Assembly (NCBI RefSeq): GCF_004146235.1
Contig: NZ_SELO01000003.1
Location: 248,001 to 312,000, forward strand
DNA length: 64,000 nucleotides
From: Tropicimonas sp. IMCC6043
Lineage (GTDB): Bacteria; Pseudomonadota; Alphaproteobacteria; Rhodobacterales; Rhodobacteraceae
Direction of reading: 5' to 3'
The first letter of the stretch is position 1; each line of letters opens with the position of its first letter. The notes under the pieces were generated by a model, which saw only the letters and a program-made list of their open reading frames with translations, did no database searches and had not been told where the DNA came from. The translations under genes were made by a program, and so were the position numbers. Of the stretch, positions 1 through 64,000 are shown one piece after another.

Positions 1-75
1 GATTTTCGCGTCGGAAACCCAGATATTCGGAGAGCAAACGAAAAGTAAGAACGCACAAAAAAGTAAGTGTAGAAA

Positions 76-480
76 ATGCTGCAAAACGCCTCCGGGCTGA
101 AACCGGAAAGACTCTCGGATCGCCTGGCCCGCGGCGATCTGCTGTCCGTCAACTGCCCCTCGCGGGTTGTTCTCAAGCACCTGACCAGCCGATGGGGCGT
201 GCTGGTTCTTATCGCCCTCGAAGGCGAGACGCTCCGGTTCAGCGCCCTGCGGCGGAAGGTGGGTGGAGTCAGCGAACGCATGCTCGCGCAGACGCTCCAC
301 GACCTGGAACATGACGGGTTCGTAAGGCGCGTCGCCTTCGACGTCGTTCCGCCGCATGTCGAATACAGCCTGACGCCCCTGGGCATCGAAGCGGCCGAGA
401 AAGTGCGCGCGCTGGCGGATTGGGTTGAGATCAACTTGCCGCGCGTGGCCCGGGTCTGGGACGAGCGAAAGACTGGTTGA
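76..480 (+). CDS. HxlR-family winged-helix transcriptional regulator
   Basis: The 134-residue product matches the HxlR/MarR-like winged-helix family in size and layout. A Cys in the N-terminal NCPSR segment is followed by the typical LTSRWGVLVLIAL helix, the RFSALRRKVGGVSERML recognition helix region and the wing VEYSLTPLG. HxlR proteins are cytoplasmic DNA-binding proteins that often sense aldehydes, thiols or redox state through that Cys. The gene lies 275 bp upstream of and codirectional with the ABC/CoA-transferase operon, so it may regulate it; that link is inferred. Nothing upstream of it is visible except 75 bp of AT-richer DNA that probably holds its promoter. Confidence 0.88.
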   Translation: MLQNASGLKPERLSDRLARGDLLSVNCPSRVVLKHLTSRWGVLVLIALEGETLRFSALRRKVGGVSERMLAQTLHDLEHDGFVRRVAFDVVPPHVEYSLTPLGIEAAEKVRALADWVEINLPRVARVWDERKTG

Positions 481-664
481 CGAAGTGCCGGCCTGGTCCC
501 GCCGCGACGGAATCCGGAAAGCGGGTCCAGCGAAATGCCGGAAACGGTTTCGCAAGGCGGCAGCGGCGCGGTCGCTCGACAGATGGCGAAAGCGTGTCAT
601 ATCTTGTCTGAGTGACCAACGACGCGAAGACCGGTCGGCGGAACGGCGGGCCGATAGCGGTCAC

Positions 665-697
665 GGGCTCCCCCGGGCAATCCGGGCAGAGGAGCCC
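665..697 (+). promoter_or_regulatory. Two-tier hairpin in the leader of the ABC operon
   Basis: Arms GGGCTCC (665-671) and GGAGCCC (691-697) enclose a second inverted repeat CCCGG/CCGGG (672-676 and 682-686). An A-rich stretch follows and the ATG of the binding-protein gene is about 59 bp away. No T-run follows on the plus strand, so this is not a standard intrinsic terminator. It may be a structured 5' leader or attenuator. Function is inferred. Confidence 0.35.
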
Positions 698-755
698 CAC
701 GAAAAAAGGACCTGTCGGCCCGCTCGGGCCGGCGCAACCGGCTGAAAGGATCAGG

Positions 756-1772
756 ATGCAATCGATCTCCCGGCGCAACATGCTGCGCCATTCTTTGAAA
801 CTCGGTGCAGGTTTGACTGCATTCGCGGCGCTGCGTCCGGGTGCGGCTTGGGCCGCCGACAGCGTCGCCTTGCAGCTTGGCTGGCTGAAAAGCGTTCAAT
901 ATGCCGGGAGTTTCATCGCCGAGGAGCGCGGGTATTACGCGGATGAGGGCCTTGAGGTCAGTTTGCTGCCGGGTGGGCCCAACGCGCCGGTCGACCCGGT
1001 CGTGATCTCGGGCCAGGCGCTCGTCGGCGTGTCGGCGACGGATTACGCTGCGCGCGCCCATCTCAACGGCGCAGGCTACCGGATCCTCGGCGCCAAGAAC
1101 CAGCGGCACGCCTTCTGCATAACCTCGCGCGCCGACAACCCGGTGCGAACGCCGAAGGACCTCGAAAACGGGCCGCGCCTGGGGCTCGCGACCATCAACC
1201 AGCCGCTGATCGACGCGATCGCCCGGCTCAATGGTCTCGACGCCTCCAAGATCAATGTCGTGACGACCCAGGGGAACCCGGCCCCACTCGCCAATGGCGA
1301 GGTCGACTGCTTCCTCACCCTGTTCACCACCGGACCGATCGCCCTCGAGCTTCAGGGCATCGAGACCTACAGTTTCCTGCTCTCGGATTACGGCTACAAC
1401 ATCTTCTCCGGCATCTACATCGCCACCGAGGACACGCTCGCGGCGCGTGGTGATCTGGTCCGGCGGCTGCTCCGGGCCGAAATTCGCGGCTGGCAGGATT
1501 TCGTCGAGGATATCGACTACGCCACCCAGCTCACGGTCGAGAAATACGCCGTGGACCAGGGGCTGGACCCGGCGCAACAGCGCCTTCAGGCGCAGGCCCA
1601 GCTCGACCTTCTGGTGACCCCGGAGACCGAGGCGAACGGCCTGTTCTGGATGTCGGACGAAAAGATCGACGCGAATCTGGCGACGATGGACATCCTCGGC
1701 ATCGAGGTGGATCGCAGCCTGTTCTCGAGGTCGATCCTGGAGGACATCTACCAGGGCCGGGCGCGCATCTAG
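756..1772 (+). CDS. ABC transporter substrate-binding protein, NMT1/THI5-like
   Basis: The 338-residue periplasmic binding protein has a twin-arginine-like leader (SRRNML, then a hydrophobic stretch ending near AAWAAD at about residue 34). The body opens with VALQLGWLKSVQYAGSFIAEERG, the hallmark of the NMT1/THI5/SsuA class, which binds pyrimidines, sulfonates, nitrate or aromatic acids. The ATG at 756 was chosen because AAAGGATCAGG sits just before it; longer in-frame starts lack a signal peptide. The stop overlaps the next gene's GTG by one base, which indicates translational coupling. The ligand is not readable from sequence, but the neighbouring CoA-transferase suggests a carboxylic acid. 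I see no TPP riboswitch upstream. Confidence 0.88.
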   Translation: MQSISRRNMLRHSLKLGAGLTAFAALRPGAAWAADSVALQLGWLKSVQYAGSFIAEERGYYADEGLEVSLLPGGPNAPVDPVVISGQALVGVSATDYAARAHLNGAGYRILGAKNQRHAFCITSRADNPVRTPKDLENGPRLGLATINQPLIDAIARLNGLDASKINVVTTQGNPAPLANGEVDCFLTLFTTGPIALELQGIETYSFLLSDYGYNIFSGIYIATEDTLAARGDLVRRLLRAEIRGWQDFVEDIDYATQLTVEKYAVDQGLDPAQQRLQAQAQLDLLVTPETEANGLFWMSDEKIDANLATMDILGIEVDRSLFSRSILEDIYQGRARI

Positions 1773-2599
1773 TGCTCGACCGCCGCGCGACATCGGCGCC
1801 GGGATCGGCCATGGCCGCGCAGCCTGACGCAGGAATCCTGCTCGACGGCGTGTCCAAGACCTTCGGCCTGCGCGGGGCATCGGTGACCGCCCTGGAGAAG
1901 ATCTCCTTTGCGACGCGGCGCGGGTCCTTCACCGCGGTGATCGGCCCGTCGGGCTGCGGTAAATCCACGATGCTCCGCATGCTTGCCGATCTCGAGGCAC
2001 CGACGGCGGGCCGGCTCTTCGCCAACGGCCGGACACCGTCCGACCTGCGCCGCGACGGCAAGCTGGGGATCGTGTTCCAGGAGCCGGCTCTGCTGCCCTG
2101 GCTGACGGTGCGCGCCAATATCGACCTCGCCCTGCGGGTGACCGGAACGCGGCCGGACGGGGCGGACACCGACGCGCTCATTGATCTGGTCGGTCTCGAC
2201 GGGTTTCAGGATGCCCGCCCGGCGGAGCTCTCCGGAGGCATGCGCCAGCGGGTCGCCGTCGCGCGAGCGTTGGTCACCGCGCCGGAGGTGCTGCTCCTCG
2301 ACGAACCTTTCGGCGCGCTCGACGAGTTGACGCGACGCCGCCTGAACCACGAATTGCTGCGCATCTGGGCGGCACAGGCCACGACGACAATGCTGGTCAC
2401 CCATTCGATCGAGGAGGCGGCGTTCCTGTCCGACACGGTTATCGTGATGAGCCCGCGCCCGGGCCGGATCCTGGCCGAGGTCGAGGTGCCCTTCGGACGT
2501 CCCCGCGATGCCGGCCTGCTGCGCGAGGCGGCCTTCCACCGGTTTGCCGACACGCTCTCCGAAATCCTCGCCGCCGGAGAGGCCGATGCACGCGGATGA
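1772..2599 (+). CDS. ABC transporter ATP-binding protein (nitrate/sulfonate/THI type)
   Basis: The 275-residue ATPase has a Walker A GPSGCGKST near residues 58-66, Q-loop VFQEPALLPWL, signature LSGGMRQR, Walker B VLLLDEPFGALD and the H-loop THSIEEA. This is the SsuB/TauB class that powers NMT1-like importers. The GTG at 1772 overlaps the preceding stop by one base; an internal ATG at 1811 is an alternative that would remove 13 residues. The 3' end overlaps the permease start by 14 bp, so all three transporter parts are translationally linked. Confidence 0.92.
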   Translation: MLDRRATSAPGSAMAAQPDAGILLDGVSKTFGLRGASVTALEKISFATRRGSFTAVIGPSGCGKSTMLRMLADLEAPTAGRLFANGRTPSDLRRDGKLGIVFQEPALLPWLTVRANIDLALRVTGTRPDGADTDALIDLVGLDGFQDARPAELSGGMRQRVAVARALVTAPEVLLLDEPFGALDELTRRRLNHELLRIWAAQATTTMLVTHSIEEAAFLSDTVIVMSPRPGRILAEVEVPFGRPRDAGLLREAAFHRFADTLSEILAAGEADARG

Positions 2600-4220
2600 C
2601 GCGGCCCTGCCGACCGCCGCCCGCGGGGCGGCGCGTTTCGGCGGGCTGCCGGGCGGGGCCGAGACCGCGCTTCTGCTCGTGGCGCTCGTCCTTGCCTGGG
2701 AGGCGCTGGCGCGCATGGTTCTTGCCAATGCCTTCGCGCTGGCCGCCCCATCCCAGATCGCTCTCCAGCTTGCGGAAAGCTGGGATCTCTACGCGCGAAA
2801 TCTCGGCGCCACGCTCTGGACCGCCGTGCAGGGATTCGTCATCGGCAATCTCATCGCAATCCTCGCCGCGGCGCTGATCGTGACGATCCCCGCCCTCGAA
2901 CGCCCTGTCTTCAGTGCAGCGCTGGCGATCTACGCGCTACCCATCATAGCACTGGCGCCGATCCTGATGGTCCTGCTCGACCGGGACGCGGCAATGGTTG
3001 CGCTGAGCGCGCTGGCGGTGATCTTCACCACCCTCGTCGCGGCGGCTCTCGGGCTGCGGTCGGCCGACCCCGCGGCGCTCGACATGGTGCATGTGCTCGG
3101 CGGATCGACATGGCAGAAACTCGTCCGCGTCCGCGTCCCGGCCGCGCTCCCGAGCCTTTTCGCTGGCCTGCGCATCGCCGCGCCGGCGGCGGTTCTGGGC
3201 GCGACCGTCGGCGAGTTCATGGGCGCGGAACGCGGCCTCGGCGTTCTGATCACCAATGCGCTGGCGGATCTCGAGACGACCCGCGTCTGGACGGTCGCGG
3301 CGCTGGCGACGGCGCTTTCGACCGGCGGGTATCTGCTGATCGGATGGGTCGGCAGGCGCCTGACGCCCTGGGCAGGCGAGATGGAGATCGTCCAGGCGGC
3401 GGAGCGCGGTGGCGGCGCCCGACGCTCCGGCGGCCAGGGACAGCGTCTCGCGCGGCTGGCCGGAACGATCGGCGTCAATCTCCTTGTTGTCTTCGGCGGA
3501 TGGGCGCTCTTCATCCATCTGGCCGGGCTGAACGCGTTCTTTGCCAAGGGTCCGGTCGATGTCTGGCAATTCCTGTTCGCCGTCCCCGATGCCGCGTCGA
3601 ATCGACAGAGCGTTTTCGGCGGGCTGCCGACGACGATCGGCAACGCGCTGCTCGGATTCCTTGCCGGGATGACCGGCGGGGTTCTCGTTGCCATCCTCTT
3701 CGTGCTGCGGCCATCGGTGGAACGCGCCGCGATGCCGGTCGCCATCGCCCTCCGCTCGATCCCGATCCTCGCCACGACGCCGCTGGTGATCCTTCTCTTC
3801 GGGCGCACCCTCGCGGCGACCACGATGATCGTCGCGATCCTCTCGTTCTTTCCCACGCTCATCAACCTTGTGGTCGCCATGCGGTTGACCCGGCGCTCGA
3901 TCACCGATCTGCTGCGGGTGTTGAACGCGGATCGCTGGACGATCCTGTGGCGCGCCGAGCTTCCAACGGCGCTTCCTGCCCTGATGGCCTCGGCGCGAAT
4001 TGCGGTGCCGACCTCGATTCTCGGCGCGGTGATCGTGGAATGGCTGATCACCGGCGTCGGCATGGGAAATGCCATCCTGTCGGGCGTGTACCACGCCGAA
4101 TACGCCATCTTGTGGTCTGTGGCGGTTGTGCTGACCCTCCTGTCAATGGCGGCCTACGGGCTGATTTCGCTGGCAGAGCGCGCCGTCTTGCGGCGGTTCG
4201 CTCCCGAGCATCTGCAATGA
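2586..4220 (+). CDS. ABC transporter permease, two permease domains fused
   Basis: The 544-residue inner-membrane protein is about twice the length of a usual SsuC/TauC permease because it carries two BPD_transp_1 domains in tandem. The first half ends with an EAA-like loop and EFMGAERGLGVLITNA; the second ends with EWLITGVGMGNAILSG. A charged linker (GGGARRSGGQGQR region, about residues 275-285) joins them. One polypeptide can therefore supply both membrane halves of the importer, which explains why no second permease gene is present. The ATG at 2586 has GGAGAGG upstream inside the ATPase gene. The stop overlaps the next ATG (ATGA). Confidence 0.92.
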   Translation: MHADDAALPTAARGAARFGGLPGGAETALLLVALVLAWEALARMVLANAFALAAPSQIALQLAESWDLYARNLGATLWTAVQGFVIGNLIAILAAALIVTIPALERPVFSAALAIYALPIIALAPILMVLLDRDAAMVALSALAVIFTTLVAAALGLRSADPAALDMVHVLGGSTWQKLVRVRVPAALPSLFAGLRIAAPAAVLGATVGEFMGAERGLGVLITNALADLETTRVWTVAALATALSTGGYLLIGWVGRRLTPWAGEMEIVQAAERGGGARRSGGQGQRLARLAGTIGVNLLVVFGGWALFIHLAGLNAFFAKGPVDVWQFLFAVPDAASNRQSVFGGLPTTIGNALLGFLAGMTGGVLVAILFVLRPSVERAAMPVAIALRSIPILATTPLVILLFGRTLAATTMIVAILSFFPTLINLVVAMRLTRRSITDLLRVLNADRWTILWRAELPTALPALMASARIAVPTSILGAVIVEWLITGVGMGNAILSGVYHAEYAILWSVAVVLTLLSMAAYGLISLAERAVLRRFAPEHLQ

Positions 4221-5683
4221 CAACAGAAGCCGACCCCGGACTTTCACCGGCGTTTCCGCAGCGCGCACTCGATATGGCCGCAAAAGGCGGCCTCGCATTC
4301 ATGGGCGAGGCACCCAACATCACCGGCCGCGACCCGGTCATGCGGTTTCCGCGACCGCTCGGAGAGGCGGCTGCAACGGCGATCGCTCTCTGCGGCGACG
4401 CCGCAGCGGAGATCTGGCGCCGACGCACCGGCCAGAGCCAATCTGTCCGCGTCGACGTGCGCGCGGCGGCTGCGTCGCTCGCCGGCTACGCCTATCTGCG
4501 CCTCACACCCGGCGAGGGCGCACGCGCCGAGGATTGGGAGGCCGAGCCCGGCGGCTGGCGCGCCTGGGGCGCGAGGTCGGTTCTGCGCGGCGAGAATGCG
4601 AGCAACCCCGCCGTCGGGATCTATCGTTGCGCCGATGGCCGGTGGATCCACCTCCACGGAGGCCTGCCGCATCTCGCCGAGCGCCTCCTCGAGGTTCTGG
4701 ACACCGATCCGGCCGGGATCGCCACGGCGGTCGGCAGGTGGCACTCGGACGATCTGGAGGAGACGCTGGCAGAGGCGGAGACCTGCGGCGCGATCGTGCG
4801 AACCGCCGCGGAATGGCGCGACCACCCGGTGGCACAGTCGCTTCGGGACCGGCCGGTGGTCGAACTGCATCGGATAGGCGAGGCGCTGCCGGTTCCCCTG
4901 CCCGCCGGTGGCGCGCCGCTCTCGGGTCTGAAGGTGCTGGACCTGAGCTCCGCGCTCGCGGGGCCGACATGTGCAAGGACGCTCGCGGAGCACGGCGCGG
5001 AGGTGCTGCATGTCGCCGCTGCCGGGCGACGCGACCGGCAGCCCTTTCTCGCCGATACCGGCCATGGGAAGCGCAGCACCGCGCTCGATCTCAAGACCGA
5101 CCGGGGGCGGGAAAAACTCGTGGAGTTGCTGCGCGACGCCGACGTTATCTGCCAGAGCTACCGGACCGGGGCACTCGACCGTCTCGGGTTCGGCGCGAAC
5201 CAGGTCGCCGCCCTGCGCCCCGGCATCATCTACCTGTCCATCAATTGCTACGGCCACGACACCGCCTGGTCCGGGCGCAGGGGATGGGAGGGCCTGGCCC
5301 AGGCCGCCACGGGCGTCACGGTGCCGGGCACAGACGGACGCCCGCCGCGCCTCGCGCCCTGTTCCTGTTGCGACTACCTCACCGGCTATTTGGCGGCACG
5401 CGGGGTCATGGAGGCGCTGCTGCGCCGCAGCCGGGAGGGCGGGAGCTGGCATGTGCGCGCGTCGCTCTGTCAGACCGGCATGTGGCTCACAAGGCTTGGC
5501 ACGGTCCCGGAGCACATGGCGCCGGCCGAACCCGACCTCTTCGAGGACCTGCTGGTGGAAAGCCGGACGCCGTTCGGAAGGCTCCGACACCTGCCGCCCG
5601 TCACGGACATGGACATCACGCCGCCGCGCCGGCGCCGTCCGCCGCCGCTGCCCGGCGCCGATCCTCCGGCCTGGACAGAGTGA
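4217..5683 (+). CDS. CaiB/BaiF family (class III) CoA-transferase
   Basis: The 488-residue product has family III CoA-transferase features: LKVLDLSSALAGPTCARTLAEHGAEVLHV, a KRSTALDLKTDRGR segment and a DVICQSYRTGALDRLGFG segment. These enzymes move CoA between carboxylic acids in the cytoplasm. The region that normally holds the catalytic Asp (YDxxAQA) reads GWEGLAQAATG, with Glu in the Asp position. Similar W-E forms may exist in related two-part members, so activity is uncertain. The N-terminal 200 residues form an extra half typical of long members. The start codon lies inside the permease stop (ATGA), so the enzyme is coupled to the importer and probably activates the imported acid. Confidence 0.85.
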   Translation: MTTEADPGLSPAFPQRALDMAAKGGLAFMGEAPNITGRDPVMRFPRPLGEAAATAIALCGDAAAEIWRRRTGQSQSVRVDVRAAAASLAGYAYLRLTPGEGARAEDWEAEPGGWRAWGARSVLRGENASNPAVGIYRCADGRWIHLHGGLPHLAERLLEVLDTDPAGIATAVGRWHSDDLEETLAEAETCGAIVRTAAEWRDHPVAQSLRDRPVVELHRIGEALPVPLPAGGAPLSGLKVLDLSSALAGPTCARTLAEHGAEVLHVAAAGRRDRQPFLADTGHGKRSTALDLKTDRGREKLVELLRDADVICQSYRTGALDRLGFGANQVAALRPGIIYLSINCYGHDTAWSGRRGWEGLAQAATGVTVPGTDGRPPRLAPCSCCDYLTGYLAARGVMEALLRRSREGGSWHVRASLCQTGMWLTRLGTVPEHMAPAEPDLFEDLLVESRTPFGRLRHLPPVTDMDITPPRRRRPPPLPGADPPAWTE

Positions 5684-5698
5684 CCTGCGACGCCCCCC

Positions 5699-5723
5699 GG
5701 TGCGCGTGATCGGGTCGCGCACC
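5699..5723. terminator. Hairpin between convergent genes
   Basis: GGTGCGCG (5699-5706) and CGCGCACC (5716-5723) form a perfect 8-bp stem with a 9-nt loop. It lies between the stop at 5683 and the convergent stop at 5732, a position that suits a bidirectional terminator. No clear T-run is present. Confidence 0.45.
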
Positions 5724-5731
5724 CTCCACCG

Positions 5732-6391
5732 TCATCCCTCAGCCCACATCCTGAAGAGGTTGCTCTTTGCCTTCAGCAGGCGGTCGAAGGCGGGTGTCTT
5801 GCCCTGCGCATCGAAGATCGACCGCGCGGCGAGGTCGAGATCGTGAAGCACCTCGCGCCGGTCCGCCTCGCGCACCCAGCTTGTCACCCAACCCACGACG
5901 GCGAGACGGGTGCCGCGTGTTACCGGCTCCACCCGATGCAGGGCGCTCGTCGGATAGAGGATCATGTCGCCCGGTTCGAGCCGGAAGACCCGGTCCTCAA
6001 GCGGATCTTCCAGCACAAGCCCGCCGCCGTCATAGCTGTCGGCAGCGCTCAGGAAGAGCGTGAAGGAGAGGTCGGTCCGGCTACCCTGCATGATCGGATC
6101 GTCGACATGGGTACCGTATTCCATCCCCGGTCCATAGCGCGAGATCAGCATGCGGGCGAACTTCCGGGGGCGCGCGACGCTGACGAAGAGTGCGTTGGCG
6201 TTCAACGCTTTGCGCAGCGTGGCAAAGATCGCGTCCCGCCCCGGCGTTGCGGCCGCCTGCTCGTTGCTCTTCACGCCTCGGGCGTATCGGCCCGCGCTGT
6301 GGCGCCCGTCCTCGAACTCAAGAGCCTCGATCGCCTGCCGCATCGCCGAGACTTCGTGCGCGTCAACGACGCCGCCGATCACGTGCGCCAT
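5732..6391 (-). CDS. PKHD-type Fe(II)/2-oxoglutarate hydroxylase (PiuC/YbiX-like)
   Basis: The 219-residue protein has the Fe2OG oxygenase double-stranded beta-helix core. Iron ligands are H95 and D97 in YGTHVDDPIM and H152 in SALHRVEPV; R162 (TRGTR) is placed to bind 2-oxoglutarate. Length and motif spacing match the PiuC/YbiX family, which is often found next to iron-uptake genes and iron-regulated; its substrate is not established. The ATG at 6391 (MAHVIGGVV) fits the family start, while the longer frame adds an Arg/Trp-rich lead without homology. It is 4 bp downstream of the broken Tat-signal gene and codirectional, probably in one transcript. Confidence 0.88.
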   Translation of the reverse strand: MAHVIGGVVDAHEVSAMRQAIEALEFEDGRHSAGRYARGVKSNEQAAATPGRDAIFATLRKALNANALFVSVARPRKFARMLISRYGPGMEYGTHVDDPIMQGSRTDLSFTLFLSAADSYDGGGLVLEDPLEDRVFRLEPGDMILYPTSALHRVEPVTRGTRLAVVGWVTSWVREADRREVLHDLDLAARSIFDAQGKTPAFDRLLKAKSNLFRMWAEG

Positions 6392-6395
6392 CGGA

Positions 6396-7268
6396 TCAGC
6401 GCAGCCTGAGCGCCGCCAGTTCCATGCGCGCCGCCGCGCCATAGATCAGGCTGGCGTCCGGAGTGGCAATACCCTCCCCCGAAAGACCGCCGAAGGCCGG
6501 CGCCGCATCCTCCAGGCTTGCCTGCATCATGGCCACGACTTCGGCCAGATTTGCGTCACCGGCACCGGAAAGCGCCTCCAGCTCGGCCCCGACCGCCTGA
6601 TAGAAGCCAAGCGCCTCGAGATACTCGGTCCGGTCGGTCACGGCGCCGTCTGCGACGGCCTCGGCATAGGCTCCGCCCGCCTGGCGCAGCACCGGAGGCA
6701 GCGCTTCGAGCCGGTCCGCGGCGTCCTCCCCTGCCAGAGCGGTCGCGAGCCGATCCTGAACGCCGGCAAATCCCTCGGTCCCCTGTGCATCCTCCAGAGC
6801 CTCGATCGCCTCGTAGAGCTACTCCGCCAGCGCTCCGTCTAGACCATGCTCTGCGGCTTCGGCCGCCTCCTCGACAAGCGCGCCCGCTTCGGGATATCCC
6901 GCCGCGCGGAGCGCCTCGGCCGCGCGCAGCAAGCCGCCGATCACGACAAGGGTGCCGCTGCGGTCTGACGCCTCAGCCGTCGCATCTCCCCCCTCGGACT
7001 CGCCCTCCGCACTGACGGCGCCTTCGCCGCCCTCACCGCTTTCGCTCTCCGCATCGCCCCCGCTTTCCGCCTCGCCTTCCGCCTCGACGGGTGCCTCGCT
7101 GCCTTCACCTTCGGCATCGACCTGATGCACCAGGCTCTTCGGCGTGATCCAGGTTGGCGTCATCGGGGCCGCACCGGAGGCCGCGCCGAGGACGGCGGCC
7201 GATGCCCCGAGGGCGAGAACCCGCCGCGCCTCGACGACACGCCGCGGCTTGATTCCGTCCGTGCTCAT
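6396..7268 (-). pseudogene. Tat-signal acidic low-complexity protein, interrupted by an in-frame amber codon
   Basis: Two stretches in the same minus-strand frame, 7268-6819 and 6818-6396, are separated only by a TAG at 6821-6819. Reading through gives about 290 residues and continues a helical, Ala/Glu-rich domain without a break (ALAE, stop, LYEAIEALED). The N-terminus has RRVVEARR and a hydrophobic stretch, consistent with a Tat signal. A Glu/Gly/Ser/Ala acidic tract spans roughly residues 55-95. I do not recognise the family. The C-terminal helical part directly precedes the PiuC-like hydroxylase, so both may act in metal handling. A single base change (for example GAG or CAG to TAG) explains the break. 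Sequencing error, recent loss or amber suppression are all possible. Confidence 0.7.
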
Positions 7269-7421
7269 GGTTCCGCCCCAAATATTCTGATAATTTACAT
7301 CAACAAAGCCGAGCCGGGCCACCGTGTCCGGGTGCCGGCGGGAAACCAAGCCCGCCTCGCCGCCTCGAAGCGTCTCACCTGCCTCTGCGAAAGCGAGCTC
7401 ACCCGGGCATCCCCGACGGGC

Positions 7422-8327
7422 CTATCCCCAGGGCCCGGACGGCGGCCGATTTCTCCTGGCTTGCCGAGGAGCTTCGCGTCCGGCCCCGGGCATGCCGGCC
7501 GACATCTGGCGCAAGGCCGCCACACGGTTGGCCGTCGACGGATGGGTCGCGAACAGGCTGTCGCGCGCATGGGCGTGCAGCGGGTTGATGATGAACATAT
7601 GCGCCGTGCCCGGATTGCGCTCCGCCACGTCATTGTCGATCCGGGACGCCGCCGACTGGATGCGCTCCAGTGCCGAGGCAAGCCAGAGCGGGTGGCCGCA
7701 GATCTCGGCCCCGGCCTTGTCTGCCGCGTATTCACGCGTCCGGCTGATGGCCATCTGCACAATACCCGCCGCCATCGGCGCCAGGAACATCAGCGCGAGC
7801 GTGCCCAGAAGGCCGGGCCCCTGGTCCCGCCGCCCCCCGAAGAACAGGGCGAAATTGGCCAGCATCGTGATCGCGCCGGCAAAGGTCGCGGTCACCGTCA
7901 TGATCGCAGTGTCGTGATTTCGGATATGGGCCAGCTCATGCGCGATCACCCCGGCCAGTTCCTCGCGCGACAGGCTGCGCACGAGGCCGGTCGTCACCGC
8001 CACGGCGGCGTTGTCGGGATTCCGGCCGGTGGCAAAGGCATTCGGCTGCGGTGTGTCGATCAGGTAGACCTGCGGCATCGGCAGGCCAGCGTTGTCCGCC
8101 AGGTCGGCCACCATGCGGACCAGCCCGACGGGGTCGTGACCACCGACCGGCTGCGCGTTGTGCATCCGGAGCACCATCTTGTCGGAATTCCACCACGCGA
8201 AGGCGTTCATCGCAGCTGCGGCCAGGAGGGCAAAAACCATGCCCCCGCTTCCGGCCAGCAGATAGCCGATCCCCATGAAGAGTGCCGTCATCGCCGCCAT
8301 CAGAATGGCTGTCTTCACATAGCCCAT
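7422..8327 (-). CDS. htpX: HtpX membrane zinc metalloprotease (M48B)
   Basis: The 301-residue inner-membrane peptidase has two N-terminal membrane segments, the zinc-binding [10 protein letters not shown] motif with H130, E131 and H134, a second pair of membrane segments, and the third ligand E199 in TREYAAD. Its length fits HtpX. HtpX degrades misfolded or damaged membrane proteins, acting with FtsH in heat or envelope stress. It is followed downstream by the Tat-signal gene after a 153-bp gap. Its upstream region (8328-8647) is shared with the divergent glutamate synthase-like gene. Confidence 0.95.
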
Positions 8328-8647
8328 CGGTCACACTTTCCGGATCTGATCGTCGCGAAAGATATAGGCGCAGTTCTCCGTCGCACAATTGCTGCTTTCG
8401 GAGCGGGTCGCATTTGCACCCGGTCCAGATGAGCGCAGCCGCAACGAGTGCGACCGAGTGACCGAAGTTGCACGGCAAAGGAAACAAATCGGCCGCAGCG
8501 GCGTTGACCCTCGTTGAAACAGGACCGGGCAAATTCCGGTAGAGAGGTGAAAATGAACCGACGCGCCCGTTCGCGGCCCGGCGACATGCCGCGCCTTGGC
8601 ATACGCCGCATGCCCTCCCCTGCCCCTTTCACCAAAAATCCGGAGGC
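8328..8647. other. Divergent intergenic region without a confident gene
   Basis: This 320-bp region separates htpX (minus) and the FMN glutamate synthase-like gene (plus) and should hold both promoters. The only coding candidate is a 38-codon Arg-rich reading frame at 8553-8669 preceded by AGAGAGGTGAAA; it overlaps the next gene and is unsupported by any family. No strong hairpin was seen. Confidence 0.5.
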
Positions 8648-8653
8648 GTGCCC

Positions 8654-10288
8654 GTGCCCGATCTTCTGAAGCGCGCCATCATTCCGCTGCTCGCCGCACT
8701 TCTGGCGGCAGTCGCGCTTGCGCAAGGCTGGATCTGGCTCGCGCTGCCGGCCCTCGCCATTGTCGCGCTCGGCATCTACGATTTCTCGCAGACCCGCTGG
8801 ACGATCACCCGGAATTATCCCGTCGCGGGGCGGATCCGCTGGTTGTTCTACAAGCTGCGTCCCTATCTGCACGCCTACATCGTCGAGGACGACCTGAGCG
8901 GCACGCCCTATTCCTTCGAGGCGCGTAACCTGATCCATTCGCGCGCGCGCGGAGAGACCGGCACCCAGCCCTTCGGCACCGAGCGCGACGTCGAGTCGGC
9001 GGAATATCACTGGGTCGGCCACTCTATCGCGGCCAAGTCCGACCCCGACACCTCCCCGCGGGTGACGGTTGGCAATGACCAGTGCTCCCGGCCCTATTCC
9101 GCCTCCATCCTCAACATCTCCGCGATGAGCTTCGGCGCCCTGTCGGCCAATGCCGTCCGGGCGCTGAACCGTGGCGCGGCGCTCGGCGGGTTCTACCACG
9201 ACACCGGCGAGGGCGGGATCAGCCCCTATCACCTGGAGCATGGCGGCGATCTCGTCTGGGAACTCGGATCGGGCTATTTCGGCGCCCGCGACAAGGACGG
9301 GCGCTTCGACCCCGAGAGCTTCCGCGACGGAGCCGCCCGGGAAACTGTCAGGATGACCGAGATCAAGCTGAGCCAGGGCGCCAAGCCCGGCCACGGCGGG
9401 CTACTTCCGGCGGCCAAGGTGACGGAGGAGATTGCCGGCATCCGAAAGATTCCGGCGCATCGGGACTGCCTCTCGCCGCGCGCGCATTCGGCCTTTTCGA
9501 CCCCGATCGAGCTGATGGAGTTTGCCGCAAAGCTGCGCGACCTGTCGGGCGGCAAGCCGGTGGGGCTCAAGCTCTGCATCGGCCACCCGCACGAGCCCTT
9601 CGCGCTGGTCAAGGCCATGCTGGAAACCGGCATCCGGCCCGATTTCATCGTCGTCGATGGTGGCGAAGGCGGCACCGGGGCGGCGCCGCTGGAGCTGTCG
9701 GACTGGGTAGGCATGCCACTATCCGAGGGGTTGGTCCTGATGCGCAATGCCCTGGTCGGCGCCGGTCTGAAGGAGCACGTGCGGCTCGCGGCCAGCGGCA
9801 AGGTCTATTCCGGGATGGGCCTGGCCCGCGCCATTGCGCAGGGCGCGGACTGGTGCAACGCGGCGCGTGCCTTCATGTTGTCGATCGGCTGCATCCAGGC
9901 GCAACGCTGTCACCTGGGCACCTGCCCCACCGGGGTGACCACCCAGAGTGCCGGTCGCCAGCGCGGGCTGGTGCCGGAGGTTCAGGGCGAGCGCGCGGCG
10001 CAGTTCCACGCCAGGACGCTCGAAGCGCTGGCCGACATCGTCGCATCTGCTGGCTTCAAGCACCCCGCCGAGTTGGAGCCGCATCACCTGATGCACCGGG
10101 TCGGCCCGGAACGCGCGGTGCCGATGGATCGGGTGCACACCTTCCTGGCGCGGGGCGTGCTCATCGATGCGCCCGAGGAGACCATCTACGCCGACTGGTG
10201 GAAGGCGGCGCAGGCCGACAGTTTCCGCCCGGCGATCGACCTGGTGTCGGGGCGCGCGCGCACCCGCACCGACCAAACAGAAATGTAG
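8654..10288 (+). CDS. FMN-binding glutamate synthase-like protein, membrane-anchored
   Basis: The product (about 544 residues) has two N-terminal hydrophobic helices and then the GltS FMN-binding barrel domain: SFGALSANAVRALNRGA, GEGGISPYHLEHGGDLVWELGSGYFGARD, PGHGGLLPAAKVT, FIVVDGGEGGTGAAP and the Cys cluster CIQAQRCHLGTCPTG near residues 412-426 that can hold a 3Fe-4S centre. It lacks the amidotransferase domain of true GltB, so glutamate synthesis with free ammonia or another FMN redox reaction is possible. Two in-frame GTG codons occur at 8648 and 8654. The latter has the better spacing from GGAGG (8642-8646). It is 9 bp from poxB, so the two are cotranscribed. Confidence 0.85.
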   Translation: MPDLLKRAIIPLLAALLAAVALAQGWIWLALPALAIVALGIYDFSQTRWTITRNYPVAGRIRWLFYKLRPYLHAYIVEDDLSGTPYSFEARNLIHSRARGETGTQPFGTERDVESAEYHWVGHSIAAKSDPDTSPRVTVGNDQCSRPYSASILNISAMSFGALSANAVRALNRGAALGGFYHDTGEGGISPYHLEHGGDLVWELGSGYFGARDKDGRFDPESFRDGAARETVRMTEIKLSQGAKPGHGGLLPAAKVTEEIAGIRKIPAHRDCLSPRAHSAFSTPIELMEFAAKLRDLSGGKPVGLKLCIGHPHEPFALVKAMLETGIRPDFIVVDGGEGGTGAAPLELSDWVGMPLSEGLVLMRNALVGAGLKEHVRLAASGKVYSGMGLARAIAQGADWCNAARAFMLSIGCIQAQRCHLGTCPTGVTTQSAGRQRGLVPEVQGERAAQFHARTLEALADIVASAGFKHPAELEPHHLMHRVGPERAVPMDRVHTFLARGVLIDAPEETIYADWWKAAQADSFRPAIDLVSGRARTRTDQTEM

Positions 10289-10297
10289 GAGCTTTCC

Positions 10298-12013
10298 ATG
10301 GCCGAGACTGTTGCCGAAATCGTCGTCGATACTCTGCTGAAGGCAGGGGCGAAAGGCTGCTGGGGCATCGTCGGCGACACGATCAACCATTTCACGGACG
10401 CGGTGCGCCGCTCGGACCTGCGCTGGATCCATGTGCGTCACGAGGAGGCCGGCGCTCTTGCGGCCGGCGGTGAAGCCTATGTAACGGGGGAGCTGGCAGT
10501 TTGCGCCGGCACCTGCGGGCCGGGCAGCCTGCATTTCGTCAACGGCATCTTCGAGAGCCACCGAAACGGCGCGCCCGTGGTGCTGATTGCCTCCGACGTG
10601 GCCCGCTCCGAGGCCGGGCTGAACTTTCCGCAGGAGGTCGACCAACGGAAGATCTACGAGCAAACCAGCGTGTTCTGCGAGGCGATCTCGCACCCGGACC
10701 AGGCCCGACGGATCACCGCGATGGCGGCCCAGGCGGCGCTGACCCGCGGCGGCGTCGCGGTGGTGATCGTCAACGGAGACATGTTCAACGCGACGGCGGA
10801 GGACAAGCTCGACTGGTCGGTCCACCGCCCGTCGCCGGTGCTCCGCCCCTCCGACGACGAGCTCGGCGCGCTGGCAGAGGTCCTCAACGGCGCGCCATCG
10901 GTGACGCTCTATGCCGGCATCGGGGCGCGCGACGCGGGGCCCAACGTGGTCCGGCTCGCCGAGGCGCTTCGGGCGCCGGTCGTCCACAGCAGCCGCGCCA
11001 AGGAATTCATCGAGCCCGACAACCCATGGAACGTCGGCATGACGGGCATCCTCGGGAACAGAGCTGGCGCCGAGGCGATGGACCGGGCCGACATCGTGCT
11101 CTGCCTCGGAACGGATTTCGCCTGGACCCAGTTCTATCCCGAGGCCAAGCACGTCATCCAGATCGACAGCGACCCGACCCATCTCGGCCGCCGCGCACCG
11201 ATCCGCATGGGGCTAGTGGGCGATGTGGGCGACACGATCGACGCGCTGCTGCCGCGCCTCGAACCGCGCGAGGACGACAGCCACCTTCAGGCCGCGCTGG
11301 ACCGCTGGCAGAAGGACCGCGAGAGCTACGCTGAGAGCGGGGAGAACCGCGACCCGACGCTGATCCATCCGCAAAGCGTGGCACAGATGCTCGACCGGCT
11401 TGCCGGAGACGACGCGCTCTTCACCGCCGATGGCGGCTCGCCCATGGTCTGGCTGCTGCGGCACCTGACCGCCAATGGCCAAAGGCACTTCCTGACGAGC
11501 CTGCTGCACGGCACCATGGCCAACGCCTATCCGCAGGCGATGGGGCTCGCCGCAGCTTTTCCGAACCGGCAGGTGGTGGCGCTCTGTGGTGATGGCGGGC
11601 TGACGATGCTGATGGGCGACCTGCTGACGCTGAAGCAGGAGGGGCTCGGCGTGAAGCTCCTTGTCTTCAACAACGGCTCGCTCGGCTTCGTCGAGATGGA
11701 ACAGCGCGTCGAAGGTCTGCTCGACGCCTTCACGGAACTCGAGAACCCCGATTTCGCGAAGCTGGCGGAGGTCTGCGGCCTGAAGGGGTGGCGCGTGGAC
11801 AGCGCAGACGCGCTGGAACCGGCGATGCGCGCGTGGCTCGCGGCCGAGGGGCCGGCGCTCCTCGACGTCAAGGTCAACCGCATGGAACTGGTGATGCCGC
11901 CGGAAGTGACCACGGGACAGGTGGCCTCGACGGCGCTCTTCGGCATGAAGGCGGTGCTCGACGGGCGCGGCAAAGAGGTCGTCGCGCTGCTGCGCGACAA
12001 CTTCCTGCGCTAA
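10298..12013 (+). CDS. poxB: Pyruvate dehydrogenase (quinone) / pyruvate oxidase, thiamine-dependent
   Basis: The 571-residue enzyme shows the three domains of PoxB: the PYR domain with the catalytic Glu E50 in VRHEEAGALAAGGEA, the middle FAD-binding domain, and the PP domain with CGDGGLTMLMGD near residue 430 and FNNGSLGFVEMEQ. The C-terminal stretch GRGKEVVALLRDNFLR matches the membrane-binding tail of E. coli PoxB. It oxidises pyruvate to acetate and CO2 and passes electrons to quinone at the inner membrane. In E. coli it is a stationary-phase enzyme. Here it sits beside an FMN protein and a flavin reductase, which points to a redox or stress group. GAGCTTTCC precedes the ATG. Confidence 0.88.
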   Translation: MAETVAEIVVDTLLKAGAKGCWGIVGDTINHFTDAVRRSDLRWIHVRHEEAGALAAGGEAYVTGELAVCAGTCGPGSLHFVNGIFESHRNGAPVVLIASDVARSEAGLNFPQEVDQRKIYEQTSVFCEAISHPDQARRITAMAAQAALTRGGVAVVIVNGDMFNATAEDKLDWSVHRPSPVLRPSDDELGALAEVLNGAPSVTLYAGIGARDAGPNVVRLAEALRAPVVHSSRAKEFIEPDNPWNVGMTGILGNRAGAEAMDRADIVLCLGTDFAWTQFYPEAKHVIQIDSDPTHLGRRAPIRMGLVGDVGDTIDALLPRLEPREDDSHLQAALDRWQKDRESYAESGENRDPTLIHPQSVAQMLDRLAGDDALFTADGGSPMVWLLRHLTANGQRHFLTSLLHGTMANAYPQAMGLAAAFPNRQVVALCGDGGLTMLMGDLLTLKQEGLGVKLLVFNNGSLGFVEMEQRVEGLLDAFTELENPDFAKLAEVCGLKGWRVDSADALEPAMRAWLAAEGPALLDVKVNRMELVMPPEVTTGQVASTALFGMKAVLDGRGKEVVALLRDNFLR

Positions 12014-12144
12014 CCGGGCGGAGGAACGCGGCTGGTGGCTGCCCATGCCCGCGACTTCCTCAACGGCGGGCGCGGAAATCTCCTGCCGGTTGGAGCATTC
12101 GGAACCTGCGCCGGTCTGGTGCGTTCTCGTCAAAAGGAGCCGAC

Positions 12145-12807
12145 ATGACACACAGAACTACACTGCTCGACGTCGTCCCGCTGACACGGGATACACGGCA
12201 CTACGTCATCACCAAGCCTTCGGGCTACACGTTCACGCCCGGACAGGCGACCGAGGTCGCAATCGACCGTGACGGCTTGCGCGACGAGACGCGGCCCTTC
12301 ACTTTCACCAGCGACCCGGATGCCGATGTCCTGAGCTTCACGATCAAGAGCTATTTCGATCATGACGGCGTCACGAAGGAACTCCACTCCCTGAAGGCCG
12401 GCGACAGCCTGCTGATCGGCGATCCCTGGGGCGCCATCGCGGATAACGGGCCGGGCGTGTTCCTCGCCGGCGGCGCCGGGATCACACCGTTCATCGGCAT
12501 CCTGTCGGCACGCGCCCGGTCGGGCACGCTGTCGGGCTCCACATTGGTCTTTGCCAACGCGACGGAACGCGACATCATCCTGCGACCGCTGTGGGAGGGG
12601 ATGGACGGCCTCGTGACTGTCTTTGTCGTCGAGGAGGAGAGCAGCGGCCTGAGGACCGGCCGGATCGACGAAGCACTCCTCGACTCGGTGATCGACGACT
12701 GGGGCCAGCGGTTCTACCTCTGCGGGCCGCCAAAGATGGAAGAGCATGTGGCTGAAATCCTTGAGAAACGGGGCGTGCCCTCGGACCGCATTACGCGCGA
12801 GGAATAG
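12145..12807 (+). CDS. FAD-binding flavodoxin/ferredoxin-reductase-type oxidoreductase
   Basis: The 220-residue protein has the ferredoxin-NADP reductase fold. FAD is bound through DETRPFTFTSDP (RxxT/S-type), with SFTIKSYFDHDGVTKELHSLKAGD after it. The nucleotide domain has GVFLAGGAGITPFIGIL and ends with FYLCGPPKMEEHV. No 2Fe-2S domain is attached, so it must deliver electrons to a separate acceptor. The ATG at 12145 has AAAAGGAGCCGAC directly upstream. It is 131 bp downstream of poxB in the same direction and may have its own promoter. Confidence 0.85.
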   Translation: MTHRTTLLDVVPLTRDTRHYVITKPSGYTFTPGQATEVAIDRDGLRDETRPFTFTSDPDADVLSFTIKSYFDHDGVTKELHSLKAGDSLLIGDPWGAIADNGPGVFLAGGAGITPFIGILSARARSGTLSGSTLVFANATERDIILRPLWEGMDGLVTVFVVEEESSGLRTGRIDEALLDSVIDDWGQRFYLCGPPKMEEHVAEILEKRGVPSDRITREE

Positions 12808-12826
12808 CATCAGCGAGGTGAAACGG

Positions 12827-12845
12827 CGCGGCACCCGCTGCCGCG
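12827..12845. terminator. Weak hairpin after the flavin reductase gene
   Basis: CGCGGCA (12827-12833) and TGCCGCG (12839-12845) form a 7-bp stem with a 5-nt loop 20 bp past the stop at 12807. No T-run follows, so termination activity is uncertain. Confidence 0.3.
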
Positions 12846-13022
12846 TCGCCGCAAGACGTGCGGGAGAATGACCTGCTCCGAACGATCGAAGTCAGGAAGT
12901 ACCCGTCCGGCGGGCCAGCGGCCAAGCTTGATCCTTCAGGTCGACGCCATTTACCGTCTCACGCAACCGAACTCCCCCGGGCAGGTCTGGACCGGTCGAC
13001 CGCCGGCGCATAGGGTCATCCA

Positions 13023-14804
13023 ATGACAGCCGAACAGACACTCCTCTTCGCCCTGTTTGGCGTGGTCTTCGCGCTGCTCCTCTGGGGGCGGCTCCGCTAC
13101 GATCTGGTCGCCTTCTCGGCGCTGATGGCAAGCGTGGTGCTTGGGCTCGTTCCGTCCGAAGAGGCCTTTGCCGGGTTCGGACATCCGGCCACCCTCGTCG
13201 TCGCGCTCGTGCTGGTCGTTTCTGCCGGGCTCCAGCGGTCCGGGGCGGTCTACCTGATCACGCGGACGCTGGTCGATTCCGCGCGCAGCGTCGGTGCGCA
13301 TATCGCCTTCATGGGGGCGATCGCGGCCGCGCTCTCCGCCTTCATGAATAATGTCGCGGCGCTTGCCCTGCTCATGCCGGTGGATATCCAGACGGCCCGA
13401 AAGGCCGGGAGGTCGGCCCGGCTGACGCTGATGCCGCTCTCCTTCTGCACGATCCTCGGCGGCATGGCGACGCTCATCGGCACGCCGCCCAACATCATCA
13501 TCGCGGGCATCCGGCGGGACCAGCTGGGCGAAGGGTTCAACATGTTCGATTTCGCCCCGGTCGGTGGCGGCGTGGCGCTCGTGGGACTCGCCTTCGTGGC
13601 TTTGGTTGGCTGGCGCCTGATTCCGCGCGCCGAGGGCGACGGAGTGCTGTCGGAAGCGCGCGAACGGGTGAAGGACTATGTTGCCGAGCTGAAGATCCCC
13701 CCCGGATCGGACCTGATCGGGCGCCGGCTCTTCGAGACCTACGAGGCGGCCGAGAAGAACGACGTCGCCGTCATCGGCCTGGCGCGGGACGGCAAGCGTC
13801 GCTACGGGACACAGCGCAACACGGTTCTGCAGGAGGGCGACTCGCTCGTCCTCGAGGCGCTGCCGGAGGCGCTCGACGAGTATCGCGCGGCAACCGGACT
13901 GGAATTCCTTGACGGAGAGGAAGGTGCGCGGATCGGGCTCGTCGGCGAGGGCCTGTCGATCGTCGAAGCCGTCGTGCCGGAAACGGCGCGGATCGTCGGC
14001 AAGTCGGCGCGACGGATCGGGCTCGCCTGGAGGCAGCGCACCGTCCTGCTCGGAATCTCGCGCGGGGGGCGCCGGATCCCGAAGGAGGTCCGCAAAACCG
14101 ATGTCCGTGCCGGCGACATCCTGCTCCTCCTGACGCCCAAGGGCGAGGAAGAGACGGTTAGCGACTGGCTCGGCGTCCTGCCGCTCGCCGACCGGGGCCT
14201 CGTCGTCACGGATTTCGCCAAGGTCTGGACGGCCATCGGGATCTTCGGCCTGGCGGTCGCCGCGGCGTCCTTCGGCCTGGTCTATCTTCCCGTGGCGCTC
14301 GGCATCGTCGTTGTCGCCTATGTGCTGACCGGGGTGTTGCCGCTCGCGGAGCTCTACGAAAACATCGAGTGGCCGGTCGTCGTGCTGCTGGGGTCGATGA
14401 TCCCGCTCGGCGCGGCTCTCGACGCGGCCGGCGGGACCGCCCTGATCGCAGATGCGTTGCTCGGGCTGGGCGCGGGATGGCCGGCATGGGCCCTGCTCTG
14501 CCTGCTCATGATCGTCACCATGACGCTATCCGATGTCCTGAACAACACCGCCACGGCCGTGGTTGCCGCGCCGGTGGCGATCCAGATGGCCCAAAGCCTC
14601 GGCGTCAGCCCGGACCCGTTCCTGATGGCGGTCGCCGTCGCGGCCTCTTGCGCCTTCCTCACGCCGATCGGGCACAAGAACAACACCCTGATCCTCGGTC
14701 CGGGCGGCTACGCCTTTGGCGACTACTGGCGCATGGGGTTGCCGCTCGAAATCCTTGTCGTCGCCATTGCCGTGCCGATGATCCTTCTGGTCTGGCCGCT
14801 GTAA
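13023..14804 (+). CDS. SLC13/ArsB-type anion permease with two TrkA-C (RCK_C) domains
   Basis: The 593-residue inner-membrane transporter has paired membrane blocks (about residues 1-200 and 395-593) with FMNNVAALALLMPV and the family motif IGTPPNIIIAG, repeated in the second half as DVLNNTATAVVAAP. Between them are two regulatory TrkA-C domains (roughly 215-290 and 300-385, ending in DILLLLTPKGEEE). Members carry sulfate, dicarboxylates or other anions with sodium or protons; the ligand cannot be read here. The ATG at 13023 gives the expected short N-terminus before helix 1. The gene stands alone, 215 bp from the upstream reductase. Confidence 0.88.
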   Translation: MTAEQTLLFALFGVVFALLLWGRLRYDLVAFSALMASVVLGLVPSEEAFAGFGHPATLVVALVLVVSAGLQRSGAVYLITRTLVDSARSVGAHIAFMGAIAAALSAFMNNVAALALLMPVDIQTARKAGRSARLTLMPLSFCTILGGMATLIGTPPNIIIAGIRRDQLGEGFNMFDFAPVGGGVALVGLAFVALVGWRLIPRAEGDGVLSEARERVKDYVAELKIPPGSDLIGRRLFETYEAAEKNDVAVIGLARDGKRRYGTQRNTVLQEGDSLVLEALPEALDEYRAATGLEFLDGEEGARIGLVGEGLSIVEAVVPETARIVGKSARRIGLAWRQRTVLLGISRGGRRIPKEVRKTDVRAGDILLLLTPKGEEETVSDWLGVLPLADRGLVVTDFAKVWTAIGIFGLAVAAASFGLVYLPVALGIVVVAYVLTGVLPLAELYENIEWPVVVLLGSMIPLGAALDAAGGTALIADALLGLGAGWPAWALLCLLMIVTMTLSDVLNNTATAVVAAPVAIQMAQSLGVSPDPFLMAVAVAASCAFLTPIGHKNNTLILGPGGYAFGDYWRMGLPLEILVVAIAVPMILLVWPL

Positions 14805-14854
14805 CCGGGCGGCTGACCGGTGACACGCGCCGGAGGTCTACGGCAGGGACGCCG

Positions 14855-15115
14855 TCAGCTGCTTCGGGCTCCGAGCGTCAGCTCGAGCAGGTCGCGGATC
14901 GCACGTTCTTCGTCCGCCTTTGCAGTCTCGATTGCGAAGACAACGGCATCGACGGAATCCTCCGCCGAAGCGCCGGGATCTTCCTGCCCGTCCTGATAGC
15001 TGGTCTCGAGCGCCGAGAGCAGCGCCTCTCCCCTGACGCCCGCCGCAAGCAGGCAGAGAATATGCCGAAAGGCGAGTAGCCTCCCCTCGACGATGGGATC
15101 CAGAGACTCGGTCAT
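14855..15115 (-). CDS. Small acidic protein of unknown function
   Basis: This 86-residue helical protein starts MTESLDPIVEGRLLAFRHIL and has no membrane segment or known motif that I recognise. The ATG at 15115 was chosen because GGGAGAAGCCC lies just upstream; the longer frame adds an Arg/Pro-rich lead unlike a protein start. It is convergent with the SLC13 permease (50-bp gap) and divergent from the PRC-barrel-like gene, so the 167-bp gap at 15116-15282 may carry promoters for both. Codon pattern is normal for the region, which supports it as a real gene. Confidence 0.6.
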   Translation of the reverse strand: MTESLDPIVEGRLLAFRHILCLLAAGVRGEALLSALETSYQDGQEDPGASAEDSVDAVVFAIETAKADEERAIRDLLELTLGARSS

Positions 15116-15227
15116 GGGCTTCTCCCTGTTGGTTGCGCTCCGGCGCGGGGCCGCCGGCCGGGCTGTCCGATTACGGTTCGTCAAGGAGCCTGCCATGCCG
15201 GAAAGGTTGCGATCAATCACGGAAATT

Positions 15228-15252
15228 GGAACTCATCGGCGTCTGGAACGTT
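15228..15252 (+). promoter_or_regulatory. Candidate EcfG-type (general stress sigma factor) promoter
   Basis: GGAAC at 15228-15232, 16 bp, then CGTT at 15249-15252, which matches the GGAAC-N16/17-CGTT consensus for alphaproteobacterial EcfG promoters. It is 31 bp upstream of the ATG of the PRC-barrel-like gene. The -10 element lies inside a 9-bp inverted repeat at 15243-15262. Confidence 0.55.
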
Positions 15253-15262
15253 GACGTTCCAG
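15243..15262. promoter_or_regulatory. 20-bp near-perfect palindrome upstream of the PRC-barrel-like gene
   Basis: CTGGAACGT (15243-15251) and ACGTTCCAG (15254-15262) are exact inverted repeats with a 2-bp centre. It overlaps the -10 of the candidate EcfG promoter. It could be an operator for a dimeric regulator, or symmetry created by the promoter motif. Confidence 0.4.
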
Positions 15263-15282
15263 CACCACCAGGGAGATTGAAG

Positions 15283-15948
15283 ATGCTTCAGTCCATACGA
15301 GACCTGATCGGAACGCGACTGGATGTCGGCGACCGGGAGGGCGAGTTCCGCGATGCGTTCTTTCGCCTCGAAGACGGCATGATTCGCTACATCGCGCTCG
15401 ACCTAGGCGGCTGGCTGACGACCGACACCGTCATCGTTTCGACCGATCTGCTTTCGCCGCCGGAAGGCGATAGCGGCCGCTGGAGCGTCTCGCTGGACGA
15501 GGCAGCGCTCGAAACAGCGCCGCGATGGAACGAGACGGATCGGGCCGAAGAGATCGATCTCCGCCTCTGGCCGCCGGTCATCGTCGGCCCGTTCGGCAGC
15601 ACGATCTCGCCGATCCTGCTCTACGAGCAATTGCAGGCCGGCAAGGACGATCGGGACGACGACACCCTCGACGGGACCTCTGCGGCGCCCCTGATCCGGT
15701 CGCTTCAGCGCGTCGGCCACTGGCTCGGCCTTCCGGCCTTCGACGCGAGCGGCGAGATCGGCCGCCTCCACGACATGGATTTCGATCCGCAGAATGGCCG
15801 AATCCTGGCCTTCGTGCTGAACGGCCCCGGGCCGTTGCCCTCCCGTGGCGCAGCGCTGCCCTACGTCATGCTGCGTCACATCGCCGAACAGGGCACCCAT
15901 CTCGTTTTCGGGGAGACGGCAGTTCCCGAGGAGGTTGCCTCCCGCTGA
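15283..15948 (+). CDS. PRC-barrel domain-like protein
   Basis: The 221-residue soluble protein looks like two PRC-barrel-type units. The first reads IRDLIGTRLDVGDREGEFRDAFF and continues to WLTTDTVIVSTDLL. The second, about residues 140-195, includes LPAFDASGEIGRLHDMDFDPQNGRILAFVL. PRC-barrel proteins bind partners in photosynthetic reaction centres or RNA metabolism, and many small bacterial ones are stress-induced. The ATG at 15283 has GGGAGATTGAAG upstream. The candidate EcfG promoter immediately before it supports a stress role, but the exact function is unknown. Confidence 0.7.
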   Translation: MLQSIRDLIGTRLDVGDREGEFRDAFFRLEDGMIRYIALDLGGWLTTDTVIVSTDLLSPPEGDSGRWSVSLDEAALETAPRWNETDRAEEIDLRLWPPVIVGPFGSTISPILLYEQLQAGKDDRDDDTLDGTSAAPLIRSLQRVGHWLGLPAFDASGEIGRLHDMDFDPQNGRILAFVLNGPGPLPSRGAALPYVMLRHIAEQGTHLVFGETAVPEEVASR

Positions 15949-16010
15949 CGCCGATGCATCACGCGGAATGACATCCGGCGGCAAGTGGAGCGCCCGGGCT
16001 GGTCGCCCCC

Positions 16011-17150
16011 TCAGCGCCTTTCTCCGGGCACTGTCACGTCTGGTTTCCGGCAGACCCCGTCGGCGCAGCCAGGTCCGGATAGCCGCGGCTGTCGCGCGCC
16101 AGCCTCCGGATCTCCGGACGAAGCGATGAATACTGGCCTCCGGATCTCCGGACGAAGCGATGAATACTGGTTGCGGCGCAGGTGCTCGCGGAACTCCCGT
16201 GGCGTCTGGCCATACTGGCGCTTGAACGAGCGCGAGAAGACCGCCGGATAGGAGAATCCGCAGGCGATCGCGACATCGCCGATCGAAAATTCCTCGTAGA
16301 ACAGGAAGTTCCGCGCCGCCTGAATGCGAATCCTGAGATAGAGCCGCATCGGACTCTCGCCGAAGGTACGTTGGCAGAGCCGTGTCAGGGTGCGTGGAGA
16401 CACCGCGAGTTCCCGGGCCAATGCATCCAGGGTCAGCGGGAAGTCGAGATTCTGCTCCATCTTGGTGATCAGCCGCGCGGCGAGGGTGGTGGTTTCGGTC
16501 CGGGGCGCCGCGTCGCCGCGCTGCGCCACGGTGGCAGGGCGACGGGTATGGACCATGGCATTCGCGACCTCGTTGGCCAGCGCCTCGCCGCTGATGCCGG
16601 CGATGAGCTCCAACATCATGTCCAGCGTCGCGATCCCGCCCGCTGACTGCGCCCGGCCGTTGCCGATCCGGAACAGGCGATCCTCGACGACGGAGCTTTG
16701 AAACAGTTCCTGAAAGGTCCGCGCCGCCTCCCAGTGAAGCACGACCTCCGGGATCTCCGCCGTGCCGATCAGTCCGGCCTGGGCAAGTGCGAAGGCACCG
16801 GTGTCGGCGCTCCCGACGACCGCGCCGAACCGGGCCGCCGCGCGCAGGTGATTGAGCAGTTTGCTGGAATTGTGCTGCGTCGGCAGGTTTCCCTCGAAGA
16901 CCATGTAATGCGTCCCCACCGGCATCGTCTCGAATGAGCAATCGGCGTCCAGGCACATCCCGTTGGAGGCGCGCACTGCGCCGCCGGTCTCCGAAACGAG
17001 AACCCAGCGGTAGAGTTCCCGCCCCGAGTTCTGGTTGGCGATCCGGAGCGCGTCGATCGCCAGCACGAGCGCGTTCAACGGAAATTCCGGCTGCAGAAAC
17101 AACAGGAAGATCGGCGGCATGCTGGAGGGGCGGTGAAGCTCTGGGGCCAT
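16011..17150 (-). CDS. GlxA-family (DJ-1/PfpI plus AraC HTH) transcriptional regulator with altered C-terminus
   Basis: The 379-residue protein has an N-terminal DJ-1/PfpI-like amidotransferase domain (FLLFLQPEFPLNALVLAIDALRIAN to about residue 200; no catalytic Cys expected) and a C-terminal AraC domain with two helix-turn-helix units (LTLDALARELAVSPRTLTRLC and FSIGDVAIACGFSYPAVFSRSFKRQYGQTPREFR). Members activate amine, choline or carnitine-type catabolism. It is divergent from the DapA-like cluster and likely controls it. A 34-bp tandem duplication near the 3' end shifts the reading frame just after the AraC domain, giving a new tail of about 40 residues. The DNA-binding part is intact. 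The ATG at 17120 is an alternative start. Confidence 0.85.
   Translation of the reverse strand: MAPELHRPSSMPPIFLLFLQPEFPLNALVLAIDALRIANQNSGRELYRWVLVSETGGAVRASNGMCLDADCSFETMPVGTHYMVFEGNLPTQHNSSKLLNHLRAAARFGAVVGSADTGAFALAQAGLIGTAEIPEVVLHWEAARTFQELFQSSVVEDRLFRIGNGRAQSAGGIATLDMMLELIAGISGEALANEVANAMVHTRRPATVAQRGDAAPRTETTTLAARLITKMEQNLDFPLTLDALARELAVSPRTLTRLCQRTFGESPMRLYLRIRIQAARNFLFYEEFSIGDVAIACGFSYPAVFSRSFKRQYGQTPREFREHLRRNQYSSLRPEIRRPVFIASSGDPEAGARQPRLSGPGCADGVCRKPDVTVPGERR
16103..16170. repeat. Exact 34-bp tandem duplication inside the GlxA-type regulator gene
   Basis: Positions 16103-16136 and 16137-16170 are identical and directly adjacent. Each unit begins CCTCCGGATCTCCGGACG and contains two TCCGGA palindromes. 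Since 34 is not a multiple of 3, the second copy changes the frame of the host gene. With one copy the protein would end at the stop at 16034 instead of 16011. Confidence 0.95.
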
Positions 17151-17165
17151 GATGTCTCAATTTTG

Positions 17166-17188
17166 GCCAGATCGATGCATGATATGGC
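17166..17188. promoter_or_regulatory. Imperfect inverted repeat in the GlxA/DapA-like divergent promoter region
   Basis: GCCAGATC (17166-17173) and GATATGGC (17181-17188) match at 7 of 8 positions with a 7-bp spacer. They lie 15 bp upstream of the regulator start and within the 200-bp divergent region. They may be the regulator's own site; this is inferred from position. Confidence 0.3.
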
Positions 17189-17350
17189 TTCCAGCGTCAA
17201 CAGCTTCCGAGGCTTGCCACGGAAACTGGCCCTATCGAGCCGGCCTGCGCGATAGCCGGAGTGACCCTGACGGATCTCGGCAAAAACAGTTCCGCCACAC
17301 CCGTGCGCGGCGTGGCGTCGTGTGGTCCGGACCATCCTGGGAGGAACTGC

Positions 17351-18319
17351 GTGACACCAGATCAATTGAGAGCCGATCTCGAGGGATGTTACGTCACGAT
17401 CCCGACGCCGTTCAGCGACAGCGACGGCATGCCGGTAAACGAGAAGGCGCTGCGAACCTATGTCCGGTTCCTGATCGACGCCGGGCTGACCGCCGACTAC
17501 GCGACGCTCCTTGCCGGCGGTGCCGCCGGCGATTTCTCGACCATGACCTTCGACGAGCGCATGCGCGTGGCGGAAATCGTGCTCGACGAGGTAAAAGGGA
17601 GCGTGCCGGTCGCGGTCGGGGCGCAGACGACCTCGACGCTTGAGCTTCGGCGGATCGCCCGCAGGGCTTCGGAACTCGGCGCGAGCTATATCCAGGTCTC
17701 CTGCCCGTTCTATTTCACCCACACCGAAGCCGATTTCGAGGAGTTCGTGCTCGCTGCGGCCGAGGCTGCACCAGAGATCGGCATCATCATCTACAACACG
17801 TTCTGGACCTCTCAGGGCGTCTCCTTCGCGATGGTCGAACGGCTGGCGGAGATCCCGAGCGTTGTCGGGCTGAAATGGGCCACGCCCCGCACCGACGCCA
17901 TGGAGTTCGAGGACGTGACATCGCATTTCTCGGACCGTTTCACTGTCATCGACAACAACCTCTTCTTTGCCTATTCGGCCACGCCCGCGCTCGGCGCTCG
18001 CGCCTTTGAAGTCCATAACTGCAACTTCTGGCCGGAATGGGGGATCAAGCTGATCGACGAGGTAAGAGGCGGAAACTACGCCGAAATCTCGCGTATGCTC
18101 GTCGAGGAGGCGATGCCCTTCTACAAGCTCTGGGTTCAGATCGAAAAGGACTTCACCAGCGGCGACGGCTATCTCGACAAGCTCTGCATGGAACTGATCG
18201 GCCTGCCCTCCAGCCGATGCCGGCCGCCGACACGCGACATCCGCAACCGATACCGGGAGGCCACGCTGGCGATGCTCCGACAGATCGGCGCCCCGCGCCT
18301 GCCCTCCCCTGCCCCGTGA
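17351..18319 (+). CDS. Dihydrodipicolinate synthase (DapA) family lyase/aldolase
   Basis: The 322-residue class I aldolase-type barrel has the Schiff-base Lys K175 in VVGLKWATPR and the Tyr Y148 in IIIYNTFW. The loop that in true DHDPS is GTTGE reads GGAAGDF (about residues 56-62), so the second-substrate pocket differs and lysine biosynthesis is unlikely. Family members dehydrate or cleave 2-keto-3-deoxy sugar acids. The GTG at 17351 has GGGAGGA upstream; longer starts add an unrelated lead. It begins a four-gene run with tight spacing (19, 3 and -1 bp) that also encodes an aldehyde dehydrogenase, a hydroxyacid dehydrogenase and an enolase-superfamily protein. Confidence 0.85.
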   Translation: MTPDQLRADLEGCYVTIPTPFSDSDGMPVNEKALRTYVRFLIDAGLTADYATLLAGGAAGDFSTMTFDERMRVAEIVLDEVKGSVPVAVGAQTTSTLELRRIARRASELGASYIQVSCPFYFTHTEADFEEFVLAAAEAAPEIGIIIYNTFWTSQGVSFAMVERLAEIPSVVGLKWATPRTDAMEFEDVTSHFSDRFTVIDNNLFFAYSATPALGARAFEVHNCNFWPEWGIKLIDEVRGGNYAEISRMLVEEAMPFYKLWVQIEKDFTSGDGYLDKLCMELIGLPSSRCRPPTRDIRNRYREATLAMLRQIGAPRLPSPAP

Positions 18320-18338
18320 GCCACCGGAGACCAATCCC

Positions 18339-19832
18339 ATGTCCGACATGACCCTCGACCGCGCCCAGCATATCGCCGCATCGCTGAAGCCCGAGACCCG
18401 CGCCTTCATCGGCGGCGACTATGTCGACGCCAAGGACGGCGATACCTTCGCCTCGATCAACCCGGCGACCGGAGAGGTCGTCGCCGAGATCGCCCATTGC
18501 AAGGCCGCGGATGTGAACAGGGCCGTGACGGCCGCGCGCGGTGCCTTCGACGCCGGGACCTGGAGCCGCGCCGACCCGACCATGCGCAAGGAAGTGTTGC
18601 TGACGCTCGCGAACCTGGTGCGGGAACATGCCGAGGAGCTGGCGGTTCTCGAAAGCATCAACAGCGGCAAGACCATCACCGACTGCCTGCACGAGATCGG
18701 CACCGAAGTGGCAAATTTCTTTCAATGGTACGGTGAGCTTATCGACAAGACCTTTGGCAAGGTCGCGCCAACGGGGCAGGACACGCTGGCGATGATCGTC
18801 CGGGAGCCGGTCGGCGTCGTCGGCCTCGTCCTGCCGTGGAACTTCCCGCTCCTGATGGCGGCGTGGAAACTCGCGCCGGCGCTGGCGGCGGGATGTTCCT
18901 GTATCGTCAAGCCGGCCGAACAGACGCCGCTCACCGCGATCCGTCTGGCGGCTCTGGCGGCCGAGGCGGGCGTTCCGCCGGGCGTGCTGAACGTGCTGCC
19001 CGGCTTGGGCGAGACGGCCGGCGAGGCAATTGGCCGGCATAATGACATCGATGTGGTGTCCTTTACCGGCTCGACCGAAGTCGGCGGCTATTTCCTGCGC
19101 TATGCGGGGGAATCGAACATGAAGGTCGTCGGGCTCGAGATGGGCGGCAAGTCGCCCTTCATCGTGCTCGAGGATGCCGTCATGGATGACGACATGATCG
19201 AGAACGCCGCAATGAGCGCCTTCTGGAACGGCGGCCAGAACTGCTCGGCCAACATGCGCCAACTCGTGGACCGCCGCATTGCCGGCGAATTTGCCGAACG
19301 TGTCACCGAGCGGGCAAAGCGGTTCCGTCTCGGCAACCCGCTCGATCCCGAGACCGACGTCCCCGCGATGGTGACCAGAGAGCACCAGGACCGGGTGATG
19401 TCCTATATCGAGACCGGCAAGAGCGAAGGCGCGACCCTCGTCTGCGGCGGATTCGCGACGAACGCGCCGGGCACCTTCATCCAGCCCGCGGTCTTCACCG
19501 ACGTGGCGCCCTCGATGACCATCGCGCGCGAGGAGATCTTCGGCCCGGTCCTCGGCATCCTGCCGGTCGATGGACTGGACGAGGCGTTGCGCATCGCCAA
19601 GGACACCGATTACGGGCTGCATGCCTCTGTCTTCACCCAGGATATCGACAAGGCGATGCGGATGGCGCGGGCGCTGCCCTGTGGCACGGTCAGCGTCAAC
19701 GCCTTCTCCGAAGGGGACATCACCACGCCCTTCGGGGGATACAAGCGGTCGGGGTCGCTCGCCCGTGACAACGGGGCGGAGGCGATGGACCAGTATCTTC
19801 AGACCAAGACGATCTGGATCGCGCTGCGCTGA
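18339..19832 (+). CDS. NAD(P)-dependent aldehyde dehydrogenase (PuuC/AldA-like)
   Basis: The 497-residue protein is a full-length ALDH superfamily member. Catalytic C302 is in WNGGQNCSANM, general base E267 in GLEMGGKSPF, and N168 in LPWNFPL; the cofactor site includes KPAEQTPLTA and FTGSTEVG. The C-terminal ITTPFGGYKRSGSLARDNG resembles gamma-glutamyl-gamma-aminobutyraldehyde and semialdehyde dehydrogenases. In this cluster it could oxidise the semialdehyde released after the DapA-like step, for example 2-oxoglutarate semialdehyde. GGAGACC sits upstream of the ATG. Confidence 0.92.
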   Translation: MSDMTLDRAQHIAASLKPETRAFIGGDYVDAKDGDTFASINPATGEVVAEIAHCKAADVNRAVTAARGAFDAGTWSRADPTMRKEVLLTLANLVREHAEELAVLESINSGKTITDCLHEIGTEVANFFQWYGELIDKTFGKVAPTGQDTLAMIVREPVGVVGLVLPWNFPLLMAAWKLAPALAAGCSCIVKPAEQTPLTAIRLAALAAEAGVPPGVLNVLPGLGETAGEAIGRHNDIDVVSFTGSTEVGGYFLRYAGESNMKVVGLEMGGKSPFIVLEDAVMDDDMIENAAMSAFWNGGQNCSANMRQLVDRRIAGEFAERVTERAKRFRLGNPLDPETDVPAMVTREHQDRVMSYIETGKSEGATLVCGGFATNAPGTFIQPAVFTDVAPSMTIAREEIFGPVLGILPVDGLDEALRIAKDTDYGLHASVFTQDIDKAMRMARALPCGTVSVNAFSEGDITTPFGGYKRSGSLARDNGAEAMDQYLQTKTIWIALR

Positions 19833-19835
19833 CCG

Positions 19836-20741
19836 ATGCGGACCGCCGTTCTGCTGCAACTCACACCGGACCAGACCGCACGACTTGAGGCGGCGGGGCT
19901 GGAGCCCGTCTTCCTGCCGGATGGCGGGCCCTGCCCCGACGCCTTCCGCGAAGCCGAAATCGCCTTCGGCAATCCACCCCTGGCCTGGCTGAAGGCGTCG
20001 CCCGGACCCGGCTGGGTGCAACTCGAGTCGGTAGGCTTCGGCGAATATGCCGGCCAGGATCTCGGTGGCGCCGTTCTGACAAATCTCGCGGGGTTCTTTG
20101 CCGAGCCCGTCGCCGAATCCATCCTCGCGGGCCTTCTCGCGCTGCTGCGGGGGATCGATCGCTTGACGCTGCTCAGACGTGACGGGCACTGGCTGGGCGA
20201 CAACATCCGCCCCACCCTGCGCTGCCTCTCGGGTGCGCGCGTGACCCTGTTCGGCATGGGGGCGATCAACCGGCGGCTGGCGGAGATGCTCGCAGCGTTC
20301 GGATGCGATATCGCTACCTTCCGAAGCGACTGGCAGCCGGCCGACCTCGACGCTGCGCTGAAGAGCTCCGGCATCCTCGTCGCAACGGCGCCCGACACAC
20401 CCTGCACCCGCGATGTCTTCGACGCCCGGCGGCTGGCAATCCTGCCGCCGCAGGCGATCGTCGCGAGCTTTGGCCGCGGCTTGGTGCTCGACGAGACCGC
20501 ACTTGCCGAAGCGTTGCACACGGGAAGACTCGGCGGCGCCGTAGTCGACGTTACCCGCGAAGAACCTCTGCCCGCCGACCACCCGTTCTGGACCGCGCCG
20601 AACCTGATCCTCACCCAGCATTCCGCCGGAGGCACCGGCGACGAGATCGACCGGAAAATCGACCACTTCCTGGCCAATTTTGCACGTTTCCGCGCGGGCG
20701 AGCCGCTGCAGGGAATCGTCAGCTTTGAAAGGGGATATTGA
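19836..20741 (+). CDS. D-isomer-specific 2-hydroxyacid dehydrogenase
   Basis: This 301-residue NAD(P)-dependent oxidoreductase has a Rossmann motif LFGMGAINRRLAEMLAAFG, the catalytic Arg in VASFGRGLVLDE, Glu in VDVTREEPLPADHPFW and His in LTQHSAGGT. It is slightly shorter than typical members (about 310-330 residues). It interconverts 2-keto acids and D-2-hydroxyacids such as glyoxylate/glycolate or hydroxypyruvate/glycerate. It lies 3 bp after the aldehyde dehydrogenase and its stop overlaps the next ATG by one base, so it is part of the same operon. Confidence 0.88.
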   Translation: MRTAVLLQLTPDQTARLEAAGLEPVFLPDGGPCPDAFREAEIAFGNPPLAWLKASPGPGWVQLESVGFGEYAGQDLGGAVLTNLAGFFAEPVAESILAGLLALLRGIDRLTLLRRDGHWLGDNIRPTLRCLSGARVTLFGMGAINRRLAEMLAAFGCDIATFRSDWQPADLDAALKSSGILVATAPDTPCTRDVFDARRLAILPPQAIVASFGRGLVLDETALAEALHTGRLGGAVVDVTREEPLPADHPFWTAPNLILTQHSAGGTGDEIDRKIDHFLANFARFRAGEPLQGIVSFERGY

Positions 20742-21940
20742 TGCCCGCCATCCGCAGCGTACGGACCGTCCTGCTCTCCTCGCCCTATGCCGACGCAGAG
20801 GACCCGGAAATCAAGGAGTGTTTCCCGAACGGTCCAAAGCGCACGATCGGCATGGTCGAGCTGACGCTCGACACCGGGACAAACGGCATCGGCGAGGGCT
20901 ATCTCGCGGTGTTCGCGCCGCTGGTCTTCAAGTCGATCGTCGAGCTTCTCACCCCCTATCTGGTCGGACGCGACGCCTTCGACATCCCGCGGCGCGTCGC
21001 CGATATGCGGTCGGTCTGCGACTACTGGTCATTGCAGGGCGCGGCGCGCCACGTGATCTCCGCGGTTGAGATCGCGCTCTGGGATGCGATGGGAAAGACA
21101 AAGGGCCAGCCGGTGCATGCGCTGCTCGGCAAGGCCGAGGCCCAGAGCCTGCAGATTTATGGCTCCGGCGGCTGCTGCGACCGCAAGGAACAGTTCCTGC
21201 GGGAGCTCGACCTGCTGGAGAGCAAGGGGATCGGGCTCTACAAGATCCGCTCGGTCAAGACCGATCTGAGGCGCACGGCCTGGGTACTGGAAGAGGCGGC
21301 GGCGCGCGGCATCGGCGTTGGCGTGGACATGTGCCAGAACCTCGCCGACCCGCCGCAATCGGTGGCCGATGCCGCGAGCTTCATCGAGGGCGTCGCGCGG
21401 CTGACATCGGTGCCGATGGTCTTTGTCGAGGAGGCGCTCGGCCCGGATGCGCCGGAGAACTTCCGCGCCCTGCGCGAGCGGATCGACGTGCCGGTCTATG
21501 GCGGCGAGATCATCACCACGCCCAAGGAGATGATCGACCGTCTGGAGGCTGGCACCTATGACGGCGTGCAGCCCGACGCCTCGGTGATCGGCGGCATCTC
21601 GGCGGTCATGGAGGTGTTCGCCGCGGCGGGGCCTGCCGGTGTCCGGGTGATCGTCCATGCCTGGGGCGGACCGGCGGCGATCATGGCGTCCTACCATGCG
21701 GCCTTTGCCGGGGGCGGAGACCTCGTGGAATGGCCGATGCTGTATCACCCGCTGACCGACGACATGATCGGCGGGCGCGCGCGCATCGTCGACGGCCGGC
21801 TGCTGCGGCCGGACGCGCCCGGGATCGGCGTGAGCCTGACGCCGGAGATCGAGGCGCGCTACCCGTTCGACGAGAGCGCGGTCTATTCCTGCATGTTGGC
21901 CGATTACGGCCCGCCGCCCGACGAATACTGGACCCGCTGA
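20741..21940 (+). CDS. Mandelate racemase/muconate-lactonizing (enolase superfamily) acid-sugar dehydratase
   Basis: The 399-residue protein has the enolase-superfamily layout. Metal ligands are D197 (VGVDMCQN), E230 (MVFVEEA) and E256 (VYGGEIIT). The D279 (QPDASVIGG) and H306 (IVHAWGG) pair forms the base on the barrel's far side, and the near-side KxK position reads K168-I-R170. This mandelate-racemase-subgroup arrangement fits dehydration of acid sugars to 2-keto-3-deoxy acids. Together with the DapA-like lyase and the ALDH it suggests a dehydrate, cleave, oxidise route; the exact sugar is unknown. A TTG three bases earlier is possible, but the ATG at 20741 overlaps the previous stop. Confidence 0.88.
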   Translation: MPAIRSVRTVLLSSPYADAEDPEIKECFPNGPKRTIGMVELTLDTGTNGIGEGYLAVFAPLVFKSIVELLTPYLVGRDAFDIPRRVADMRSVCDYWSLQGAARHVISAVEIALWDAMGKTKGQPVHALLGKAEAQSLQIYGSGGCCDRKEQFLRELDLLESKGIGLYKIRSVKTDLRRTAWVLEEAAARGIGVGVDMCQNLADPPQSVADAASFIEGVARLTSVPMVFVEEALGPDAPENFRALRERIDVPVYGGEIITTPKEMIDRLEAGTYDGVQPDASVIGGISAVMEVFAAAGPAGVRVIVHAWGGPAAIMASYHAAFAGGGDLVEWPMLYHPLTDDMIGGRARIVDGRLLRPDAPGIGVSLTPEIEARYPFDESAVYSCMLADYGPPPDEYWTR

Positions 21941-21958
21941 CCGTCCGAAGCGGCGGCT

Positions 21959-23050
21959 TCAACCTTCCGAAGCGGCGCCGACGGCGATGCCGTCGGCATC
22001 GAAGAGATGCAGATGCGCCGTGTCGGGCGCAGCCCGAACAGGGCCGCCCTCGGGCACGTTCAGCCCCCGGAACTCCATGATCACCGGACCCGCCGGGTGA
22101 TCGGGCGCGTGCAGCAACGACACGGTGCCGAGCCGCTCCACGAAGGTCACCTCGGCCCGGAACGGACCGACCTCGGACAGCGTCAGGTGCTCGGGACGCA
22201 CCCCGAGCGTCACCGGATCGCCGACACGCAGCCTCCCGGGCGCGACCTTGACAGGCACCGGCGCGTCGCATCCCGCGATCTCCACCTGCGCCTCGGCCTC
22301 CGAGAGCGCAACCACCCGGCCCTTGAGCAGGTTCATCCGCGGCGAGCCGACGAAACCCGCGACGAAGACATTCGCCGGTCGGGTGAAGAGTTCGATGGGC
22401 GTGCCCACCTGTTCGATCCTTCCGTCGCGCAGCACCACGATCCTGTCGGCCATGGTCATCGCTTCGACCTGATCGTGGGTCACATAGATCATCGTCGCCC
22501 CGAGCTTGCGGTGCAGCGAGGTGATCTCCAGCCGCATCTGCACCCGCAACTCGGCGTCGAGATTGGAGAGCGGCTCGTCGAACAGGAACACGTCCGGCTC
22601 ACGCACGATGGCCCGTCCGATGGCGACGCGCTGGCGCTGGCCGCCGGAAAGCTGCCGCGGATAACGGTCCATCAGCGGCTCGAGTTGCAGGATCGCGGCC
22701 GCTTTGCGGGCCATCTCGAGCCGGTCCGCCTTGCCGATCCCGGCCATTCGGAGCGGAAAGGCGATGTTCTCGGCGACCGTCATGTGGGGATAGAGCGCAT
22801 AGCTCTGGAACACCATCGCCGCGCCGCGCTTGGAAGCGTCGACATCGCGCATCGACTTCCCGCCGATCCGGATATCGCCACGCGTCAGGGTCTCGAGCCC
22901 GCAGATCATGCGCAACAGGGTGGACTTGCCGCATCCCGAGGGGCCCACGAACACCACCAGCTCGCCGGAGTTCAGGTGAAGGCTGACCTCGCCAATGGCC
23001 TCGAAAGCCCCGAAGTTCTTTCCGACTTGCACCAGTTCGACATCGCTCAT
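21959..23050 (-). CDS. Sugar ABC transporter ATP-binding protein (MalK/UgpC-like)
   Basis: The 363-residue ATPase has Walker A GPSGCGKST at residues 36-44, Q-loop VFQSYALYPHMTV, signature LSGGQRQR, Walker B VFLFDEPLSNLD and a C-terminal TOBE regulatory domain (LGVRPEHLTL region). This MalK/UgpC type drives CUT1 importers for sugars, polyols or glycerophosphodiesters. It is the last gene of the minus-strand operon and should pair with the two permeases and binding protein upstream. Its stop is only 18 bp from the convergent stop of the enolase-superfamily gene. Confidence 0.92.
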   Translation of the reverse strand: MSDVELVQVGKNFGAFEAIGEVSLHLNSGELVVFVGPSGCGKSTLLRMICGLETLTRGDIRIGGKSMRDVDASKRGAAMVFQSYALYPHMTVAENIAFPLRMAGIGKADRLEMARKAAAILQLEPLMDRYPRQLSGGQRQRVAIGRAIVREPDVFLFDEPLSNLDAELRVQMRLEITSLHRKLGATMIYVTHDQVEAMTMADRIVVLRDGRIEQVGTPIELFTRPANVFVAGFVGSPRMNLLKGRVVALSEAEAQVEIAGCDAPVPVKVAPGRLRVGDPVTLGVRPEHLTLSEVGPFRAEVTFVERLGTVSLLHAPDHPAGPVIMEFRGLNVPEGGPVRAAPDTAHLHLFDADGIAVGAASEG

Positions 23051-23129
23051 TGCGCTCTTTCTCGTTCAGGTTGCCCTCGGGCGGAGGCCCGGCGCAGCGG
23101 GCGCCGGGCACGGTGGTATCGCGGCTGGC

Positions 23130-24338
23130 TCAGACCCTGAAGCGCGTGCAGCGGACATATTGCAGGGGTACCTCGTCCTCGCTCCACTCGTGATAGAGCG
23201 CGACGCAGGTACCGTCCGGGACCTTCACGATCGAGGGGTAGCCGATATGCTGGTAGACGCCCGGATGCTCCCAGTTGACCTCCCCGCCCTTGTGACCGCC
23301 GGCGCTGAACCCAAGCGTGCTCGCCACCTTGCCCTCGGCCGACTTGCCGGGGACGCCGCCCTCGCGGATGACGAACTCGTCCTTCACGTCCCAGGTAACG
23401 CCGTCCTCCGAGATGATGCCGCGCACGCCGTAGGGTGGTTTGCGATAGCCGTATACCATGAGGTAGCGGCCGTCCTGCAACGTGATCAACTCGGCCGGGA
23501 AGCCCCAGATGTTGGTCCATTTCGGCGGCGTCCAGGAGAAACCGTCATCCTCGGAGATCGTCATCACCATGTTCTTGGCGTCCGAGGAGGGGTTCACATG
23601 CGTCCGCATGAAACAGACCAGCCGCCCGTCCTTCAGCCGCAGGATCGCGGGTTCCTCGTAGTCGATGATATTTGCGGGATCATAGGCGAGGGTCGAGTAA
23701 TATTCCCAGTTGCGCCCGCCATCGTCGGAGCGGATCAGGAAGGAGCGCGTGGTCTCGCCCTCGCCCTCCTCCTCGTAGCCGTGCATCCGGCCATAGAGCC
23801 CCATCAGGAGCCCGCCGTCGGGCAGCTGCCAGCAGCCGAGGCGGCAGCCCGCGTGCTTCATCGGCCGGACGTTGCAGGCGACGGGCTTCTCCGTCCAGGT
23901 CTCGCCGCCATCGTGGGAATACACCACATAGGTTCCGATCCAGGAGCGCAGGCGGTAGGACCAGGTCCAGTCGCCCCATTCCTCGGTCAGCGGCCCGGCG
24001 GCCCAGGAGGGCTGGAGGTGCTTCTGTCCGCGCTTGAAGAAGGCGGTGATGGTGAAGTTCACGATCAGCGTGCCGTCTTCCATCTCGCAGATGCCGCAAT
24101 CCCAGTTCCCTTCCACGTCGGACCAGGGATAGACGACCTTGGACACCGACCAGGTCTTTCCGCCGTCCTTCGAGCGCGTGATGCGGGTCTGGCCGGTGTC
24201 GTGGTGGATCGGAAAGCGTTCCTCGTTGAAGACGGCGAGGATGTCGCCGTTCCTGAGCGTGCGGGCCGCGATCTGATTCAGGCAATGGACGTCGCTGGTC
24301 TCGATCGTCACGTGCTCGATGTCAGAAATGATTGCCAT
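23130..24338 (-). CDS. Sialidase-fold (BNR/Asp-box repeat) protein, predicted cytoplasmic
   Basis: The 402-residue beta-propeller candidate carries at least four Asp-box-like repeats: SKDGGKTWS (about 56-64), SHDGGETWT, SDDGGRNWE and SEDDGFSWT. There is no signal peptide or membrane helix, unlike secreted sialidases. It is encoded inside a sugar ABC-importer operon, between an aldehyde dehydrogenase and the ATPase, so it may act on an imported oligosaccharide or a sugar acid, or as a non-catalytic binder. I cannot see the Arg triad pattern well enough to call true sialidase activity. A paralogue lies at 29502-30626. Confidence 0.8.
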   Translation of the reverse strand: MAIISDIEHVTIETSDVHCLNQIAARTLRNGDILAVFNEERFPIHHDTGQTRITRSKDGGKTWSVSKVVYPWSDVEGNWDCGICEMEDGTLIVNFTITAFFKRGQKHLQPSWAAGPLTEEWGDWTWSYRLRSWIGTYVVYSHDGGETWTEKPVACNVRPMKHAGCRLGCWQLPDGGLLMGLYGRMHGYEEEGEGETTRSFLIRSDDGGRNWEYYSTLAYDPANIIDYEEPAILRLKDGRLVCFMRTHVNPSSDAKNMVMTISEDDGFSWTPPKWTNIWGFPAELITLQDGRYLMVYGYRKPPYGVRGIISEDGVTWDVKDEFVIREGGVPGKSAEGKVASTLGFSAGGHKGGEVNWEHPGVYQHIGYPSIVKVPDGTCVALYHEWSEDEVPLQYVRCTRFRV

Positions 24339-24380
24339 GATCTGTCCTGAGTCCTTGGTTTCCAGGTTTCCACTCCGGCG

Positions 24381-25877
24381 TCAGCGTCGAATGCGGATGC
24401 CGATGTTCTTGAGGGCGACGTAGTTCATGATCCCGGCCTCGCCGCGCTCGCGGCCGACGCCGCTGTCACGCGTTCCGCCGGTCGGGGCCTGCAATCCGCC
24501 GATGAACCAGCCGTTGATCCAGACCGACCCGGCCCGGATGCTGCGCGAGAGGCGCAAGGCCCGGTCGATGTCTTTCGTGAAGACGCCGGCGACGAGCCCG
24601 TAGGTCAGCCGGTTGGCGAGCGCGAGCGCCTCCTCCTCTGTGTCGAAGGCGAAGGCCGTGATCACCGGGCCGAAGGTCTCCTCGCTGGCTATGGCGCTCG
24701 CAGGGTCGACATCGGCGAAGATCGTGGGCGCGACGAACCAGCCATCCTCGAGCCCCGCGGGGCGCCCGCCGCCGAGAAGCAGCCGTGCCCCGTTCGTCCG
24801 CGCGCTTTCAATATGCGACATGACCTTGGCGTGCTGCTCGGCCGAGACCAGCGGGCCGATCATCGCGTCCTCCATCCCGGGCGCGACGGTGACCCCCTTC
24901 GCGGCATCGACAAGGCGGTCGAGAAAGGCATCGTGAATGCCCCGTTGCAGGACCACACGAGACACCGAGGAACAGACCTGACCGCAATTGTCGAAGGCAC
25001 CGTCGAGGACGACCTCGACCGCGGCGTCGATATCGGCATCGTCGAAGATCAGGATCGGGTTCTTGCCACCGAGTTCGAGCACCACCGGCTTGAGGTTCCG
25101 CCCCGCGGCCTCGCCGATGCGCCGGCCGGTCGCGACAGAACCGGTAAAAGTGATCCCATCGATGCCGGGATGATCGGTCAGGGCGGCGCCGGCCTCCGCC
25201 CCGAAGCCGGTCACGCAGGTCACCACCCCCGCCGGAAGCCCCGCCACCCGGCAGAGCTCGGCAAAGGCCAGGGTGGTCAGCGAGGATTGCTCGGCGGGTT
25301 TGAGGATGACGGTGCAGCCGGCCGCCAGAGCCGGTGCTGCCGAGCGCATGGCCATGCCGAGCGGGTAGTTCCAGGGCGTGATATGGACGGTCACGCCGAG
25401 CGGCTCCAGCTCGGCATAGTCGACGAAATCCGGCCCGAGGGGCACGGTGATCCCCTGAAGCTTGTCGGCCCAGCCAGCGTTGTAGCGCAGTCCGCCGACG
25501 CAGCCTCGCATGTCGCCCCGCGCCGCCGACAGGGGCTTTCCCATATCCATCGTCTCAAGACGTGCGAGCAGGTCGGAATGCGCCTCCAGCACCTCCGCAA
25601 GACGCATGAGCATTTGACCGCGATCCTGCGGGACCATGTCGCGCCAGCTCGGCAGCGCCGCCGTTGCCGAGGCGACGGCGCGCTCTGCGTCCTCCGCCCT
25701 GCCCCGGGCGAGCCGCGCGATCAGCCGTCCCGTCGAGGGATCGTGGCTGTCGAAGGTCTCGCCCCCCGCGGCCGGTGTCCCGCCCGCCGCGGTGTAGATC
25801 GACGGCAGCGTCGGCGCGTCGCCGGACAGGATGGTGGCGAGGAGATCGAGGATCGGCGTGGAAACGGTGTGGCTCAT
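24381..25877 (-). CDS. NAD(P)-dependent aldehyde dehydrogenase (betaine/semialdehyde type)
   Basis: The 498-residue ALDH has C302 in DNCGQVCSSVSR, E268 in VLELGGKNPI, N170 in ITPWNYPLG and cofactor residues in LKPAEQSS and FTGSVATG. It is distinct from the ALDH at 18339 and belongs more to the betaine-aldehyde/succinate-semialdehyde group. The ATG at 25877 overlaps the stop of the upstream permease (ATGA), so the enzyme is translated with the importer and likely oxidises an aldehyde made from the transported sugar. A much longer in-frame extension upstream is only the shadow of the permease gene. Confidence 0.92.
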   Translation of the reverse strand: MSHTVSTPILDLLATILSGDAPTLPSIYTAAGGTPAAGGETFDSHDPSTGRLIARLARGRAEDAERAVASATAALPSWRDMVPQDRGQMLMRLAEVLEAHSDLLARLETMDMGKPLSAARGDMRGCVGGLRYNAGWADKLQGITVPLGPDFVDYAELEPLGVTVHITPWNYPLGMAMRSAAPALAAGCTVILKPAEQSSLTTLAFAELCRVAGLPAGVVTCVTGFGAEAGAALTDHPGIDGITFTGSVATGRRIGEAAGRNLKPVVLELGGKNPILIFDDADIDAAVEVVLDGAFDNCGQVCSSVSRVVLQRGIHDAFLDRLVDAAKGVTVAPGMEDAMIGPLVSAEQHAKVMSHIESARTNGARLLLGGGRPAGLEDGWFVAPTIFADVDPASAIASEETFGPVITAFAFDTEEEALALANRLTYGLVAGVFTKDIDRALRLSRSIRAGSVWINGWFIGGLQAPTGGTRDSGVGRERGEAGIMNYVALKNIGIRIRR

Positions 25878-26716
25878 TGCTTCACACCTCCCTGGGAGAT
25901 GCCCTGGATGAAGTATTTCTGAAGGAAGAAGAACAGCAGCAGCGACGGCACCGACAGCACCGTCACCGCGGCCATCGAGACCGAGAAGGCTTCGAGCTGG
26001 GTGTGCGAGCCGGTGATTGGTGCGAAGGCCGCGATGCCGACCGGCAGGGTCTTCATCTCGTCGTCGAAGACCACCAGCAGAGGCCACAGGAAGTTGTTCC
26101 AGTTCAGCGTGAAGATGATGACCGAGGCGGCGATCATCGGCGCGCGCGCCAGCGGCAGCGCGACCAGGAGGAAGGTCTTGAAGGCCGAGGCACCGTCCAG
26201 CCGCGCGGCCTCCTCGATCTCCCGCGGGAAGGAAAGGAAGAACTGGCGGAAGATGTAGACCGAGAAGACGTTGGCGATCGTCGGCAGGATCAGCGCCTGA
26301 TAGGTCGAGGCCCAGCCGATCTTTATGAAGGCGAGCAGCATGGGGACGACCGTGACCTCGCTCGGGATCATCAGCGAGGCAAGGAAGACAAGGAAGATGA
26401 TCCGCCCGCCCGGCACCCGGAGCCGCGCCAGCGCGTAGCCCGCCATGGCGCCGAAGAAGACGCAGAGCCCGGTCGAGACCGTCGCCTGCACCAGCGAATT
26501 GAACCCCCAGCGGATCACCGGGTATTCGAACACCTTGCGGTAGTTGTCGAGGGTCCAGCGGCGCGGAAACCATTCGATGTCCTGGGTCATCACGTCGGCG
26601 GGGAACTTGAAGGAGGTGGAAACCATCCAGACGAAGGGCGCCGCCCAGGCCAGCGCCACCAGCAGGCCGCCGATCCAGACGATCACGTCGCCGCGGGTCA
26701 TGCCCAACTCGCGCAT
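25874..26716 (-). CDS. Sugar ABC transporter permease (MalG-like, CUT1)
   Basis: The protein of about 280 residues has six membrane segments and the cytoplasmic EAA loop EEAARLDGASAFKTFLLVALP, ending with FLQKYFIQGISQGGVKQ, the typical MalG tail. It forms the importer channel with the MalF-like partner. A TTG at 26728 gives a four-residue extension, but the ATG at 26716 has AAAGG upstream and looks better. The 3' end overlaps the aldehyde dehydrogenase start. Confidence 0.92.
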   Translation of the reverse strand: MRELGMTRGDVIVWIGGLLVALAWAAPFVWMVSTSFKFPADVMTQDIEWFPRRWTLDNYRKVFEYPVIRWGFNSLVQATVSTGLCVFFGAMAGYALARLRVPGGRIIFLVFLASLMIPSEVTVVPMLLAFIKIGWASTYQALILPTIANVFSVYIFRQFFLSFPREIEEAARLDGASAFKTFLLVALPLARAPMIAASVIIFTLNWNNFLWPLLVVFDDEMKTLPVGIAAFAPITGSHTQLEAFSVSMAAVTVLSVPSLLLFFFLQKYFIQGISQGGVKQ

Positions 26717-26724
26717 CCGGCCTT

Positions 26725-27642
26725 TCAATGTGTGACCTCCCGGAAGATGACGCGCTGCACGACGGTGATCAGCAGGATCAGTACGAAGAGGATGATCGCC
26801 AGCGCCGAGGCGTAGCCATAGAGGTTGCGGGTGATCGCGGTTGTGTAGATGTAGTAGATCGGCGAGGCCGAGGACCCGGCCGGCCCGCCACCGGTCATCA
26901 CGAAGATCTGGCTGAAGATCCTGAGCGTGGCGATGAGTTGCAGCGTGACGACCATCGACAGGACGGGACGCAGCTGGGGCAGGATGATGAAGCGCAGCCG
27001 GCTGAACGGCCCCGCCCCATCAACCCGCGCGGCTTCGATCAGGTCTTTCGGGATGTCCTGGAGCGCCGCCAGTATCAGCACGAAGGCGAGCCCGAGGTCC
27101 CACCAGACCGACGCGATGGCGACGCCGAAGAGCGACCAGTCGATAGATGTCAGCCAGGGGATCGGGCCAATCCCGACAAATCCGAGATAGTGGTTGATCA
27201 GGCCGAACTGGGTGTCGAGCATCCACACCCAGACCAGCCCGATCACCGTGGCCGACACGACATTGGGCGAGAAGAAGAGCGTCCGCGCCAGTCCCGAGGC
27301 CGGATAGCCGCGGTTGACGTAGAGCGCGAAGAGCGTTGCCAGGACCGTCACCGACGGAACGATGCAGAGCGCGTACCACAGCACGTTGGTGAAGGCCTGC
27401 CAGGCCCAAGGGTCGGACCAGATCTCCTCGAAGTTCCGGCTGCCGACATATTCCGGTGCGCCGAAGATCGACCACTCGGTGAAGGCGACATAGAAGCCGA
27501 AGATGACCGGCAGGACGTTGAAGATCAGGAACGGAATGCCGAACGCGGCGATGAAGAGGTAGCCGACCCAATGGATCCGCTCACGCTCCGCCTCGGCAAG
27601 ACCTGCCGTCGCCCCCGCAATCGTCCCGGTGGAGGTTGTCAT
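26725..27642 (-). CDS. Sugar ABC transporter permease (MalF-like, CUT1)
   Basis: The 305-residue membrane protein has a cytoplasmic N-terminus, a first helix (GYLFIAAFGIPFLIFNVLPVI), the EAA loop IEAARVDGAGPFSRLRFIILP and a GPAGSSASPIYYIYTTA periplasmic turn, all standard for CUT1 MalF/UgpA proteins. It lies 102 bp downstream of the binding-protein gene and directly before the MalG-like permease. Confidence 0.92.
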   Translation of the reverse strand: MTTSTGTIAGATAGLAEAERERIHWVGYLFIAAFGIPFLIFNVLPVIFGFYVAFTEWSIFGAPEYVGSRNFEEIWSDPWAWQAFTNVLWYALCIVPSVTVLATLFALYVNRGYPASGLARTLFFSPNVVSATVIGLVWVWMLDTQFGLINHYLGFVGIGPIPWLTSIDWSLFGVAIASVWWDLGLAFVLILAALQDIPKDLIEAARVDGAGPFSRLRFIILPQLRPVLSMVVTLQLIATLRIFSQIFVMTGGGPAGSSASPIYYIYTTAITRNLYGYASALAIILFVLILLITVVQRVIFREVTH

Positions 27643-27744
27643 GCTCTTTGCACCTCAGTTCCGCGCCGCGTTTCGACAGGTGGATGTCCTCGGACATGGA
27701 ACGGGCGGCCGGCAATCCGGGCCGCCCGCCCATCCTGGTCCGTA

Positions 27745-29082
27745 TCAGCCCTTGTCGAGTGCTTTCTGCCACGCCGTGGCGAGTTGCTCCATCGCTTGGG
27801 CGGGAGTCGCCTGGCCGGTCCAGACGAGTTCGAGCGTCTTGGCGAGGATATTGCCGCCCGAGTAGATGGTGAATTCCGGGCCGTCGAGCACCGGGACCTC
27901 GTAGATATCGGCAAAGGACATCCCCTCGATGAAGGCTCCGCGCACGTTCCACGGATGGCCAGCGGTGTCGTAGCCCGGCATCGCCAGGATCGACTTCCGG
28001 GGCGATGCGCCGCGCCCGACCGTCGTCCACTCGAAGGAATTGTCGGAAAGCCACTTGATGGCGTCCATGGTTGCCTTGTAGCGGCCCTTGTCCTGCTGGA
28101 CATACATCTCAAGCCCGCCCTCTTCGAAATAGGTGCGGCGCTTCTCTCCGATCTGTGGGAAGAGCGCGGTCTTGAAGTCCAGCCCCTGGCCGACATAGCC
28201 GTTGAGCGTCCATGGTCCGGTCCAGAAGATCGAGCCCTGGCCGGTGCCGAAGGCCTTGTAGCGGTCGGTCACGTCGCGGGTGGAGACCTTCCACTCGTCG
28301 AAGAGCGCCAGGACCCATTCCATCGCGGCGATACCGGCTTCCGGGTTCACAGCGGCGGTCTTGAGATCGGCTGAGGCGCGCTCGAAGCCCATCTGGGCCG
28401 CGACGATGCCCCAGGTCACGGTGGGCTGCACGCCCGAGCCGGTCATCAGGATGCCCGACCTCGTCACGGTGTCGCCATCCATCCTGGTCATCGCCTTGCC
28501 CCATTCGATCAGCTCCTCGCCGGTCTCCGGGGCAGCGTCGGGCGCAAACCCGGCCTCGGCCATGTGCTGGAGGTTGATCTCCGGCTGGAGGCTCATCAGG
28601 TCCATCGGAATGAGATAAAGCGCGTTGTCATAGGCCGGGTAGCGCGCGGCGTTCAGCGGGCCTTCCTCGAAATCCGAGAGGTCCAGCCCGCTTTCGACGG
28701 CAAGCTCGTCCATCGGCACGGTCACGCCGTCGCGAGCTAGCTTGGCGCCCTTGCCAGCCGTTCCCCAGCCGAAATCCGGTGCGCGGCCGGTCGCGGCCGC
28801 CGCGAGGGTCTTGGTCACGACCTGGTCCTCGGGAACCAGCTCCATCTTGATCTGCACGCCCTTGTCCTTGTGCGCCTCGTTGAACGCATCGATGGACTTG
28901 GCCCAGACCTCGCCGTCGGAGGCCGCCAGCCACGACCAGTGAACGATCTCGATCGGGCTCTGCGCCCAGACACGGGTGGAAAGCGTCGGTGCCGCGAGGG
29001 CGCCACCGACGGCCGCCGCGCCGGATTTCAGCAGGCGGCGGCGGGACATAGGGTGCGGTGTGTTGGTGATCTTGGTCATCAT
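27745..29082 (-). CDS. Sugar ABC transporter substrate-binding protein (CUT1), Tat-type signal
   Basis: The 445-residue extracellular solute-binding protein (family 1, UgpB/MalE-like) has the twin-arginine leader SRRRLLKSGAAAVGGAL ending in VWAQ near residue 41, so it is probably exported folded by Tat. The mature part begins PIEIVHWSWLAASDGEVWAKSIDAFNEAH, typical of the family. AGGGGACCCTG precedes the ATG pair at 29082/29079. It is the first gene of an operon of binding protein, two permeases, aldehyde dehydrogenase, sialidase-fold protein and ATPase. The ligand is unknown; the neighbours suggest an oligosaccharide or sugar acid. Confidence 0.92.
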   Translation of the reverse strand: MMTKITNTPHPMSRRRLLKSGAAAVGGALAAPTLSTRVWAQSPIEIVHWSWLAASDGEVWAKSIDAFNEAHKDKGVQIKMELVPEDQVVTKTLAAAATGRAPDFGWGTAGKGAKLARDGVTVPMDELAVESGLDLSDFEEGPLNAARYPAYDNALYLIPMDLMSLQPEINLQHMAEAGFAPDAAPETGEELIEWGKAMTRMDGDTVTRSGILMTGSGVQPTVTWGIVAAQMGFERASADLKTAAVNPEAGIAAMEWVLALFDEWKVSTRDVTDRYKAFGTGQGSIFWTGPWTLNGYVGQGLDFKTALFPQIGEKRRTYFEEGGLEMYVQQDKGRYKATMDAIKWLSDNSFEWTTVGRGASPRKSILAMPGYDTAGHPWNVRGAFIEGMSFADIYEVPVLDGPEFTIYSGGNILAKTLELVWTGQATPAQAMEQLATAWQKALDKG

Positions 29083-29424
29083 CAGGGTCCCCTGTTGCTC
29101 CGGGCACGGCCCGAATTTACATGTATCGTCTCTCGCCGCGGCGGCATTGCCGCCACGGTGGTCCGCCTGCGAACCTGCTCGCCAAATGACCGGGTTTGTG
29201 GTTCCTCTAGATACACCTGTCCCCTTCGCTGACTCGCACGATTCAGACGCGTGGGACCGGGTTCCGGTTGTTCATGGCTCGCTGCAGAGGCGGCCAGTCG
29301 CACCGCCCATAGCGATATCATGACGCGGCCCCCGCAGCTTAAATTGATCCATTCGGATAGATTGTTGATCGAAACGGCCAAACTCTGGGTTTCGCGATGC
29401 ATTGATACGCAAGTTCGAATCGTT
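29083..29424. promoter_or_regulatory. Upstream region of the sugar ABC operon, no gene seen
   Basis: The gap between the binding-protein gene and the hairpin at 29425 holds no convincing reading frame. It contains the 8-bp palindrome TACATGTA at 29118-29125, about 36 bp upstream of the ATG, and a GGCGGC-ATT-GCCGCC hairpin near 29140-29155. It should contain the operon promoter and operators. Confidence 0.5.
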
Positions 29425-29456
29425 AACGGCGCGGCGCCCCGAGGCGCCGCGCCGTT
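29425..29456 (-). terminator. Strong hairpin downstream of the second BNR gene
   Basis: AACGGCGCGGCGCC (29425-29438) and GGCGCCGCGCCGTT (29443-29456) form a perfect 14-bp stem with a CCGA loop. It lies 46 bp past the stop of the minus-strand BNR gene at 29502 and before the ABC operon promoter region, so it probably separates the two transcripts. No long T-run follows. Confidence 0.65.
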
Positions 29457-29501
29457 CCTGACTCGCGGAGGATGAGAGCAGTGGCGTTGCCGTTTCCCGC
29501 G

Positions 29502-30626
29502 TCAGGCGGGCAGCGACCACCGCGTGCGGAGGATACAGGTGGTCCGGTCGCCATCCTCGCCGTAGTAAAGCGTCAGCAGTGATCCGTCGCCGCAGGGGAT
29601 CGTGCAGGGATAGCCGAGATTGCCGTTGCCCATCCCGGCGCGGATCACGACAGGTTCGGACCACGTCTCGCCATCGTCGTCGGACCAGACGGCACGAATT
29701 CCGTGGTCCGGAATCCGCCATCCGTAGGTCATCAGGATCCGCCCGTCGGCAAGTTCCGCCAGATGCGCCGGAAGCCCCGCCGTCTGGAGGTCGCGCCGAG
29801 GCGACCAGGTCGCGCCGCCATCGTCCGAATGGATGGCGTGCATGGTGCGCAACCCGTTGTCGCGCAGGATCATCAGGATCCGGCCGGTCCGGGTAATCAG
29901 GGTCGCGGGCTCTTCGAACTCGCTGCCCTCGGCATCCGCAAGCACGGTCGGAGCCGACCATGTCCGGCCCATGTCGTCGGAGGTGACGAGAAACAGGGTC
30001 GCGAAGCGATAGGCATCGGTCAGCGGCAGCAGGATACGCCCGCCCGGCGTGACAACGCCGCCGCGATTGCCATAGCCGCCGATCAGCGGCGCGGTATCGA
30101 TCTCGACCGTTTCTGCAAAGGATCGCGCGCCGTCCCTTGAGAAATGAACGAAGCACCGGCCGCCGTTGCGGACCCAGGGCGCGTGCGCCTCGGGATTGCG
30201 TTCGGCGTCGTGTCCCGAATAGACGCCGGCGGCGATCCAGGGCGAGAGAAGCTCCGCCGGCCAGGTCATCAGCGGTTCGGCCTCCATCGTCCGCGCCCGC
30301 GACAGGGGAATCCAGGTCCCCCGCCACTGGTTCAGCATCACCTGCCCGTCCGGCAGTTCGGTCAGGCCGGCGCATTCCGTTCCGGTCCAGCCATAGCCGG
30401 GCGCGACCTCGGGCGGCGACCAGGTCTCGCCATCGTCCTCCGACCGAGTCACCACGTTCATGAACATCGGATCCTGTGGCGGATGCATGATGATCTCGCG
30501 CCTCGGGGCCTTGTTGAAGACCATCGCGATCCCGCCATCGGCGAGCCGGATCGCATCGGGATGCGCGAGATAGCTGTGAGGATCGCGGAAGAGGACCGCG
30601 TGCTCAACATCGTCTGCATGGATCAT
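29502..30626 (-). CDS. Second sialidase-fold (BNR/Asp-box repeat) protein
   Basis: The 374-residue beta-propeller candidate has Asp-box-like repeats SEDDGETWS (about 65), SDDMGRTWS, SDDGGATWS and SDDDGETWS, and no signal peptide. It is related in pattern to the BNR protein at 23130 but clearly different in sequence. The ATG at 30626 has AAAGGCTGTCCGAC upstream; longer starts add a Cys/Arg-rich lead without propeller character. It has its own upstream region and a strong hairpin downstream, so it is likely a separate transcript of the same catabolic region. Enzymatic activity is not proven by the visible motifs. Confidence 0.78.
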   Translation of the reverse strand: MIHADDVEHAVLFRDPHSYLAHPDAIRLADGGIAMVFNKAPRREIIMHPPQDPMFMNVVTRSEDDGETWSPPEVAPGYGWTGTECAGLTELPDGQVMLNQWRGTWIPLSRARTMEAEPLMTWPAELLSPWIAAGVYSGHDAERNPEAHAPWVRNGGRCFVHFSRDGARSFAETVEIDTAPLIGGYGNRGGVVTPGGRILLPLTDAYRFATLFLVTSDDMGRTWSAPTVLADAEGSEFEEPATLITRTGRILMILRDNGLRTMHAIHSDDGGATWSPRRDLQTAGLPAHLAELADGRILMTYGWRIPDHGIRAVWSDDDGETWSEPVVIRAGMGNGNLGYPCTIPCGDGSLLTLYYGEDGDRTTCILRTRWSLPA

Positions 30627-31184
30627 GTCGGACAGCCTTTCACTGCGGGGGGCGTCATTTCGGCACGCGCGGCAGGCAGCATTGCCGTCGAGTCGGGTTG
30701 ACACTGACGCGACGATCATGATCGCCGGAGACACAGCGGACGCGGAGGGCTCGATGTCGCGCGTTGCGTGCGACGTGCGTTCGCATATCCCCCACTCCAG
30801 CACTGCACCCGATCATTTCTTTTCCCATCTAAAATCTCGGAAACTCTCCCACCACCTGCGCCGGATCGGGCCCAGGCCGTTCACACTGTGTGCGACACAG
30901 GTGAACCGGCATCGCCGGGTTCGCGAATGCAGGCGCGTCGGGATCGCGTTCAGGTCGTCCCGACTATCGAGCAGCCGGCCGGCGGCGCATTGACCCGCCG
31001 CGACCGGGATTGTGCACTGCCGGTCATCGGGACGGTTCCGGCGGACCGGGGACTGCGGGACGCGAATGCTTCGTGCTCATAACGGAGGACCCGGCCCTCC
31101 CCCGGAAAGACGGAACGATCCGGCAGACAGTGTGGGTATCTCCGCCGCCACGACGCGCCGGGGCGGGTCGCGCCCAACCACCGT
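30627..31184. other. 558-bp region without a supported gene
   Basis: All reading frames here are short and unlike known proteins. A perfect 12-bp palindrome CGATCATGATCG lies at 30713-30724, 87 bp upstream of the BNR start, and could be an operator. The part near 31000-31184 is GC-rich and adjoins the truncated SDR, so it may include decayed DNA. Confidence 0.45.
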
Positions 31185-31841
31185 TCACCCGAGCCGCATC
31201 CCGCCATCGACCGGAATATCAACACCGGTGATGTAATCGCCGGAGGCTGCGCAAAGCATTGCGACGACGCCTGCACATTCCTCCGCGCACCCGACGCGTC
31301 CAAGTGGAATCTTGTCCTCCACTCGCGAGCGGTAGGTCTGGTCGGAAAGGGCGTCTGCGTTGCGCTCCGTTCCGATGACACCGGGCGCCACGTTGTTGAC
31401 CGTGATGCCGTCCGGGGCGAGTTGCGCCGCGAGGCTTCGGACCATGTTTTCCATCCCGCTCTTCATCACGGCATAGACCAGCATCTCGGGATGTGGTCGC
31501 CATTGCTGGATCGACCCGATGGTGACGATCCGGCCCCAACCTTGCGCGATCATATGGGGGGTCGCCGCCTGTATCAGCGCGATCGTTGCCATGATATTGG
31601 CATCGAATTGCCGGTGCGCCGCATCGCGATCGACACGGCGCCAATCCTGCCGGATCTGAACCGCTGCATTGGCGATCAGGAGGTCCACACCACCGCCCAG
31701 ACCGGACGCCGCGCCTGACACGAGGTCCTCCGCGACATGCTCGGCCGTAAGATGGCCCCCGACGACCGCGGCACGGCGCCCGAGGGCCTCGATCTCACCT
31801 GCCACCTGTTCTGCGGCGGCCCTGGCGCCCGCATAGTGCAC
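31185..31841 (-). pseudogene. SDR-family oxidoreductase lacking its N-terminal cofactor motif
   Basis: The 218-residue frame contains most of a classical short-chain dehydrogenase: LLIANAAVQ (NAG-type motif), the Ser region IVTIGSIQQW, the YxxxK pair in VYAVMKSGMENM, NNVAPGVIGT and the end DYITGVDIPVDGGMRLG. The N-terminal strand and the TGxxxGIG nucleotide motif, about 30 residues, are missing. In frame, the text YVCVHYAGARAAAEQVAGEI is preceded within nine codons by a TAA at 31868-31866, and the next gene upstream ends at 31925, so the missing part is not present. The protein is probably non-functional, unless it serves as a degenerate partner. Confidence 0.75.
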
Positions 31842-31924
31842 ACAGACATACCTGCCTGAAAACGCTTAGCTGACCGCCGTGTCCTCGCGATGCGTGACGC
31901 AACAGTCAGCCCTTTTGGCGAGGA

Positions 31925-34303
31925 TCAGGCCGCGAGATCCTCCTCCGATTCCGTCCAGTTCAGTCCGGGACGATACCGGGCGTCGACCTTGCCATCCTTC
32001 AACGCGAAGAGATGCAACCAGCCGTTGTCGAAGAGATCGCGAACGTCCGGGTGGCGCTCGAGAACACTGGCAATGGCGTCACGCGGTGCGTCGATCATGA
32101 CCGTGAGGCGGAGCGGTTCGTGCATCAGCCTTTCGCCGTCATGCACCGCTTGCCACGGCAATCCCGGCCTCAGCCGGCCCGAATTGCCTTCGATCACGCC
32201 AATGCCCCCGACCACGTTGTGAATGAGCTTGTTACCGCCACCGAACACGTCCGGCATCACCGACGATCCGTAATACTGAAGGCTGATCAAGCTTGCCACG
32301 ACGACCGGGGCGGTGAGGATCAGTTCCAGCGTTGCGAAGCCGTCATCCGCCTGCCAGTCATAGCTGTGGAGAAAGGCCCGCCCGCCAAGGTCTTTGCCAA
32401 GGGTTGCGGCGCGCGGGGCAGCGATGAAGGCGGCGCAGCCGGCAAGCCCCCATTCGGGGCGGATCTCGGCCCAGTTCAGGGCGCGGTCGGTGACGTTGGC
32501 AGCCTTGGCCCCCGGCAGCTTGGGCGCCCGTTCCGCCCGGGCAATCCGTCCGGCCTGCTTCAGCCAGCCCTCGATCCGGCTGATGTCCGCGGCCCGGTTT
32601 GCGGGCAGTCCGTCGTCATAGATCGTGACTTCGTCCGTCGTCGTGTCGTGCAGGCCGGCGACGAAGAGCGTGTCTTCCGGGATCGCGATGCCGCGCCCGG
32701 CCAGACCGTCCCTCGTTTCAGGGTCGTTCAGGAGGGTGGCGAGAAGCCGCGCGGACACCTCGCCCGTGTAGCCGCCGCAGGCGCCGCAATGATAGGCGCT
32801 TTCATGCGGATTGTTCGTGACCTGTCCGCCGTGTCCGAGAAGCAGAACGACCTCGCCATGCCCATCGGTTGCGCTCATGGCGCCCAGCACAGCGGCTGCA
32901 ATTTCGGTCTTCGCTGCGGCGTCGAGACCGCCAATGACCTGCGGCGTCGGAGCCGGCTCATTCGCCCTCGCTCCCAGGCCCAAGGAATCGCGCAGCAGTT
33001 TTCCGGCATAGAAGGGCCCGGCCGCTTCGACGAAGGCGAAGGAGGAGACAGCCGCCTGGCGGAACCGGCCCCAGGCACGACGGGTCCGCGCCGCGATCCG
33101 GCGGTCCTGCTCGCGCGCAGGGTCGGCATGGCTCGCGGTTTCGATGGCCGGCTTGAGAAGAACCGGCAGGTGCGCCTCAATTACATCCGACCCCTGCGAC
33201 CTGTGTGCCAGCGGCAGGCCGAAGAAGCCCGCGAAACCGATCGTCTCGATGGAGGGGGCAACGCTTTCCAGCGCGCGCCGGAAGATCTCGGAGCGCACGT
33301 CGATGCAGAATGCCGCCTGCAGCGAGGGCCGGCCCTCGGACGGGGAGCCTCCGTCAAGCGCGGCCCGAAGCCTCCGTTGATGCGCCCGTTCCGACGCCTC
33401 CTGAAGGATGGACAGGGCAACATCCTCTTCCGAGGGCTCGATCGGCGCTCTGTGTGCCGCGACGGTCTCGGTCCATTTGGCAGCGACCTCCGGCACATGC
33501 GCGAGAAGCGCCTCCTCCCAGATCAGCCGGATCGCCAGCAGATCGGTCAGTGTCCGGTCTGTCTCTCCGGAGAGTTCGGCCTGCCAGAGGAGCCAGCGCG
33601 CATGCTGCGACCAGCCGCCGAGATCCATGAAGAGCCGGTGGAACGCGGTCTCGCAAGCCGCCTCGTCCAGACCGAGTGCATCCGCGGCCCGCAGTATTGC
33701 GCGCTCCGCAGTGTCCGGCGCCGCCGCCACATGAGCGCAGAAGCCGGCGAGGCCCGCGATCTCCGGCGTCAGGTCATGCGTGGCCCAGGCCCGCCAGGAC
33801 GCAAACGCTTCCATTCCTGGCGTCGGCGACCAGAGTGCCTGCCCCCGGTCGAACTCTCCTGCGGCCCAGAGTCCGAAGGATTTCTCGATGAGGGACGGCC
33901 AGTCCACGCCGGTTGGCTCGGCCGCGAGGTCGGCCACCGTCGGCAGGGCAGCGGGTCCACCGGCCGGGCCGTCGCTGGCAAAGGCTTTCAATGCCGCGAG
34001 GTCCTTCGGCCGGATCGGCGACGTCGAAGCTGACAATGCGGCAACCAGGTCGTCGTCCGTCAGGCGACCGGTCTCAATCATGGCGGCATACGCAACGCCA
34101 GACTGCGTCGCACGGACGCCCGCGACCCGTTGCAGACGCGCCGAGGCGGTCGCCAGGTCGTCTCCGGTCTGCCCCAGGAAGGGATTGACCGCGACGGTCG
34201 CTTCCAGCGGAAAGGCCGGCGGGATACGCCGCGCTGCGTTCTCGGCGGCCTTGAGGATCCCCGACATCAGCGTCGGAGCGATCTGCGAGTGTTTGAGGAA
34301 CAT
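31925..34303 (-). CDS. dabA: DabA inorganic-carbon transporter catalytic subunit (DUF2309)
   Basis: The 792-residue protein matches the DabA family (UPF0753/DUF2309), the beta-carbonic-anhydrase-like subunit of the DAB bicarbonate accumulation complex. Zinc-site residues fit the known pattern: C333 and D335 in FCIDVRSE, H491 in LGHGGQ and C506 in AYHCGACGG. It hydrates CO2 to bicarbonate at the inner membrane, driven by the cation gradient through DabB. The start at 34303 has GGAGACCGAC upstream; an ATG at 34267 is an alternative. It lies 16 bp after dabB, which here carries a frameshift, so complex function may be lost. Confidence 0.93.
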   Translation of the reverse strand: MFLKHSQIAPTLMSGILKAAENAARRIPPAFPLEATVAVNPFLGQTGDDLATASARLQRVAGVRATQSGVAYAAMIETGRLTDDDLVAALSASTSPIRPKDLAALKAFASDGPAGGPAALPTVADLAAEPTGVDWPSLIEKSFGLWAAGEFDRGQALWSPTPGMEAFASWRAWATHDLTPEIAGLAGFCAHVAAAPDTAERAILRAADALGLDEAACETAFHRLFMDLGGWSQHARWLLWQAELSGETDRTLTDLLAIRLIWEEALLAHVPEVAAKWTETVAAHRAPIEPSEEDVALSILQEASERAHQRRLRAALDGGSPSEGRPSLQAAFCIDVRSEIFRRALESVAPSIETIGFAGFFGLPLAHRSQGSDVIEAHLPVLLKPAIETASHADPAREQDRRIAARTRRAWGRFRQAAVSSFAFVEAAGPFYAGKLLRDSLGLGARANEPAPTPQVIGGLDAAAKTEIAAAVLGAMSATDGHGEVVLLLGHGGQVTNNPHESAYHCGACGGYTGEVSARLLATLLNDPETRDGLAGRGIAIPEDTLFVAGLHDTTTDEVTIYDDGLPANRAADISRIEGWLKQAGRIARAERAPKLPGAKAANVTDRALNWAEIRPEWGLAGCAAFIAAPRAATLGKDLGGRAFLHSYDWQADDGFATLELILTAPVVVASLISLQYYGSSVMPDVFGGGNKLIHNVVGGIGVIEGNSGRLRPGLPWQAVHDGERLMHEPLRLTVMIDAPRDAIASVLERHPDVRDLFDNGWLHLFALKDGKVDARYRPGLNWTESEEDLAA

Positions 34304-34319
34304 GTCGGTCTCCGGGATG

Positions 34320-35878
34320 TCAGTTGGATTTTGCGTTGCGGAAGCCGCCGATCGCGCGGTCCAGCAGGGCGTTCAGATAGAAGCCGTTCGCGAGGTGCAC
34401 CCGCAGCCCAGCCATGGAGGGGTGATGCGCCCAGAGAGGAAAAAGTGCCTGTGCGAAGGCGACGAGCCCGAAGGAGGCCACTGCGAGCACGAGCAGCGCC
34501 CATTCCAGGGGGCCCGGGGCCGGAGCCGGCGGCAGGGCCGGCCCCCAGATGGCCTGCGCGGCAGCCTGGAAGGAGAAATACGTCACGGCCGCACCCAGCG
34601 ATGCCAGCACCGTGCGCTTTGTCAGTTCCGCCGGCGCATGATCGGCAAGCCCCTGAGCGACCAGATAGGCGACGCCCAGGATCAGGATCGTTCCGAGCGC
34701 CAGCGCCTGCGCCGTCTTGGGCCCTATCAGCACGGTGAAGAGGGTCGCGATCACCAGATAGAGGGCAAGTGCGAGGGCGAAGGACCTGAGCACCGCGCCG
34801 ACGCTCGGAACCGCGATCGGGCCGGGGCGACGCAGGCCTGCGACGGCCTGAACCGCGCCGCCCGAGGACAGGAATGCGTGCGCCTTGTAGAGCGAATGCG
34901 CAATGATGTGCAGAAGCGCGAGCGCCCAGAGCCCGAGCCCGCATTGCAAAAGCAGGAACCCCATCTGGGAGACCGTGGACCAGGCCAGCGATGTCTTGAC
35001 CGCGCTTTGAGTCAGCATGACGGCCGCCCCGAACAGCGCCGTGAACCCGCCGATCATCACCAGCGCCGCCATGGCCCCTGGGCTTTGCTGGACGAGCCCT
35101 GCCAGGACGATCAGGAGAACGCCCCCCGAGTTGATGATCCCCGCGTGAAGGAGCGCGGAAACAGGTGTCGGCGCTTCCATGACTTCGGTGAGCCACCCGT
35201 GCAGCGGAAAGGCCGCGGTCTTGAGGGCGGCGGCGAGAACGATGAGGGCAACAGCGAGCGACGCGATCGGCGTCAGGCCAAGATCGGCAGAAGCCATCAC
35301 GATCGATGCGACGTTCCCTGTGCCGTAGCTCGCGGCCAGAAGCAGAGCGGCCAGCACCAGCACCGCGTCGGCGCCGTGCCAGACCAATGCGAATTTGGTG
35401 GCCGCCCGGCGGGCCTCCGGGCGGGCGCTGTAGAACAGCAGCAGCCGCTTCAGTCCCAGCCCGACCAACGCGGATGATAGGATGAGCGCTATCAGGCTGC
35501 CCGACTGCACGAAGAACAGCGCGGTGGCCAGCGTTGCGAGCATGAGCGCATGGAACCGCCCTTCCTGCGCCTCGCCGTCAAGATAGGAACGGCTGTAGCG
35601 CATCACGACCCAGCCGATGAAGGCGACGAGGAGGACGAGAGTGACATTTACCAGCCCCGCCTCGAAGGTCAGGGCCGCGAAACCGTCGAGCAGGGACAGC
35701 GTCGCGGGGCCTGCGACCGCGAACTGGACGACGCCGAGCAGAGCAAAACCGAGAGCCGCAAGCGCGGCAAATCCGAGAGCTGTGGCAGGGCACCGGGGCG
35801 ACGTCCGGGCCGGCGCCAGGAAAGAAACGCCATTGCGAGCAGGACGCAGGGTGCAAGGAAAGAGAACGAAACCATCAT
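34320..35878 (-). pseudogene. dabB: DabB proton/cation-conducting membrane subunit, apparent frameshift near the N-terminus
   Basis: The C-terminal 430 residues form a NuoL/MrpA-like transporter: LKTAAFPLHGWLTEVMEAPTPVSALLHAG and SLAWSTVSQMGFLLLQCGLG, followed by HIIAHSLYKAHAFLSSGG. The same frame is open upstream with real membrane sequence (ALGFAALAALGFALLGVVQF, then AGLVNVTLVLLVAFIGW) but has no start codon there. A good start, ATG at 35878 or 35875 with MVSFSFLAPCVLLAMAFL, is in another frame. The shift must lie between about 35775 and 35815; the GGGG run at 35795-35798 is a likely place. One extra base would give about 519 residues, the usual size. This is a real mutation or a sequence error. 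Confidence 0.78.
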
Positions 35879-35917
35879 GACATATCTCCGGGGCGTGTTC
35901 AGCACCGCAGATACGCG

Positions 35918-35932
35918 ATTGAATCCTTCAAT
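35918..35932. promoter_or_regulatory. LysR-type operator (T-N11-A palindrome) in the dab divergent promoter
   Basis: ATTGAA-TCC-TTCAAT is a perfect inverted repeat fitting the LysR T-N11-A rule (T35919, A35931). It lies 40 bp upstream of the dabB ATG and 43 bp upstream of the LysR gene at 35976, in a locally AT-rich stretch that also holds the promoters. Confidence 0.6.
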
Positions 35933-35975
35933 AAAAATTCACAAAATGAGAGAAATCATTCTATCAAACAGAACT

Positions 35976-36866
35976 ATGTCGACGCTCAACCTTCATCACC
36001 TGCGCCTGTTTCGGGCCGTCGCGCGCGACGGAACGCTGACGGGAGCCGCGCGGGCGCTCAACATATCTCAATCGGCTGTTTCGACACAGATAAAGTCGCT
36101 GGAGGCCGCCCTCGGCCATGACCTCTTCGAGCGTCGCGGGCGGAACCTTGTCCTGTCGGAGGCCGGCCGCATCGCGCTCGATCATGCAGACGAAATCTTT
36201 CGGGCCGCGGAGAACCTGACCGGAACCTTGAAACAGGCCGCGACGAGGCGCCGGGTCTTGAGGATCGGCGCATTGGCGACATTGTCTCGGAATTTCCAGA
36301 TTTCCTTCGTCGCCCCGCTCATCGGACGGGAAGACGTGGAAGTGGTCCTTCGGTCCGGAACACAGGAGATGCTGCTGCGTGGCTTGGAGTCGCTTTCACT
36401 CGACATCGTGCTGACCAATCTTGTTCCGGCGCGGGACGCTGCCAGCCCCTATCTGGTCCATCACCTCGCCGACCAACCGGTCAGCCTCATCGGCACGCCC
36501 GATCGGTCCATCGGCGATCGGGCCGGTTTCGTGGAGATCCTGTCCTCCGAGCCACTCGTGCTTCCGACCCCGGAGACATCGATCCGCGCAAGTTTCGACG
36601 CCCTACTGGAAACTCTCGGAATCATTCCGCGGATCGCGGCGGAAGCCGACGACATGGCCATGCTGCGGCTTCTGGCGCGGGCAGACGCTGGTATCGCGGT
36701 CATTCCGTCCATTGTCGTGCAGGACGAGTTGAACGCTGGAAGGCTCAAGGAATATGCCCGCCTCGACGATGTCAGGGAGGTCTTCGCCGCGGTCACGATC
36801 GGTCGGAAGTTCCCGAACCCGCTCATTAAGGAGGTGCTGGGCGCGGAGCGAACCGCGATGACCTAG
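35976..36866 (+). CDS. LysR-family regulator divergent from the dab genes
   Basis: The 296-residue regulator has the N-terminal helix-turn-helix LRLFRAVARDGTLTGAARALNISQSAVSTQIKSLE and a PBP-like effector domain. It opens MSTLNLHHLRLF, the usual start of the CbbR/CmpR-like group; an ATG at 35946 would add ten residues. Position and the palindrome at 35918 indicate that it controls dabB-dabA expression, perhaps in response to inorganic carbon limitation. This role is inferred from context. Confidence 0.9.
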   Translation: MSTLNLHHLRLFRAVARDGTLTGAARALNISQSAVSTQIKSLEAALGHDLFERRGRNLVLSEAGRIALDHADEIFRAAENLTGTLKQAATRRRVLRIGALATLSRNFQISFVAPLIGREDVEVVLRSGTQEMLLRGLESLSLDIVLTNLVPARDAASPYLVHHLADQPVSLIGTPDRSIGDRAGFVEILSSEPLVLPTPETSIRASFDALLETLGIIPRIAAEADDMAMLRLLARADAGIAVIPSIVVQDELNAGRLKEYARLDDVREVFAAVTIGRKFPNPLIKEVLGAERTAMT

Positions 36867-37253
36867 ACGTTTGATCCCCGGTTTCGATGATGCGGCCCAT
36901 GCGATCGAATGGAAGGACGCAGTCTGGGTCGGGTTCGTAACGGGAGCGCCAGAGCGGCAAACGAGCGATCGAAAAAGTCCCGCAAGCGCCCCCCGCGTGG
37001 TCGACGCAACGAGACCTGCTGCATCAGCGCCCGCCCCCGAAATGACGCGGCAGACGTGAAGCTCGAATCGGATATCCGGCATCACACGGCGGAAAGAACG
37101 GGAGTTTGCGCATCTGCGGGCCGGGAAATCGGATACAACGGAACTCAGGTCCGAACATTGTCTCGCAGACGTGCCAAATGGCTGAAATCGCTCGGCGCAG
37201 GAGGATAACGTAAGGTAATCTTCTTTCGGGGGACCGCGCGAAAGGACTTTAGA
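36867..37253. other. 387-bp region without a supported gene
   Basis: No reading frame here resembles a protein on either strand. The last 60 bp before 37254 are AT-richer (GTAAGGTAATCTTCTTTC) and probably hold the promoter of the metalloprotease gene. No terminator-like hairpin was evident. Confidence 0.5.
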
Positions 37254-38465
37254 ATGAGACATTTTCCCAGTTTACCCGAAGTTTTCGGTAGCGATGAACT
37301 TGCACTCGAAACCCTGTTTGGAACGGAGCTTCCTCCCGAAGCCGACATTCCGGCGAACGGCGCAGGGCTTGCTCACGTTGTGAAGGGCGGACCGTTCGAT
37401 CACTCGATCCTCCCCCCGGACGTTTCAGATGAAATCGAAGAAAACCATTTTGGAGTGACCGTTGGCCAGGAGCACGGTGACTTCTTCGAGATGATTGCCG
37501 AACCGGAGGCCATCGCTTCGTCGAGCGTGCTCTCGGATTTCACCATCGATTTCGGCGGCGACTTCTCCGCCCGTCCCAAGGATGGTCCCGGCGGCGGTGG
37601 CAACGACGGTGGCGGCGGCGGCGGTGGCGGCGGTGGCAAGGGCGGCAGCGGCAGCGTGTTCTACCTCAGCGGAGAGGATGACGGACTTGCGGGCTTTGAC
37701 ATTCTGCTCGAGTTCGAAGGCTCGGGCTGGACGGATCAGCTCATGAATGCCTTCAAAGTCGCAGCGGACTATCTGACAACCGTCATCCAGGACGACTGGG
37801 ACCTCGACGGGACATCCGAAATCACCGCCCGCCGCGAAAAGCTGGTATGGGACGACCTCTACCTGAAAGTCGCCCTTGAAGACATTGACGGAACCGGCAA
37901 CGTGCTCGCTCAGGCTGGACCGACGGGCTTCTGGGGCAGCTCTATCGGGCTGCCGGCCCAGGGATCGATCACTTTCGACATTGCGGACTTCGGCACCGGG
38001 TCACAATATCTCGGTATCGCCGACGAAATTGCTTTCCATGAAATGATGCATGCGCTTGGCTTTGGCACGCTCTGGGGCGATCCAAGCCTGCTGAACCCCT
38101 ATGGCAAGAGCTTGCTGGACGTATCGACTGGCAATTACACCGGCACCTGGGGCTTGGCGGCGTACAACGCCGAGTTCGAAACCTCCGGTACGGTTGTCGA
38201 GATCGAGGTCGAAGGTGATGGCGGCGCGGGCACCGCAGGCGGTCACTGGGACGAGTTCAAGTTCGGAACGATCACGCAAACCGATGGCGACGTGTATGAC
38301 GGCGCAGACGAATTGATGACCGGCTACATCGACGACGGCGCGTATATTTCCTACACATCGGTCATGTCGCTTCAGGACCTGGGCTACGACGTGGCCTATG
38401 TCGATTACGATCCGAGCGTCTACGTCTATGAAGGAATCAGCATCGACACCTACGGGATCGCCTGA
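37254..38465 (+). CDS. Leishmanolysin-like (M8) zinc metalloprotease with poly-Gly linker
   Basis: The 403-residue metzincin carries the zinc motif HEMMHALGFGTLW (H262, E263, H266) with the third ligand probably H331 in GGHWDEFKFG. ELMTG (353-357) and SVMSLQDLGY (369-378) follow, as in leishmanolysin-type peptidases, and the latter gives the Met-turn. About 100 N-terminal acidic residues may be a pro-region. A Gly/Asp-rich linker (about 111-132, ten Gly in a row) leads into the catalytic part. There is no Sec signal peptide, so export by a type I or other route, or intracellular action, remains open. No RTX repeats are present. Base composition is slightly less GC-rich than neighbours. Confidence 0.82.
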   Translation: MRHFPSLPEVFGSDELALETLFGTELPPEADIPANGAGLAHVVKGGPFDHSILPPDVSDEIEENHFGVTVGQEHGDFFEMIAEPEAIASSSVLSDFTIDFGGDFSARPKDGPGGGGNDGGGGGGGGGGKGGSGSVFYLSGEDDGLAGFDILLEFEGSGWTDQLMNAFKVAADYLTTVIQDDWDLDGTSEITARREKLVWDDLYLKVALEDIDGTGNVLAQAGPTGFWGSSIGLPAQGSITFDIADFGTGSQYLGIADEIAFHEMMHALGFGTLWGDPSLLNPYGKSLLDVSTGNYTGTWGLAAYNAEFETSGTVVEIEVEGDGGAGTAGGHWDEFKFGTITQTDGDVYDGADELMTGYIDDGAYISYTSVMSLQDLGYDVAYVDYDPSVYVYEGISIDTYGIA

Positions 38466-38469
38466 ACGC

Positions 38470-38483
38470 GCGCCCGCGGGCGC
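38470..38483 (+). terminator. Palindromic hairpin after the metalloprotease gene
   Basis: GCGCCCG/CGGGCGC is a perfect 14-bp palindrome 5 bp after the stop, followed by a pyrimidine-rich ATCCTTCTC. It is a plausible intrinsic terminator with a short T-rich tail. Confidence 0.45.
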
Positions 38484-38649
38484 ATCCTTCTCAAAAAGCT
38501 CTTCGGCGCACATGGCGGACGCCTCGTTCGTCATGTGCAACCGCTCACAAGGACTTCCGGCAAAAGACATTGCCAGACTGAAGACGTCCGGCCGTGGGGC
38601 GTGACCAAGCGACCGTGCTATACATTCCATAATCCTTCTGGAGGAGTGC

Positions 38650-39369
38650 ATGGCAGGACGTGCATCAAGACGAAGCTGGAGGTGGGAGGCAGCGCAGGCA
38701 GGCTCTCTCCTGCTGATGTATCTGATGATCAGTCCGTTTTTGGTCCACTCCGTCGAAATCGTTGCCGCGGGGCTCGGCGGAGAGCCGGCCGGCAAGCCGT
38801 ATCTGTTCGTACAAGCTGACCTTTTCGGAAACTCGGCAATGGTCGTGCACGCAACGGCTGGTGTCATCCTGACAGCATTGGTGCCACTTCAACTCGTCGG
38901 CGTGGTACGAAGGAACATGACCATGCTGCACCGGGCAATGGGTGTCCTGCTTCTCGGCTGCACGCTCTTTGCGTCGGTTGGCGGCCTGGCCTACATAGCC
39001 ATTCGGGGAACGGTCGGCGGTCCGGTCATGTCGATCGGCTTTGCTTTGTATGGGCTCTGTCTGCTCTTTGCAGCGGCACGGCTATTCCAAACAGCCATGG
39101 AAGGTGACCGGCCAGGCCATTGGCGATGGTCCTTGCGCTTCTTCTGGCTGGCCATCGGTTCCTGGCTCTATCGGCTCCACTACGTTCTTTGGTACCTGGC
39201 AACGGGAGGAATCTGGTCGACGCCGGACTTCACGGGAGCGTTCGACAGGGTACAGAATTTCGCGTTCTACATCCCCTACCTATTTCTGGTTCAGGTCTGG
39301 ATCGCGAGGAGAGCCCAGTTTCGAACCTGCCCGCCAGACGCGGCGACTGAGGCGCTGCCGCAGCCCTGA
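38650..39369 (+). CDS. DUF2306-like integral membrane protein
   Basis: The 239-residue protein has about seven hydrophobic segments (for example SLLLMYLMISPFLVHSVEIV, VIHATAG-type helix at MVVHATAGVILTALVPLQLVGVV, and FWLAIGSWLYRLHYVLWYLA). The pattern of HxxxG residues (HATAGVI, MLHRAMGVLLLG) resembles the DUF2306 predicted membrane family, whose function is unknown. GGAGGA lies just before the ATG at 38650. It lies 184 bp downstream of the metalloprotease and begins a run of three codirectional small genes. Confidence 0.7.
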   Translation: MAGRASRRSWRWEAAQAGSLLLMYLMISPFLVHSVEIVAAGLGGEPAGKPYLFVQADLFGNSAMVVHATAGVILTALVPLQLVGVVRRNMTMLHRAMGVLLLGCTLFASVGGLAYIAIRGTVGGPVMSIGFALYGLCLLFAAARLFQTAMEGDRPGHWRWSLRFFWLAIGSWLYRLHYVLWYLATGGIWSTPDFTGAFDRVQNFAFYIPYLFLVQVWIARRAQFRTCPPDAATEALPQP

Positions 39370-39489
39370 CGGGAGGAGACGGACGTCCTGCCGCGCTCCA
39401 CGTCGCCGTGAAGAATTGTTGCGGCAATGGGCTTGCGTCGGCATCATTGAACGAGGAGCCGAGCCGGCTCTTCGACTTGGAGGCGACCC

Positions 39490-40242
39490 GTGCGGCCTAT
39501 TCGAATGGGACTGGTCCTTTTGCTTGCGGCGGCAGGACCTACGGCCAACGCGCAAGAATTTGACCCGATGGCATCGTGCGGAGAGGTTCTGCGCAGGGCA
39601 GATGACGCTCTGAAACTATCGATTGCGGCCTGGACATTCGGCTATATCGCCGGAAAGGGCGAACGCCCGGCGCAGGTCGACCTTTCGGCGAGCATACGGT
39701 TACTGGAACAGATGTTCGATGATTGCCGCGCCGATGAGGCGTTGTCCTTTCTTGCTTTGGCCGAGAAGCGCCTACCGGACGCGCTGCACTCGCTTCCTGT
39801 CGGCGGGCCGGGCACCGAGGCCGAAGCGACAGCATTGCTTGAGCGATTTCTTGATCCGAACGCCGATCTCATTGCGCTGACGGCAGCGCTCAAGCCCACG
39901 CCCGCGGATGTCTCTGCGGTCTATGCAGAACCACTGGCGAGCCTGTTGATCGAGCAATATGAGCGGCAATATTCGCCCAAGGCCCAATTCGGACCGAAGC
40001 AGGGCCAGAACGCAGTGCTCGTCGTTTATACCACCACGACCGAGCTGCGATCACGAGCGCCGGTTCTGGGCGAGTTTCCCGGCGGCTACAAGGATGTCTT
40101 GGACTTCATGAAGGATGGGCACCCGATCGTCCGGTTCAAATTCGTCGAGCAGGGCCAGACCACCGGCCTCGCATCGGATGGGCTGATCTTCGTGAATGAC
40201 CGGTGGGTGTTCATGCCGAAACCCTGGCGCGCGCTGGAATAG
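39490..40242 (+). CDS. Secreted protein of unknown function
   Basis: The 250-residue product has a Sec signal peptide (hydrophobic MGLVLLLAAAGPTANAQ with likely cleavage after ANA). The mature part begins EFDPMASCGEVLRRADDALKLSIAAWTFGYIAGK, somewhat like small HdeA-type periplasmic proteins in its first 60 residues. The rest has no recognised motif. A GTG at 39490 with GGAGG upstream is chosen; an ATG at 39505 is an alternative that still leaves a signal peptide. Cys residues are few. Confidence 0.65.
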   Translation: MRPIRMGLVLLLAAAGPTANAQEFDPMASCGEVLRRADDALKLSIAAWTFGYIAGKGERPAQVDLSASIRLLEQMFDDCRADEALSFLALAEKRLPDALHSLPVGGPGTEAEATALLERFLDPNADLIALTAALKPTPADVSAVYAEPLASLLIEQYERQYSPKAQFGPKQGQNAVLVVYTTTTELRSRAPVLGEFPGGYKDVLDFMKDGHPIVRFKFVEQGQTTGLASDGLIFVNDRWVFMPKPWRALE

Positions 40243-40288
40243 GGTCTTGGGGCTGGGGTCGTGTTTTGGGAACGGAAGGGAACATCAC

Positions 40289-40642
40289 ATGAAACTGCTT
40301 TCGATACTGGCCGCGAGCCTGATGCCGGCAATTGGTTGGGCCGAAGACTGGCAAGGTGTCTGGGCAGCGGACCCCAGCATCTGCCAATACGCGGATCAGT
40401 TGGGTGAACACGACCCGACCCCCATACGTTACTCCGGCACCGAATTCGTGGGGCTCGAAAATCGCTGCGCCATCGCAAGCTCGGACCGTGTCGGCGACCT
40501 TCCGGCGTGGCGCCTCGTCCTGACATGCACCGGCGAAGGTGAAACCTACGACGACGAACGGCTCCTGATGATCAGCGAAGACGGCATTCTGTGGGAGTTT
40601 GACGGAATTTTTGAACCCTACGGCTATGTCCGGTGCGAATAG
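40289..40642 (+). CDS. Small secreted Cys-containing protein of unknown function
   Basis: The 117-residue product has a clear signal peptide (MKLLSILAASLMPAIGWAED, cleavage after GWA). The mature part has four Cys (in SICQYAD, ENRCAIA, VLTCTGE and the C-terminal VRCE), consistent with two disulphides in the periplasm. GGAAGGGAAC precedes the ATG. It follows the unknown secreted gene by 46 bp. The family is not recognised. Confidence 0.65.
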   Translation: MKLLSILAASLMPAIGWAEDWQGVWAADPSICQYADQLGEHDPTPIRYSGTEFVGLENRCAIASSDRVGDLPAWRLVLTCTGEGETYDDERLLMISEDGILWEFDGIFEPYGYVRCE

Positions 40643-40798
40643 CCAGTCAATCCCTGTTCACGGAACGGGACATTGGTCGACGTCTTTGCGTTGCCCAGAG
40701 CCGTGGATGAAACTGTAGCTGCCACAGTCTGCGTCTCAGCCGCGAACAGTGGCAGTCGATTGCCCGTCAGCCGATGGTGATCGCATGGCATGGATCGC

Positions 40799-41284
40799 TT
40801 AGCCGCGGGCCCGGACCTCGCGGGCGAGGTTCACGCATTCCTGCAGAAGGATGGGAATGAAGGCCGCGAGCGGGGCCGAGCGGAACCATGTGTCGGGGAT
40901 GTGGTAGACCGGCGACTTCAGCATCATGAAGCCCCAGACCGCATTCATCTGGTAGGAGAGGAACAGCGCAAGCACGATCGTCGCCAGGCTGGTCAGGATT
41001 TCGGCGAGCCGCTGGCTGCTGGCCGGCATCACGTCATATAGCGCGGAAACCGATATATGCCTCCGGCGCCGGTGCAGCACGGCGGCAGTCAGGAAGGTCA
41101 GCCAGATCAGGCCCAGCTTCGTCAGTTCCTCCAGGCCGATGATCGAGCGGCCAAAGACGTAGCGGTAAACGACCTGCGTCAATACCCCCAGCACGAGGGC
41201 GACGAGGATCGCCTGCGCGATGCGGGTGTAGATCGCCGCGATCCAGCCAAGCAGGTTGTCGATCCGTGTCACGTCACTCTCCAT
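40799..41284 (-). CDS. TRAP transporter small permease (DctQ), system 1
   Basis: The 161-residue protein has four membrane helices, with VVYRYVFGRSIIGLEELTKLGLIWLTFLTAA typical of DctQ. It forms the small membrane subunit with the DctM protein encoded at 42329. It is the last gene of the minus-strand operon FAD enzyme, DctM, DctP, DctQ, 43 bp after the binding protein. Confidence 0.9.
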   Translation of the reverse strand: MESDVTRIDNLLGWIAAIYTRIAQAILVALVLGVLTQVVYRYVFGRSIIGLEELTKLGLIWLTFLTAAVLHRRRRHISVSALYDVMPASSQRLAEILTSLATIVLALFLSYQMNAVWGFMMLKSPVYHIPDTWFRSAPLAAFIPILLQECVNLAREVRARG

Positions 41285-41327
41285 TGCCGCGGCGTTGGCG
41301 GGCCGCCGAGGCCCGCCACGCGTGGTG

Positions 41328-42305
41328 TCACTCCATCGCCCGGATCTCGTCCATCAGCCCTGCGGCCCAGAGACCCTCTTGTTCCTGAACAGCGGTCTGG
41401 TCGGCGAGTTTCGCCTGGAAGGGCTCGGAATTGACCATGATGACGAAACCGCCGTCATCGGTGATCTGCTTCGCAGCAGTCTCGGCCACCTCCGCGGCGA
41501 GCACCTCGGAATACTCCGCGGCGAGTTCCGCCGCGCCGGTCAGCGCCGCCTGCTCCTCTGCGGTGAGCCCCTGAAAGCGCGTCTCGTTGATGGCCAGCGT
41601 GATCGAGGGGAAGACGTGGTTGGTCAGGGTGACATAGGGCGCGGCGAGGTGGAATTTCTGCGCCACGATCGAGTCGAGCGGGGATTCCATTGCATCGGTT
41701 ACGCCGGTCTTGAGCGCCTGGAAGGCCTCGCCCCAGGGAACCGAGGTCGGGTTGGCCCCGAGAGCTTCCCAGGTCTTGATGTAGGACGGGATGCCGGGGA
41801 CACGGAACTTCAGCCCCTTGAGGTCATCGGGGGTGAAGACCGGTTTCGTCGAGACGACGACGCGCGGCAGTTTCGCCCATTCCACCGACAGGAAGCGCAG
41901 GTTGAACTGCTCGCGCAGCTGATCCGCCATGCGCGCCTCGACATCCGATGTCAGGAATGCCTTGAAATGCGCCTCGTCGCGGAACGTGAAGCCCCACGAG
42001 ATGACGTTGTAGTCGGTGACGAAGTTCCCGTAATTCGTGATGTCCTCGACCACGAGGTCGATGATCCCGGCTTGCATCTGCTGGATCGCCTCGGCGCCGC
42101 GGCCGAGCTGGCCGGCTGGGAACACCTGCACATCGAGCGAACCGCCGGAAAGCTCGTTCGCCTTTGCCGCGAACTCTTCGGCCGCCATGCAGGTCGGGTT
42201 GGTTGCCGCCGACGGGCAGGCAAGGCGCAGTGTTGTAGCTGCCTCCGCGGCGTTGGCGATCACGCCGAGCGCGGTGATGGTCAGGAATGTCTGTAGGTGT
42301 TTCAT
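41328..42305 (-). CDS. TRAP transporter substrate-binding protein (DctP), system 1
   Basis: The 325-residue periplasmic binding protein has a Sec signal (MKHLQTFLTITALGVIANAAEA) and the DctP pattern FPAGQLGRGAEAIQQMQAGIIDLV, VSTKPVFTPDDLKGLKFRVPG and the VPWGEAFQALKTGVTDAMESP core. The Arg in FRVPG usually contacts the ligand carboxylate, so an organic acid is expected. The ATG at 42305 has AGGAGGAGACGAC upstream. The stop of dctM is 23 bp upstream. Confidence 0.92.
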   Translation of the reverse strand: MKHLQTFLTITALGVIANAAEAATTLRLACPSAATNPTCMAAEEFAAKANELSGGSLDVQVFPAGQLGRGAEAIQQMQAGIIDLVVEDITNYGNFVTDYNVISWGFTFRDEAHFKAFLTSDVEARMADQLREQFNLRFLSVEWAKLPRVVVSTKPVFTPDDLKGLKFRVPGIPSYIKTWEALGANPTSVPWGEAFQALKTGVTDAMESPLDSIVAQKFHLAAPYVTLTNHVFPSITLAINETRFQGLTAEEQAALTGAAELAAEYSEVLAAEVAETAAKQITDDGGFVIMVNSEPFQAKLADQTAVQEQEGLWAAGLMDEIRAME

Positions 42306-42328
42306 GTCGTCTCCTCCTTCAGGTCGGG

Positions 42329-43606
42329 TCAATACCCCTGCAGCAGCAGTTCGGACGGGAACAGCACCAGCCAGGGCACATAGGTTATCACGAAAAGCAC
42401 CGCGAGAATGGGCAGCAGGAACGGAACGATCGCCCGCGCAGTGTCGATGAAGCGGATCTCGGCGATTTCGGTCACGATGTAGAGCGCCCAGCCGAGCGGT
42501 GGGGTGATCAGCCCGACGGTCAGGTTCAGCACCACGACGACGCCAAGGTGGACAGGGTCGACCCCGAGCGCCGTTCCCATGCCGACCAGCGTCGGCGTAA
42601 AGATCACGAGGATCGAGGTCAGGCTCATGAAGGTTCCCAGGATCAGCAGGATGATGTTGACCGAGAACAGGAAGGCGATGCGACCGTAGCCGGTGCCATC
42701 GAAGAAGGCCGAAAGCGCATCGGGGATCTGGTTGGTCGTCACCAGCCAGCCGAAGAGCGAGGACATCGCGAGGATGAACAGGATCTGTGTCGAGGTCTCC
42801 AGCGTCGAGACCAGCATCGGGCCGATATCGCGGAGCCGGAGATCGCCCATCAGGCTCGAGACGACGAAGGCATAGGCGACGGCGACGACGCCGGCCTCGG
42901 TCGGAGTGAAGAGACCGAAAACCAGCCCCGCGAGGATCACCGCCGGTGTCATCAGCGGCAGGACGTTCTGCACTGCACTGCGCGCAACCTCCCGGACGCT
43001 CGCGCGCGGACGTGGCGCGACGTGGCGCGAGGCCGCGATATAGACATAGATCATCATCATGACCCCGAGCAGCACCCCGGGCACCAGTCCGCCGAGAAAG
43101 AGCGCGGGGATCGAGACATCTGTCATCGTGCCGTAGAGCACCATCAGGATCGAGGGCGGGATGATCGGGCCGATACAGCTCGAGGCTGCGGTCACGGCCG
43201 CCGAGAACGGCTTGGGATAGCCCGCCTCGGTCATCGCCCGGATCTCGATGCGACCGAGACCGGCAGTGTCCGCAACCGCCGAGCCCGAGATGCCGGCAAA
43301 GAACATGCTCGAGAGGATGTTCACATGCGCCAGCCCGCCGCGGACATGGCCGACAAGGAGATTGGCGAAGGAGAAGATCCTCTGCGTCACGCCGCCGACG
43401 TTCATGATCTCGCCTGCGAGCACGAAGAACGGGATCGCCAGAAGCGTGATGCCACCGAGGCTGTCGACCATCGAGAAGATCATCACCGTCGCCGGTATGT
43501 CGGAGAGAACCATGTAGCCCATCGATGCCACGCCCATGGCGATCGCAACGGGCGCGCCGAGCAGCATCATGAAGAAAAAGATGATGAAAAGCGCAGTCAG
43601 AGCCAT
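42329..43606 (-). CDS. TRAP transporter large permease (DctM), system 1
   Basis: The 425-residue membrane protein with about 12 helices has typical DctM segments: AIPFFVLAGEIMN, MFFAGISGSAVADTAGLG, CIGPIIPPSILMVLYG and GLFTPTEAGVVAVAYAF. It is the sodium-driven channel subunit. Two starts are possible: the ATG at 43606 (8 bp after GGAG) is preferred over 43615, which would overlap the FAD gene. A long upstream extension in the same frame is a shadow of the FAD gene. Confidence 0.92.
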   Translation of the reverse strand: MALTALFIIFFFMMLLGAPVAIAMGVASMGYMVLSDIPATVMIFSMVDSLGGITLLAIPFFVLAGEIMNVGGVTQRIFSFANLLVGHVRGGLAHVNILSSMFFAGISGSAVADTAGLGRIEIRAMTEAGYPKPFSAAVTAASSCIGPIIPPSILMVLYGTMTDVSIPALFLGGLVPGVLLGVMMMIYVYIAASRHVAPRPRASVREVARSAVQNVLPLMTPAVILAGLVFGLFTPTEAGVVAVAYAFVVSSLMGDLRLRDIGPMLVSTLETSTQILFILAMSSLFGWLVTTNQIPDALSAFFDGTGYGRIAFLFSVNIILLILGTFMSLTSILVIFTPTLVGMGTALGVDPVHLGVVVVLNLTVGLITPPLGWALYIVTEIAEIRFIDTARAIVPFLLPILAVLFVITYVPWLVLFPSELLLQGY

Positions 43607-43607
43607 G

Positions 43608-44894
43608 TCAGCCATCTCCAAGGAAGGCGCCGGCATCGCGCAGGCCGGCCCGGAGCACGGCGCTGTCGATCGCACGGAAATCGCCGCTATTGCTCCCGGC
43701 GACCATCGCCGCGGCAAGGCCCGCGGCTTGCCCGGTCGCCATCGCCGTCGGCATGACACGGACCGCCGCAAAGGCCTCCGCCTCCGCAGAAATCCCGCGA
43801 CCGGCCGCCGCGAGATTGACGAGCCCCTTGGGGATCAGCGACCGGAAGGGGATGCGGTAGAAATGGGTTTCGCCGAATTCCTCGATGGTCAACTCGGCGC
43901 TGTCGGCGTGGTGGATGTCGATCGGGTAGGCACCGCAGGCGATGGTATCGGTGAAGGGCGTGCTCTCGCGCAGCTCCGCGGCGGTGAGCACATGCTCTCC
44001 CCGGATGCGCCGCGTGTCGCGCACACCGAGCGCCGGGGCCATCATCATCAGCTGTGCCGCTTCACAGCCCGGCAGGTTGGCCGTCAGGAAACGGGCGATC
44101 TGCAGCGCCTGCTCGCGCCCCTCCATCTCGCCGGCGGCGAGCGAGAACGGGTCGGTCGGGTCCACGCTCACGCGGGAGATATTGAACCAGGCAGTCGCCG
44201 CACCGGGCACCGGACTGTAGTGCAGCGCCGCGCGAGGCAGGTCACCGCTGGCTAGTCCGCGGGCAACGATCTCGGCCTTGGCCTCGCGCGTGACGTTCCC
44301 GAGCCGTTCGAAATCCACCGGCGCCATGGCGAACATCATCGTCGCCGGCTGCCGGCCGCTCTCCGCCTCCGCGAGAAATTCCGCACCGGCCTCGGAAAGC
44401 AGGGTCATGTCCCCCGAACTGTCGATGAAGCTGTGCGCGGTAATCTGCCACGTCCCGCCGGACGTGGCGACGGAGACCGACTCGATCCGGCCGGCCTCAG
44501 AAGTGACGCCGCACAGAGTCGCATGGAACATGACCCGTATCCCGGCGCGCCGCACCAGCCGGTCGAGCGCCACCTTCAGGATCTCTGGGGCGTAGGCAAT
44601 TCGGTCCATCCGGTGACCGGTGGACATCGTGAACCAGTCGAACCCGTCCGCGCCGCCAAGCCCCGTCAGTTCCGCCACGATGTCATCACCGATCCCGCCG
44701 ACGACCTTGCGCCCCGCCCGCGTGTGCCAGCCGACGAATTGCGACACCGCGCCCGCGGTGGCCGCGCCGCCGAGAAAGCCCGCGCGCTCTACGAGCACCA
44801 CGCGCGCGCCACGTCGCGCCGCCGCCAGCGCAGCCGCCGTTCCGGCCATTCCGCCGCCGACGACACAGACATCCGTTTCGATGCAATGTTCCAG
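43608..44894 (-). CDS. FAD-dependent oxidoreductase (PF12831-like), probable CTG start
   Basis: The protein has an N-terminal Rossmann FAD site VCVVGGGMAGTAAALAAARRGARVVLVE followed by GFLGGAATAGAVSQFVGW, and a C-terminal LAAAGRGISAEAEAFAAVRVM. These are PF12831-type FAD oxidoreductases acting on small polar substrates. The first ATG in frame (44849) falls inside the GxGxxG motif and would destroy it. Upstream, a CTG at 44894 has GGAGG at 44903-44907 with 8-bp spacing and gives a complete fold (428 residues), so a rare CTG start is likely. The stop is 1 bp before the DctM start, and the LysR gene is divergent, so the imported acid is probably its substrate or precursor. Confidence 0.8.
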   Translation of the reverse strand: MEHCIETDVCVVGGGMAGTAAALAAARRGARVVLVERAGFLGGAATAGAVSQFVGWHTRAGRKVVGGIGDDIVAELTGLGGADGFDWFTMSTGHRMDRIAYAPEILKVALDRLVRRAGIRVMFHATLCGVTSEAGRIESVSVATSGGTWQITAHSFIDSSGDMTLLSEAGAEFLAEAESGRQPATMMFAMAPVDFERLGNVTREAKAEIVARGLASGDLPRAALHYSPVPGAATAWFNISRVSVDPTDPFSLAAGEMEGREQALQIARFLTANLPGCEAAQLMMMAPALGVRDTRRIRGEHVLTAAELRESTPFTDTIACGAYPIDIHHADSAELTIEEFGETHFYRIPFRSLIPKGLVNLAAAGRGISAEAEAFAAVRVMPTAMATGQAAGLAAAMVAGSNSGDFRAIDSAVLRAGLRDAGAFLGDG

Positions 44895-44962
44895 TGGGTC
44901 CGCCTCCTCCTGCCAGTGTGTTGATCTGGAGCGAAGGTGACAATTAATATTCGTTCTTCTCG

Positions 44963-44981
44963 GATTAGCTTCATGTTAATC
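44963..44981. promoter_or_regulatory. LysR-type operator between the FAD/TRAP operon and its regulator
   Basis: GATTA (44963-44967) and TAATC (44977-44981) are inverted repeats with a 9-bp spacer and fit T-N11-A (T44966, A44978). They lie 7 bp before the LysR ATG in an AT-rich divergent region. Autoregulation and control of the operon are inferred. Confidence 0.5.
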
Positions 44982-44988
44982 TGTTGCC

Positions 44989-45891
44989 ATGCTCAGCCTG
45001 CGTCAGATCGAAACCGTCCGCGCCGTGCTGTTGTCCGGGTCGATTACCGGTGCAGCACGCATGCTCAATGTCTCCCCGCCCAGCGTCAGCAGGATGCTGA
45101 AGCATTCTGAATCGCTGGTCGGGATGAGTTTCTTTGACCGTACAGCCAATGGTTTCGTTCCCCGGCCGGAAATTGCCGAGCTTCTGACCGACCTGGAGGC
45201 AGTCCATGATGGTATCCTGCGGGTCAACCGCCGGCTCGAGGCCGCGCAGCGTCCGATCGGCGGCAAGCTGGCCATCGGAACCTCCCCCGGGCTCGGCGTC
45301 TCACTCGTGCCCCGGGCAATCAAGGCGATGTATCGCGAACTGCCAGATGTCGAACTGACCTTCGATGTCCTCCACCGCGACGAGTTCGCCAGCCAGCTCC
45401 TCTTGCAGAATGTCGACCTCGCTATGGCGATCTTTGACGTGGACGATCCGCGCATCGACTCGGTGCCGATCGACGCCGGGCGGCTGGTCTGTCTCGTTCC
45501 GGCCGACCACAGGCTCGCCCATCGCGACGTGATCGCGCTGGCAGATCTCCAGACCGAGGACATCATCGGGTTCAACCAGTCCCAGTTCCAACAGGCGATG
45601 ATCGAACGTCTGCTGGAGCAGGCCGGCGTGCGCCTGCGGCCGTTCCTTCGGGTCCGGCTGACAGTCTCGGCCTATTTCATGGTCGCAAACGGCGCCGGCG
45701 TGGCCCTCTTGGACAGTTTCACCGTTGGCGAGGCGCCATCGGATCGCGTCAAGGTCATCCCGCTGAAAGAACAGGCCGGCTTTACCCTGCGGCTGTTTCA
45801 CAGCCGGCACACGCCATTGTCGCAGATCGCGGAGTTATTCATCCGGCATATCCGGGCCTGTCTGACGTCAGACCCCTTCGGGGAGATCTAG
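44989..45891 (+). CDS. LysR-family regulator of TRAP system 1
   Basis: The 300-residue LysR protein has the helix-turn-helix LRQIETVRAVLLSGSITGAARMLNVSPPSVSRMLKHSE and a full effector domain (KLAIGTSPGLGVSLVPRAIKAMY and onwards). It is divergent from the FAD/TRAP operon, with the palindrome at 44963 between them, and is the likely regulator. It converges with the second TRAP system (116-bp gap). Confidence 0.92.
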   Translation: MLSLRQIETVRAVLLSGSITGAARMLNVSPPSVSRMLKHSESLVGMSFFDRTANGFVPRPEIAELLTDLEAVHDGILRVNRRLEAAQRPIGGKLAIGTSPGLGVSLVPRAIKAMYRELPDVELTFDVLHRDEFASQLLLQNVDLAMAIFDVDDPRIDSVPIDAGRLVCLVPADHRLAHRDVIALADLQTEDIIGFNQSQFQQAMIERLLEQAGVRLRPFLRVRLTVSAYFMVANGAGVALLDSFTVGEAPSDRVKVIPLKEQAGFTLRLFHSRHTPLSQIAELFIRHIRACLTSDPFGEI

Positions 45892-46007
45892 GGGCATGCA
45901 GAACGACTGGGTCAGGTATAACGCTATCGAGTCGAGGAGTTCCCGATAAGATCTCCGCGCCCTGCCCCGCTCGACTTCACTCGCTCTCACACCGACATCG
46001 AGCGCGG

Positions 46008-47297
46008 TCAGAACAGCAGGTTGGGCAGGAACAGCGCAAGGGCCGGGAAGAGGCTCAGCAAAATGATCGCGAAGAGGTGGATCAACCAGTAGGGCACCGT
46101 GGCGATGGCCACGCGGCCGAGACTCACCTCGTTGTTCGTCAGCGCCGTCAGAACCGAGAGATTCAGCCCAACCGGTGGCGTCACCTGGCCGATTTCTATG
46201 ACGATCGTGATGATCACGCCGATCCAGATCGGGTCAAAGCCGAGCCCCGTCAGCAGCGGAAATACCACCGGCAGAGTCATGATCATCAGCGACAGGCCAT
46301 CGAAGAAGCATCCCAGCAACAGGTAGATCAGCACGACGATCAGGAGCACCGTATAGGCGCCCAGGCCGCTGTCGGCGACGGCCTCGAGGATTTGCTGCGG
46401 CACGCCGAGGATGCTCACCGACTTCGCCAGAATCGTGGCGCCGAGCACCAGGAAACCGACCGATGCGAAGAGCAGCGCCGAGTGGTAGACCGCGTCGAGC
46501 AGCTTGCGGAAGGTGAAATCGCCCCAGATCGACGTCAGGACGATCGCGAAGATCACGCCGAGGCCGGCCGATTCCGTTGGGGTTGCGAGCCCGCCGATAA
46601 TGCTGCCGATGACCGCCGCGATGAGCGCGAGAATGGGCCAGATTTGTCGGAACCCGATTATGATCTCGAGCAGGGACGCCTGGCTTTGGTCCCGCGGGGC
46701 AAGGGACGGATTACGGGAACACCGGACCAACAGGTAGGCCATGAAGAGGCTTCCGACCATCAGCCCCGGCACGATGCCTGCGGCAAAGAGCCGGCCGATG
46801 GAGGTTTCAGTCAGCGCGCCGTAGATGAGGAACGAAAGGCTCGGTGGGATCAGCAGGCCGAGCGTTCCGCCTCCGGCGAGGCTGCCCACCACCATGTCCT
46901 TGTTGTAGCCGCGCTTCGCCATTTCCGGATAGGCGACGGAGCCGACCGCCGCCGCAGTGGAAAGACTCGAGCCGCTGACCGCACCGAACAGGGTGCAGAC
47001 GGCGATATTGGTGTGCAGCAACCCGCCCGGGACCCGGCGGAACAGCGGCGAGAACGCCGTGTAGGCGCGCTCGCTGACGCCGCTGCGCAGAAGGATTTCA
47101 CCAAGAAGGATGAACACGGGAACGGCGCTGAGCGTGAAGGAGTTGAAGACGTTCCAGATCGCGTCCACGGCCAGCGAGGTCGCGCCGTTGGAAAAGAAAT
47201 ACAGAATCACGAGGCCGGTCAGCCCGAGCGCGGCGCCGAGCGCCATTCCCGTGCCCGCGGTGACGACCAGGCCACCGATCAGGGTCGTCCAGAACAT
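46008..47297 (-). CDS. TRAP transporter large permease (DctM), system 2
   Basis: The 429-residue membrane protein has DctM motifs: VPVFILLGEILLRSGVSERAY, LFGAVSGSSLSTAAAVGSVAYPEM, GGGTLGLLIPPSLSFLIYGAL and GLATPTESAGLGVIFA. It is the ion-coupled channel for the binding protein at 47851. The ATG at 47297 overlaps the DctQ stop by one base, so the long upstream extension in frame is not used. Confidence 0.92.
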   Translation of the reverse strand: MFWTTLIGGLVVTAGTGMALGAALGLTGLVILYFFSNGATSLAVDAIWNVFNSFTLSAVPVFILLGEILLRSGVSERAYTAFSPLFRRVPGGLLHTNIAVCTLFGAVSGSSLSTAAAVGSVAYPEMAKRGYNKDMVVGSLAGGGTLGLLIPPSLSFLIYGALTETSIGRLFAAGIVPGLMVGSLFMAYLLVRCSRNPSLAPRDQSQASLLEIIIGFRQIWPILALIAAVIGSIIGGLATPTESAGLGVIFAIVLTSIWGDFTFRKLLDAVYHSALLFASVGFLVLGATILAKSVSILGVPQQILEAVADSGLGAYTVLLIVVLIYLLLGCFFDGLSLMIMTLPVVFPLLTGLGFDPIWIGVIITIVIEIGQVTPPVGLNLSVLTALTNNEVSLGRVAIATVPYWLIHLFAIILLSLFPALALFLPNLLF

Positions 47298-47836
47298 CAG
47301 GGCGTCGTCTCGCTTCGATCGGTGAAGCCCGGCTGTGGCTCGGCCTTTTCTTCGGGCAGAAGGCCGACCAGCCGGGCGAACAGGATCGCCATGGTCAACA
47401 GGATCGTAACTGGCATCACGGCCATCCACGGATAGAGCAGCAGCCGCGAGGTCTGTGTCTTCAGGTTGCGGTCAAAGGCAAACTCGAACCATGGGATGAT
47501 GTCGAGCATCAGCCAGCCAAAGAAGAACAGGGTCATCAGCAGGCCGAGCCCAAGCAGCGCCCGCAGCCATGGGCCACCGACCGCGTTGACGAGGAGCGCC
47601 ACCCGGACGTGCTGGGAGCGGAGGCTCACCATGGGCAGGGCGAGCAGGAGCGAGACGCTCAGCAGCAGACCCACCACTTCCTCGGTGATGTGCAGCGGCG
47701 AACCGAGCTTTCGCATCACGACGCTGGCCGTGATGATGCAGACGATGGCCGCGATCCCCAGCGAGGCCGCGATGGCGCAGGCAAAGGCGAGCCCGCGCAA
47801 GGCTTGCGCCACGAGGACACCGGGAGATCGGGCCAT
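47297..47836 (-). CDS. TRAP transporter small permease (DctQ), system 2
   Basis: The 179-residue four-helix protein starts MARSPGVLVAQALRGLAFACAIAASLG, followed by ITEEVVGLLLSVSLLLALP, which fits the DctQ fold. It lies 14 bp after the binding protein gene. The in-frame upstream Arg-rich extension is a shadow of that gene and was excluded. Confidence 0.88.
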   Translation of the reverse strand: MARSPGVLVAQALRGLAFACAIAASLGIAAIVCIITASVVMRKLGSPLHITEEVVGLLLSVSLLLALPMVSLRSQHVRVALLVNAVGGPWLRALLGLGLLMTLFFFGWLMLDIIPWFEFAFDRNLKTQTSRLLLYPWMAVMPVTILLTMAILFARLVGLLPEEKAEPQPGFTDRSETTP

Positions 47837-47850
47837 CGTATCGGTCCCGC

Positions 47851-48855
47851 TTATCGGCCGAGCGCCTCCAGGACGCGTTCGCGATACGCCACGGCGTTGC
47901 CGCCGGCCTCTTCGGCGAGATCGGCCCAAACCTCGGTCACCGAGTCGACGAAAAGCGCACGGTCGGCCTCGGGGAAGTCCTCGCCCCAGACGAGCCCCTG
48001 GGAAACCAGCTCTTCGCGCGCGGCCATCTCGCGGTCCATATCGTCGTCATACTGGTTGGTGCGTTCCCACAGGTCGTCGGCCGCCTTGGTGACGGCTTCC
48101 TTGAACGAGTCGTCCGCCTCTTCCCAACGGTCGGTTGCGACACCGATCACGTAGGGGCCCGACGCCATCGGGTAGAGGAAGGAGGCGTATTTCGACACTT
48201 CCTGAAGCGAGACGGTGTGGGCATAGAGCGCCGGGTAGAGCGCGCAGTCCACGACACCGGTCTTCATCGCCACGTAAAGCTCTTCCTGCGGGATGATCTG
48301 GGCGGAGACACCAAGTTTGGTAAATGTCTCGACCTGGTCGCGCGCCCAGACCCGCAGTTTCTTCGACTTCAGATCTTCGAGCGTGTTGACGGGCTCCTCG
48401 CTGCAGAACACGGAAACCATGAGCATCGGGATCGCCACGTAGCCCACCGAGGAGACGCCCCAGTCGGCGAACTCTTCCTCGTAGATCTCCTTGACCACGG
48501 GGATTGCCTTCTCGAACTCGTCGATCGAGCCGATAGTGCCCTGGACGACGACCGAGCTGAGCGCCGGCGCGTCACGGCCGAGGTAGTTCGCCCACATCAG
48601 GCTCATCTCGACGGCGCCCTTGGGCAGGAAGCGGAGTGTGTCGGTGTTGGGCAATCCCAGCGATCCGCCGCTGTAGAGCTTCAGCTCGGTCTCGCCACCG
48701 AGGGCCGCGTTCGCCTCGGCGACGAACTGCTCGAGCTCCGCGGATTCCGGGCGGGTCTCCGGCAGGAAGTTGTTCACCCGCCATTCCTCGGCCACCGCTG
48801 GTGACACGGAGAGCGCTACTCCCAAGGTAAGGCTACCGATCAGGCGTTTCATCAT
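47851..48855 (-). CDS. TRAP transporter substrate-binding protein (DctP), system 2
   Basis: The 334-residue binding protein has a signal peptide (KRLIGSLTLGVALSVSPAVAEE) and the DctP layout. The mature part starts WRVNNFLPETRPESAELEQFVAEANAALGG, with LYSGGSLGLPNTDTLRFLPKGAVEMSL and VWARDQVETFTKLGVSAQIIPQEELYVAMKTGVVDCAL after it. GGAGGAAAG lies just before the ATG pair at 48855/48852. It is the first gene of the three-gene system 2. No catabolic enzyme is linked, so its ligand is unknown. Confidence 0.92.
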   Translation of the reverse strand: MMKRLIGSLTLGVALSVSPAVAEEWRVNNFLPETRPESAELEQFVAEANAALGGETELKLYSGGSLGLPNTDTLRFLPKGAVEMSLMWANYLGRDAPALSSVVVQGTIGSIDEFEKAIPVVKEIYEEEFADWGVSSVGYVAIPMLMVSVFCSEEPVNTLEDLKSKKLRVWARDQVETFTKLGVSAQIIPQEELYVAMKTGVVDCALYPALYAHTVSLQEVSKYASFLYPMASGPYVIGVATDRWEEADDSFKEAVTKAADDLWERTNQYDDDMDREMAAREELVSQGLVWGEDFPEADRALFVDSVTEVWADLAEEAGGNAVAYRERVLEALGR

Positions 48856-49104
48856 CTTTCCTCCTGGATGTCGTTCATCGTTGCCGGGTGCCGGCGGGGT
48901 CCTCGTCTGTCCGATGTTGTAGTTCCTGACCGAAGATTGCGAAAGTGCATTCGTAGGCACGACCACCCGCGAGTTGGCCTTCAAGACGTTGCCCGGTGCG
49001 ACCGTGAGGCCGGTTGATCAATTGGACGAGAGGGGCTGATTGACGCGCAAGGGAATGGAGCGCAGCATCCGTGACCTACAATGTCCAAGCCCGGGAGTGC
49101 GTGA

Positions 49105-49581
49105 ATGGCGATGCGGATCAAACCGAAGGTCTTCGGACCGATCACTGTCCTATATGGTGGTGATGGGGAGTTGCGGTACCGCGGGCCGGGCGAGGACCAT
49201 GGCGCCGCATCACCGGGCGGCACGCCCGTCGACATTCTTCTCGCGTCCGTTGGCGCTTGCATCGCAAAATCTCTCAAGATCGCGGCGGACCAACGCGTGA
49301 AGCCGCTTGAGCCTTTCGCGGTCGACGTTACAGGAACGAAGGCGACGGACCTGCCCAACCGGCTCGGCACGATCGGCATCCGTGTCATCGGACGGCTGAC
49401 GGATGAGGCCGGCCTGGCGTCCGAAGTGATCCGACACGCAAAATCGATCTGCACGGTCAGCAACACGCTCAACTGCACGTTCGAGCTGGAGCATGACCGA
49501 TCCGAAGAGCCCGGGCTTTCGGAGCATCAGGAGCGATCCAAAAGGGCGAGCGACGGTGTCGGTCGTGCCTCGGGAGCCTAG
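49105..49581 (+). CDS. OsmC-family peroxidase-like protein
   Basis: The 158-residue protein has the OsmC/Ohr fold: PGGTPVDILLASVGACIAKSLKIAADQ carries the first Cys, and AKSICTVSNTLNC carries the second region. OsmC/Ohr proteins reduce organic hydroperoxides with thiols in the cytoplasm. The Cys spacing is looser than in Ohr, so the YhfA-like group without clear peroxidase role is also possible. GGGAGTGCGTGA precedes the ATG. The gene stands alone. Confidence 0.8.
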   Translation: MAMRIKPKVFGPITVLYGGDGELRYRGPGEDHGAASPGGTPVDILLASVGACIAKSLKIAADQRVKPLEPFAVDVTGTKATDLPNRLGTIGIRVIGRLTDEAGLASEVIRHAKSICTVSNTLNCTFELEHDRSEEPGLSEHQERSKRASDGVGRASGA

Positions 49582-49740
49582 CTGGTCTTTGGAAAGAAGG
49601 CGGGGCGGTGTTCAAGATCAGACGGCCACCCCCCTGCCCGCCCCCGTTGAGGGATCGGGTGACGCCATAAAAGGAACTGCAAGGCGATATGCCGTCCTGA
49701 CGTGTGTCCCCAAGCCGAAAGGCCGGCGCCCGCCTGCGCC

Positions 49741-50211
49741 CTAAGCGCCATCGAGCGGCAGAGGTCTGCCTTCGGCGAGCGCCTCCATCGCGAAATAGGA
49801 GGTCACGGTGTCGAGCTCCAGCTTCTCGATCAGTCGACGGTAGACCCGGTCGTAGCCCGCCATGTCGCGGGTGACGATGCGCAGCATGTAGTCGTAGTCG
49901 CCGGCGATCCGGTAGACATCCACCACCTCGGGTATCGCGGTCACCCAACCGTGGAACTGCTTCAGCCACGCGGCGGAGTGGTGCCGCGTCTTCAGCATCA
50001 TGAAAACCACGAGGTCGAGCCCGAGCGCGTGGCGGTCGATCACCGCCGTCGTGCCTTTCAGGATGCCTTCGGTCTCCAGCCGCTTCAACCGCCGCCAGCA
50101 GGCGTTTTGCGACAGCCCGACCCGCTCTGCCAGCTCGCGCTGTGACTGGCCGGGACGGGTTTGAAGCTCGCGCAGTATGGAGATGTCGATCTGATCGAAG
50201 GAAACGGACAT
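49741..50211 (-). CDS. Lrp/AsnC-family regulator
   Basis: The 156-residue protein has the Lrp helix-turn-helix GQSQRELAERVGLSQNACWRRLKRLETEGIL and the RAM effector domain (VVDVYRIAGDYDYMLRIVTRDMAGYDRVYRRLIEKL). It is divergent from the class V aminotransferase at 50315 with a 103-bp AT-rich gap, so that gene is the probable target, and an amino acid the probable effector. The ATG at 50211 gives the usual short start MSVSFDQIDISIL. Confidence 0.92.
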   Translation of the reverse strand: MSVSFDQIDISILRELQTRPGQSQRELAERVGLSQNACWRRLKRLETEGILKGTTAVIDRHALGLDLVVFMMLKTRHHSAAWLKQFHGWVTAIPEVVDVYRIAGDYDYMLRIVTRDMAGYDRVYRRLIEKLELDTVTSYFAMEALAEGRPLPLDGA

Positions 50212-50314
50212 AGGTCTATCAATATTATCGATCAAATCGGAGTGACAGTGAAATCGAGAGATGAAATTGCGGAAAGACAGATAGACTCTGTTCTCAGAAG
50301 CGCAGGAGGCCCCG

Positions 50315-51751
50315 ATGCAGGAATATCGCGATTTCCAGAACATGATCCGCTCCCACGGCCTCGACGGCCTGCGGTCCGGGTTGATTGGCCGCGACATGGC
50401 CTTCGAGACTCCCTTCGGCACGCAGCAATTGCTCTACGCCGACTTCACCGCCTCCGGGCGTGCACTGCGCCAGGTGGAGGAGTTCATCGCCGAGAGCGTG
50501 CTTCCGATCTATGCCAACACCCACACCGAAGCCTCCTATTGCGGCCAGGAGATGGGCCGCCTGCGCGAAGGCGCGCGGGCCGAGATCGCGCGGATCACCG
50601 CCGCCGGGCCGGACTGCAGCGTGATCTTCACCGGCGCGGGGGCGACCTCGGGTCTGAACCGGCTGGTGGCGTTGCTCGACATTCCGGAGCGGTTGCGCGC
50701 AGGGAAGAAGGTGGTCGTCATGACCGGCCCCTACGAGCACCATTCCAACATCCTGCCGTGGCGCGAGAGCGGCGCGGAGGTGATCGAGATCCCCGAGGCG
50801 GAGACGGGCGGACCGGACCTCACCGCGCTGGAGGTTGCGCTTCAAGACGCGCAGGGTGCGGATCTCAAGATCGGCACCTTCTCGGCGGCCTCCAACGTCT
50901 CCGGCATCCTCACCGACCCCGACGCGGTGACACGGCTCCTGAAGCGGTACGGTGCGCTGTCCTTCTGGGACTACGCGGGCGGCGGCCCCTACCTGCCGCT
51001 CGACATGGAAGGCGACGGCGCGCCGAAGGACGCGATCGCGCTCTCGCCGCACAAGTTCGCCGGCGGGCCGGGGGCATCCGGCCTTCTGATCCTGCGCAAC
51101 GCGGTGGTCGACCGGACGACCCCGACCGCGCCCGGCGGTGGTACGGTCAGTTTCGTCTCGCCCTGGGCGCATGACTATCTCGACTCCATCGTCGCGCGGG
51201 AGGAAGCGGGCACGCCCAACCTGGTCGGCGACATTCGCGCCGCCCTGGCGCTCCTCGTGAAGGAAGCCGCCGGAGAAGAACACATCGCCGAGCGTGACGC
51301 GGCGCTGCGGCAGCAGGCGCTGGAAGCGTGGAGCGACCTGCCGAACCTACGCCTGTTGGGGCGGAGCAATGCGCCGGCCCTGCCGATCTTCTCCTTGCTG
51401 GTACTGGGCGAGGACGGGGCGCCGATCCATCACCAGATCGTCAGCAAGATCCTGAGCGACCGTTTCGGCGTGCAGGCCCGCGCCGGATGCGCTTGCGCCG
51501 GCCCCTACGGCCACCGCCTCATGGGTGTGGACGAGGCGCTGTCGGAACGGCTGAGGGCAAGGGTCCGGGCCGGCGACGAATGGGAGAAACCCGGTTGGAC
51601 CCGGCTCGGGCTGCATTTCCTGCACGACGAGCGGGAGGTCGACCGCATCCTCGAAGCGGTGGCAGAGGTGAGCCGCAACGGGTCGCTCTGGGCCGCAGAC
51701 TACGGCGTGGAAGACCACTCGGCGCGTTACCTGGACCGGGACGTCGCCTGA
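50315..51751 (+). CDS. Class V aminotransferase (cysteine desulfurase-like fold)
   Basis: The 478-residue PLP enzyme has the Schiff-base Lys K247 in ALSPHKFAGGPGASG, the Asp D219 in LSFWDYAGGG and EHHSNILPWRESGAEV (H142/H143 near the cofactor). A C-terminal RAGCACAGPYGH stretch has two Cys. It is longer than IscS/SufS (about 400) and has no ISC or SUF genes next to it, so it probably acts on another amino acid or cysteine derivative. GGAGG lies before the ATG. The divergent Lrp protein is its likely regulator. Confidence 0.85.
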   Translation: MQEYRDFQNMIRSHGLDGLRSGLIGRDMAFETPFGTQQLLYADFTASGRALRQVEEFIAESVLPIYANTHTEASYCGQEMGRLREGARAEIARITAAGPDCSVIFTGAGATSGLNRLVALLDIPERLRAGKKVVVMTGPYEHHSNILPWRESGAEVIEIPEAETGGPDLTALEVALQDAQGADLKIGTFSAASNVSGILTDPDAVTRLLKRYGALSFWDYAGGGPYLPLDMEGDGAPKDAIALSPHKFAGGPGASGLLILRNAVVDRTTPTAPGGGTVSFVSPWAHDYLDSIVAREEAGTPNLVGDIRAALALLVKEAAGEEHIAERDAALRQQALEAWSDLPNLRLLGRSNAPALPIFSLLVLGEDGAPIHHQIVSKILSDRFGVQARAGCACAGPYGHRLMGVDEALSERLRARVRAGDEWEKPGWTRLGLHFLHDEREVDRILEAVAEVSRNGSLWAADYGVEDHSARYLDRDVA

Positions 51752-51841
51752 GAGGCCGCTCGCCGCGCTCCAGCTCCGGGCGCGCGGGCTTTTCCGCTCT
51801 TGCCGCCCGCCCCCTCTTCTGTTCACAAATGTCCCCGGGGT

Positions 51842-51858
51842 CCGGGGCAACGCCCCGG
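51842..51858 (+). terminator. Hairpin after the class V aminotransferase gene
   Basis: CCGGGGC (51842-51848) and GCCCCGG (51852-51858) form a perfect 7-bp stem with a 3-nt loop, about 90 bp past the stop. It separates the gene from the downstream LysR gene. T-run is absent. Confidence 0.4.
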
Positions 51859-51954
51859 CCCTGAGCCCCAGGGCGGGCGGACGATTCAACGCGGAAGCGT
51901 TACGCGACGGTTCCGAACAATGGACGCTGCCGGCCGGATGGAGGACGCGCAGAC

Positions 51955-52860
51955 GTGAACCAGAAACAAATCAACGCCTTTCGGATGGTGATGCGGCACG
52001 GCTCCATCACCGCGGCCGCGCATGCGCTCAACGTGTCGCAACCTGCGGTGAGCCGGTTGATCGCGGACCTGGAGAGTTCGATCGGTTTCCCGCTGCTACT
52101 GCGGCCCGGCGGCAAGGTGCAGCCGACGCCCGAAGCCTATGACTTCTTCGCCGAGGTCGAGCGGATGTTCTACGGCCTCGAGCGGCTCTCACAGGTCGCC
52201 GCGGATATCCGCACGATGCAGCGGGCGACCTTTCGCATCGCTTCCATGCCGATGGTCAGCTTCGAAATCATCCCGCGTACCGTGAAGCGCTTCATCGACC
52301 GACATCCCGGCGTCGGCCTCACCCACGACGTCCATACCTCGGCCCGCATCCTTGACCTCCTGGCCTCGCGCCAGATCGACCTCGGCGTCGCCCAGACCTC
52401 GCCCGAGCGGCAGGATGTCGACGTGCTGGCGAGTTTCCGGACCGACTGCGTCTGTGTGATGGCGCCCGACCACCCGCTGGCCGGACGCGCGGTCTTGACG
52501 CCGCAGGACCTCGCCGACGAACCACTGGTGGCGCTGAATTTCCGCACGATTACCTACGGCTACATGACGCAATGCTTTGCCCAGGCGGGCGTGAGCCCGC
52601 GCGTGGTGGCCGAGACTCAGCCCTCCTATTCCGCCTGCGGGCTGGCCGCGCTCGGCACCGGCATCGCGCTGGTCGACCCGATCACGCCGGGCATCTTCGG
52701 CGCGGCACTGCGCTCGGTCCCTTTCGCGCCGGAAATCCCTTTCGAATACCAGATCATGAAGCCGGCCGACCTGCCGCTGAGCCGCGCCGCGATGGAGTTC
52801 TTCGAGGAACTTCTCGCCGCCATCGCGCTCCGGCCGCAATATGGGCGGCGGATATCATAA
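51955..52860 (+). CDS. LysR-family regulator upstream of TRAP system 3
   Basis: The 301-residue regulator has the helix-turn-helix INAFRMVMRHGSITAAAHALNVSQPAVSRLIADLE and a complete effector domain ending in FEELLAAIALRPQYGRR. A GTG start at 51955 with GGAGG 9-10 bp upstream is used. It is codirectional with, and 95 bp upstream of, the TRAP/DapA/reductase run, and is its likely regulator. The gap holds an AT-rich promoter-like stretch. Confidence 0.9.
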   Translation: MNQKQINAFRMVMRHGSITAAAHALNVSQPAVSRLIADLESSIGFPLLLRPGGKVQPTPEAYDFFAEVERMFYGLERLSQVAADIRTMQRATFRIASMPMVSFEIIPRTVKRFIDRHPGVGLTHDVHTSARILDLLASRQIDLGVAQTSPERQDVDVLASFRTDCVCVMAPDHPLAGRAVLTPQDLADEPLVALNFRTITYGYMTQCFAQAGVSPRVVAETQPSYSACGLAALGTGIALVDPITPGIFGAALRSVPFAPEIPFEYQIMKPADLPLSRAAMEFFEELLAAIALRPQYGRRIS

Positions 52861-52955
52861 GGTTTTGGCATGACCTCCTCGGTATTTTGTATTTGATTTG
52901 ATCGCCCCAAGGGGTGAGGCTCAGAGAAACACCAACAACGACAGGGATAGATGCG

Positions 52956-53951
52956 ATGACCTTCACGCGACGCGCCACGCTTGCCGTCACCACCGGATGG
53001 ATCGCCCTCGCGGCGGCCGGATCAGTCCAGGCGGCGGATTACACGCTCAGGCTTCACACCCTGGTCAAGTCGCCCCATCCCTATAACGACATGGCTCAGG
53101 CGATAAAGGCCGAGATCGAGGAGAAGAGCGGCGGGCAGATTGCCGTCGAGATCTTCGATTCCGGCCAACTCGGCCAGGATCCGGCGGTGATCGGCGAGAT
53201 GGGCTTCGGCACGATCGACCTGATGATCTCGACCACCTCGAACGCCGCGCAGCAGATCCCGGAATATTCGATCTTCACCATGCCGTATCTCTTCGGCAGC
53301 ATGGACGAGGTGCTGGAAACGGTCGGCCCCGGCAGCGCCGTGCAGGCCCATTTCGAGCAGGTCTATGCCGACCGGGCCGTCGGCATGAAGCTGCTGGCGC
53401 TCGGTGCCTCGGGCACCCGGAACATGGCGACCGCAAGCGTCGCGGTGAGCGGACCGGCCGACCTCGCGGGGCTCAAGATGCGCACGCCGCCCTCGCCGAT
53501 GGACGCCAAGACCTGGGCCGCTTTCGACATGCACCCGGTCACTGTCGCCTGGGGCGAGCTTTACGCCGCGATGCAGACCGGCGTCGCCGACGCCATGGAA
53601 AGCTCCCTGCCCGGCTATACCGGCTCCAAGCTCTACGAAGTGGCGCCGAACCTGGCGCTGACCGAGCACACGATCCAGATCAACCACACATCGATGTCGC
53701 AGCGAAGCTGGGACAAGCTGCCGGAAGATCTTCAGAAGATCGTCAAGGAGGCAGCCGTGTCCGCCAATGCCTTCGGCGTCGAGAAGGCCAAGGAATACGA
53801 TGCCGGGCTGGTCGACACCCTGCAATCCGAGCACGGCGTTTCCGTCACCCGGCCGGACAAGGCGCCCTTCATCGAGGTGTTGGCGCCGATCCAGGTGGAG
53901 CTCGCCAAGGAGCTCGACCTGACCGAGGAATACGAACTGCTGAAGCAGTAA
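52956..53951 (+). CDS. TRAP transporter substrate-binding protein (DctP), system 3
   Basis: The 331-residue binding protein has a signal peptide (FTRRATLAVTTGWIALAAAGSVQA), with a Tat-like RR but a short hydrophobic core. The DctP pattern follows: EIFDSGQLGQDPAVIGEMGFGTIDLMISTT, LKMRTPPSPMDAKTWAAFDMHPVTVAWGELYAAMQTGVADAMES. The Arg in KMRTP should contact a carboxylate. The ATG at 52956 was chosen because the longer start has no leader. It is the first gene of a six-gene run. Confidence 0.92.
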   Translation: MTFTRRATLAVTTGWIALAAAGSVQAADYTLRLHTLVKSPHPYNDMAQAIKAEIEEKSGGQIAVEIFDSGQLGQDPAVIGEMGFGTIDLMISTTSNAAQQIPEYSIFTMPYLFGSMDEVLETVGPGSAVQAHFEQVYADRAVGMKLLALGASGTRNMATASVAVSGPADLAGLKMRTPPSPMDAKTWAAFDMHPVTVAWGELYAAMQTGVADAMESSLPGYTGSKLYEVAPNLALTEHTIQINHTSMSQRSWDKLPEDLQKIVKEAAVSANAFGVEKAKEYDAGLVDTLQSEHGVSVTRPDKAPFIEVLAPIQVELAKELDLTEEYELLKQ

Positions 53952-54003
53952 CCCCCCTGGCCGCCGCCCCGGCCCGCCGGGGCGGCCCCCTCACGGATCT
54001 GAC

Positions 54004-54471
54004 ATGCTGAACCGCCTTTGCGACCGCGTGACGGTCGTCGCGCGCCTGCTGATGTGGATCGGCTTCGCCGCGCTGATCGCAACCGTCGCGCTACAGGTCA
54101 TCGCCCGCAACCTTCTGACCACACCGATGATCTGGACCAGCGATCTGGCGCAGCTTCTCTTCACCTGGCTGATCTTCGTCGGCGCGGCCGTGGGCCTCCG
54201 GACCGGGGCGCATTACGACGTCGACCTGCTGCCGATGAACCGGCCGGCGGTGGCGCGGAGTGTGGAGATCATCAGCCTCGTCGCCGGCGCCTGCGTCTCC
54301 TGGCTGCTGATCCGGCACGGCTGGGAGCTTGCGATCGTCCGGGCAACCGCCGAGGTCCAGTCTCTCGGCATCTCGCGGTTCTGGATGTTCCTGCCTCTGC
54401 CGGTCTCGGGTACGCTGATGGCGCTCTACCTGCTCGAGATGGCCGCCGGCATGGCCCGGAGGGCAACATGA
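54004..54471 (+). CDS. TRAP transporter small permease (DctQ), system 3
   Basis: The 155-residue four-helix protein has ARNLLTTPMIWTSDLAQLLFTWLIFVGAAVGLRTGAH, the typical DctQ core. It lies 52 bp after the binding protein, and its stop overlaps the DctM start by four bases (ATGA). Confidence 0.9.
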   Translation: MLNRLCDRVTVVARLLMWIGFAALIATVALQVIARNLLTTPMIWTSDLAQLLFTWLIFVGAAVGLRTGAHYDVDLLPMNRPAVARSVEIISLVAGACVSWLLIRHGWELAIVRATAEVQSLGISRFWMFLPLPVSGTLMALYLLEMAAGMARRAT

Positions 54472-55769
54472 ACCCGCTCGTCACGCTGCTGCTGAGCTTC
54501 TTCGTGCTGATCGCGCTCCGGGTGAATATCGGCTTCTCGCTGATCCTGTCCTCGGGCTTCGTAATCCTGCTGCAGGATCTTCCGCTCATTTCGGTGGTCA
54601 ACCAGATGTATGCCGGCATCGACAGCTTCACGCTGATGGCGGTGCCATTCTTCATGCTGCTTGGCCGGATCCTCAACGCCGGCTCGATCACCGAGAGGCT
54701 GCTCGAGGTCGCCGATGCAACCGTCGGCCATGTCCGGGGCGGGCTCGGCCATGTCAACGTCTTCGTCTCGATGGTCTTTGCCAGCCTCTCCGGCTCGGCG
54801 GCGGCCGACACCGCCAGCGTCGGCTCGATCCTGATCCCGGCGATGAAGAAGGCCGGCTACCCCGCGCCCTTTGCGGCCGCGCTGACGGCAGCCTCCTCGA
54901 CGCTCGGCGTCATCATCCCGCCCTCGATCATCCTCATCATCTACGGCGCCTTCGGCAATGTCTCGATCGGCGCGCTGTTCGTCGGCGGCGTCGTTCCCGG
55001 CATGCTGATCGGGCTCTTCATGATGACCTATACCTACATGCTTGCGGTGAAATACGGCTACCCGGCGAACCCGTTCCCCGGCTTCGCCCGGGCCGGACGG
55101 GTGCTGGTGCGGGGCGCTCCGCCGCTTCTGATCCCGGTGATCGTGCTGGGGGGCATCGTCGGCGGCTTCTTCACCCCCACCGAGGGCGCGATCGCCGCAG
55201 TGCTCTGGGCGCTGTTCCTGTCGCTCTTCGTCTATCGCGACATCCGCCCAGCAGCGCTGCCGAAACTGCTGGCCGATGCGGTGATCGATTTCGCGATCCC
55301 GATGTTCACGGTGGCCGGCGCTGGCATCTTCGGCTGGCTCATCGCCTATCTCGGCGCATCGAAGATCGTTGTGGAGTTCATTCTCGGGGTCACTTCGAAC
55401 GGCTTTCTCATCATGCTCTTGCTGATCGGCTTCCTGCTGCTCGTGGGAATGGTGCTAAACCCGATCTCGGCGACGCTGATCTTCCTGCCGATCATCCAGG
55501 CCCTCGGCGACACCGCCGGGCTGCACCCGGTCCACATGGGCGTGCTCTCGACCATCGTCCTGTCGGTCGGGCTGGTCACGCCGCCCTATGGCATCTGCCT
55601 GCTCATCGCCACCCAGATCGCCGACGCGCCGCTCGGGCGCTCCATGCTCGCCGCAGCGCCGATCTGCGGCCTCACCATCCTGGTCGCCATCCTGTCGATC
55701 TGGATCCCCGATATCGTCCTGGGCCTGCCCAAGCTGCTGGTCCCGGAACTCTTTGCAACTGGAGGATAA
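54468..55769 (+). CDS. TRAP transporter large permease (DctM), system 3
   Basis: The 433-residue membrane protein has the DctM motifs TLMAVPFFMLLGRILNAGSITERL, VFASLSGSAAADTASVGSILIPAM, LGVIIPPSIILIIYGAFGNVS and GFFTPTEGAIAAVLWAL. The start at 54468 overlaps the DctQ stop. It ends 4 bp before the DapA-like gene, so transporter and enzyme share one transcript. Confidence 0.93.
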   Translation: MNPLVTLLLSFFVLIALRVNIGFSLILSSGFVILLQDLPLISVVNQMYAGIDSFTLMAVPFFMLLGRILNAGSITERLLEVADATVGHVRGGLGHVNVFVSMVFASLSGSAAADTASVGSILIPAMKKAGYPAPFAAALTAASSTLGVIIPPSIILIIYGAFGNVSIGALFVGGVVPGMLIGLFMMTYTYMLAVKYGYPANPFPGFARAGRVLVRGAPPLLIPVIVLGGIVGGFFTPTEGAIAAVLWALFLSLFVYRDIRPAALPKLLADAVIDFAIPMFTVAGAGIFGWLIAYLGASKIVVEFILGVTSNGFLIMLLLIGFLLLVGMVLNPISATLIFLPIIQALGDTAGLHPVHMGVLSTIVLSVGLVTPPYGICLLIATQIADAPLGRSMLAAAPICGLTILVAILSIWIPDIVLGLPKLLVPELFATGG

Positions 55770-55773
55770 CTTG

Positions 55774-56712
55774 ATGGCACATTCAAAGCCCCTGGGCTCG
55801 TTCGTTGCCCTCGTCACCCCGATGAACGCCGATGGAAGCATCGATTACGAGGGCTTCCGCACCCTGCTCGACTGGCATGCCGAGAACGGCACCACGGCGG
55901 TTCTGATCATGGGTTCCACCGGCGAGGTCTCGATGCTCTCACCCGAGGAACGCAAGAAGATCATCTCGGAAACGGTGAAGATGAAGCCGGGCAAGATGCT
56001 GATGTATTACGGCGTCACCGGCAACAACACCGCGACGACTATAGACTATGCCCGCTACGCCAAGGCCGAGGGCGCCGACGGTGCGATCATGGCGGCGCCG
56101 GCCTATATCTGCGCCGACAACGCCGCGATCACCGACTACGCCTTCGAGGTGCTCGACAGCACCGACCTCGCGATGGGCTTCTACAACAACCCGCCGCGGG
56201 TGAAGACCGATCTGCACTGGACCGACCTGCTGAAACTGGCCGAACACCCCAACATGGTGGTGTTGAAGGAATCCACGACCCGCGTCGGGCAAGTGGCGCA
56301 GGTCTGCGCGGCGAAGCCCGACATGTCGATCATGTGCTGCTGCTCGCCTAATCTCGGTCTGGTGATCCCGACCATGGCGCTCGGCGGCCACGGCACGGCG
56401 AACATGACCGGCAACATCATCCCGCGCGAGATGGCGGTGATCTCCAAGCCCTGGGAGAGTGGCGAGGATGCCTTTGCCTGCCGGGAGGCGTGGCTCACCA
56501 ACCTGCCGATGCTGCATTTCGCCTATGCGGCGGTCAACCCGGTCTCGATCAAGACGCTGATGCGCGCCGTCGGCCTGCCCGCCGGACCGCTGCGCAAGCC
56601 GCTGCGCCCGGCATCGCCGGAAGTGATGGCGCAGGGCCTCAAGGCCTTCTCCGATCTGGGGCTGGCTGAGAAATACGGGCTGTCGGTCAACTCGGCCGCC
56701 GCCGCAGAGTAG
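55774..56712 (+). CDS. Dihydrodipicolinate synthase (DapA) family lyase
   Basis: The 312-residue barrel has the full DHDPS signature: GSTGE at residues 47-51, Tyr Y137 in MGFYNNPPR and Schiff-base Lys K165 in VVLKEST. Its placement between a TRAP importer and a molybdopterin reductase, rather than with lysine genes, points to a catabolic 2-oxo-acid lyase or an aldolase such as N-acetylneuraminate or hydroxyproline-type enzymes. GGAGGATAAC lies before the ATG. Confidence 0.88.
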   Translation: MAHSKPLGSFVALVTPMNADGSIDYEGFRTLLDWHAENGTTAVLIMGSTGEVSMLSPEERKKIISETVKMKPGKMLMYYGVTGNNTATTIDYARYAKAEGADGAIMAAPAYICADNAAITDYAFEVLDSTDLAMGFYNNPPRVKTDLHWTDLLKLAEHPNMVVLKESTTRVGQVAQVCAAKPDMSIMCCCSPNLGLVIPTMALGGHGTANMTGNIIPREMAVISKPWESGEDAFACREAWLTNLPMLHFAYAAVNPVSIKTLMRAVGLPAGPLRKPLRPASPEVMAQGLKAFSDLGLAEKYGLSVNSAAAAE

Positions 56713-56716
56713 CGTG

Positions 56717-58963
56717 ATGGAGCAGCGCCGGATCTCTCTCTGCCACTGGGGGCCGTTCGAGGCGACCGTTCGCGACGGCCGGCTGGTCGAGACCCGGCCG
56801 CTGGCCGGAAGCGGCGCCAATGCCGACATGATCGGCGCCTGGCCGGAGATGCTCTATTCCGACCGGCGGATCGACCGGCCGCACGTACGAAAGTCCTTCC
56901 TTGAACTGGGGCCGCGTGCCGGCGGGGCGGGTCGCGGTGCCGAGGAGATGATCCCGGTCGACTGGGACACTGCGCTCGATCTGGTGGCGGGAGAGTTGAC
57001 GCGGGTGCATGGCTCGCACGGTCCCCGCTCCGTCTTCGGCGGGTCCTATGGCTGGTCAAGCGCCGGGCGCCTGCACCACGCGCGCAGCCAGGTGCGGCGG
57101 TTCCTGGCGGCGGCGGGCGGCTTCACCGACCAGATCGGCAACTATAGCTGGGGCGCTGCGCAGGCGATCCTGCCGCATGTTCTGGGATCCTTCGATGCCG
57201 TCGCCCGCACGGCGACTTCATGGCAGACGATCGCCGCCGAGACCGACCTCGTGGTGGCCTTCGGCGGGCTCAACCCCAAGAACTGGCGCGTGACCTCCGG
57301 CGGCGCGGGAGCGCACCACATGGCCGAGGCGGTCGCAAAGGCGTCCGCGCGGGGCACCCGGTTCATCCTGCTCTCGCCGATGGCCGACGACATCCCGCCT
57401 GGCCTCGAGGCGGAGCTGATCCGGCCGCGGCCCAATTCGGACACCGCGATCATGCTGGCGCTCGCGCACGAGGCCGTCGTCACCGGCCGTGCCGACATGG
57501 ATTTCCTCGCCCGCTTCACCACCGGCCATGAGCGGCTGATCTCCTACCTGCTCGGCGAGACCGACGGGACGCCCAAGACTCTCGACTGGGCCGCACGGAT
57601 CGCCGACGTGCCGGTGGCCGAACTCCAGCGGCTCTGGCAGGCGATGGAGACGGGCCGCGTGATGCTGACCGCCGCGTGGTCCTTGCAGCGGGCCGAGCAT
57701 GGCGAACAACCGTTCTGGGCGCTCGTCGCGCTTGCCGCGGTTCTGGGCCAGATCGGGCTCCCCGGGGGCGGCTTCTGCTTCGGCTACGGGTCAATGAACG
57801 CGGTTGGTGCGGATGCGCGCAACGGCTACGTGCCGTCGCTGCCTGGCCTGCCCAACCCGCACGGCTTGGCGATCCCGGTGGCGAGCTTTGCCGAGGCGAT
57901 GCTGAAGCCCGGCCACCGGATATCCTTCGGCGGCAGAGAGGTGACGTTCCCCGATATCCGGATGGTCTACTGGGCGGGCGGCAATCCATTCCACCACGCG
58001 CAGGATCTCGGCATGGTCGACGCGGCCTGGCGCCGGCCGGAGACGATCGTGGTCCATGAGCCCTGGTGGACGCCCACCGCGGCACGGGCCGATATCGTGC
58101 TGCCGGCGACCACGCCGCTTGAGCGCAACGACCTCGGCGGCAGCTCGCGGGATGCCTCGGTCTTCGCCATGCCGAAGCTGGTGGAGCCCCTGGCCGAGGC
58201 CCGGAACGATTTCGACATTTTCTGCGCCCTCGCCGACCGGCTGGGTGTCCGACCGGCATTCGACGAGGGACTGGACGAGTCCGGATGGCTGCGCCGGCTC
58301 TGGCGGCAGACCGAGGCGCGGGGCGCCGAAGAGGGCATCTCAGTCCCCGGCTTCGACCCGTTCTGGCAGGCCGGCGTCTGGCAGGTGCCCCTGCCCGCGA
58401 TGCCCGAGGTGCTGCTGGAGGAGTTCCGGGCCGACCCCGACGCGCAGCCGCTCGCCACCCCGTCGGGGCGGATCGAGCTCTGGTCGGAGCGCATCCATGG
58501 CTTCGGCCAACCCGACTGTCCGCCCCATGCCGCCTGGATCGCGCCGCAGGAATGGCTCGGCAATGCCGAACCGGACGAGTTGCACCTCATCACCAACCAG
58601 CCCGCGAAACAGCTCCACAGCCAGCTTTGGCAGGCGCGGCAGGACGCGGGCCCCGCGCCGGTGCGCCTTAACCCCGCGGACGCCCGCGCCCGGGGCATCG
58701 CCGAGGGCGCGCTGGTGCGGGTCCACAACCATCGTGGCGCCTGTCGCGCCGTCGCGAAGCTCGACCCGACGCTGCGGACCGGGGTGGTGGTGATGGCCAC
58801 GGGCGCCTGGTATGCGCCCGATCCGGAGAGCGGGATCGAGCGGAACGGCAACCCCAACGTGCTGACATCGGACCGTCGCAGCTCGAAGCTTGGCCAGGCC
58901 TGCGCGGCGCTGAGCGCGCTGGTGCGGGTCGAACCGCTCGGGGCGACCACGGGCATCGCGTAG
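56717..58963 (+). CDS. Molybdopterin oxidoreductase of the DMSO/TMAO/biotin sulfoxide reductase type, cytoplasmic
   Basis: The 748-residue protein has molybdopterin guanine dinucleotide-binding segments: SVFGGSYGWSSAGRLHHARSQVRRFL with the likely Mo-ligating Ser S115, LPGGGFCFGYGSMN, VYWAGGNPFHHAQDLGMVD and LVRVHNHRGACRAVAKL. It has no Tat leader and no 4Fe-4S motif, like BisC and unlike periplasmic TorA/DorA. It probably reduces an S- or N-oxide in the cytoplasm. A GTG at 56714 is an alternative start. It is 4 bp after the DapA-like gene, so the two act on one substrate family. Confidence 0.88.
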   Translation: MEQRRISLCHWGPFEATVRDGRLVETRPLAGSGANADMIGAWPEMLYSDRRIDRPHVRKSFLELGPRAGGAGRGAEEMIPVDWDTALDLVAGELTRVHGSHGPRSVFGGSYGWSSAGRLHHARSQVRRFLAAAGGFTDQIGNYSWGAAQAILPHVLGSFDAVARTATSWQTIAAETDLVVAFGGLNPKNWRVTSGGAGAHHMAEAVAKASARGTRFILLSPMADDIPPGLEAELIRPRPNSDTAIMLALAHEAVVTGRADMDFLARFTTGHERLISYLLGETDGTPKTLDWAARIADVPVAELQRLWQAMETGRVMLTAAWSLQRAEHGEQPFWALVALAAVLGQIGLPGGGFCFGYGSMNAVGADARNGYVPSLPGLPNPHGLAIPVASFAEAMLKPGHRISFGGREVTFPDIRMVYWAGGNPFHHAQDLGMVDAAWRRPETIVVHEPWWTPTAARADIVLPATTPLERNDLGGSSRDASVFAMPKLVEPLAEARNDFDIFCALADRLGVRPAFDEGLDESGWLRRLWRQTEARGAEEGISVPGFDPFWQAGVWQVPLPAMPEVLLEEFRADPDAQPLATPSGRIELWSERIHGFGQPDCPPHAAWIAPQEWLGNAEPDELHLITNQPAKQLHSQLWQARQDAGPAPVRLNPADARARGIAEGALVRVHNHRGACRAVAKLDPTLRTGVVVMATGAWYAPDPESGIERNGNPNVLTSDRRSSKLGQACAALSALVRVEPLGATTGIA

Positions 58964-58983
58964 GAAACGGAAGGAAACGCCTG

Positions 58984-59763
58984 ATGGATATGGGCATTCA
59001 TGGCCGCAAGGCGCTCCTGACCGGCGCCAGCAAGGGCATGGGCCGCGCCTGTGCACTGGCGATCGCCCGCGAGGGCGCCGATGTCACCATCGCTGCCCGG
59101 AGCGAAGGGCCACTGATGGCGACGGCGGCGGCGATCCGGGAGGAGACCGGGCGGAAGGTGACGCCGGTGGTCGCCGACGTGACCACCGAGGAAGGCCGCG
59201 CCGCGATCCTCGCCGCCTGCCCTGAGCCCGACATCCTGCTCAACAACGCCGGCGGCATGGCGCCCGGCGACTTCCGCGACTGGGGGCGGCAGGAATGGAT
59301 CGAGGCGGTCGACCTGATGATGCTGCCGCCGATCCTGATGATGCGCGCCACCGTCGACGGAATGATGGCGCGCGGCTTCGGCCGGATCGTCAATATCGTG
59401 TCGCGCAGCGTGAAGATCCCGCAGCTCGAGCTCGGTCTGTCGAACGGCGCCCGCTCGGGGCTGGTGGGCTTCGCCGCCGGGCTGGCGCGGCAGACGGTGC
59501 GGGCAAACGTCACCATCAATAACCTGCTCCCCGGCATCATCGACAGCGATGCGCAACGCGAGCACCTAGCGGCCATGGTGGAGCCGGACGGCCCCAGCTT
59601 CGACGAGATGTGGCGCGCCCGGGCGGAGGCCAACCCTGCCGGCCGCTTCGGCCGCACCGAGGAAATCGGCGCCTGGTTCGCCTTCCTTTGCAGTCAGCAT
59701 TCGGGTTTCGTCACCGGCCAGAACATCCTGATCGACGGCGGCGGCTATCCGGGAACCTATTGA
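58984..59763 (+). CDS. SDR-family NAD(P)-dependent oxidoreductase
   Basis: The 259-residue short-chain dehydrogenase has the cofactor motif TGASKGMGRACALAIAREGADV and NNAGG. The Ser segment is NIVSRSVKIP, but the expected YxxxK reads SNGARSGL, with Asn and Arg in place of Tyr and Lys. That departs from classical active sites but is found in some SDR subgroups. The end NILIDGGGYPGTY is standard. It follows the molybdopterin reductase by 20 bp with GGAAGGAAACG before the ATG. Confidence 0.85.
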   Translation: MDMGIHGRKALLTGASKGMGRACALAIAREGADVTIAARSEGPLMATAAAIREETGRKVTPVVADVTTEEGRAAILAACPEPDILLNNAGGMAPGDFRDWGRQEWIEAVDLMMLPPILMMRATVDGMMARGFGRIVNIVSRSVKIPQLELGLSNGARSGLVGFAAGLARQTVRANVTINNLLPGIIDSDAQREHLAAMVEPDGPSFDEMWRARAEANPAGRFGRTEEIGAWFAFLCSQHSGFVTGQNILIDGGGYPGTY

Positions 59764-60057
59764 CGAAGGCGATGCACACGATCGGGGTCGGCATAGCCAT
59801 GAGGAGGACGCGGTCCCGGCAGCGGTGCTGATCGCGAAGCGGTCCGGTCTTCGCCGGCCCTGAGTGACCCAGAAAGCAGCGTTAAGACCGCTGGCAAGCT
59901 GGTCTGCGGGATCTATCGGCCCCCGGGCACGGCCCGGACGAGCGAAATATCCCCATTGTGATGGCGGACCTTCGTGGCGTGGTTGCCGGGAATGACAGGC
60001 ATCGGTTCGACCGAACCAGCCCCCCTCTCCCCCGGCAGATATCGGCGTCTGCAATCG
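59764..60057. other. Convergent intergenic region without a gene
   Basis: About 290 bp between the SDR stop and the hairpin at 60058 contain no credible reading frame. They are GC-rich, with several short inverted repeats but no other standout element. Confidence 0.5.
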
Positions 60058-60089
60058 TGGACGAACCACCGAGGAAGGTGGTTCGTCCA
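60058..60089 (-). terminator. Strong hairpin terminator of the GST/VOC/ligase operon
   Basis: TGGACGAACCACC (60058-60070) and GGTGGTTCGTCCA (60077-60089) form a perfect 13-bp stem with a GAGGAA loop, 8 bp beyond the minus-strand GST stop at 60097. The position and stability indicate a terminator; no long T-run follows. Confidence 0.7.
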
Positions 60090-60096
60090 GCGACAC

Positions 60097-60771
60097 TCAC
60101 GCCGAGATGAACTCCTTCTCCGACAGCGATCCCGCGAAGCCGTCGAGCGCTTCGCTGACCGGCTTCCAGTTCGGAAGCGCCTTCACGCGTGCCAGCCAGG
60201 CCGACACGTTGGGATAGGCGGAGAAGTCATAGCGGATCATGTCGCCCAGCGCGACGACTGAGCCAGCGAAATAGTCCGCGATCGTGATCTCGTCACCGGT
60301 CAGCCACTCACGACCGTCGCCAAGCCAGTAATCGTTGAGGACCTGCAACCAGAACTTGCTCTTCTCGCTGCCCCAGCGGACCGTGACCTCTTGACCTTCC
60401 GCCGACGGGCGCTGGTGGTGGGGGAAAAGCTGCGGGTAGCAGAGGTTGTAGCCCCAGTCGCGATAGAAGTTGGTGTTCACCCAGTCCATCATCTCATTGA
60501 CGCGGGCGCGCGCCTTCAAGTCTTTCGGGTATTCGGGGAGATCGTATTTGTCCGCGAGGTATTTCAGGATCGCGGAGCTTTCGGTCAGTTTGAGGTCGCC
60601 GTCTTCGAGAACCGGCACGAGCCGGTTCGGGTTGAAGCTCATGAACGGGTCCTGGTGGTGCGCGCCTGTCATGAGGTCGACCACGACCTCTTCGGCCTCG
60701 ATCCCCTTGTCGGCCATGAACAGGCGGACCGGGCGGCTGGTGATCGACGCAGGATGCATATGCAGTTTCAT
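60097..60771 (-). CDS. Glutathione S-transferase
   Basis: The 224-residue protein has the GST N-terminal thioredoxin-like domain (MKLHMHPASITSRPVRLFMADKGIEAEEVVVDL, with the GSH-binding RLVPVLEDGDLKLTESSAILKYLADKY) and an all-helical C-terminal domain (DEITIADYFAG). A Ser at the N-terminal catalytic position is probable. GST enzymes conjugate or isomerise substrates with glutathione. It is the last gene of the operon; AAAGGAAAACCCCG precedes the ATG. Confidence 0.9.
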   Translation of the reverse strand: MKLHMHPASITSRPVRLFMADKGIEAEEVVVDLMTGAHHQDPFMSFNPNRLVPVLEDGDLKLTESSAILKYLADKYDLPEYPKDLKARARVNEMMDWVNTNFYRDWGYNLCYPQLFPHHQRPSAEGQEVTVRWGSEKSKFWLQVLNDYWLGDGREWLTGDEITIADYFAGSVVALGDMIRYDFSAYPNVSAWLARVKALPNWKPVSEALDGFAGSLSEKEFISA

Positions 60772-60796
60772 CGGGGTTTTCCTTTCAAGACATCGG

Positions 60797-61396
60797 TCAG
60801 TAGGGGTTGCGGGGCGAACGGTCCGCCGAAAGCGTTTGCTGCGTGCGTTCGACGAGTCGTTCGATGGCGTCAGCCAGGTGTTCCTCCTGGATGTTGTAGT
60901 CGCCGCGTTCCACGCGGATGCGATGCGCCTCGATCATCACGTCCGCATGCCGGCATCCTTCCGGCGGCTCGAAGCGGTAGGAGGCCAGTTCGATGAGAAG
61001 CCCGAGCGGATCCTCGAAATAGATCGAGTCCATGAAGCCGCGATCCTTTGGGCCGGAATGCTTGATCCCGCGGTCATCGAGCCGCTTGACGACCTGTCGG
61101 AAGGTCGCCTGGCTGACGCTGAACGCGAGGTGATGGACAGAGCCCTGTTCGGTCGAGGTCCGCGTCGGGTCGGGCTTACGGTCTTCGTTGGTGAAGATCG
61201 TGATCAGCCGCCCGTCGCCCGGATCGAAGTAGAGGTGGCCCTCGTTCGGGTTGTCGAGATTGGGTTGATCGAAGATGAAAGGCATGCCGAGGAGGCCCTC
61301 CCAGAAATCGATCGACGTCTTGCGGTCGGCGCCCACGATCGTGATATGATGAACGCCCTGTACCTGGATCTTTCTGATGGCGTCCTTGTCCGGCAT
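60797..61396 (-). CDS. VOC-family (glyoxalase/extradiol dioxygenase fold) protein
   Basis: The 199-residue protein has two beta-alpha-beta VOC modules. Likely metal ligands are His in GVHHITIVGADRK (N-terminal), His in SVHHLAFSV and Glu in LLIELASYRF. This spacing is shared by glyoxalases and ring-cleaving dioxygenases, so the exact reaction is open. It lies between the ligase and the GST, 21 and 25 bp apart. GAAGGGAAAC precedes the ATG. Confidence 0.85.
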   Translation of the reverse strand: MPDKDAIRKIQVQGVHHITIVGADRKTSIDFWEGLLGMPFIFDQPNLDNPNEGHLYFDPGDGRLITIFTNEDRKPDPTRTSTEQGSVHHLAFSVSQATFRQVVKRLDDRGIKHSGPKDRGFMDSIYFEDPLGLLIELASYRFEPPEGCRHADVMIEAHRIRVERGDYNIQEEHLADAIERLVERTQQTLSADRSPRNPY

Positions 61397-61417
61397 GGTT
61401 CTGTTTCCCTTCAGTTT

Positions 61418-62737
61418 TTAATTCGCTGCAGACCAGTCGACGAGCTTCGATTTGTAGTCGGATCGCGGCAGGGTTCCCCACGGGACGAGCTCGATCTCGG
61501 TCGTCACGAGAAGCGTGTCGCGGATGCGCTGGCGGATCCTGTCGGCCAGGTCTTTTCCGCCCGTCACACCCTCGGCCAGTTCGACGCGAACAGGCAGTGG
61601 CGGGGTTTGTTTCACCCCTTTCGCGAGCGGACGGATGGAAATGACACCGCTCACCATTTCACCGAAGTCACCGACGACTTCCCGGACAGCCGTCGGGAAG
61701 AGGTTCACGCCGCGGACGATCAGCAGGTCATCGGTTCGACCGATGCAACGCACGCGGGGCGCGGTGCGGCCGCAAGCGCAGGAAGCCGTGCTCACGCGCA
61801 CCCGATCCCGTGATCTGAAACGCAGCAAGGGTGCCGCGCGGTGCCGCAGATGCGTGTAGACCAACTCGCCCTCAGCCCCGTCCTCGACAGCAACCGGCGC
61901 ACCGGTCGCGGGGTCGATCAGCTCGAAATGCACCAGGCCACGCCCGGAGAAATGCATGCCATCCCGGTGCGCGCACTCGCCCCAGAGCGATACCGATATG
62001 TCCCCGATCCCCATGGCCTCCGTCACGGCGGCGCCCCAGGCCTCTTGCAGGCGGGTCCGCATGGCCGGTTCACCGCCGCCGGGTTCCCCGGCCACCAGGA
62101 TCTTCCTGACTGACGAGGCAGCCGTGTCGATACCTCGGTCCGCCGCCCACTCCGACAGGTGGAGCGCATAGGACGGCGTGCACCCCAGCACCGTCGGCCT
62201 CAGCAACTGAACCGCCGCCATCAGGCGTTCCGTATTTCCGGCGCCAACCGGGATATGGCACAAGCCCAGCCGCGCAAAGGCGTCGAGCGTGACGCCGGCG
62301 ACAAAGGGGCCGGCATTGTAGGTCGTGACCATCCGCTCTCCGGCAATGACGCCGGAGGCGGCATAGGAGCGCTGCGAGATCTCGATCCAGTCTTCGAGAT
62401 CCGATTGCGTCAACGGAATGTAGCTCGGCGTGCCGGTCGTTCCGCTGGTGGAATAGATCCGCACAATGTCCGACATCGGCGCGGTCAGATGCGTTCCGAT
62501 CGGATGCGTTTCGTCTCGCGTCGCGCGCAGGTCATCCTTTTCGGTGAAGGGCAGCGCACCGATCGCGTCGAGCCCGCCTGCGTCCTCAGGGCTCGAGACG
62601 CCGGCATGCCGCAGAAGGTCACGGTAGAATGCGGAATGCTCGAGAAGATAGGCGATCTGAGCCCGGTAAGCAGCATCGTCCCGCTGTGCCTGCTCGGCCC
62701 AGGGCGCAGTCTCGAGGGCGACAGCATGCATCGTCAT
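61418..62737 (-). CDS. Phenylacetate-CoA ligase-like AMP-forming acyl-CoA ligase
   Basis: The 439-residue ligase has the P-loop-like YSTSGTTGTPSYIPLT, the AMP-binding EAMGIGDI region and the C-terminal GRTDDLLIVRGVNLFPTAVREV, as in PaaK. A CxCG-type STASCACGRT motif, common in PaaK family proteins, is present. It makes an acyl-CoA from a carboxylic acid with ATP. Its ATG overlaps the preceding stop (ATGA), so it is translated with the citryl-CoA lyase-like protein. Substrate unknown; an aromatic or branched acid is likely. Confidence 0.9.
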   Translation of the reverse strand: MTMHAVALETAPWAEQAQRDDAAYRAQIAYLLEHSAFYRDLLRHAGVSSPEDAGGLDAIGALPFTEKDDLRATRDETHPIGTHLTAPMSDIVRIYSTSGTTGTPSYIPLTQSDLEDWIEISQRSYAASGVIAGERMVTTYNAGPFVAGVTLDAFARLGLCHIPVGAGNTERLMAAVQLLRPTVLGCTPSYALHLSEWAADRGIDTAASSVRKILVAGEPGGGEPAMRTRLQEAWGAAVTEAMGIGDISVSLWGECAHRDGMHFSGRGLVHFELIDPATGAPVAVEDGAEGELVYTHLRHRAAPLLRFRSRDRVRVSTASCACGRTAPRVRCIGRTDDLLIVRGVNLFPTAVREVVGDFGEMVSGVISIRPLAKGVKQTPPLPVRVELAEGVTGGKDLADRIRQRIRDTLLVTTEIELVPWGTLPRSDYKSKLVDWSAAN

Positions 62738-63507
62738 GAGCCGGGCTCGTAGGAAATCGCCTCTTCGGCATGATGCGCGAGGACGAACCCGATCGGCGTG
62801 TCCACTTCCTCGGCAAGGTGGGCCAGCAGGCTCGCCGTGCGGGCGAGGATCGGAATCCCCTTTAGCACCGAAGGCGGAAAGTCGAGGTCGAGCAGGACCG
62901 CGGGTATCGCCATGGAGACATTCATCGGCAGCGGCTTGCGCCAGATGCGGTTGACGGAGTCCTCAAGCGAGCGCGCGAGTCGGATGTAGGGCCCCGACAG
63001 GCCCCGCTCCGCCGCAAGCTCGAGGATACGCTGCGCCCTCGGGTCGATGGGCTTGTGAAGCGGGTGGCCAAAACCCGGCAGCCGGCGCCCCAATTCCTGC
63101 GCCTGCGCGACAATGTCGTCCGTGCTCAGCCCTTCCGCCTCGATCCGCTTCCCCGTCTCGATCAAAAACTTTCCGGCGACCTCGGTCGTGCCCAGGATGA
63201 CCTTCCCGCAGCCGAGAAGACCCGCGGCGACGGCGCCGTGCAGGAAATCCGGGTCCGCTGCATGGGTCATTCGGGCGACCTGGTTGGTCGGCACGAGCCC
63301 GTGTTCGGCAATCGAGACAAGCAGGAGATCGAGGAAAAACCGCTGCTCCTGCGTCGGTTTTGTTCCGGTCGTCAGAAGGAAGAAATATTCGGTGAAGCTG
63401 ATCTGCCCCATCAGTTCGGTCGCAAGATCAAACCCGCGCACCGTGATGCTCTCGGGATCTGCCGCCGAAATCGATGTGACAGCCCGACCTTGCTTGCCGA
63501 TTTTCAT
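62734..63507 (-). CDS. Citryl-CoA lyase / citrate synthase-family protein (short form)
   Basis: The 257-residue protein belongs to the citrate synthase superfamily but is much shorter than citrate synthase (about 430). Recognised parts are GQISFTEYFFLLTTGTKPT, the conserved His in LPGFGHPLHKPIDPRAQRI, and ARSLEDSVNRIWRKPLPMNVSMAI. Such short forms are annotated as citryl-CoA lyase and cleave or form an acyl-CoA with acetyl-CoA or an oxo-acid. It is the first gene of the operon; GGGGGGATTTT precedes the ATG. A longer upstream frame is not coding. Confidence 0.85.
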   Translation of the reverse strand: MKIGKQGRAVTSISAADPESITVRGFDLATELMGQISFTEYFFLLTTGTKPTQEQRFFLDLLLVSIAEHGLVPTNQVARMTHAADPDFLHGAVAAGLLGCGKVILGTTEVAGKFLIETGKRIEAEGLSTDDIVAQAQELGRRLPGFGHPLHKPIDPRAQRILELAAERGLSGPYIRLARSLEDSVNRIWRKPLPMNVSMAIPAVLLDLDFPPSVLKGIPILARTASLLAHLAEEVDTPIGFVLAHHAEEAISYEPGS

Positions 63508-63535
63508 AAAATCCCCCCCTTGATTGCAGAACAAT

Positions 63536-63548
63536 ATTGTCTGACAAT
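63536..63548. promoter_or_regulatory. GntR/FCD-type operator upstream of the citryl-CoA lyase-like operon
   Basis: ATTGTC-T-GACAAT is a perfect 13-bp palindrome, with an overlapping ACAATATTGT at 63531-63540. This resembles FCD-class GntR sites. It lies 29 bp upstream of the minus-strand operon start and 58 bp upstream of the GntR gene, so it can control both. Confidence 0.65.
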
Positions 63549-63606
63549 GCGCCCCGTCAAGCGCATTTGCAGATATCGTGTGCGCGCTCATGCAAAAGGT
63601 CGGTTC

Positions 63607-64000
63607 ATGGCGGTGAGTGGAAAATTGGCGACGCTGGTGGCAGAGCTCGATTCCCGCATCGAAAGCGCGGTGCTGGTCTCCGGGCAACGTCTTGTCGAAG
63701 CCGATCTGACACAGGAATTCGGGATCAGCCGGGCCTTGCTGCGCGAAGCGTTTCGCCACCTGGCGGCGGAGGGAGCCATCGAACTCGTCCCGAACCGCGG
63801 CGCCGAGGTGCGACGTCTCACCAAATGCGAAGCGCTGGAACTCTTCGAGATCCGGACCGAACTCGAGGTTCTGGCAGCACGCAGAGCGGCGGGACGGATG
63901 AGACTACCTGGCGTCGCAGCTGCGTTCGAGGCGAGCGTGACGCCGCTCCTCGGCAAACCGCAATTGTCCGGTGCAATGGAATACATCTCCGAAAACGAGG
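63607..64000 (+). CDS. GntR-family regulator (FadR/FCD class), partial at the window end
   Basis: The visible 131 residues contain a GntR winged helix: SGQRLVEADLTQEFGISRALLREAFRHLAAEGAIELVPNRGAEVRRL and the start of an FCD effector domain (FEIRTELEVLAARRAAGRM). The rest lies beyond 64000. It is divergent from the citryl-CoA lyase-like/ligase/VOC/GST operon, with a palindromic site between them, and is its likely repressor. An ATG at 63590 is out of frame and stops early, so 63607 is the start. Confidence 0.88.
   Translation, partial: MAVSGKLATLVAELDSRIESAVLVSGQRLVEADLTQEFGISRALLREAFRHLAAEGAIELVPNRGAEVRRLTKCEALELFEIRTELEVLAARRAAGRMRLPGVAAAFEASVTPLLGKPQLSGAMEYISENE

Follow-up and report, generated by a model that had tools for sequence, protein, structure and literature searches.

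The window that we analyzed, a 64,000-nucleotide stretch of a Tropicimonas sp. IMCC6043 contig, contains a plus-strand and a minus-strand operon that face each other (Table 1). The first-pass annotation had described the former as encoding a DapA-like lyase, an aldehyde dehydrogenase (ALDH), a hydroxyacid dehydrogenase and an enolase-superfamily protein, and the latter as encoding an importer, a second ALDH and a BNR protein. All of these proved to be open frames with Pfam support, and the operons are convergent as it proposed, with 18 bases counted between the facing stop codons. Best Pfam E-values for the ten named proteins range from 3e-12 (binding protein) to 1e-164 (ALDH2), all above the curated cut-off. 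All parts of a CUT1 ABC importer are encoded in the minus-strand gene run, namely a MalK-type ATPase, a pair of permeases and a binding protein. The run extends upstream beyond the binding protein to a second BNR gene, BNR2, 419 bp away, which the first-pass annotation had overlooked. Family matches revealed no lactonase, kinase, sulfatase or secreted depolymerase among the operon genes, and a scan for promoters and terminators was uninformative, with 1 promoter-like site (1.5 expected) and 8 terminator-like sites (5.9 expected).

Table 1. Genes at the locus, with positions in the window
Feature	Position	Strand	Family match or remark
AraC-family regulator, HTH_18	16011..17150	-	divergent from plus operon
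DapA/DHDPS-superfamily lyase	17351..18319	+	PF00701, E 5e-29
ALDH1, PuuC/KauB-like aldehyde dehydrogenase	18339..19832	+	PF00171, E 3e-162
D-isomer-specific 2-hydroxyacid dehydrogenase	19836..20741	+	PF02826, E 4e-36
ENO, mandelate-racemase-subgroup (MR/MLE) enzyme, acid-sugar dehydratase or cycloisomerase-like	20741..21940	+	PF13378/PF02746
CUT1 importer ATPase, MalK-type	21959..23050	-	ABC_tran, OB_MalK, TOBE_2 (Pfam)
BNR1, BNR_2 protein	23130..24338	-	PF13088, E 6e-20
ALDH2, aldehyde dehydrogenase	24381..25877	-	PF00171, E 1e-164
PermG, CUT1 permease	25874..26728	-	PF00528, E 2e-16
PermF, CUT1 permease	26725..27642	-	PF00528, E 5e-16
Solute-binding protein, twin-arginine-like signal (by eye)	27745..29082	-	PF13416, E 3e-12
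BNR2, second BNR_2 protein	29502..30626	-	PF13088, E 7e-19
SDR without N-terminal nucleotide-binding part	31185..31841	-	profile match starts at position 30/236

Linkage of the two operons across genomes

The lyase is present in 4 of 394 genomes of the family (E <= 1e-60) and BNR1 in 3 (E <= 1e-10). All 3 BNR1 genomes fall within the 4 lyase genomes, and in each of them the two modules lie on one contig. If genomes are treated as independent, the chance of such an overlap is ~4e-7, or ~4e-5 when the genome under study is left out. The convergent, facing order of both operons recurs in genome G345, and the CUT1 importer genes have the same order in G345 and G021. Two contigs from metagenome-assembled genomes (L038, L039) again have the lyase and ENO near the ATPase, BNR1 and BNR2, and BNR2 lies beside BNR1 there too. 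Given that the modules co-occur and that their linkage repeats, we reject a chance adjacency of two unrelated operons, and the two facing operons appear to belong to one system, which is rare. The first-pass annotation had taken both operons as one system and had named a genome-neighborhood search as a check, and the linkage in all three BNR1 genomes bears it out.

ENO is accompanied by the lyase in 8/9 loci, the ninth contig (L043) stopping just upstream of ENO. Lyase orthologues in 7 other distinct loci are 75-82% identical, and an orthologue of the AraC-type regulator (46-61% identical) adjoins the lyase in 4/8 other loci (L039-L042). ALDH1 is found in 5/9 loci and the D-2-hydroxyacid dehydrogenase in 7/9; since some relatives do not have them next to the lyase and ENO, both may be accessory to this core. 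For the importer, ATPase orthologues that are 55-65% identical lie beside BNR genes in L038, L039, L044 and L048; orthologues of PermG (74-77%) and PermF (68-71%) occur in L044 and L048, and those of the binding protein (61-74%) in L039, L044 and L048. Among plasmid records, every match of BNR1, ENO, the lyase or BNR2 was below 60% identity. We examined distant BNR loci in 11 of the 21 distinct plasmid records with matches, and a CUT1 importer and a DHDPS gene were nearby in 2 of the 11. A far more diverged grouping of BNR, CUT1, GntR and DHDPS genes occurs in the Rhizobiales Rhizobium SSA_523 and Devosia A8/3-2.

Active sites of the enzyme core

The lyase retains a Schiff-base Lys175 and a catalytic Tyr148, both invariant in six aligned proteins, and judged by these residues it is a class I lyase of the DHDPS superfamily. 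It carries GGAAGD at the site where G-T-T-G-E is usual. Its scores fall far below every NCBIfam cut-off that it matches, the best match being to KdgD (5-keto-4-deoxyglucarate dehydratase; 75 bits versus a cut-off of 374), with lower scores against the N-acetylneuraminate lyase families (nanA, 52 versus 382; PRK04147, 61 versus 281). The two ALDHs are 37% identical to each other and miss every NCBIfam cut-off among their best 25 of 42 and best 25 of 44 matches; the solved chains nearest to ALDH1 are 7uyy and KauB (6b4r). The D-2-hydroxyacid dehydrogenase, whose nearest solved relatives are 3evt and 3hg7, has by eye the Arg, Glu and His that form the usual catalytic set of such enzymes.

These enzyme classes agree with ordinary aldarate catabolism, in which a dehydratase, KdgD and alpha-ketoglutarate semialdehyde dehydrogenase would operate beside an unrelated sugar importer. 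The non-phosphorylative aldonate and aldarate routes (Weimberg/Dahms and GudD-KdgD-alphaKGSADH) likewise combine a dehydratase, a DHDPS-superfamily enzyme and an ALDH, and KdgD is the lyase's best match. However, the lyase, ENO and the ALDHs are below the listed equivalog cut-offs, the two modules co-occur far above chance, and the additional hydroxyacid dehydrogenase and BNR proteins would be left unexplained. We therefore regard this explanation as improbable.

Counting from a TTG at 20738, the active-site residues of ENO are K169-I-R171, D197, E231, E257, D280, H307-A-W309 and E331, and the metal-ligand and His-Asp residues are unchanged across seven aligned proteins. D197, E231 and E257, all invariant, match the metal ligands Asp194, Glu220 and Glu246 of AtGCI/DauB, while H307 matches the acid His296, and D95 and W309 match Asp87 and Trp298, a pocket pair common to DauB and AtGCI. 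In galactarolactone and anhydrogalactonate cycloisomerases, the general base Lys166 is the second Lys of a K-x-K motif. ENO lacks this Lys and has K-x-R171 in all seven proteins, an equivalence that we drew by reading two sequences, as the strand is badly aligned. A Foldseek search with the ENO model returned 3sjn as the best match and then 5olc, an acid-sugar cycloisomerase that is ENO's closest characterized relative (23% identity in the fold alignment). ENO reaches no NCBIfam cut-off among the families matched and scores far below them, the best being arabinonate dehydratase (106 bits versus 650).

The retained ligands, acid His and Asp/Trp pair would suit an anhydro-sugar pathway resembling that for carrageenan without its kinase. 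An ALDH would oxidize an anhydro-aldose to the anhydro-aldonate, ENO, working as a cycloisomerase, would open its ring, and cleavage of the 2-keto-3-deoxy-hexonate would fall to the DapA-like enzyme; DauA, the corresponding first enzyme, is presumably also of the ALDH type. In the Zobellia carrageenan anhydrogalactose pathway, dauABCD, the sugar dehydrogenase DauA acts first and the kinase dauC is missing in some species (PMC5698469). Our cluster shares with dauABCD and the cycloisomerase AtGCI a dehydrogenase, a putative enolase-superfamily cycloisomerase, a 2-keto-3-deoxy-acid step and an AraC-type regulator. It differs in having Arg at the presumed general-base Lys and a DapA-like lyase instead of a kinase and an aldolase, and in adding BNR proteins, a CUT1 importer and a hydroxyacid dehydrogenase. 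Also against such a pathway, identity to 5olc is just 23%, no function is known for the better match 3sjn, the enzymes nearest to ALDH1 are of the PuuC/KauB type, and no GH127/GH129-type hydrolase or sulfatase was matched among the cluster proteins scanned. We consider it unlikely.

Sialidase-fold proteins and two kinds of importer

The AlphaFold2 model of BNR1 has a pLDDT of 75, with 73 of 402 residues below 50, and most of the 50 Foldseek matches listed for it are sialidases (best E 2e-15, TM-score 0.65). BNR1 is thus predicted to have the sialidase beta-propeller fold, as the first-pass annotation had suggested. That annotation had also placed the protein in the cytoplasm; by eye, the N-terminus of BNR1 shows no signal peptide, BNR2 likewise has no visible export signal, and BNR1 is probably cytosolic. 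Each of four BNR1 proteins contains four Asp boxes. In GH33 sialidases, an N-terminal [F/Y]-R-I-P carries the first carboxylate-binding Arg, and a motif scan for [FYW]R[ILVM]P found none in the four BNR1 proteins. BNR2, 29% identical to BNR1, has W-R-I-P only near its C-terminus, where it aligns with Y-R-K-P of BNR1. The closest solved relative of BNR1 by both sequence and fold is 5hx0 (Dfer_1899), which is 20% identical in the fold alignment and has no known function to transfer.

A sialidase fold raises the potential that BNR1 and BNR2 free a nonulosonate (Kdo, Kdn or another 2-keto-3-deoxy acid), which the DapA-like enzyme would split as an aldolase; the aldose set free would then be processed in its aldonate form by an ALDH and ENO. 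GH33 sialidase/Nan systems share the propeller fold and a DHDPS-superfamily lyase with our cluster, DapA-like lyases include N-acetylneuraminate lyase, and the BNR-CUT1-DHDPS grouping recurs in the two Rhizobiales records. In addition, ENO's best family match is arabinonate dehydratase, and arabinose is the aldose expected from Kdo. The cluster departs from GH33/Nan systems, however, in the missing R-I-P motif, the lack of a visible export signal and the absence of NanE and NanK among the operon genes. The nanA score of the lyase is also low, and in the viewed stretches of L040-L042 the DHDPS-ENO core has no BNR gene near it. This origin of the substrate seems to us highly improbable, and on scores and motifs, both the known sialic-acid and the known aldarate pathways are disfavored.

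The CUT1 binding protein is weakly similar to maltose-type binding proteins. A different importer, NMT1/SsuA/TauA-like, lies inside the plus operon in 5/8 related loci (5/9 loci overall), and in two of these five it occurs alongside BNR genes. Importers of the NMT1/SsuA-like kind usually belong to sulfonate, taurine or vitamin-precursor uptake, not to sugar uptake. The core might accordingly act on a small non-sugar acid that enters through the SsuA/TauA-like importer, such as a sulfonate or some derivative of a hydroxy amino acid, with the BNR-CUT1 module freeing the same compound from a conjugate. The regulator is GbdR-like, and enzymes of the DHDPS and MR types also take part in the use of hydroxyproline betaine. 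Against this, scores against SsuA, TauA and GbdR fall well short of curated cut-offs (the regulator is distant from GbdR, at 213 bits versus 480), family matches found no desulfonating or demethylating enzyme among the operon genes, and the closest characterized relative of ENO acts on an acid sugar. We find a non-sugar substrate rather doubtful.

A proposed route for an imported sugar acid

Our preferred reading, to which we give a probability of about 0.5, is that the locus works as one system, importing an unusual sugar acid or a glycoside of it and degrading it by a non-phosphorylative route. From the genes present, their conserved linkage, and the folds and active-site residues predicted for their products, we infer the following chemistry and regulation. 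The CUT1 importer would bring in a conjugate, which BNR1 and BNR2 would cut within the cell to free an acid or an aldehyde, the latter being oxidized to the acid by ALDH2. ENO, probably Mg-dependent and using a His307-Asp280 dyad, would take the alpha proton and eliminate the beta substituent to give a 2-keto-3-deoxy acid. The DapA-like enzyme could then form a Schiff base on Lys175, leading either to cleavage (pyruvate plus an aldehyde) or to dehydration. ALDH1 would oxidize the aldehyde from the lyase step, and the D-2-hydroxyacid dehydrogenase may interconvert hydroxy and keto acids. The SsuA/TauA-like importer would feed the monomer directly into the same core in those relatives that showed no BNR gene. 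Arg171 of ENO at the presumed general-base position, the scores of the lyase and ENO far below NCBIfam cut-offs, and an alternative importer type not usually tied to sugar acids all speak against the sugar-acid reading. The patchy occurrence of ALDH1 and the hydroxyacid dehydrogenase, the low share of distant BNR loci with both a CUT1 importer and a DHDPS gene (2 of 11), and the missing lactonase, kinase, sulfatase and secreted depolymerase count against it too.

We more tentatively suggest that the pathway is undescribed. Paired cytosolic sialidase-fold proteins that lack the N-terminal R-I-P might catalyze a novel reaction on the conjugate that is imported, whether hydrolysis, elimination or the opening of a lactone, and so feed a K-x-R MR-subgroup enzyme and a new DapA-superfamily lyase. 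Two unrelated importer types would be swapped in front of this core, depending on whether a conjugate or the free substrate is taken up. The first-pass annotation knew of no described pathway with this gene set, and, judging by the papers listed in searches of the open-access literature, we likewise found none. The enolase superfamily, the DapA superfamily and the sialidase fold are noted for substrate diversity, and the members in this cluster are below all NCBIfam cut-offs, yet tightly linked and rare; therefore, the substrate should be testable with a few purified proteins. The cluster could also show what role is played by cytosolic BNR proteins, whose nearest solved relative is 5hx0.

The SDR gene farther along the minus strand was considered as a first dehydrogenase that would convert a sugar to a lactone. 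The Gly-rich motif was found in none of the three frames of that strand, and across ten relative stretches the sole match is 30% identical and lies 9 kb from ENO (in L039). Since its N-terminus is missing and its only relative is so distant, we rejected this role; the SDR is probably a remnant lying outside the pathway.

Two facing operons and a possible acid-sugar route

The window (positions 248001-312000 of its contig, in a genome of 5.46 Mb) carries two operons on opposite strands. Reading frames and Pfam domains bore out the operon genes listed by the first-pass annotation, as well as its claim that the operons meet within 18 bp, since 18 bases separate their stop codons; a second BNR_2 protein, BNR2, was nevertheless missing from that list. 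Because the short-chain-dehydrogenase-like (SDR-like) frame beside BNR2 begins inside its domain, and no Gly-rich motif was seen by eye in the three printed frames of the minus strand, this frame is probably a decayed gene or remnant.

Features of the cluster, its surroundings and related loci (L039, L040, L048)
Feature	Sequence	Position	Strand	Remark
DHDPS-family lyase	window	17351 (GTG start)	+	plus operon, first
Aldehyde dehydrogenase ALDH1	window		+	plus operon, second
D-2-hydroxyacid dehydrogenase	window		+	plus operon, third
ENO (MR/MLE enzyme)	window	20741 (ATG start)	+	plus operon, fourth
Binding protein	window		-	minus operon, first transcribed; spans 27745-29082
Two permeases	window		-	minus operon, next
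Aldehyde dehydrogenase ALDH2	window		-	minus operon, next
BNR1 (BNR_2 protein)	window	23130-24338	-	minus operon, next
ATPase	window		-	minus operon, last
BNR2 (BNR_2 protein)	window	29502-30626	-	419 bp upstream of binding protein, same strand
SDR-like frame	window	31185-31841	-	beside BNR2; N-terminally truncated
DabA (PF10070), with Proton_antipo_M protein upstream	window	31925-35606	-	directly beside cluster
PoxB-like thiamine-diphosphate enzyme; CitMHS/DASS-type anion transporter with TrkA_C domains	window	10298-14804	+	upstream of cluster
TRAP transporter components (DctP/DctM)	window	41328-44849, 46008-47429, 52914-53951		one set adjoins FAD-dependent oxidoreductase
Molybdopterin oxidoreductase	window	56714-58963
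SsuA/TauA-like importer	L040	4962-7573		NMT1-type binding protein at 4962-5957 (Defluviimonas WL0050); also in L041, L042, L038, L039; not in window's operon
D-serine-dehydratase/BhcC-like, flavin-monooxygenase-like, second NMT1-type binding protein	L039	11455-14379, 17410-18546		next to cluster
RPE65-family (carotenoid-oxygenase-type) protein	L048 (genome G345)	5531-7051	-	about 1.6 kb from lyase gene

The most economical account of the cluster, to which we assign a probability of about one half, is a non-phosphorylative acid-sugar route. The data establish which genes are present and linked, along with their predicted folds and residues, and every chemical step is an inference. A substrate would be imported and then released by the BNR proteins, ENO would perform an elimination, the lyase a Schiff-base cleavage or dehydration, and the aldehyde dehydrogenases an oxidation, along with a 2-keto/2-hydroxy exchange.

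The lyase and ENO

Lys175 and Tyr148 of the lyase were invariant in six aligned proteins, and its loop reads G-G-A-A-G-D. It scored only 52-75 bits against the KdgD, HpaI-type, NanA and DapA models, far under their cut-offs; membership in the superfamily is thus sure, while the specific reaction stays putative. An ordinary aldarate version of the acid-sugar route we regard as very unlikely.

ENO aligned by fold with the solved structures 3sjn and then 5olc, an acid-sugar cycloisomerase, at 24% and 23% identity. For the characterised cycloisomerases AtGCI and DauB, PMC5698469 gives the metal ligands Asp194, Glu220 and Glu246, the base Lys166, the acid His296, and the pocket residues Asp87 and Trp298 common to both. 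Mapped through the alignment, with the numbering verified, the ENO metal ligands (D197, E231, E257), acid (H307) and pocket residues (D95, W309) match theirs, whereas the counterpart of Lys166 is R171, an equivalence drawn by eye in a poorly aligned second barrel strand, where matching K-x-K to K169-x-R171 is our own reading of the two strands. All seven of these ENO residues were invariant across seven aligned proteins. In its machinery ENO therefore resembles acid-sugar enzymes that use a His-Asp dyad (here H307 and D280), although the apparent Arg at the base position counts against classing it as a characterised cycloisomerase. An anhydro-sugar version of the route seems to us very unlikely.

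The BNR proteins

The predicted structure of BNR1 (pLDDT 75, pTM 0.79; 73 of 402 residues below 50) matched 5hx0, a functionally uncharacterised structure, followed mostly by sialidases in the 50 matches listed. Like the GH33 sialidases, BNR1 has the propeller fold and Asp boxes, four per protein in all four BNR1 proteins, but its first blade reads N-Q-I-A at the place where sialidases carry R-I-P. A scan of the four proteins for [FYW]R[ILVM]P returned zero occurrences; in BNR2 a W-R-I-P stretch lies close to the C-terminus, where it aligns with Y-R-K-P of BNR1. No signal peptide was visible by eye in BNR1 or BNR2; the binding protein begins with a twin-arginine-like signal. We conclude that BNR1 has the sialidase fold but is at most a putative sialidase. 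A nonulosonate version of the route appears very unlikely.

More distant BNR proteins (about 25-36% identical over the aligned part) were viewed in context in 11 of 21 plasmid records. Two of these, from Rhizobium SSA_523 and Devosia A8/3-2, have CUT1 genes next to the BNR gene together with one gene each of the DHDPS family and the GntR type; the other nine showed no such set. The BNR-DHDPS-CUT1 pairing recurs but is not general.

Related loci, importer exchange and rarity

Taking ENO at 65% identity or more defined nine distinct loci: the window, G345 (L048), G021 (L044/L045) and L038-L043, with the G031 stretch L046, contained letter for letter in L042, tallied as one locus with it. Relatives with named records were Rhodobacteraceae or alphaproteobacterial (Defluviimonas, Frigidibacter, three MAGs), plus one Aestuariivirga MAG. 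The lyase was present in eight of the nine; the ninth, L043, begins just upstream of ENO, so that any lyase or ALDH1 gene would lie outside the stretch. The hydroxyacid dehydrogenase lies upstream of ENO in seven (exceptions L039 and G021), ALDH1 occurs in five (window, L038, L040-L042), BNR1 with the CUT1 ATPase in five, the L038 copy being a 39-residue BNR1 fragment at a contig end, and BNR2 in three (window, L038, L039). The retrieved stretches of L040-L043 yielded no BNR match, and there was none to BNR1 at E <= 1e-10 across the G031 genome, the one member of that set searched genome-wide.

ALDH1 is absent from G345, which shares the window's facing order (lyase-dehydrogenase-ENO against ATPase-BNR1-ALDH2-permeases-binding protein). 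L038 likewise has its ATPase and BNR genes pointing towards ENO, with an RTX-repeat gene in between; in L039 they lie upstream of the lyase on the same strand, with the binding protein reversed, and in G021 both modules share one contig, about 12 kb apart. Five of the nine loci (L038-L042) have an NMT1/SsuA-like importer, made up of binding protein, permease and ATPase, with the lyase on one side and ALDH1 or ENO on the other; its ATPase is 77-87% identical to the L042 copy. This SsuA/TauA-like system, absent from the window's operon, reads as an exchange of importers ahead of a common core. The NMT1-type importer suggests that a free small molecule can be the form in which the core's substrate enters the cell. 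It would also allow for a non-sugar acid as the core substrate, an alternative that we judge unlikely.

Among 394 family genomes, BNR1 was found in three at E <= 1e-10 (the window's own, G021, G345) and the lyase in four at E <= 1e-60 (the same three and G031), so that all three BNR1 genomes fall among the lyase genomes; the chance of this overlap is about 4e-7, or about 4e-5 without the own genome, figures that assume independent genomes and are weakened by relatedness. Only the own genome carried BNR1 (E <= 1e-25) or the lyase (E <= 1e-60) in a class sample of 385, and BNR2 (E <= 1e-15) among 194 relatives. A looser BNR1 search (E <= 0.001, 60 relatives) gave four matches: own, G021 and, rated weak, G049 (4e-20) and G025 (4e-7). 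Within the genus, ENO was confined to one of nine genomes, the own (E <= 1e-100), a pattern suggestive of either acquisition through transfer or recurrent loss. Directly beside the cluster, DabA and its Proton_antipo_M neighbor are likely a dissolved-inorganic-carbon uptake pair.
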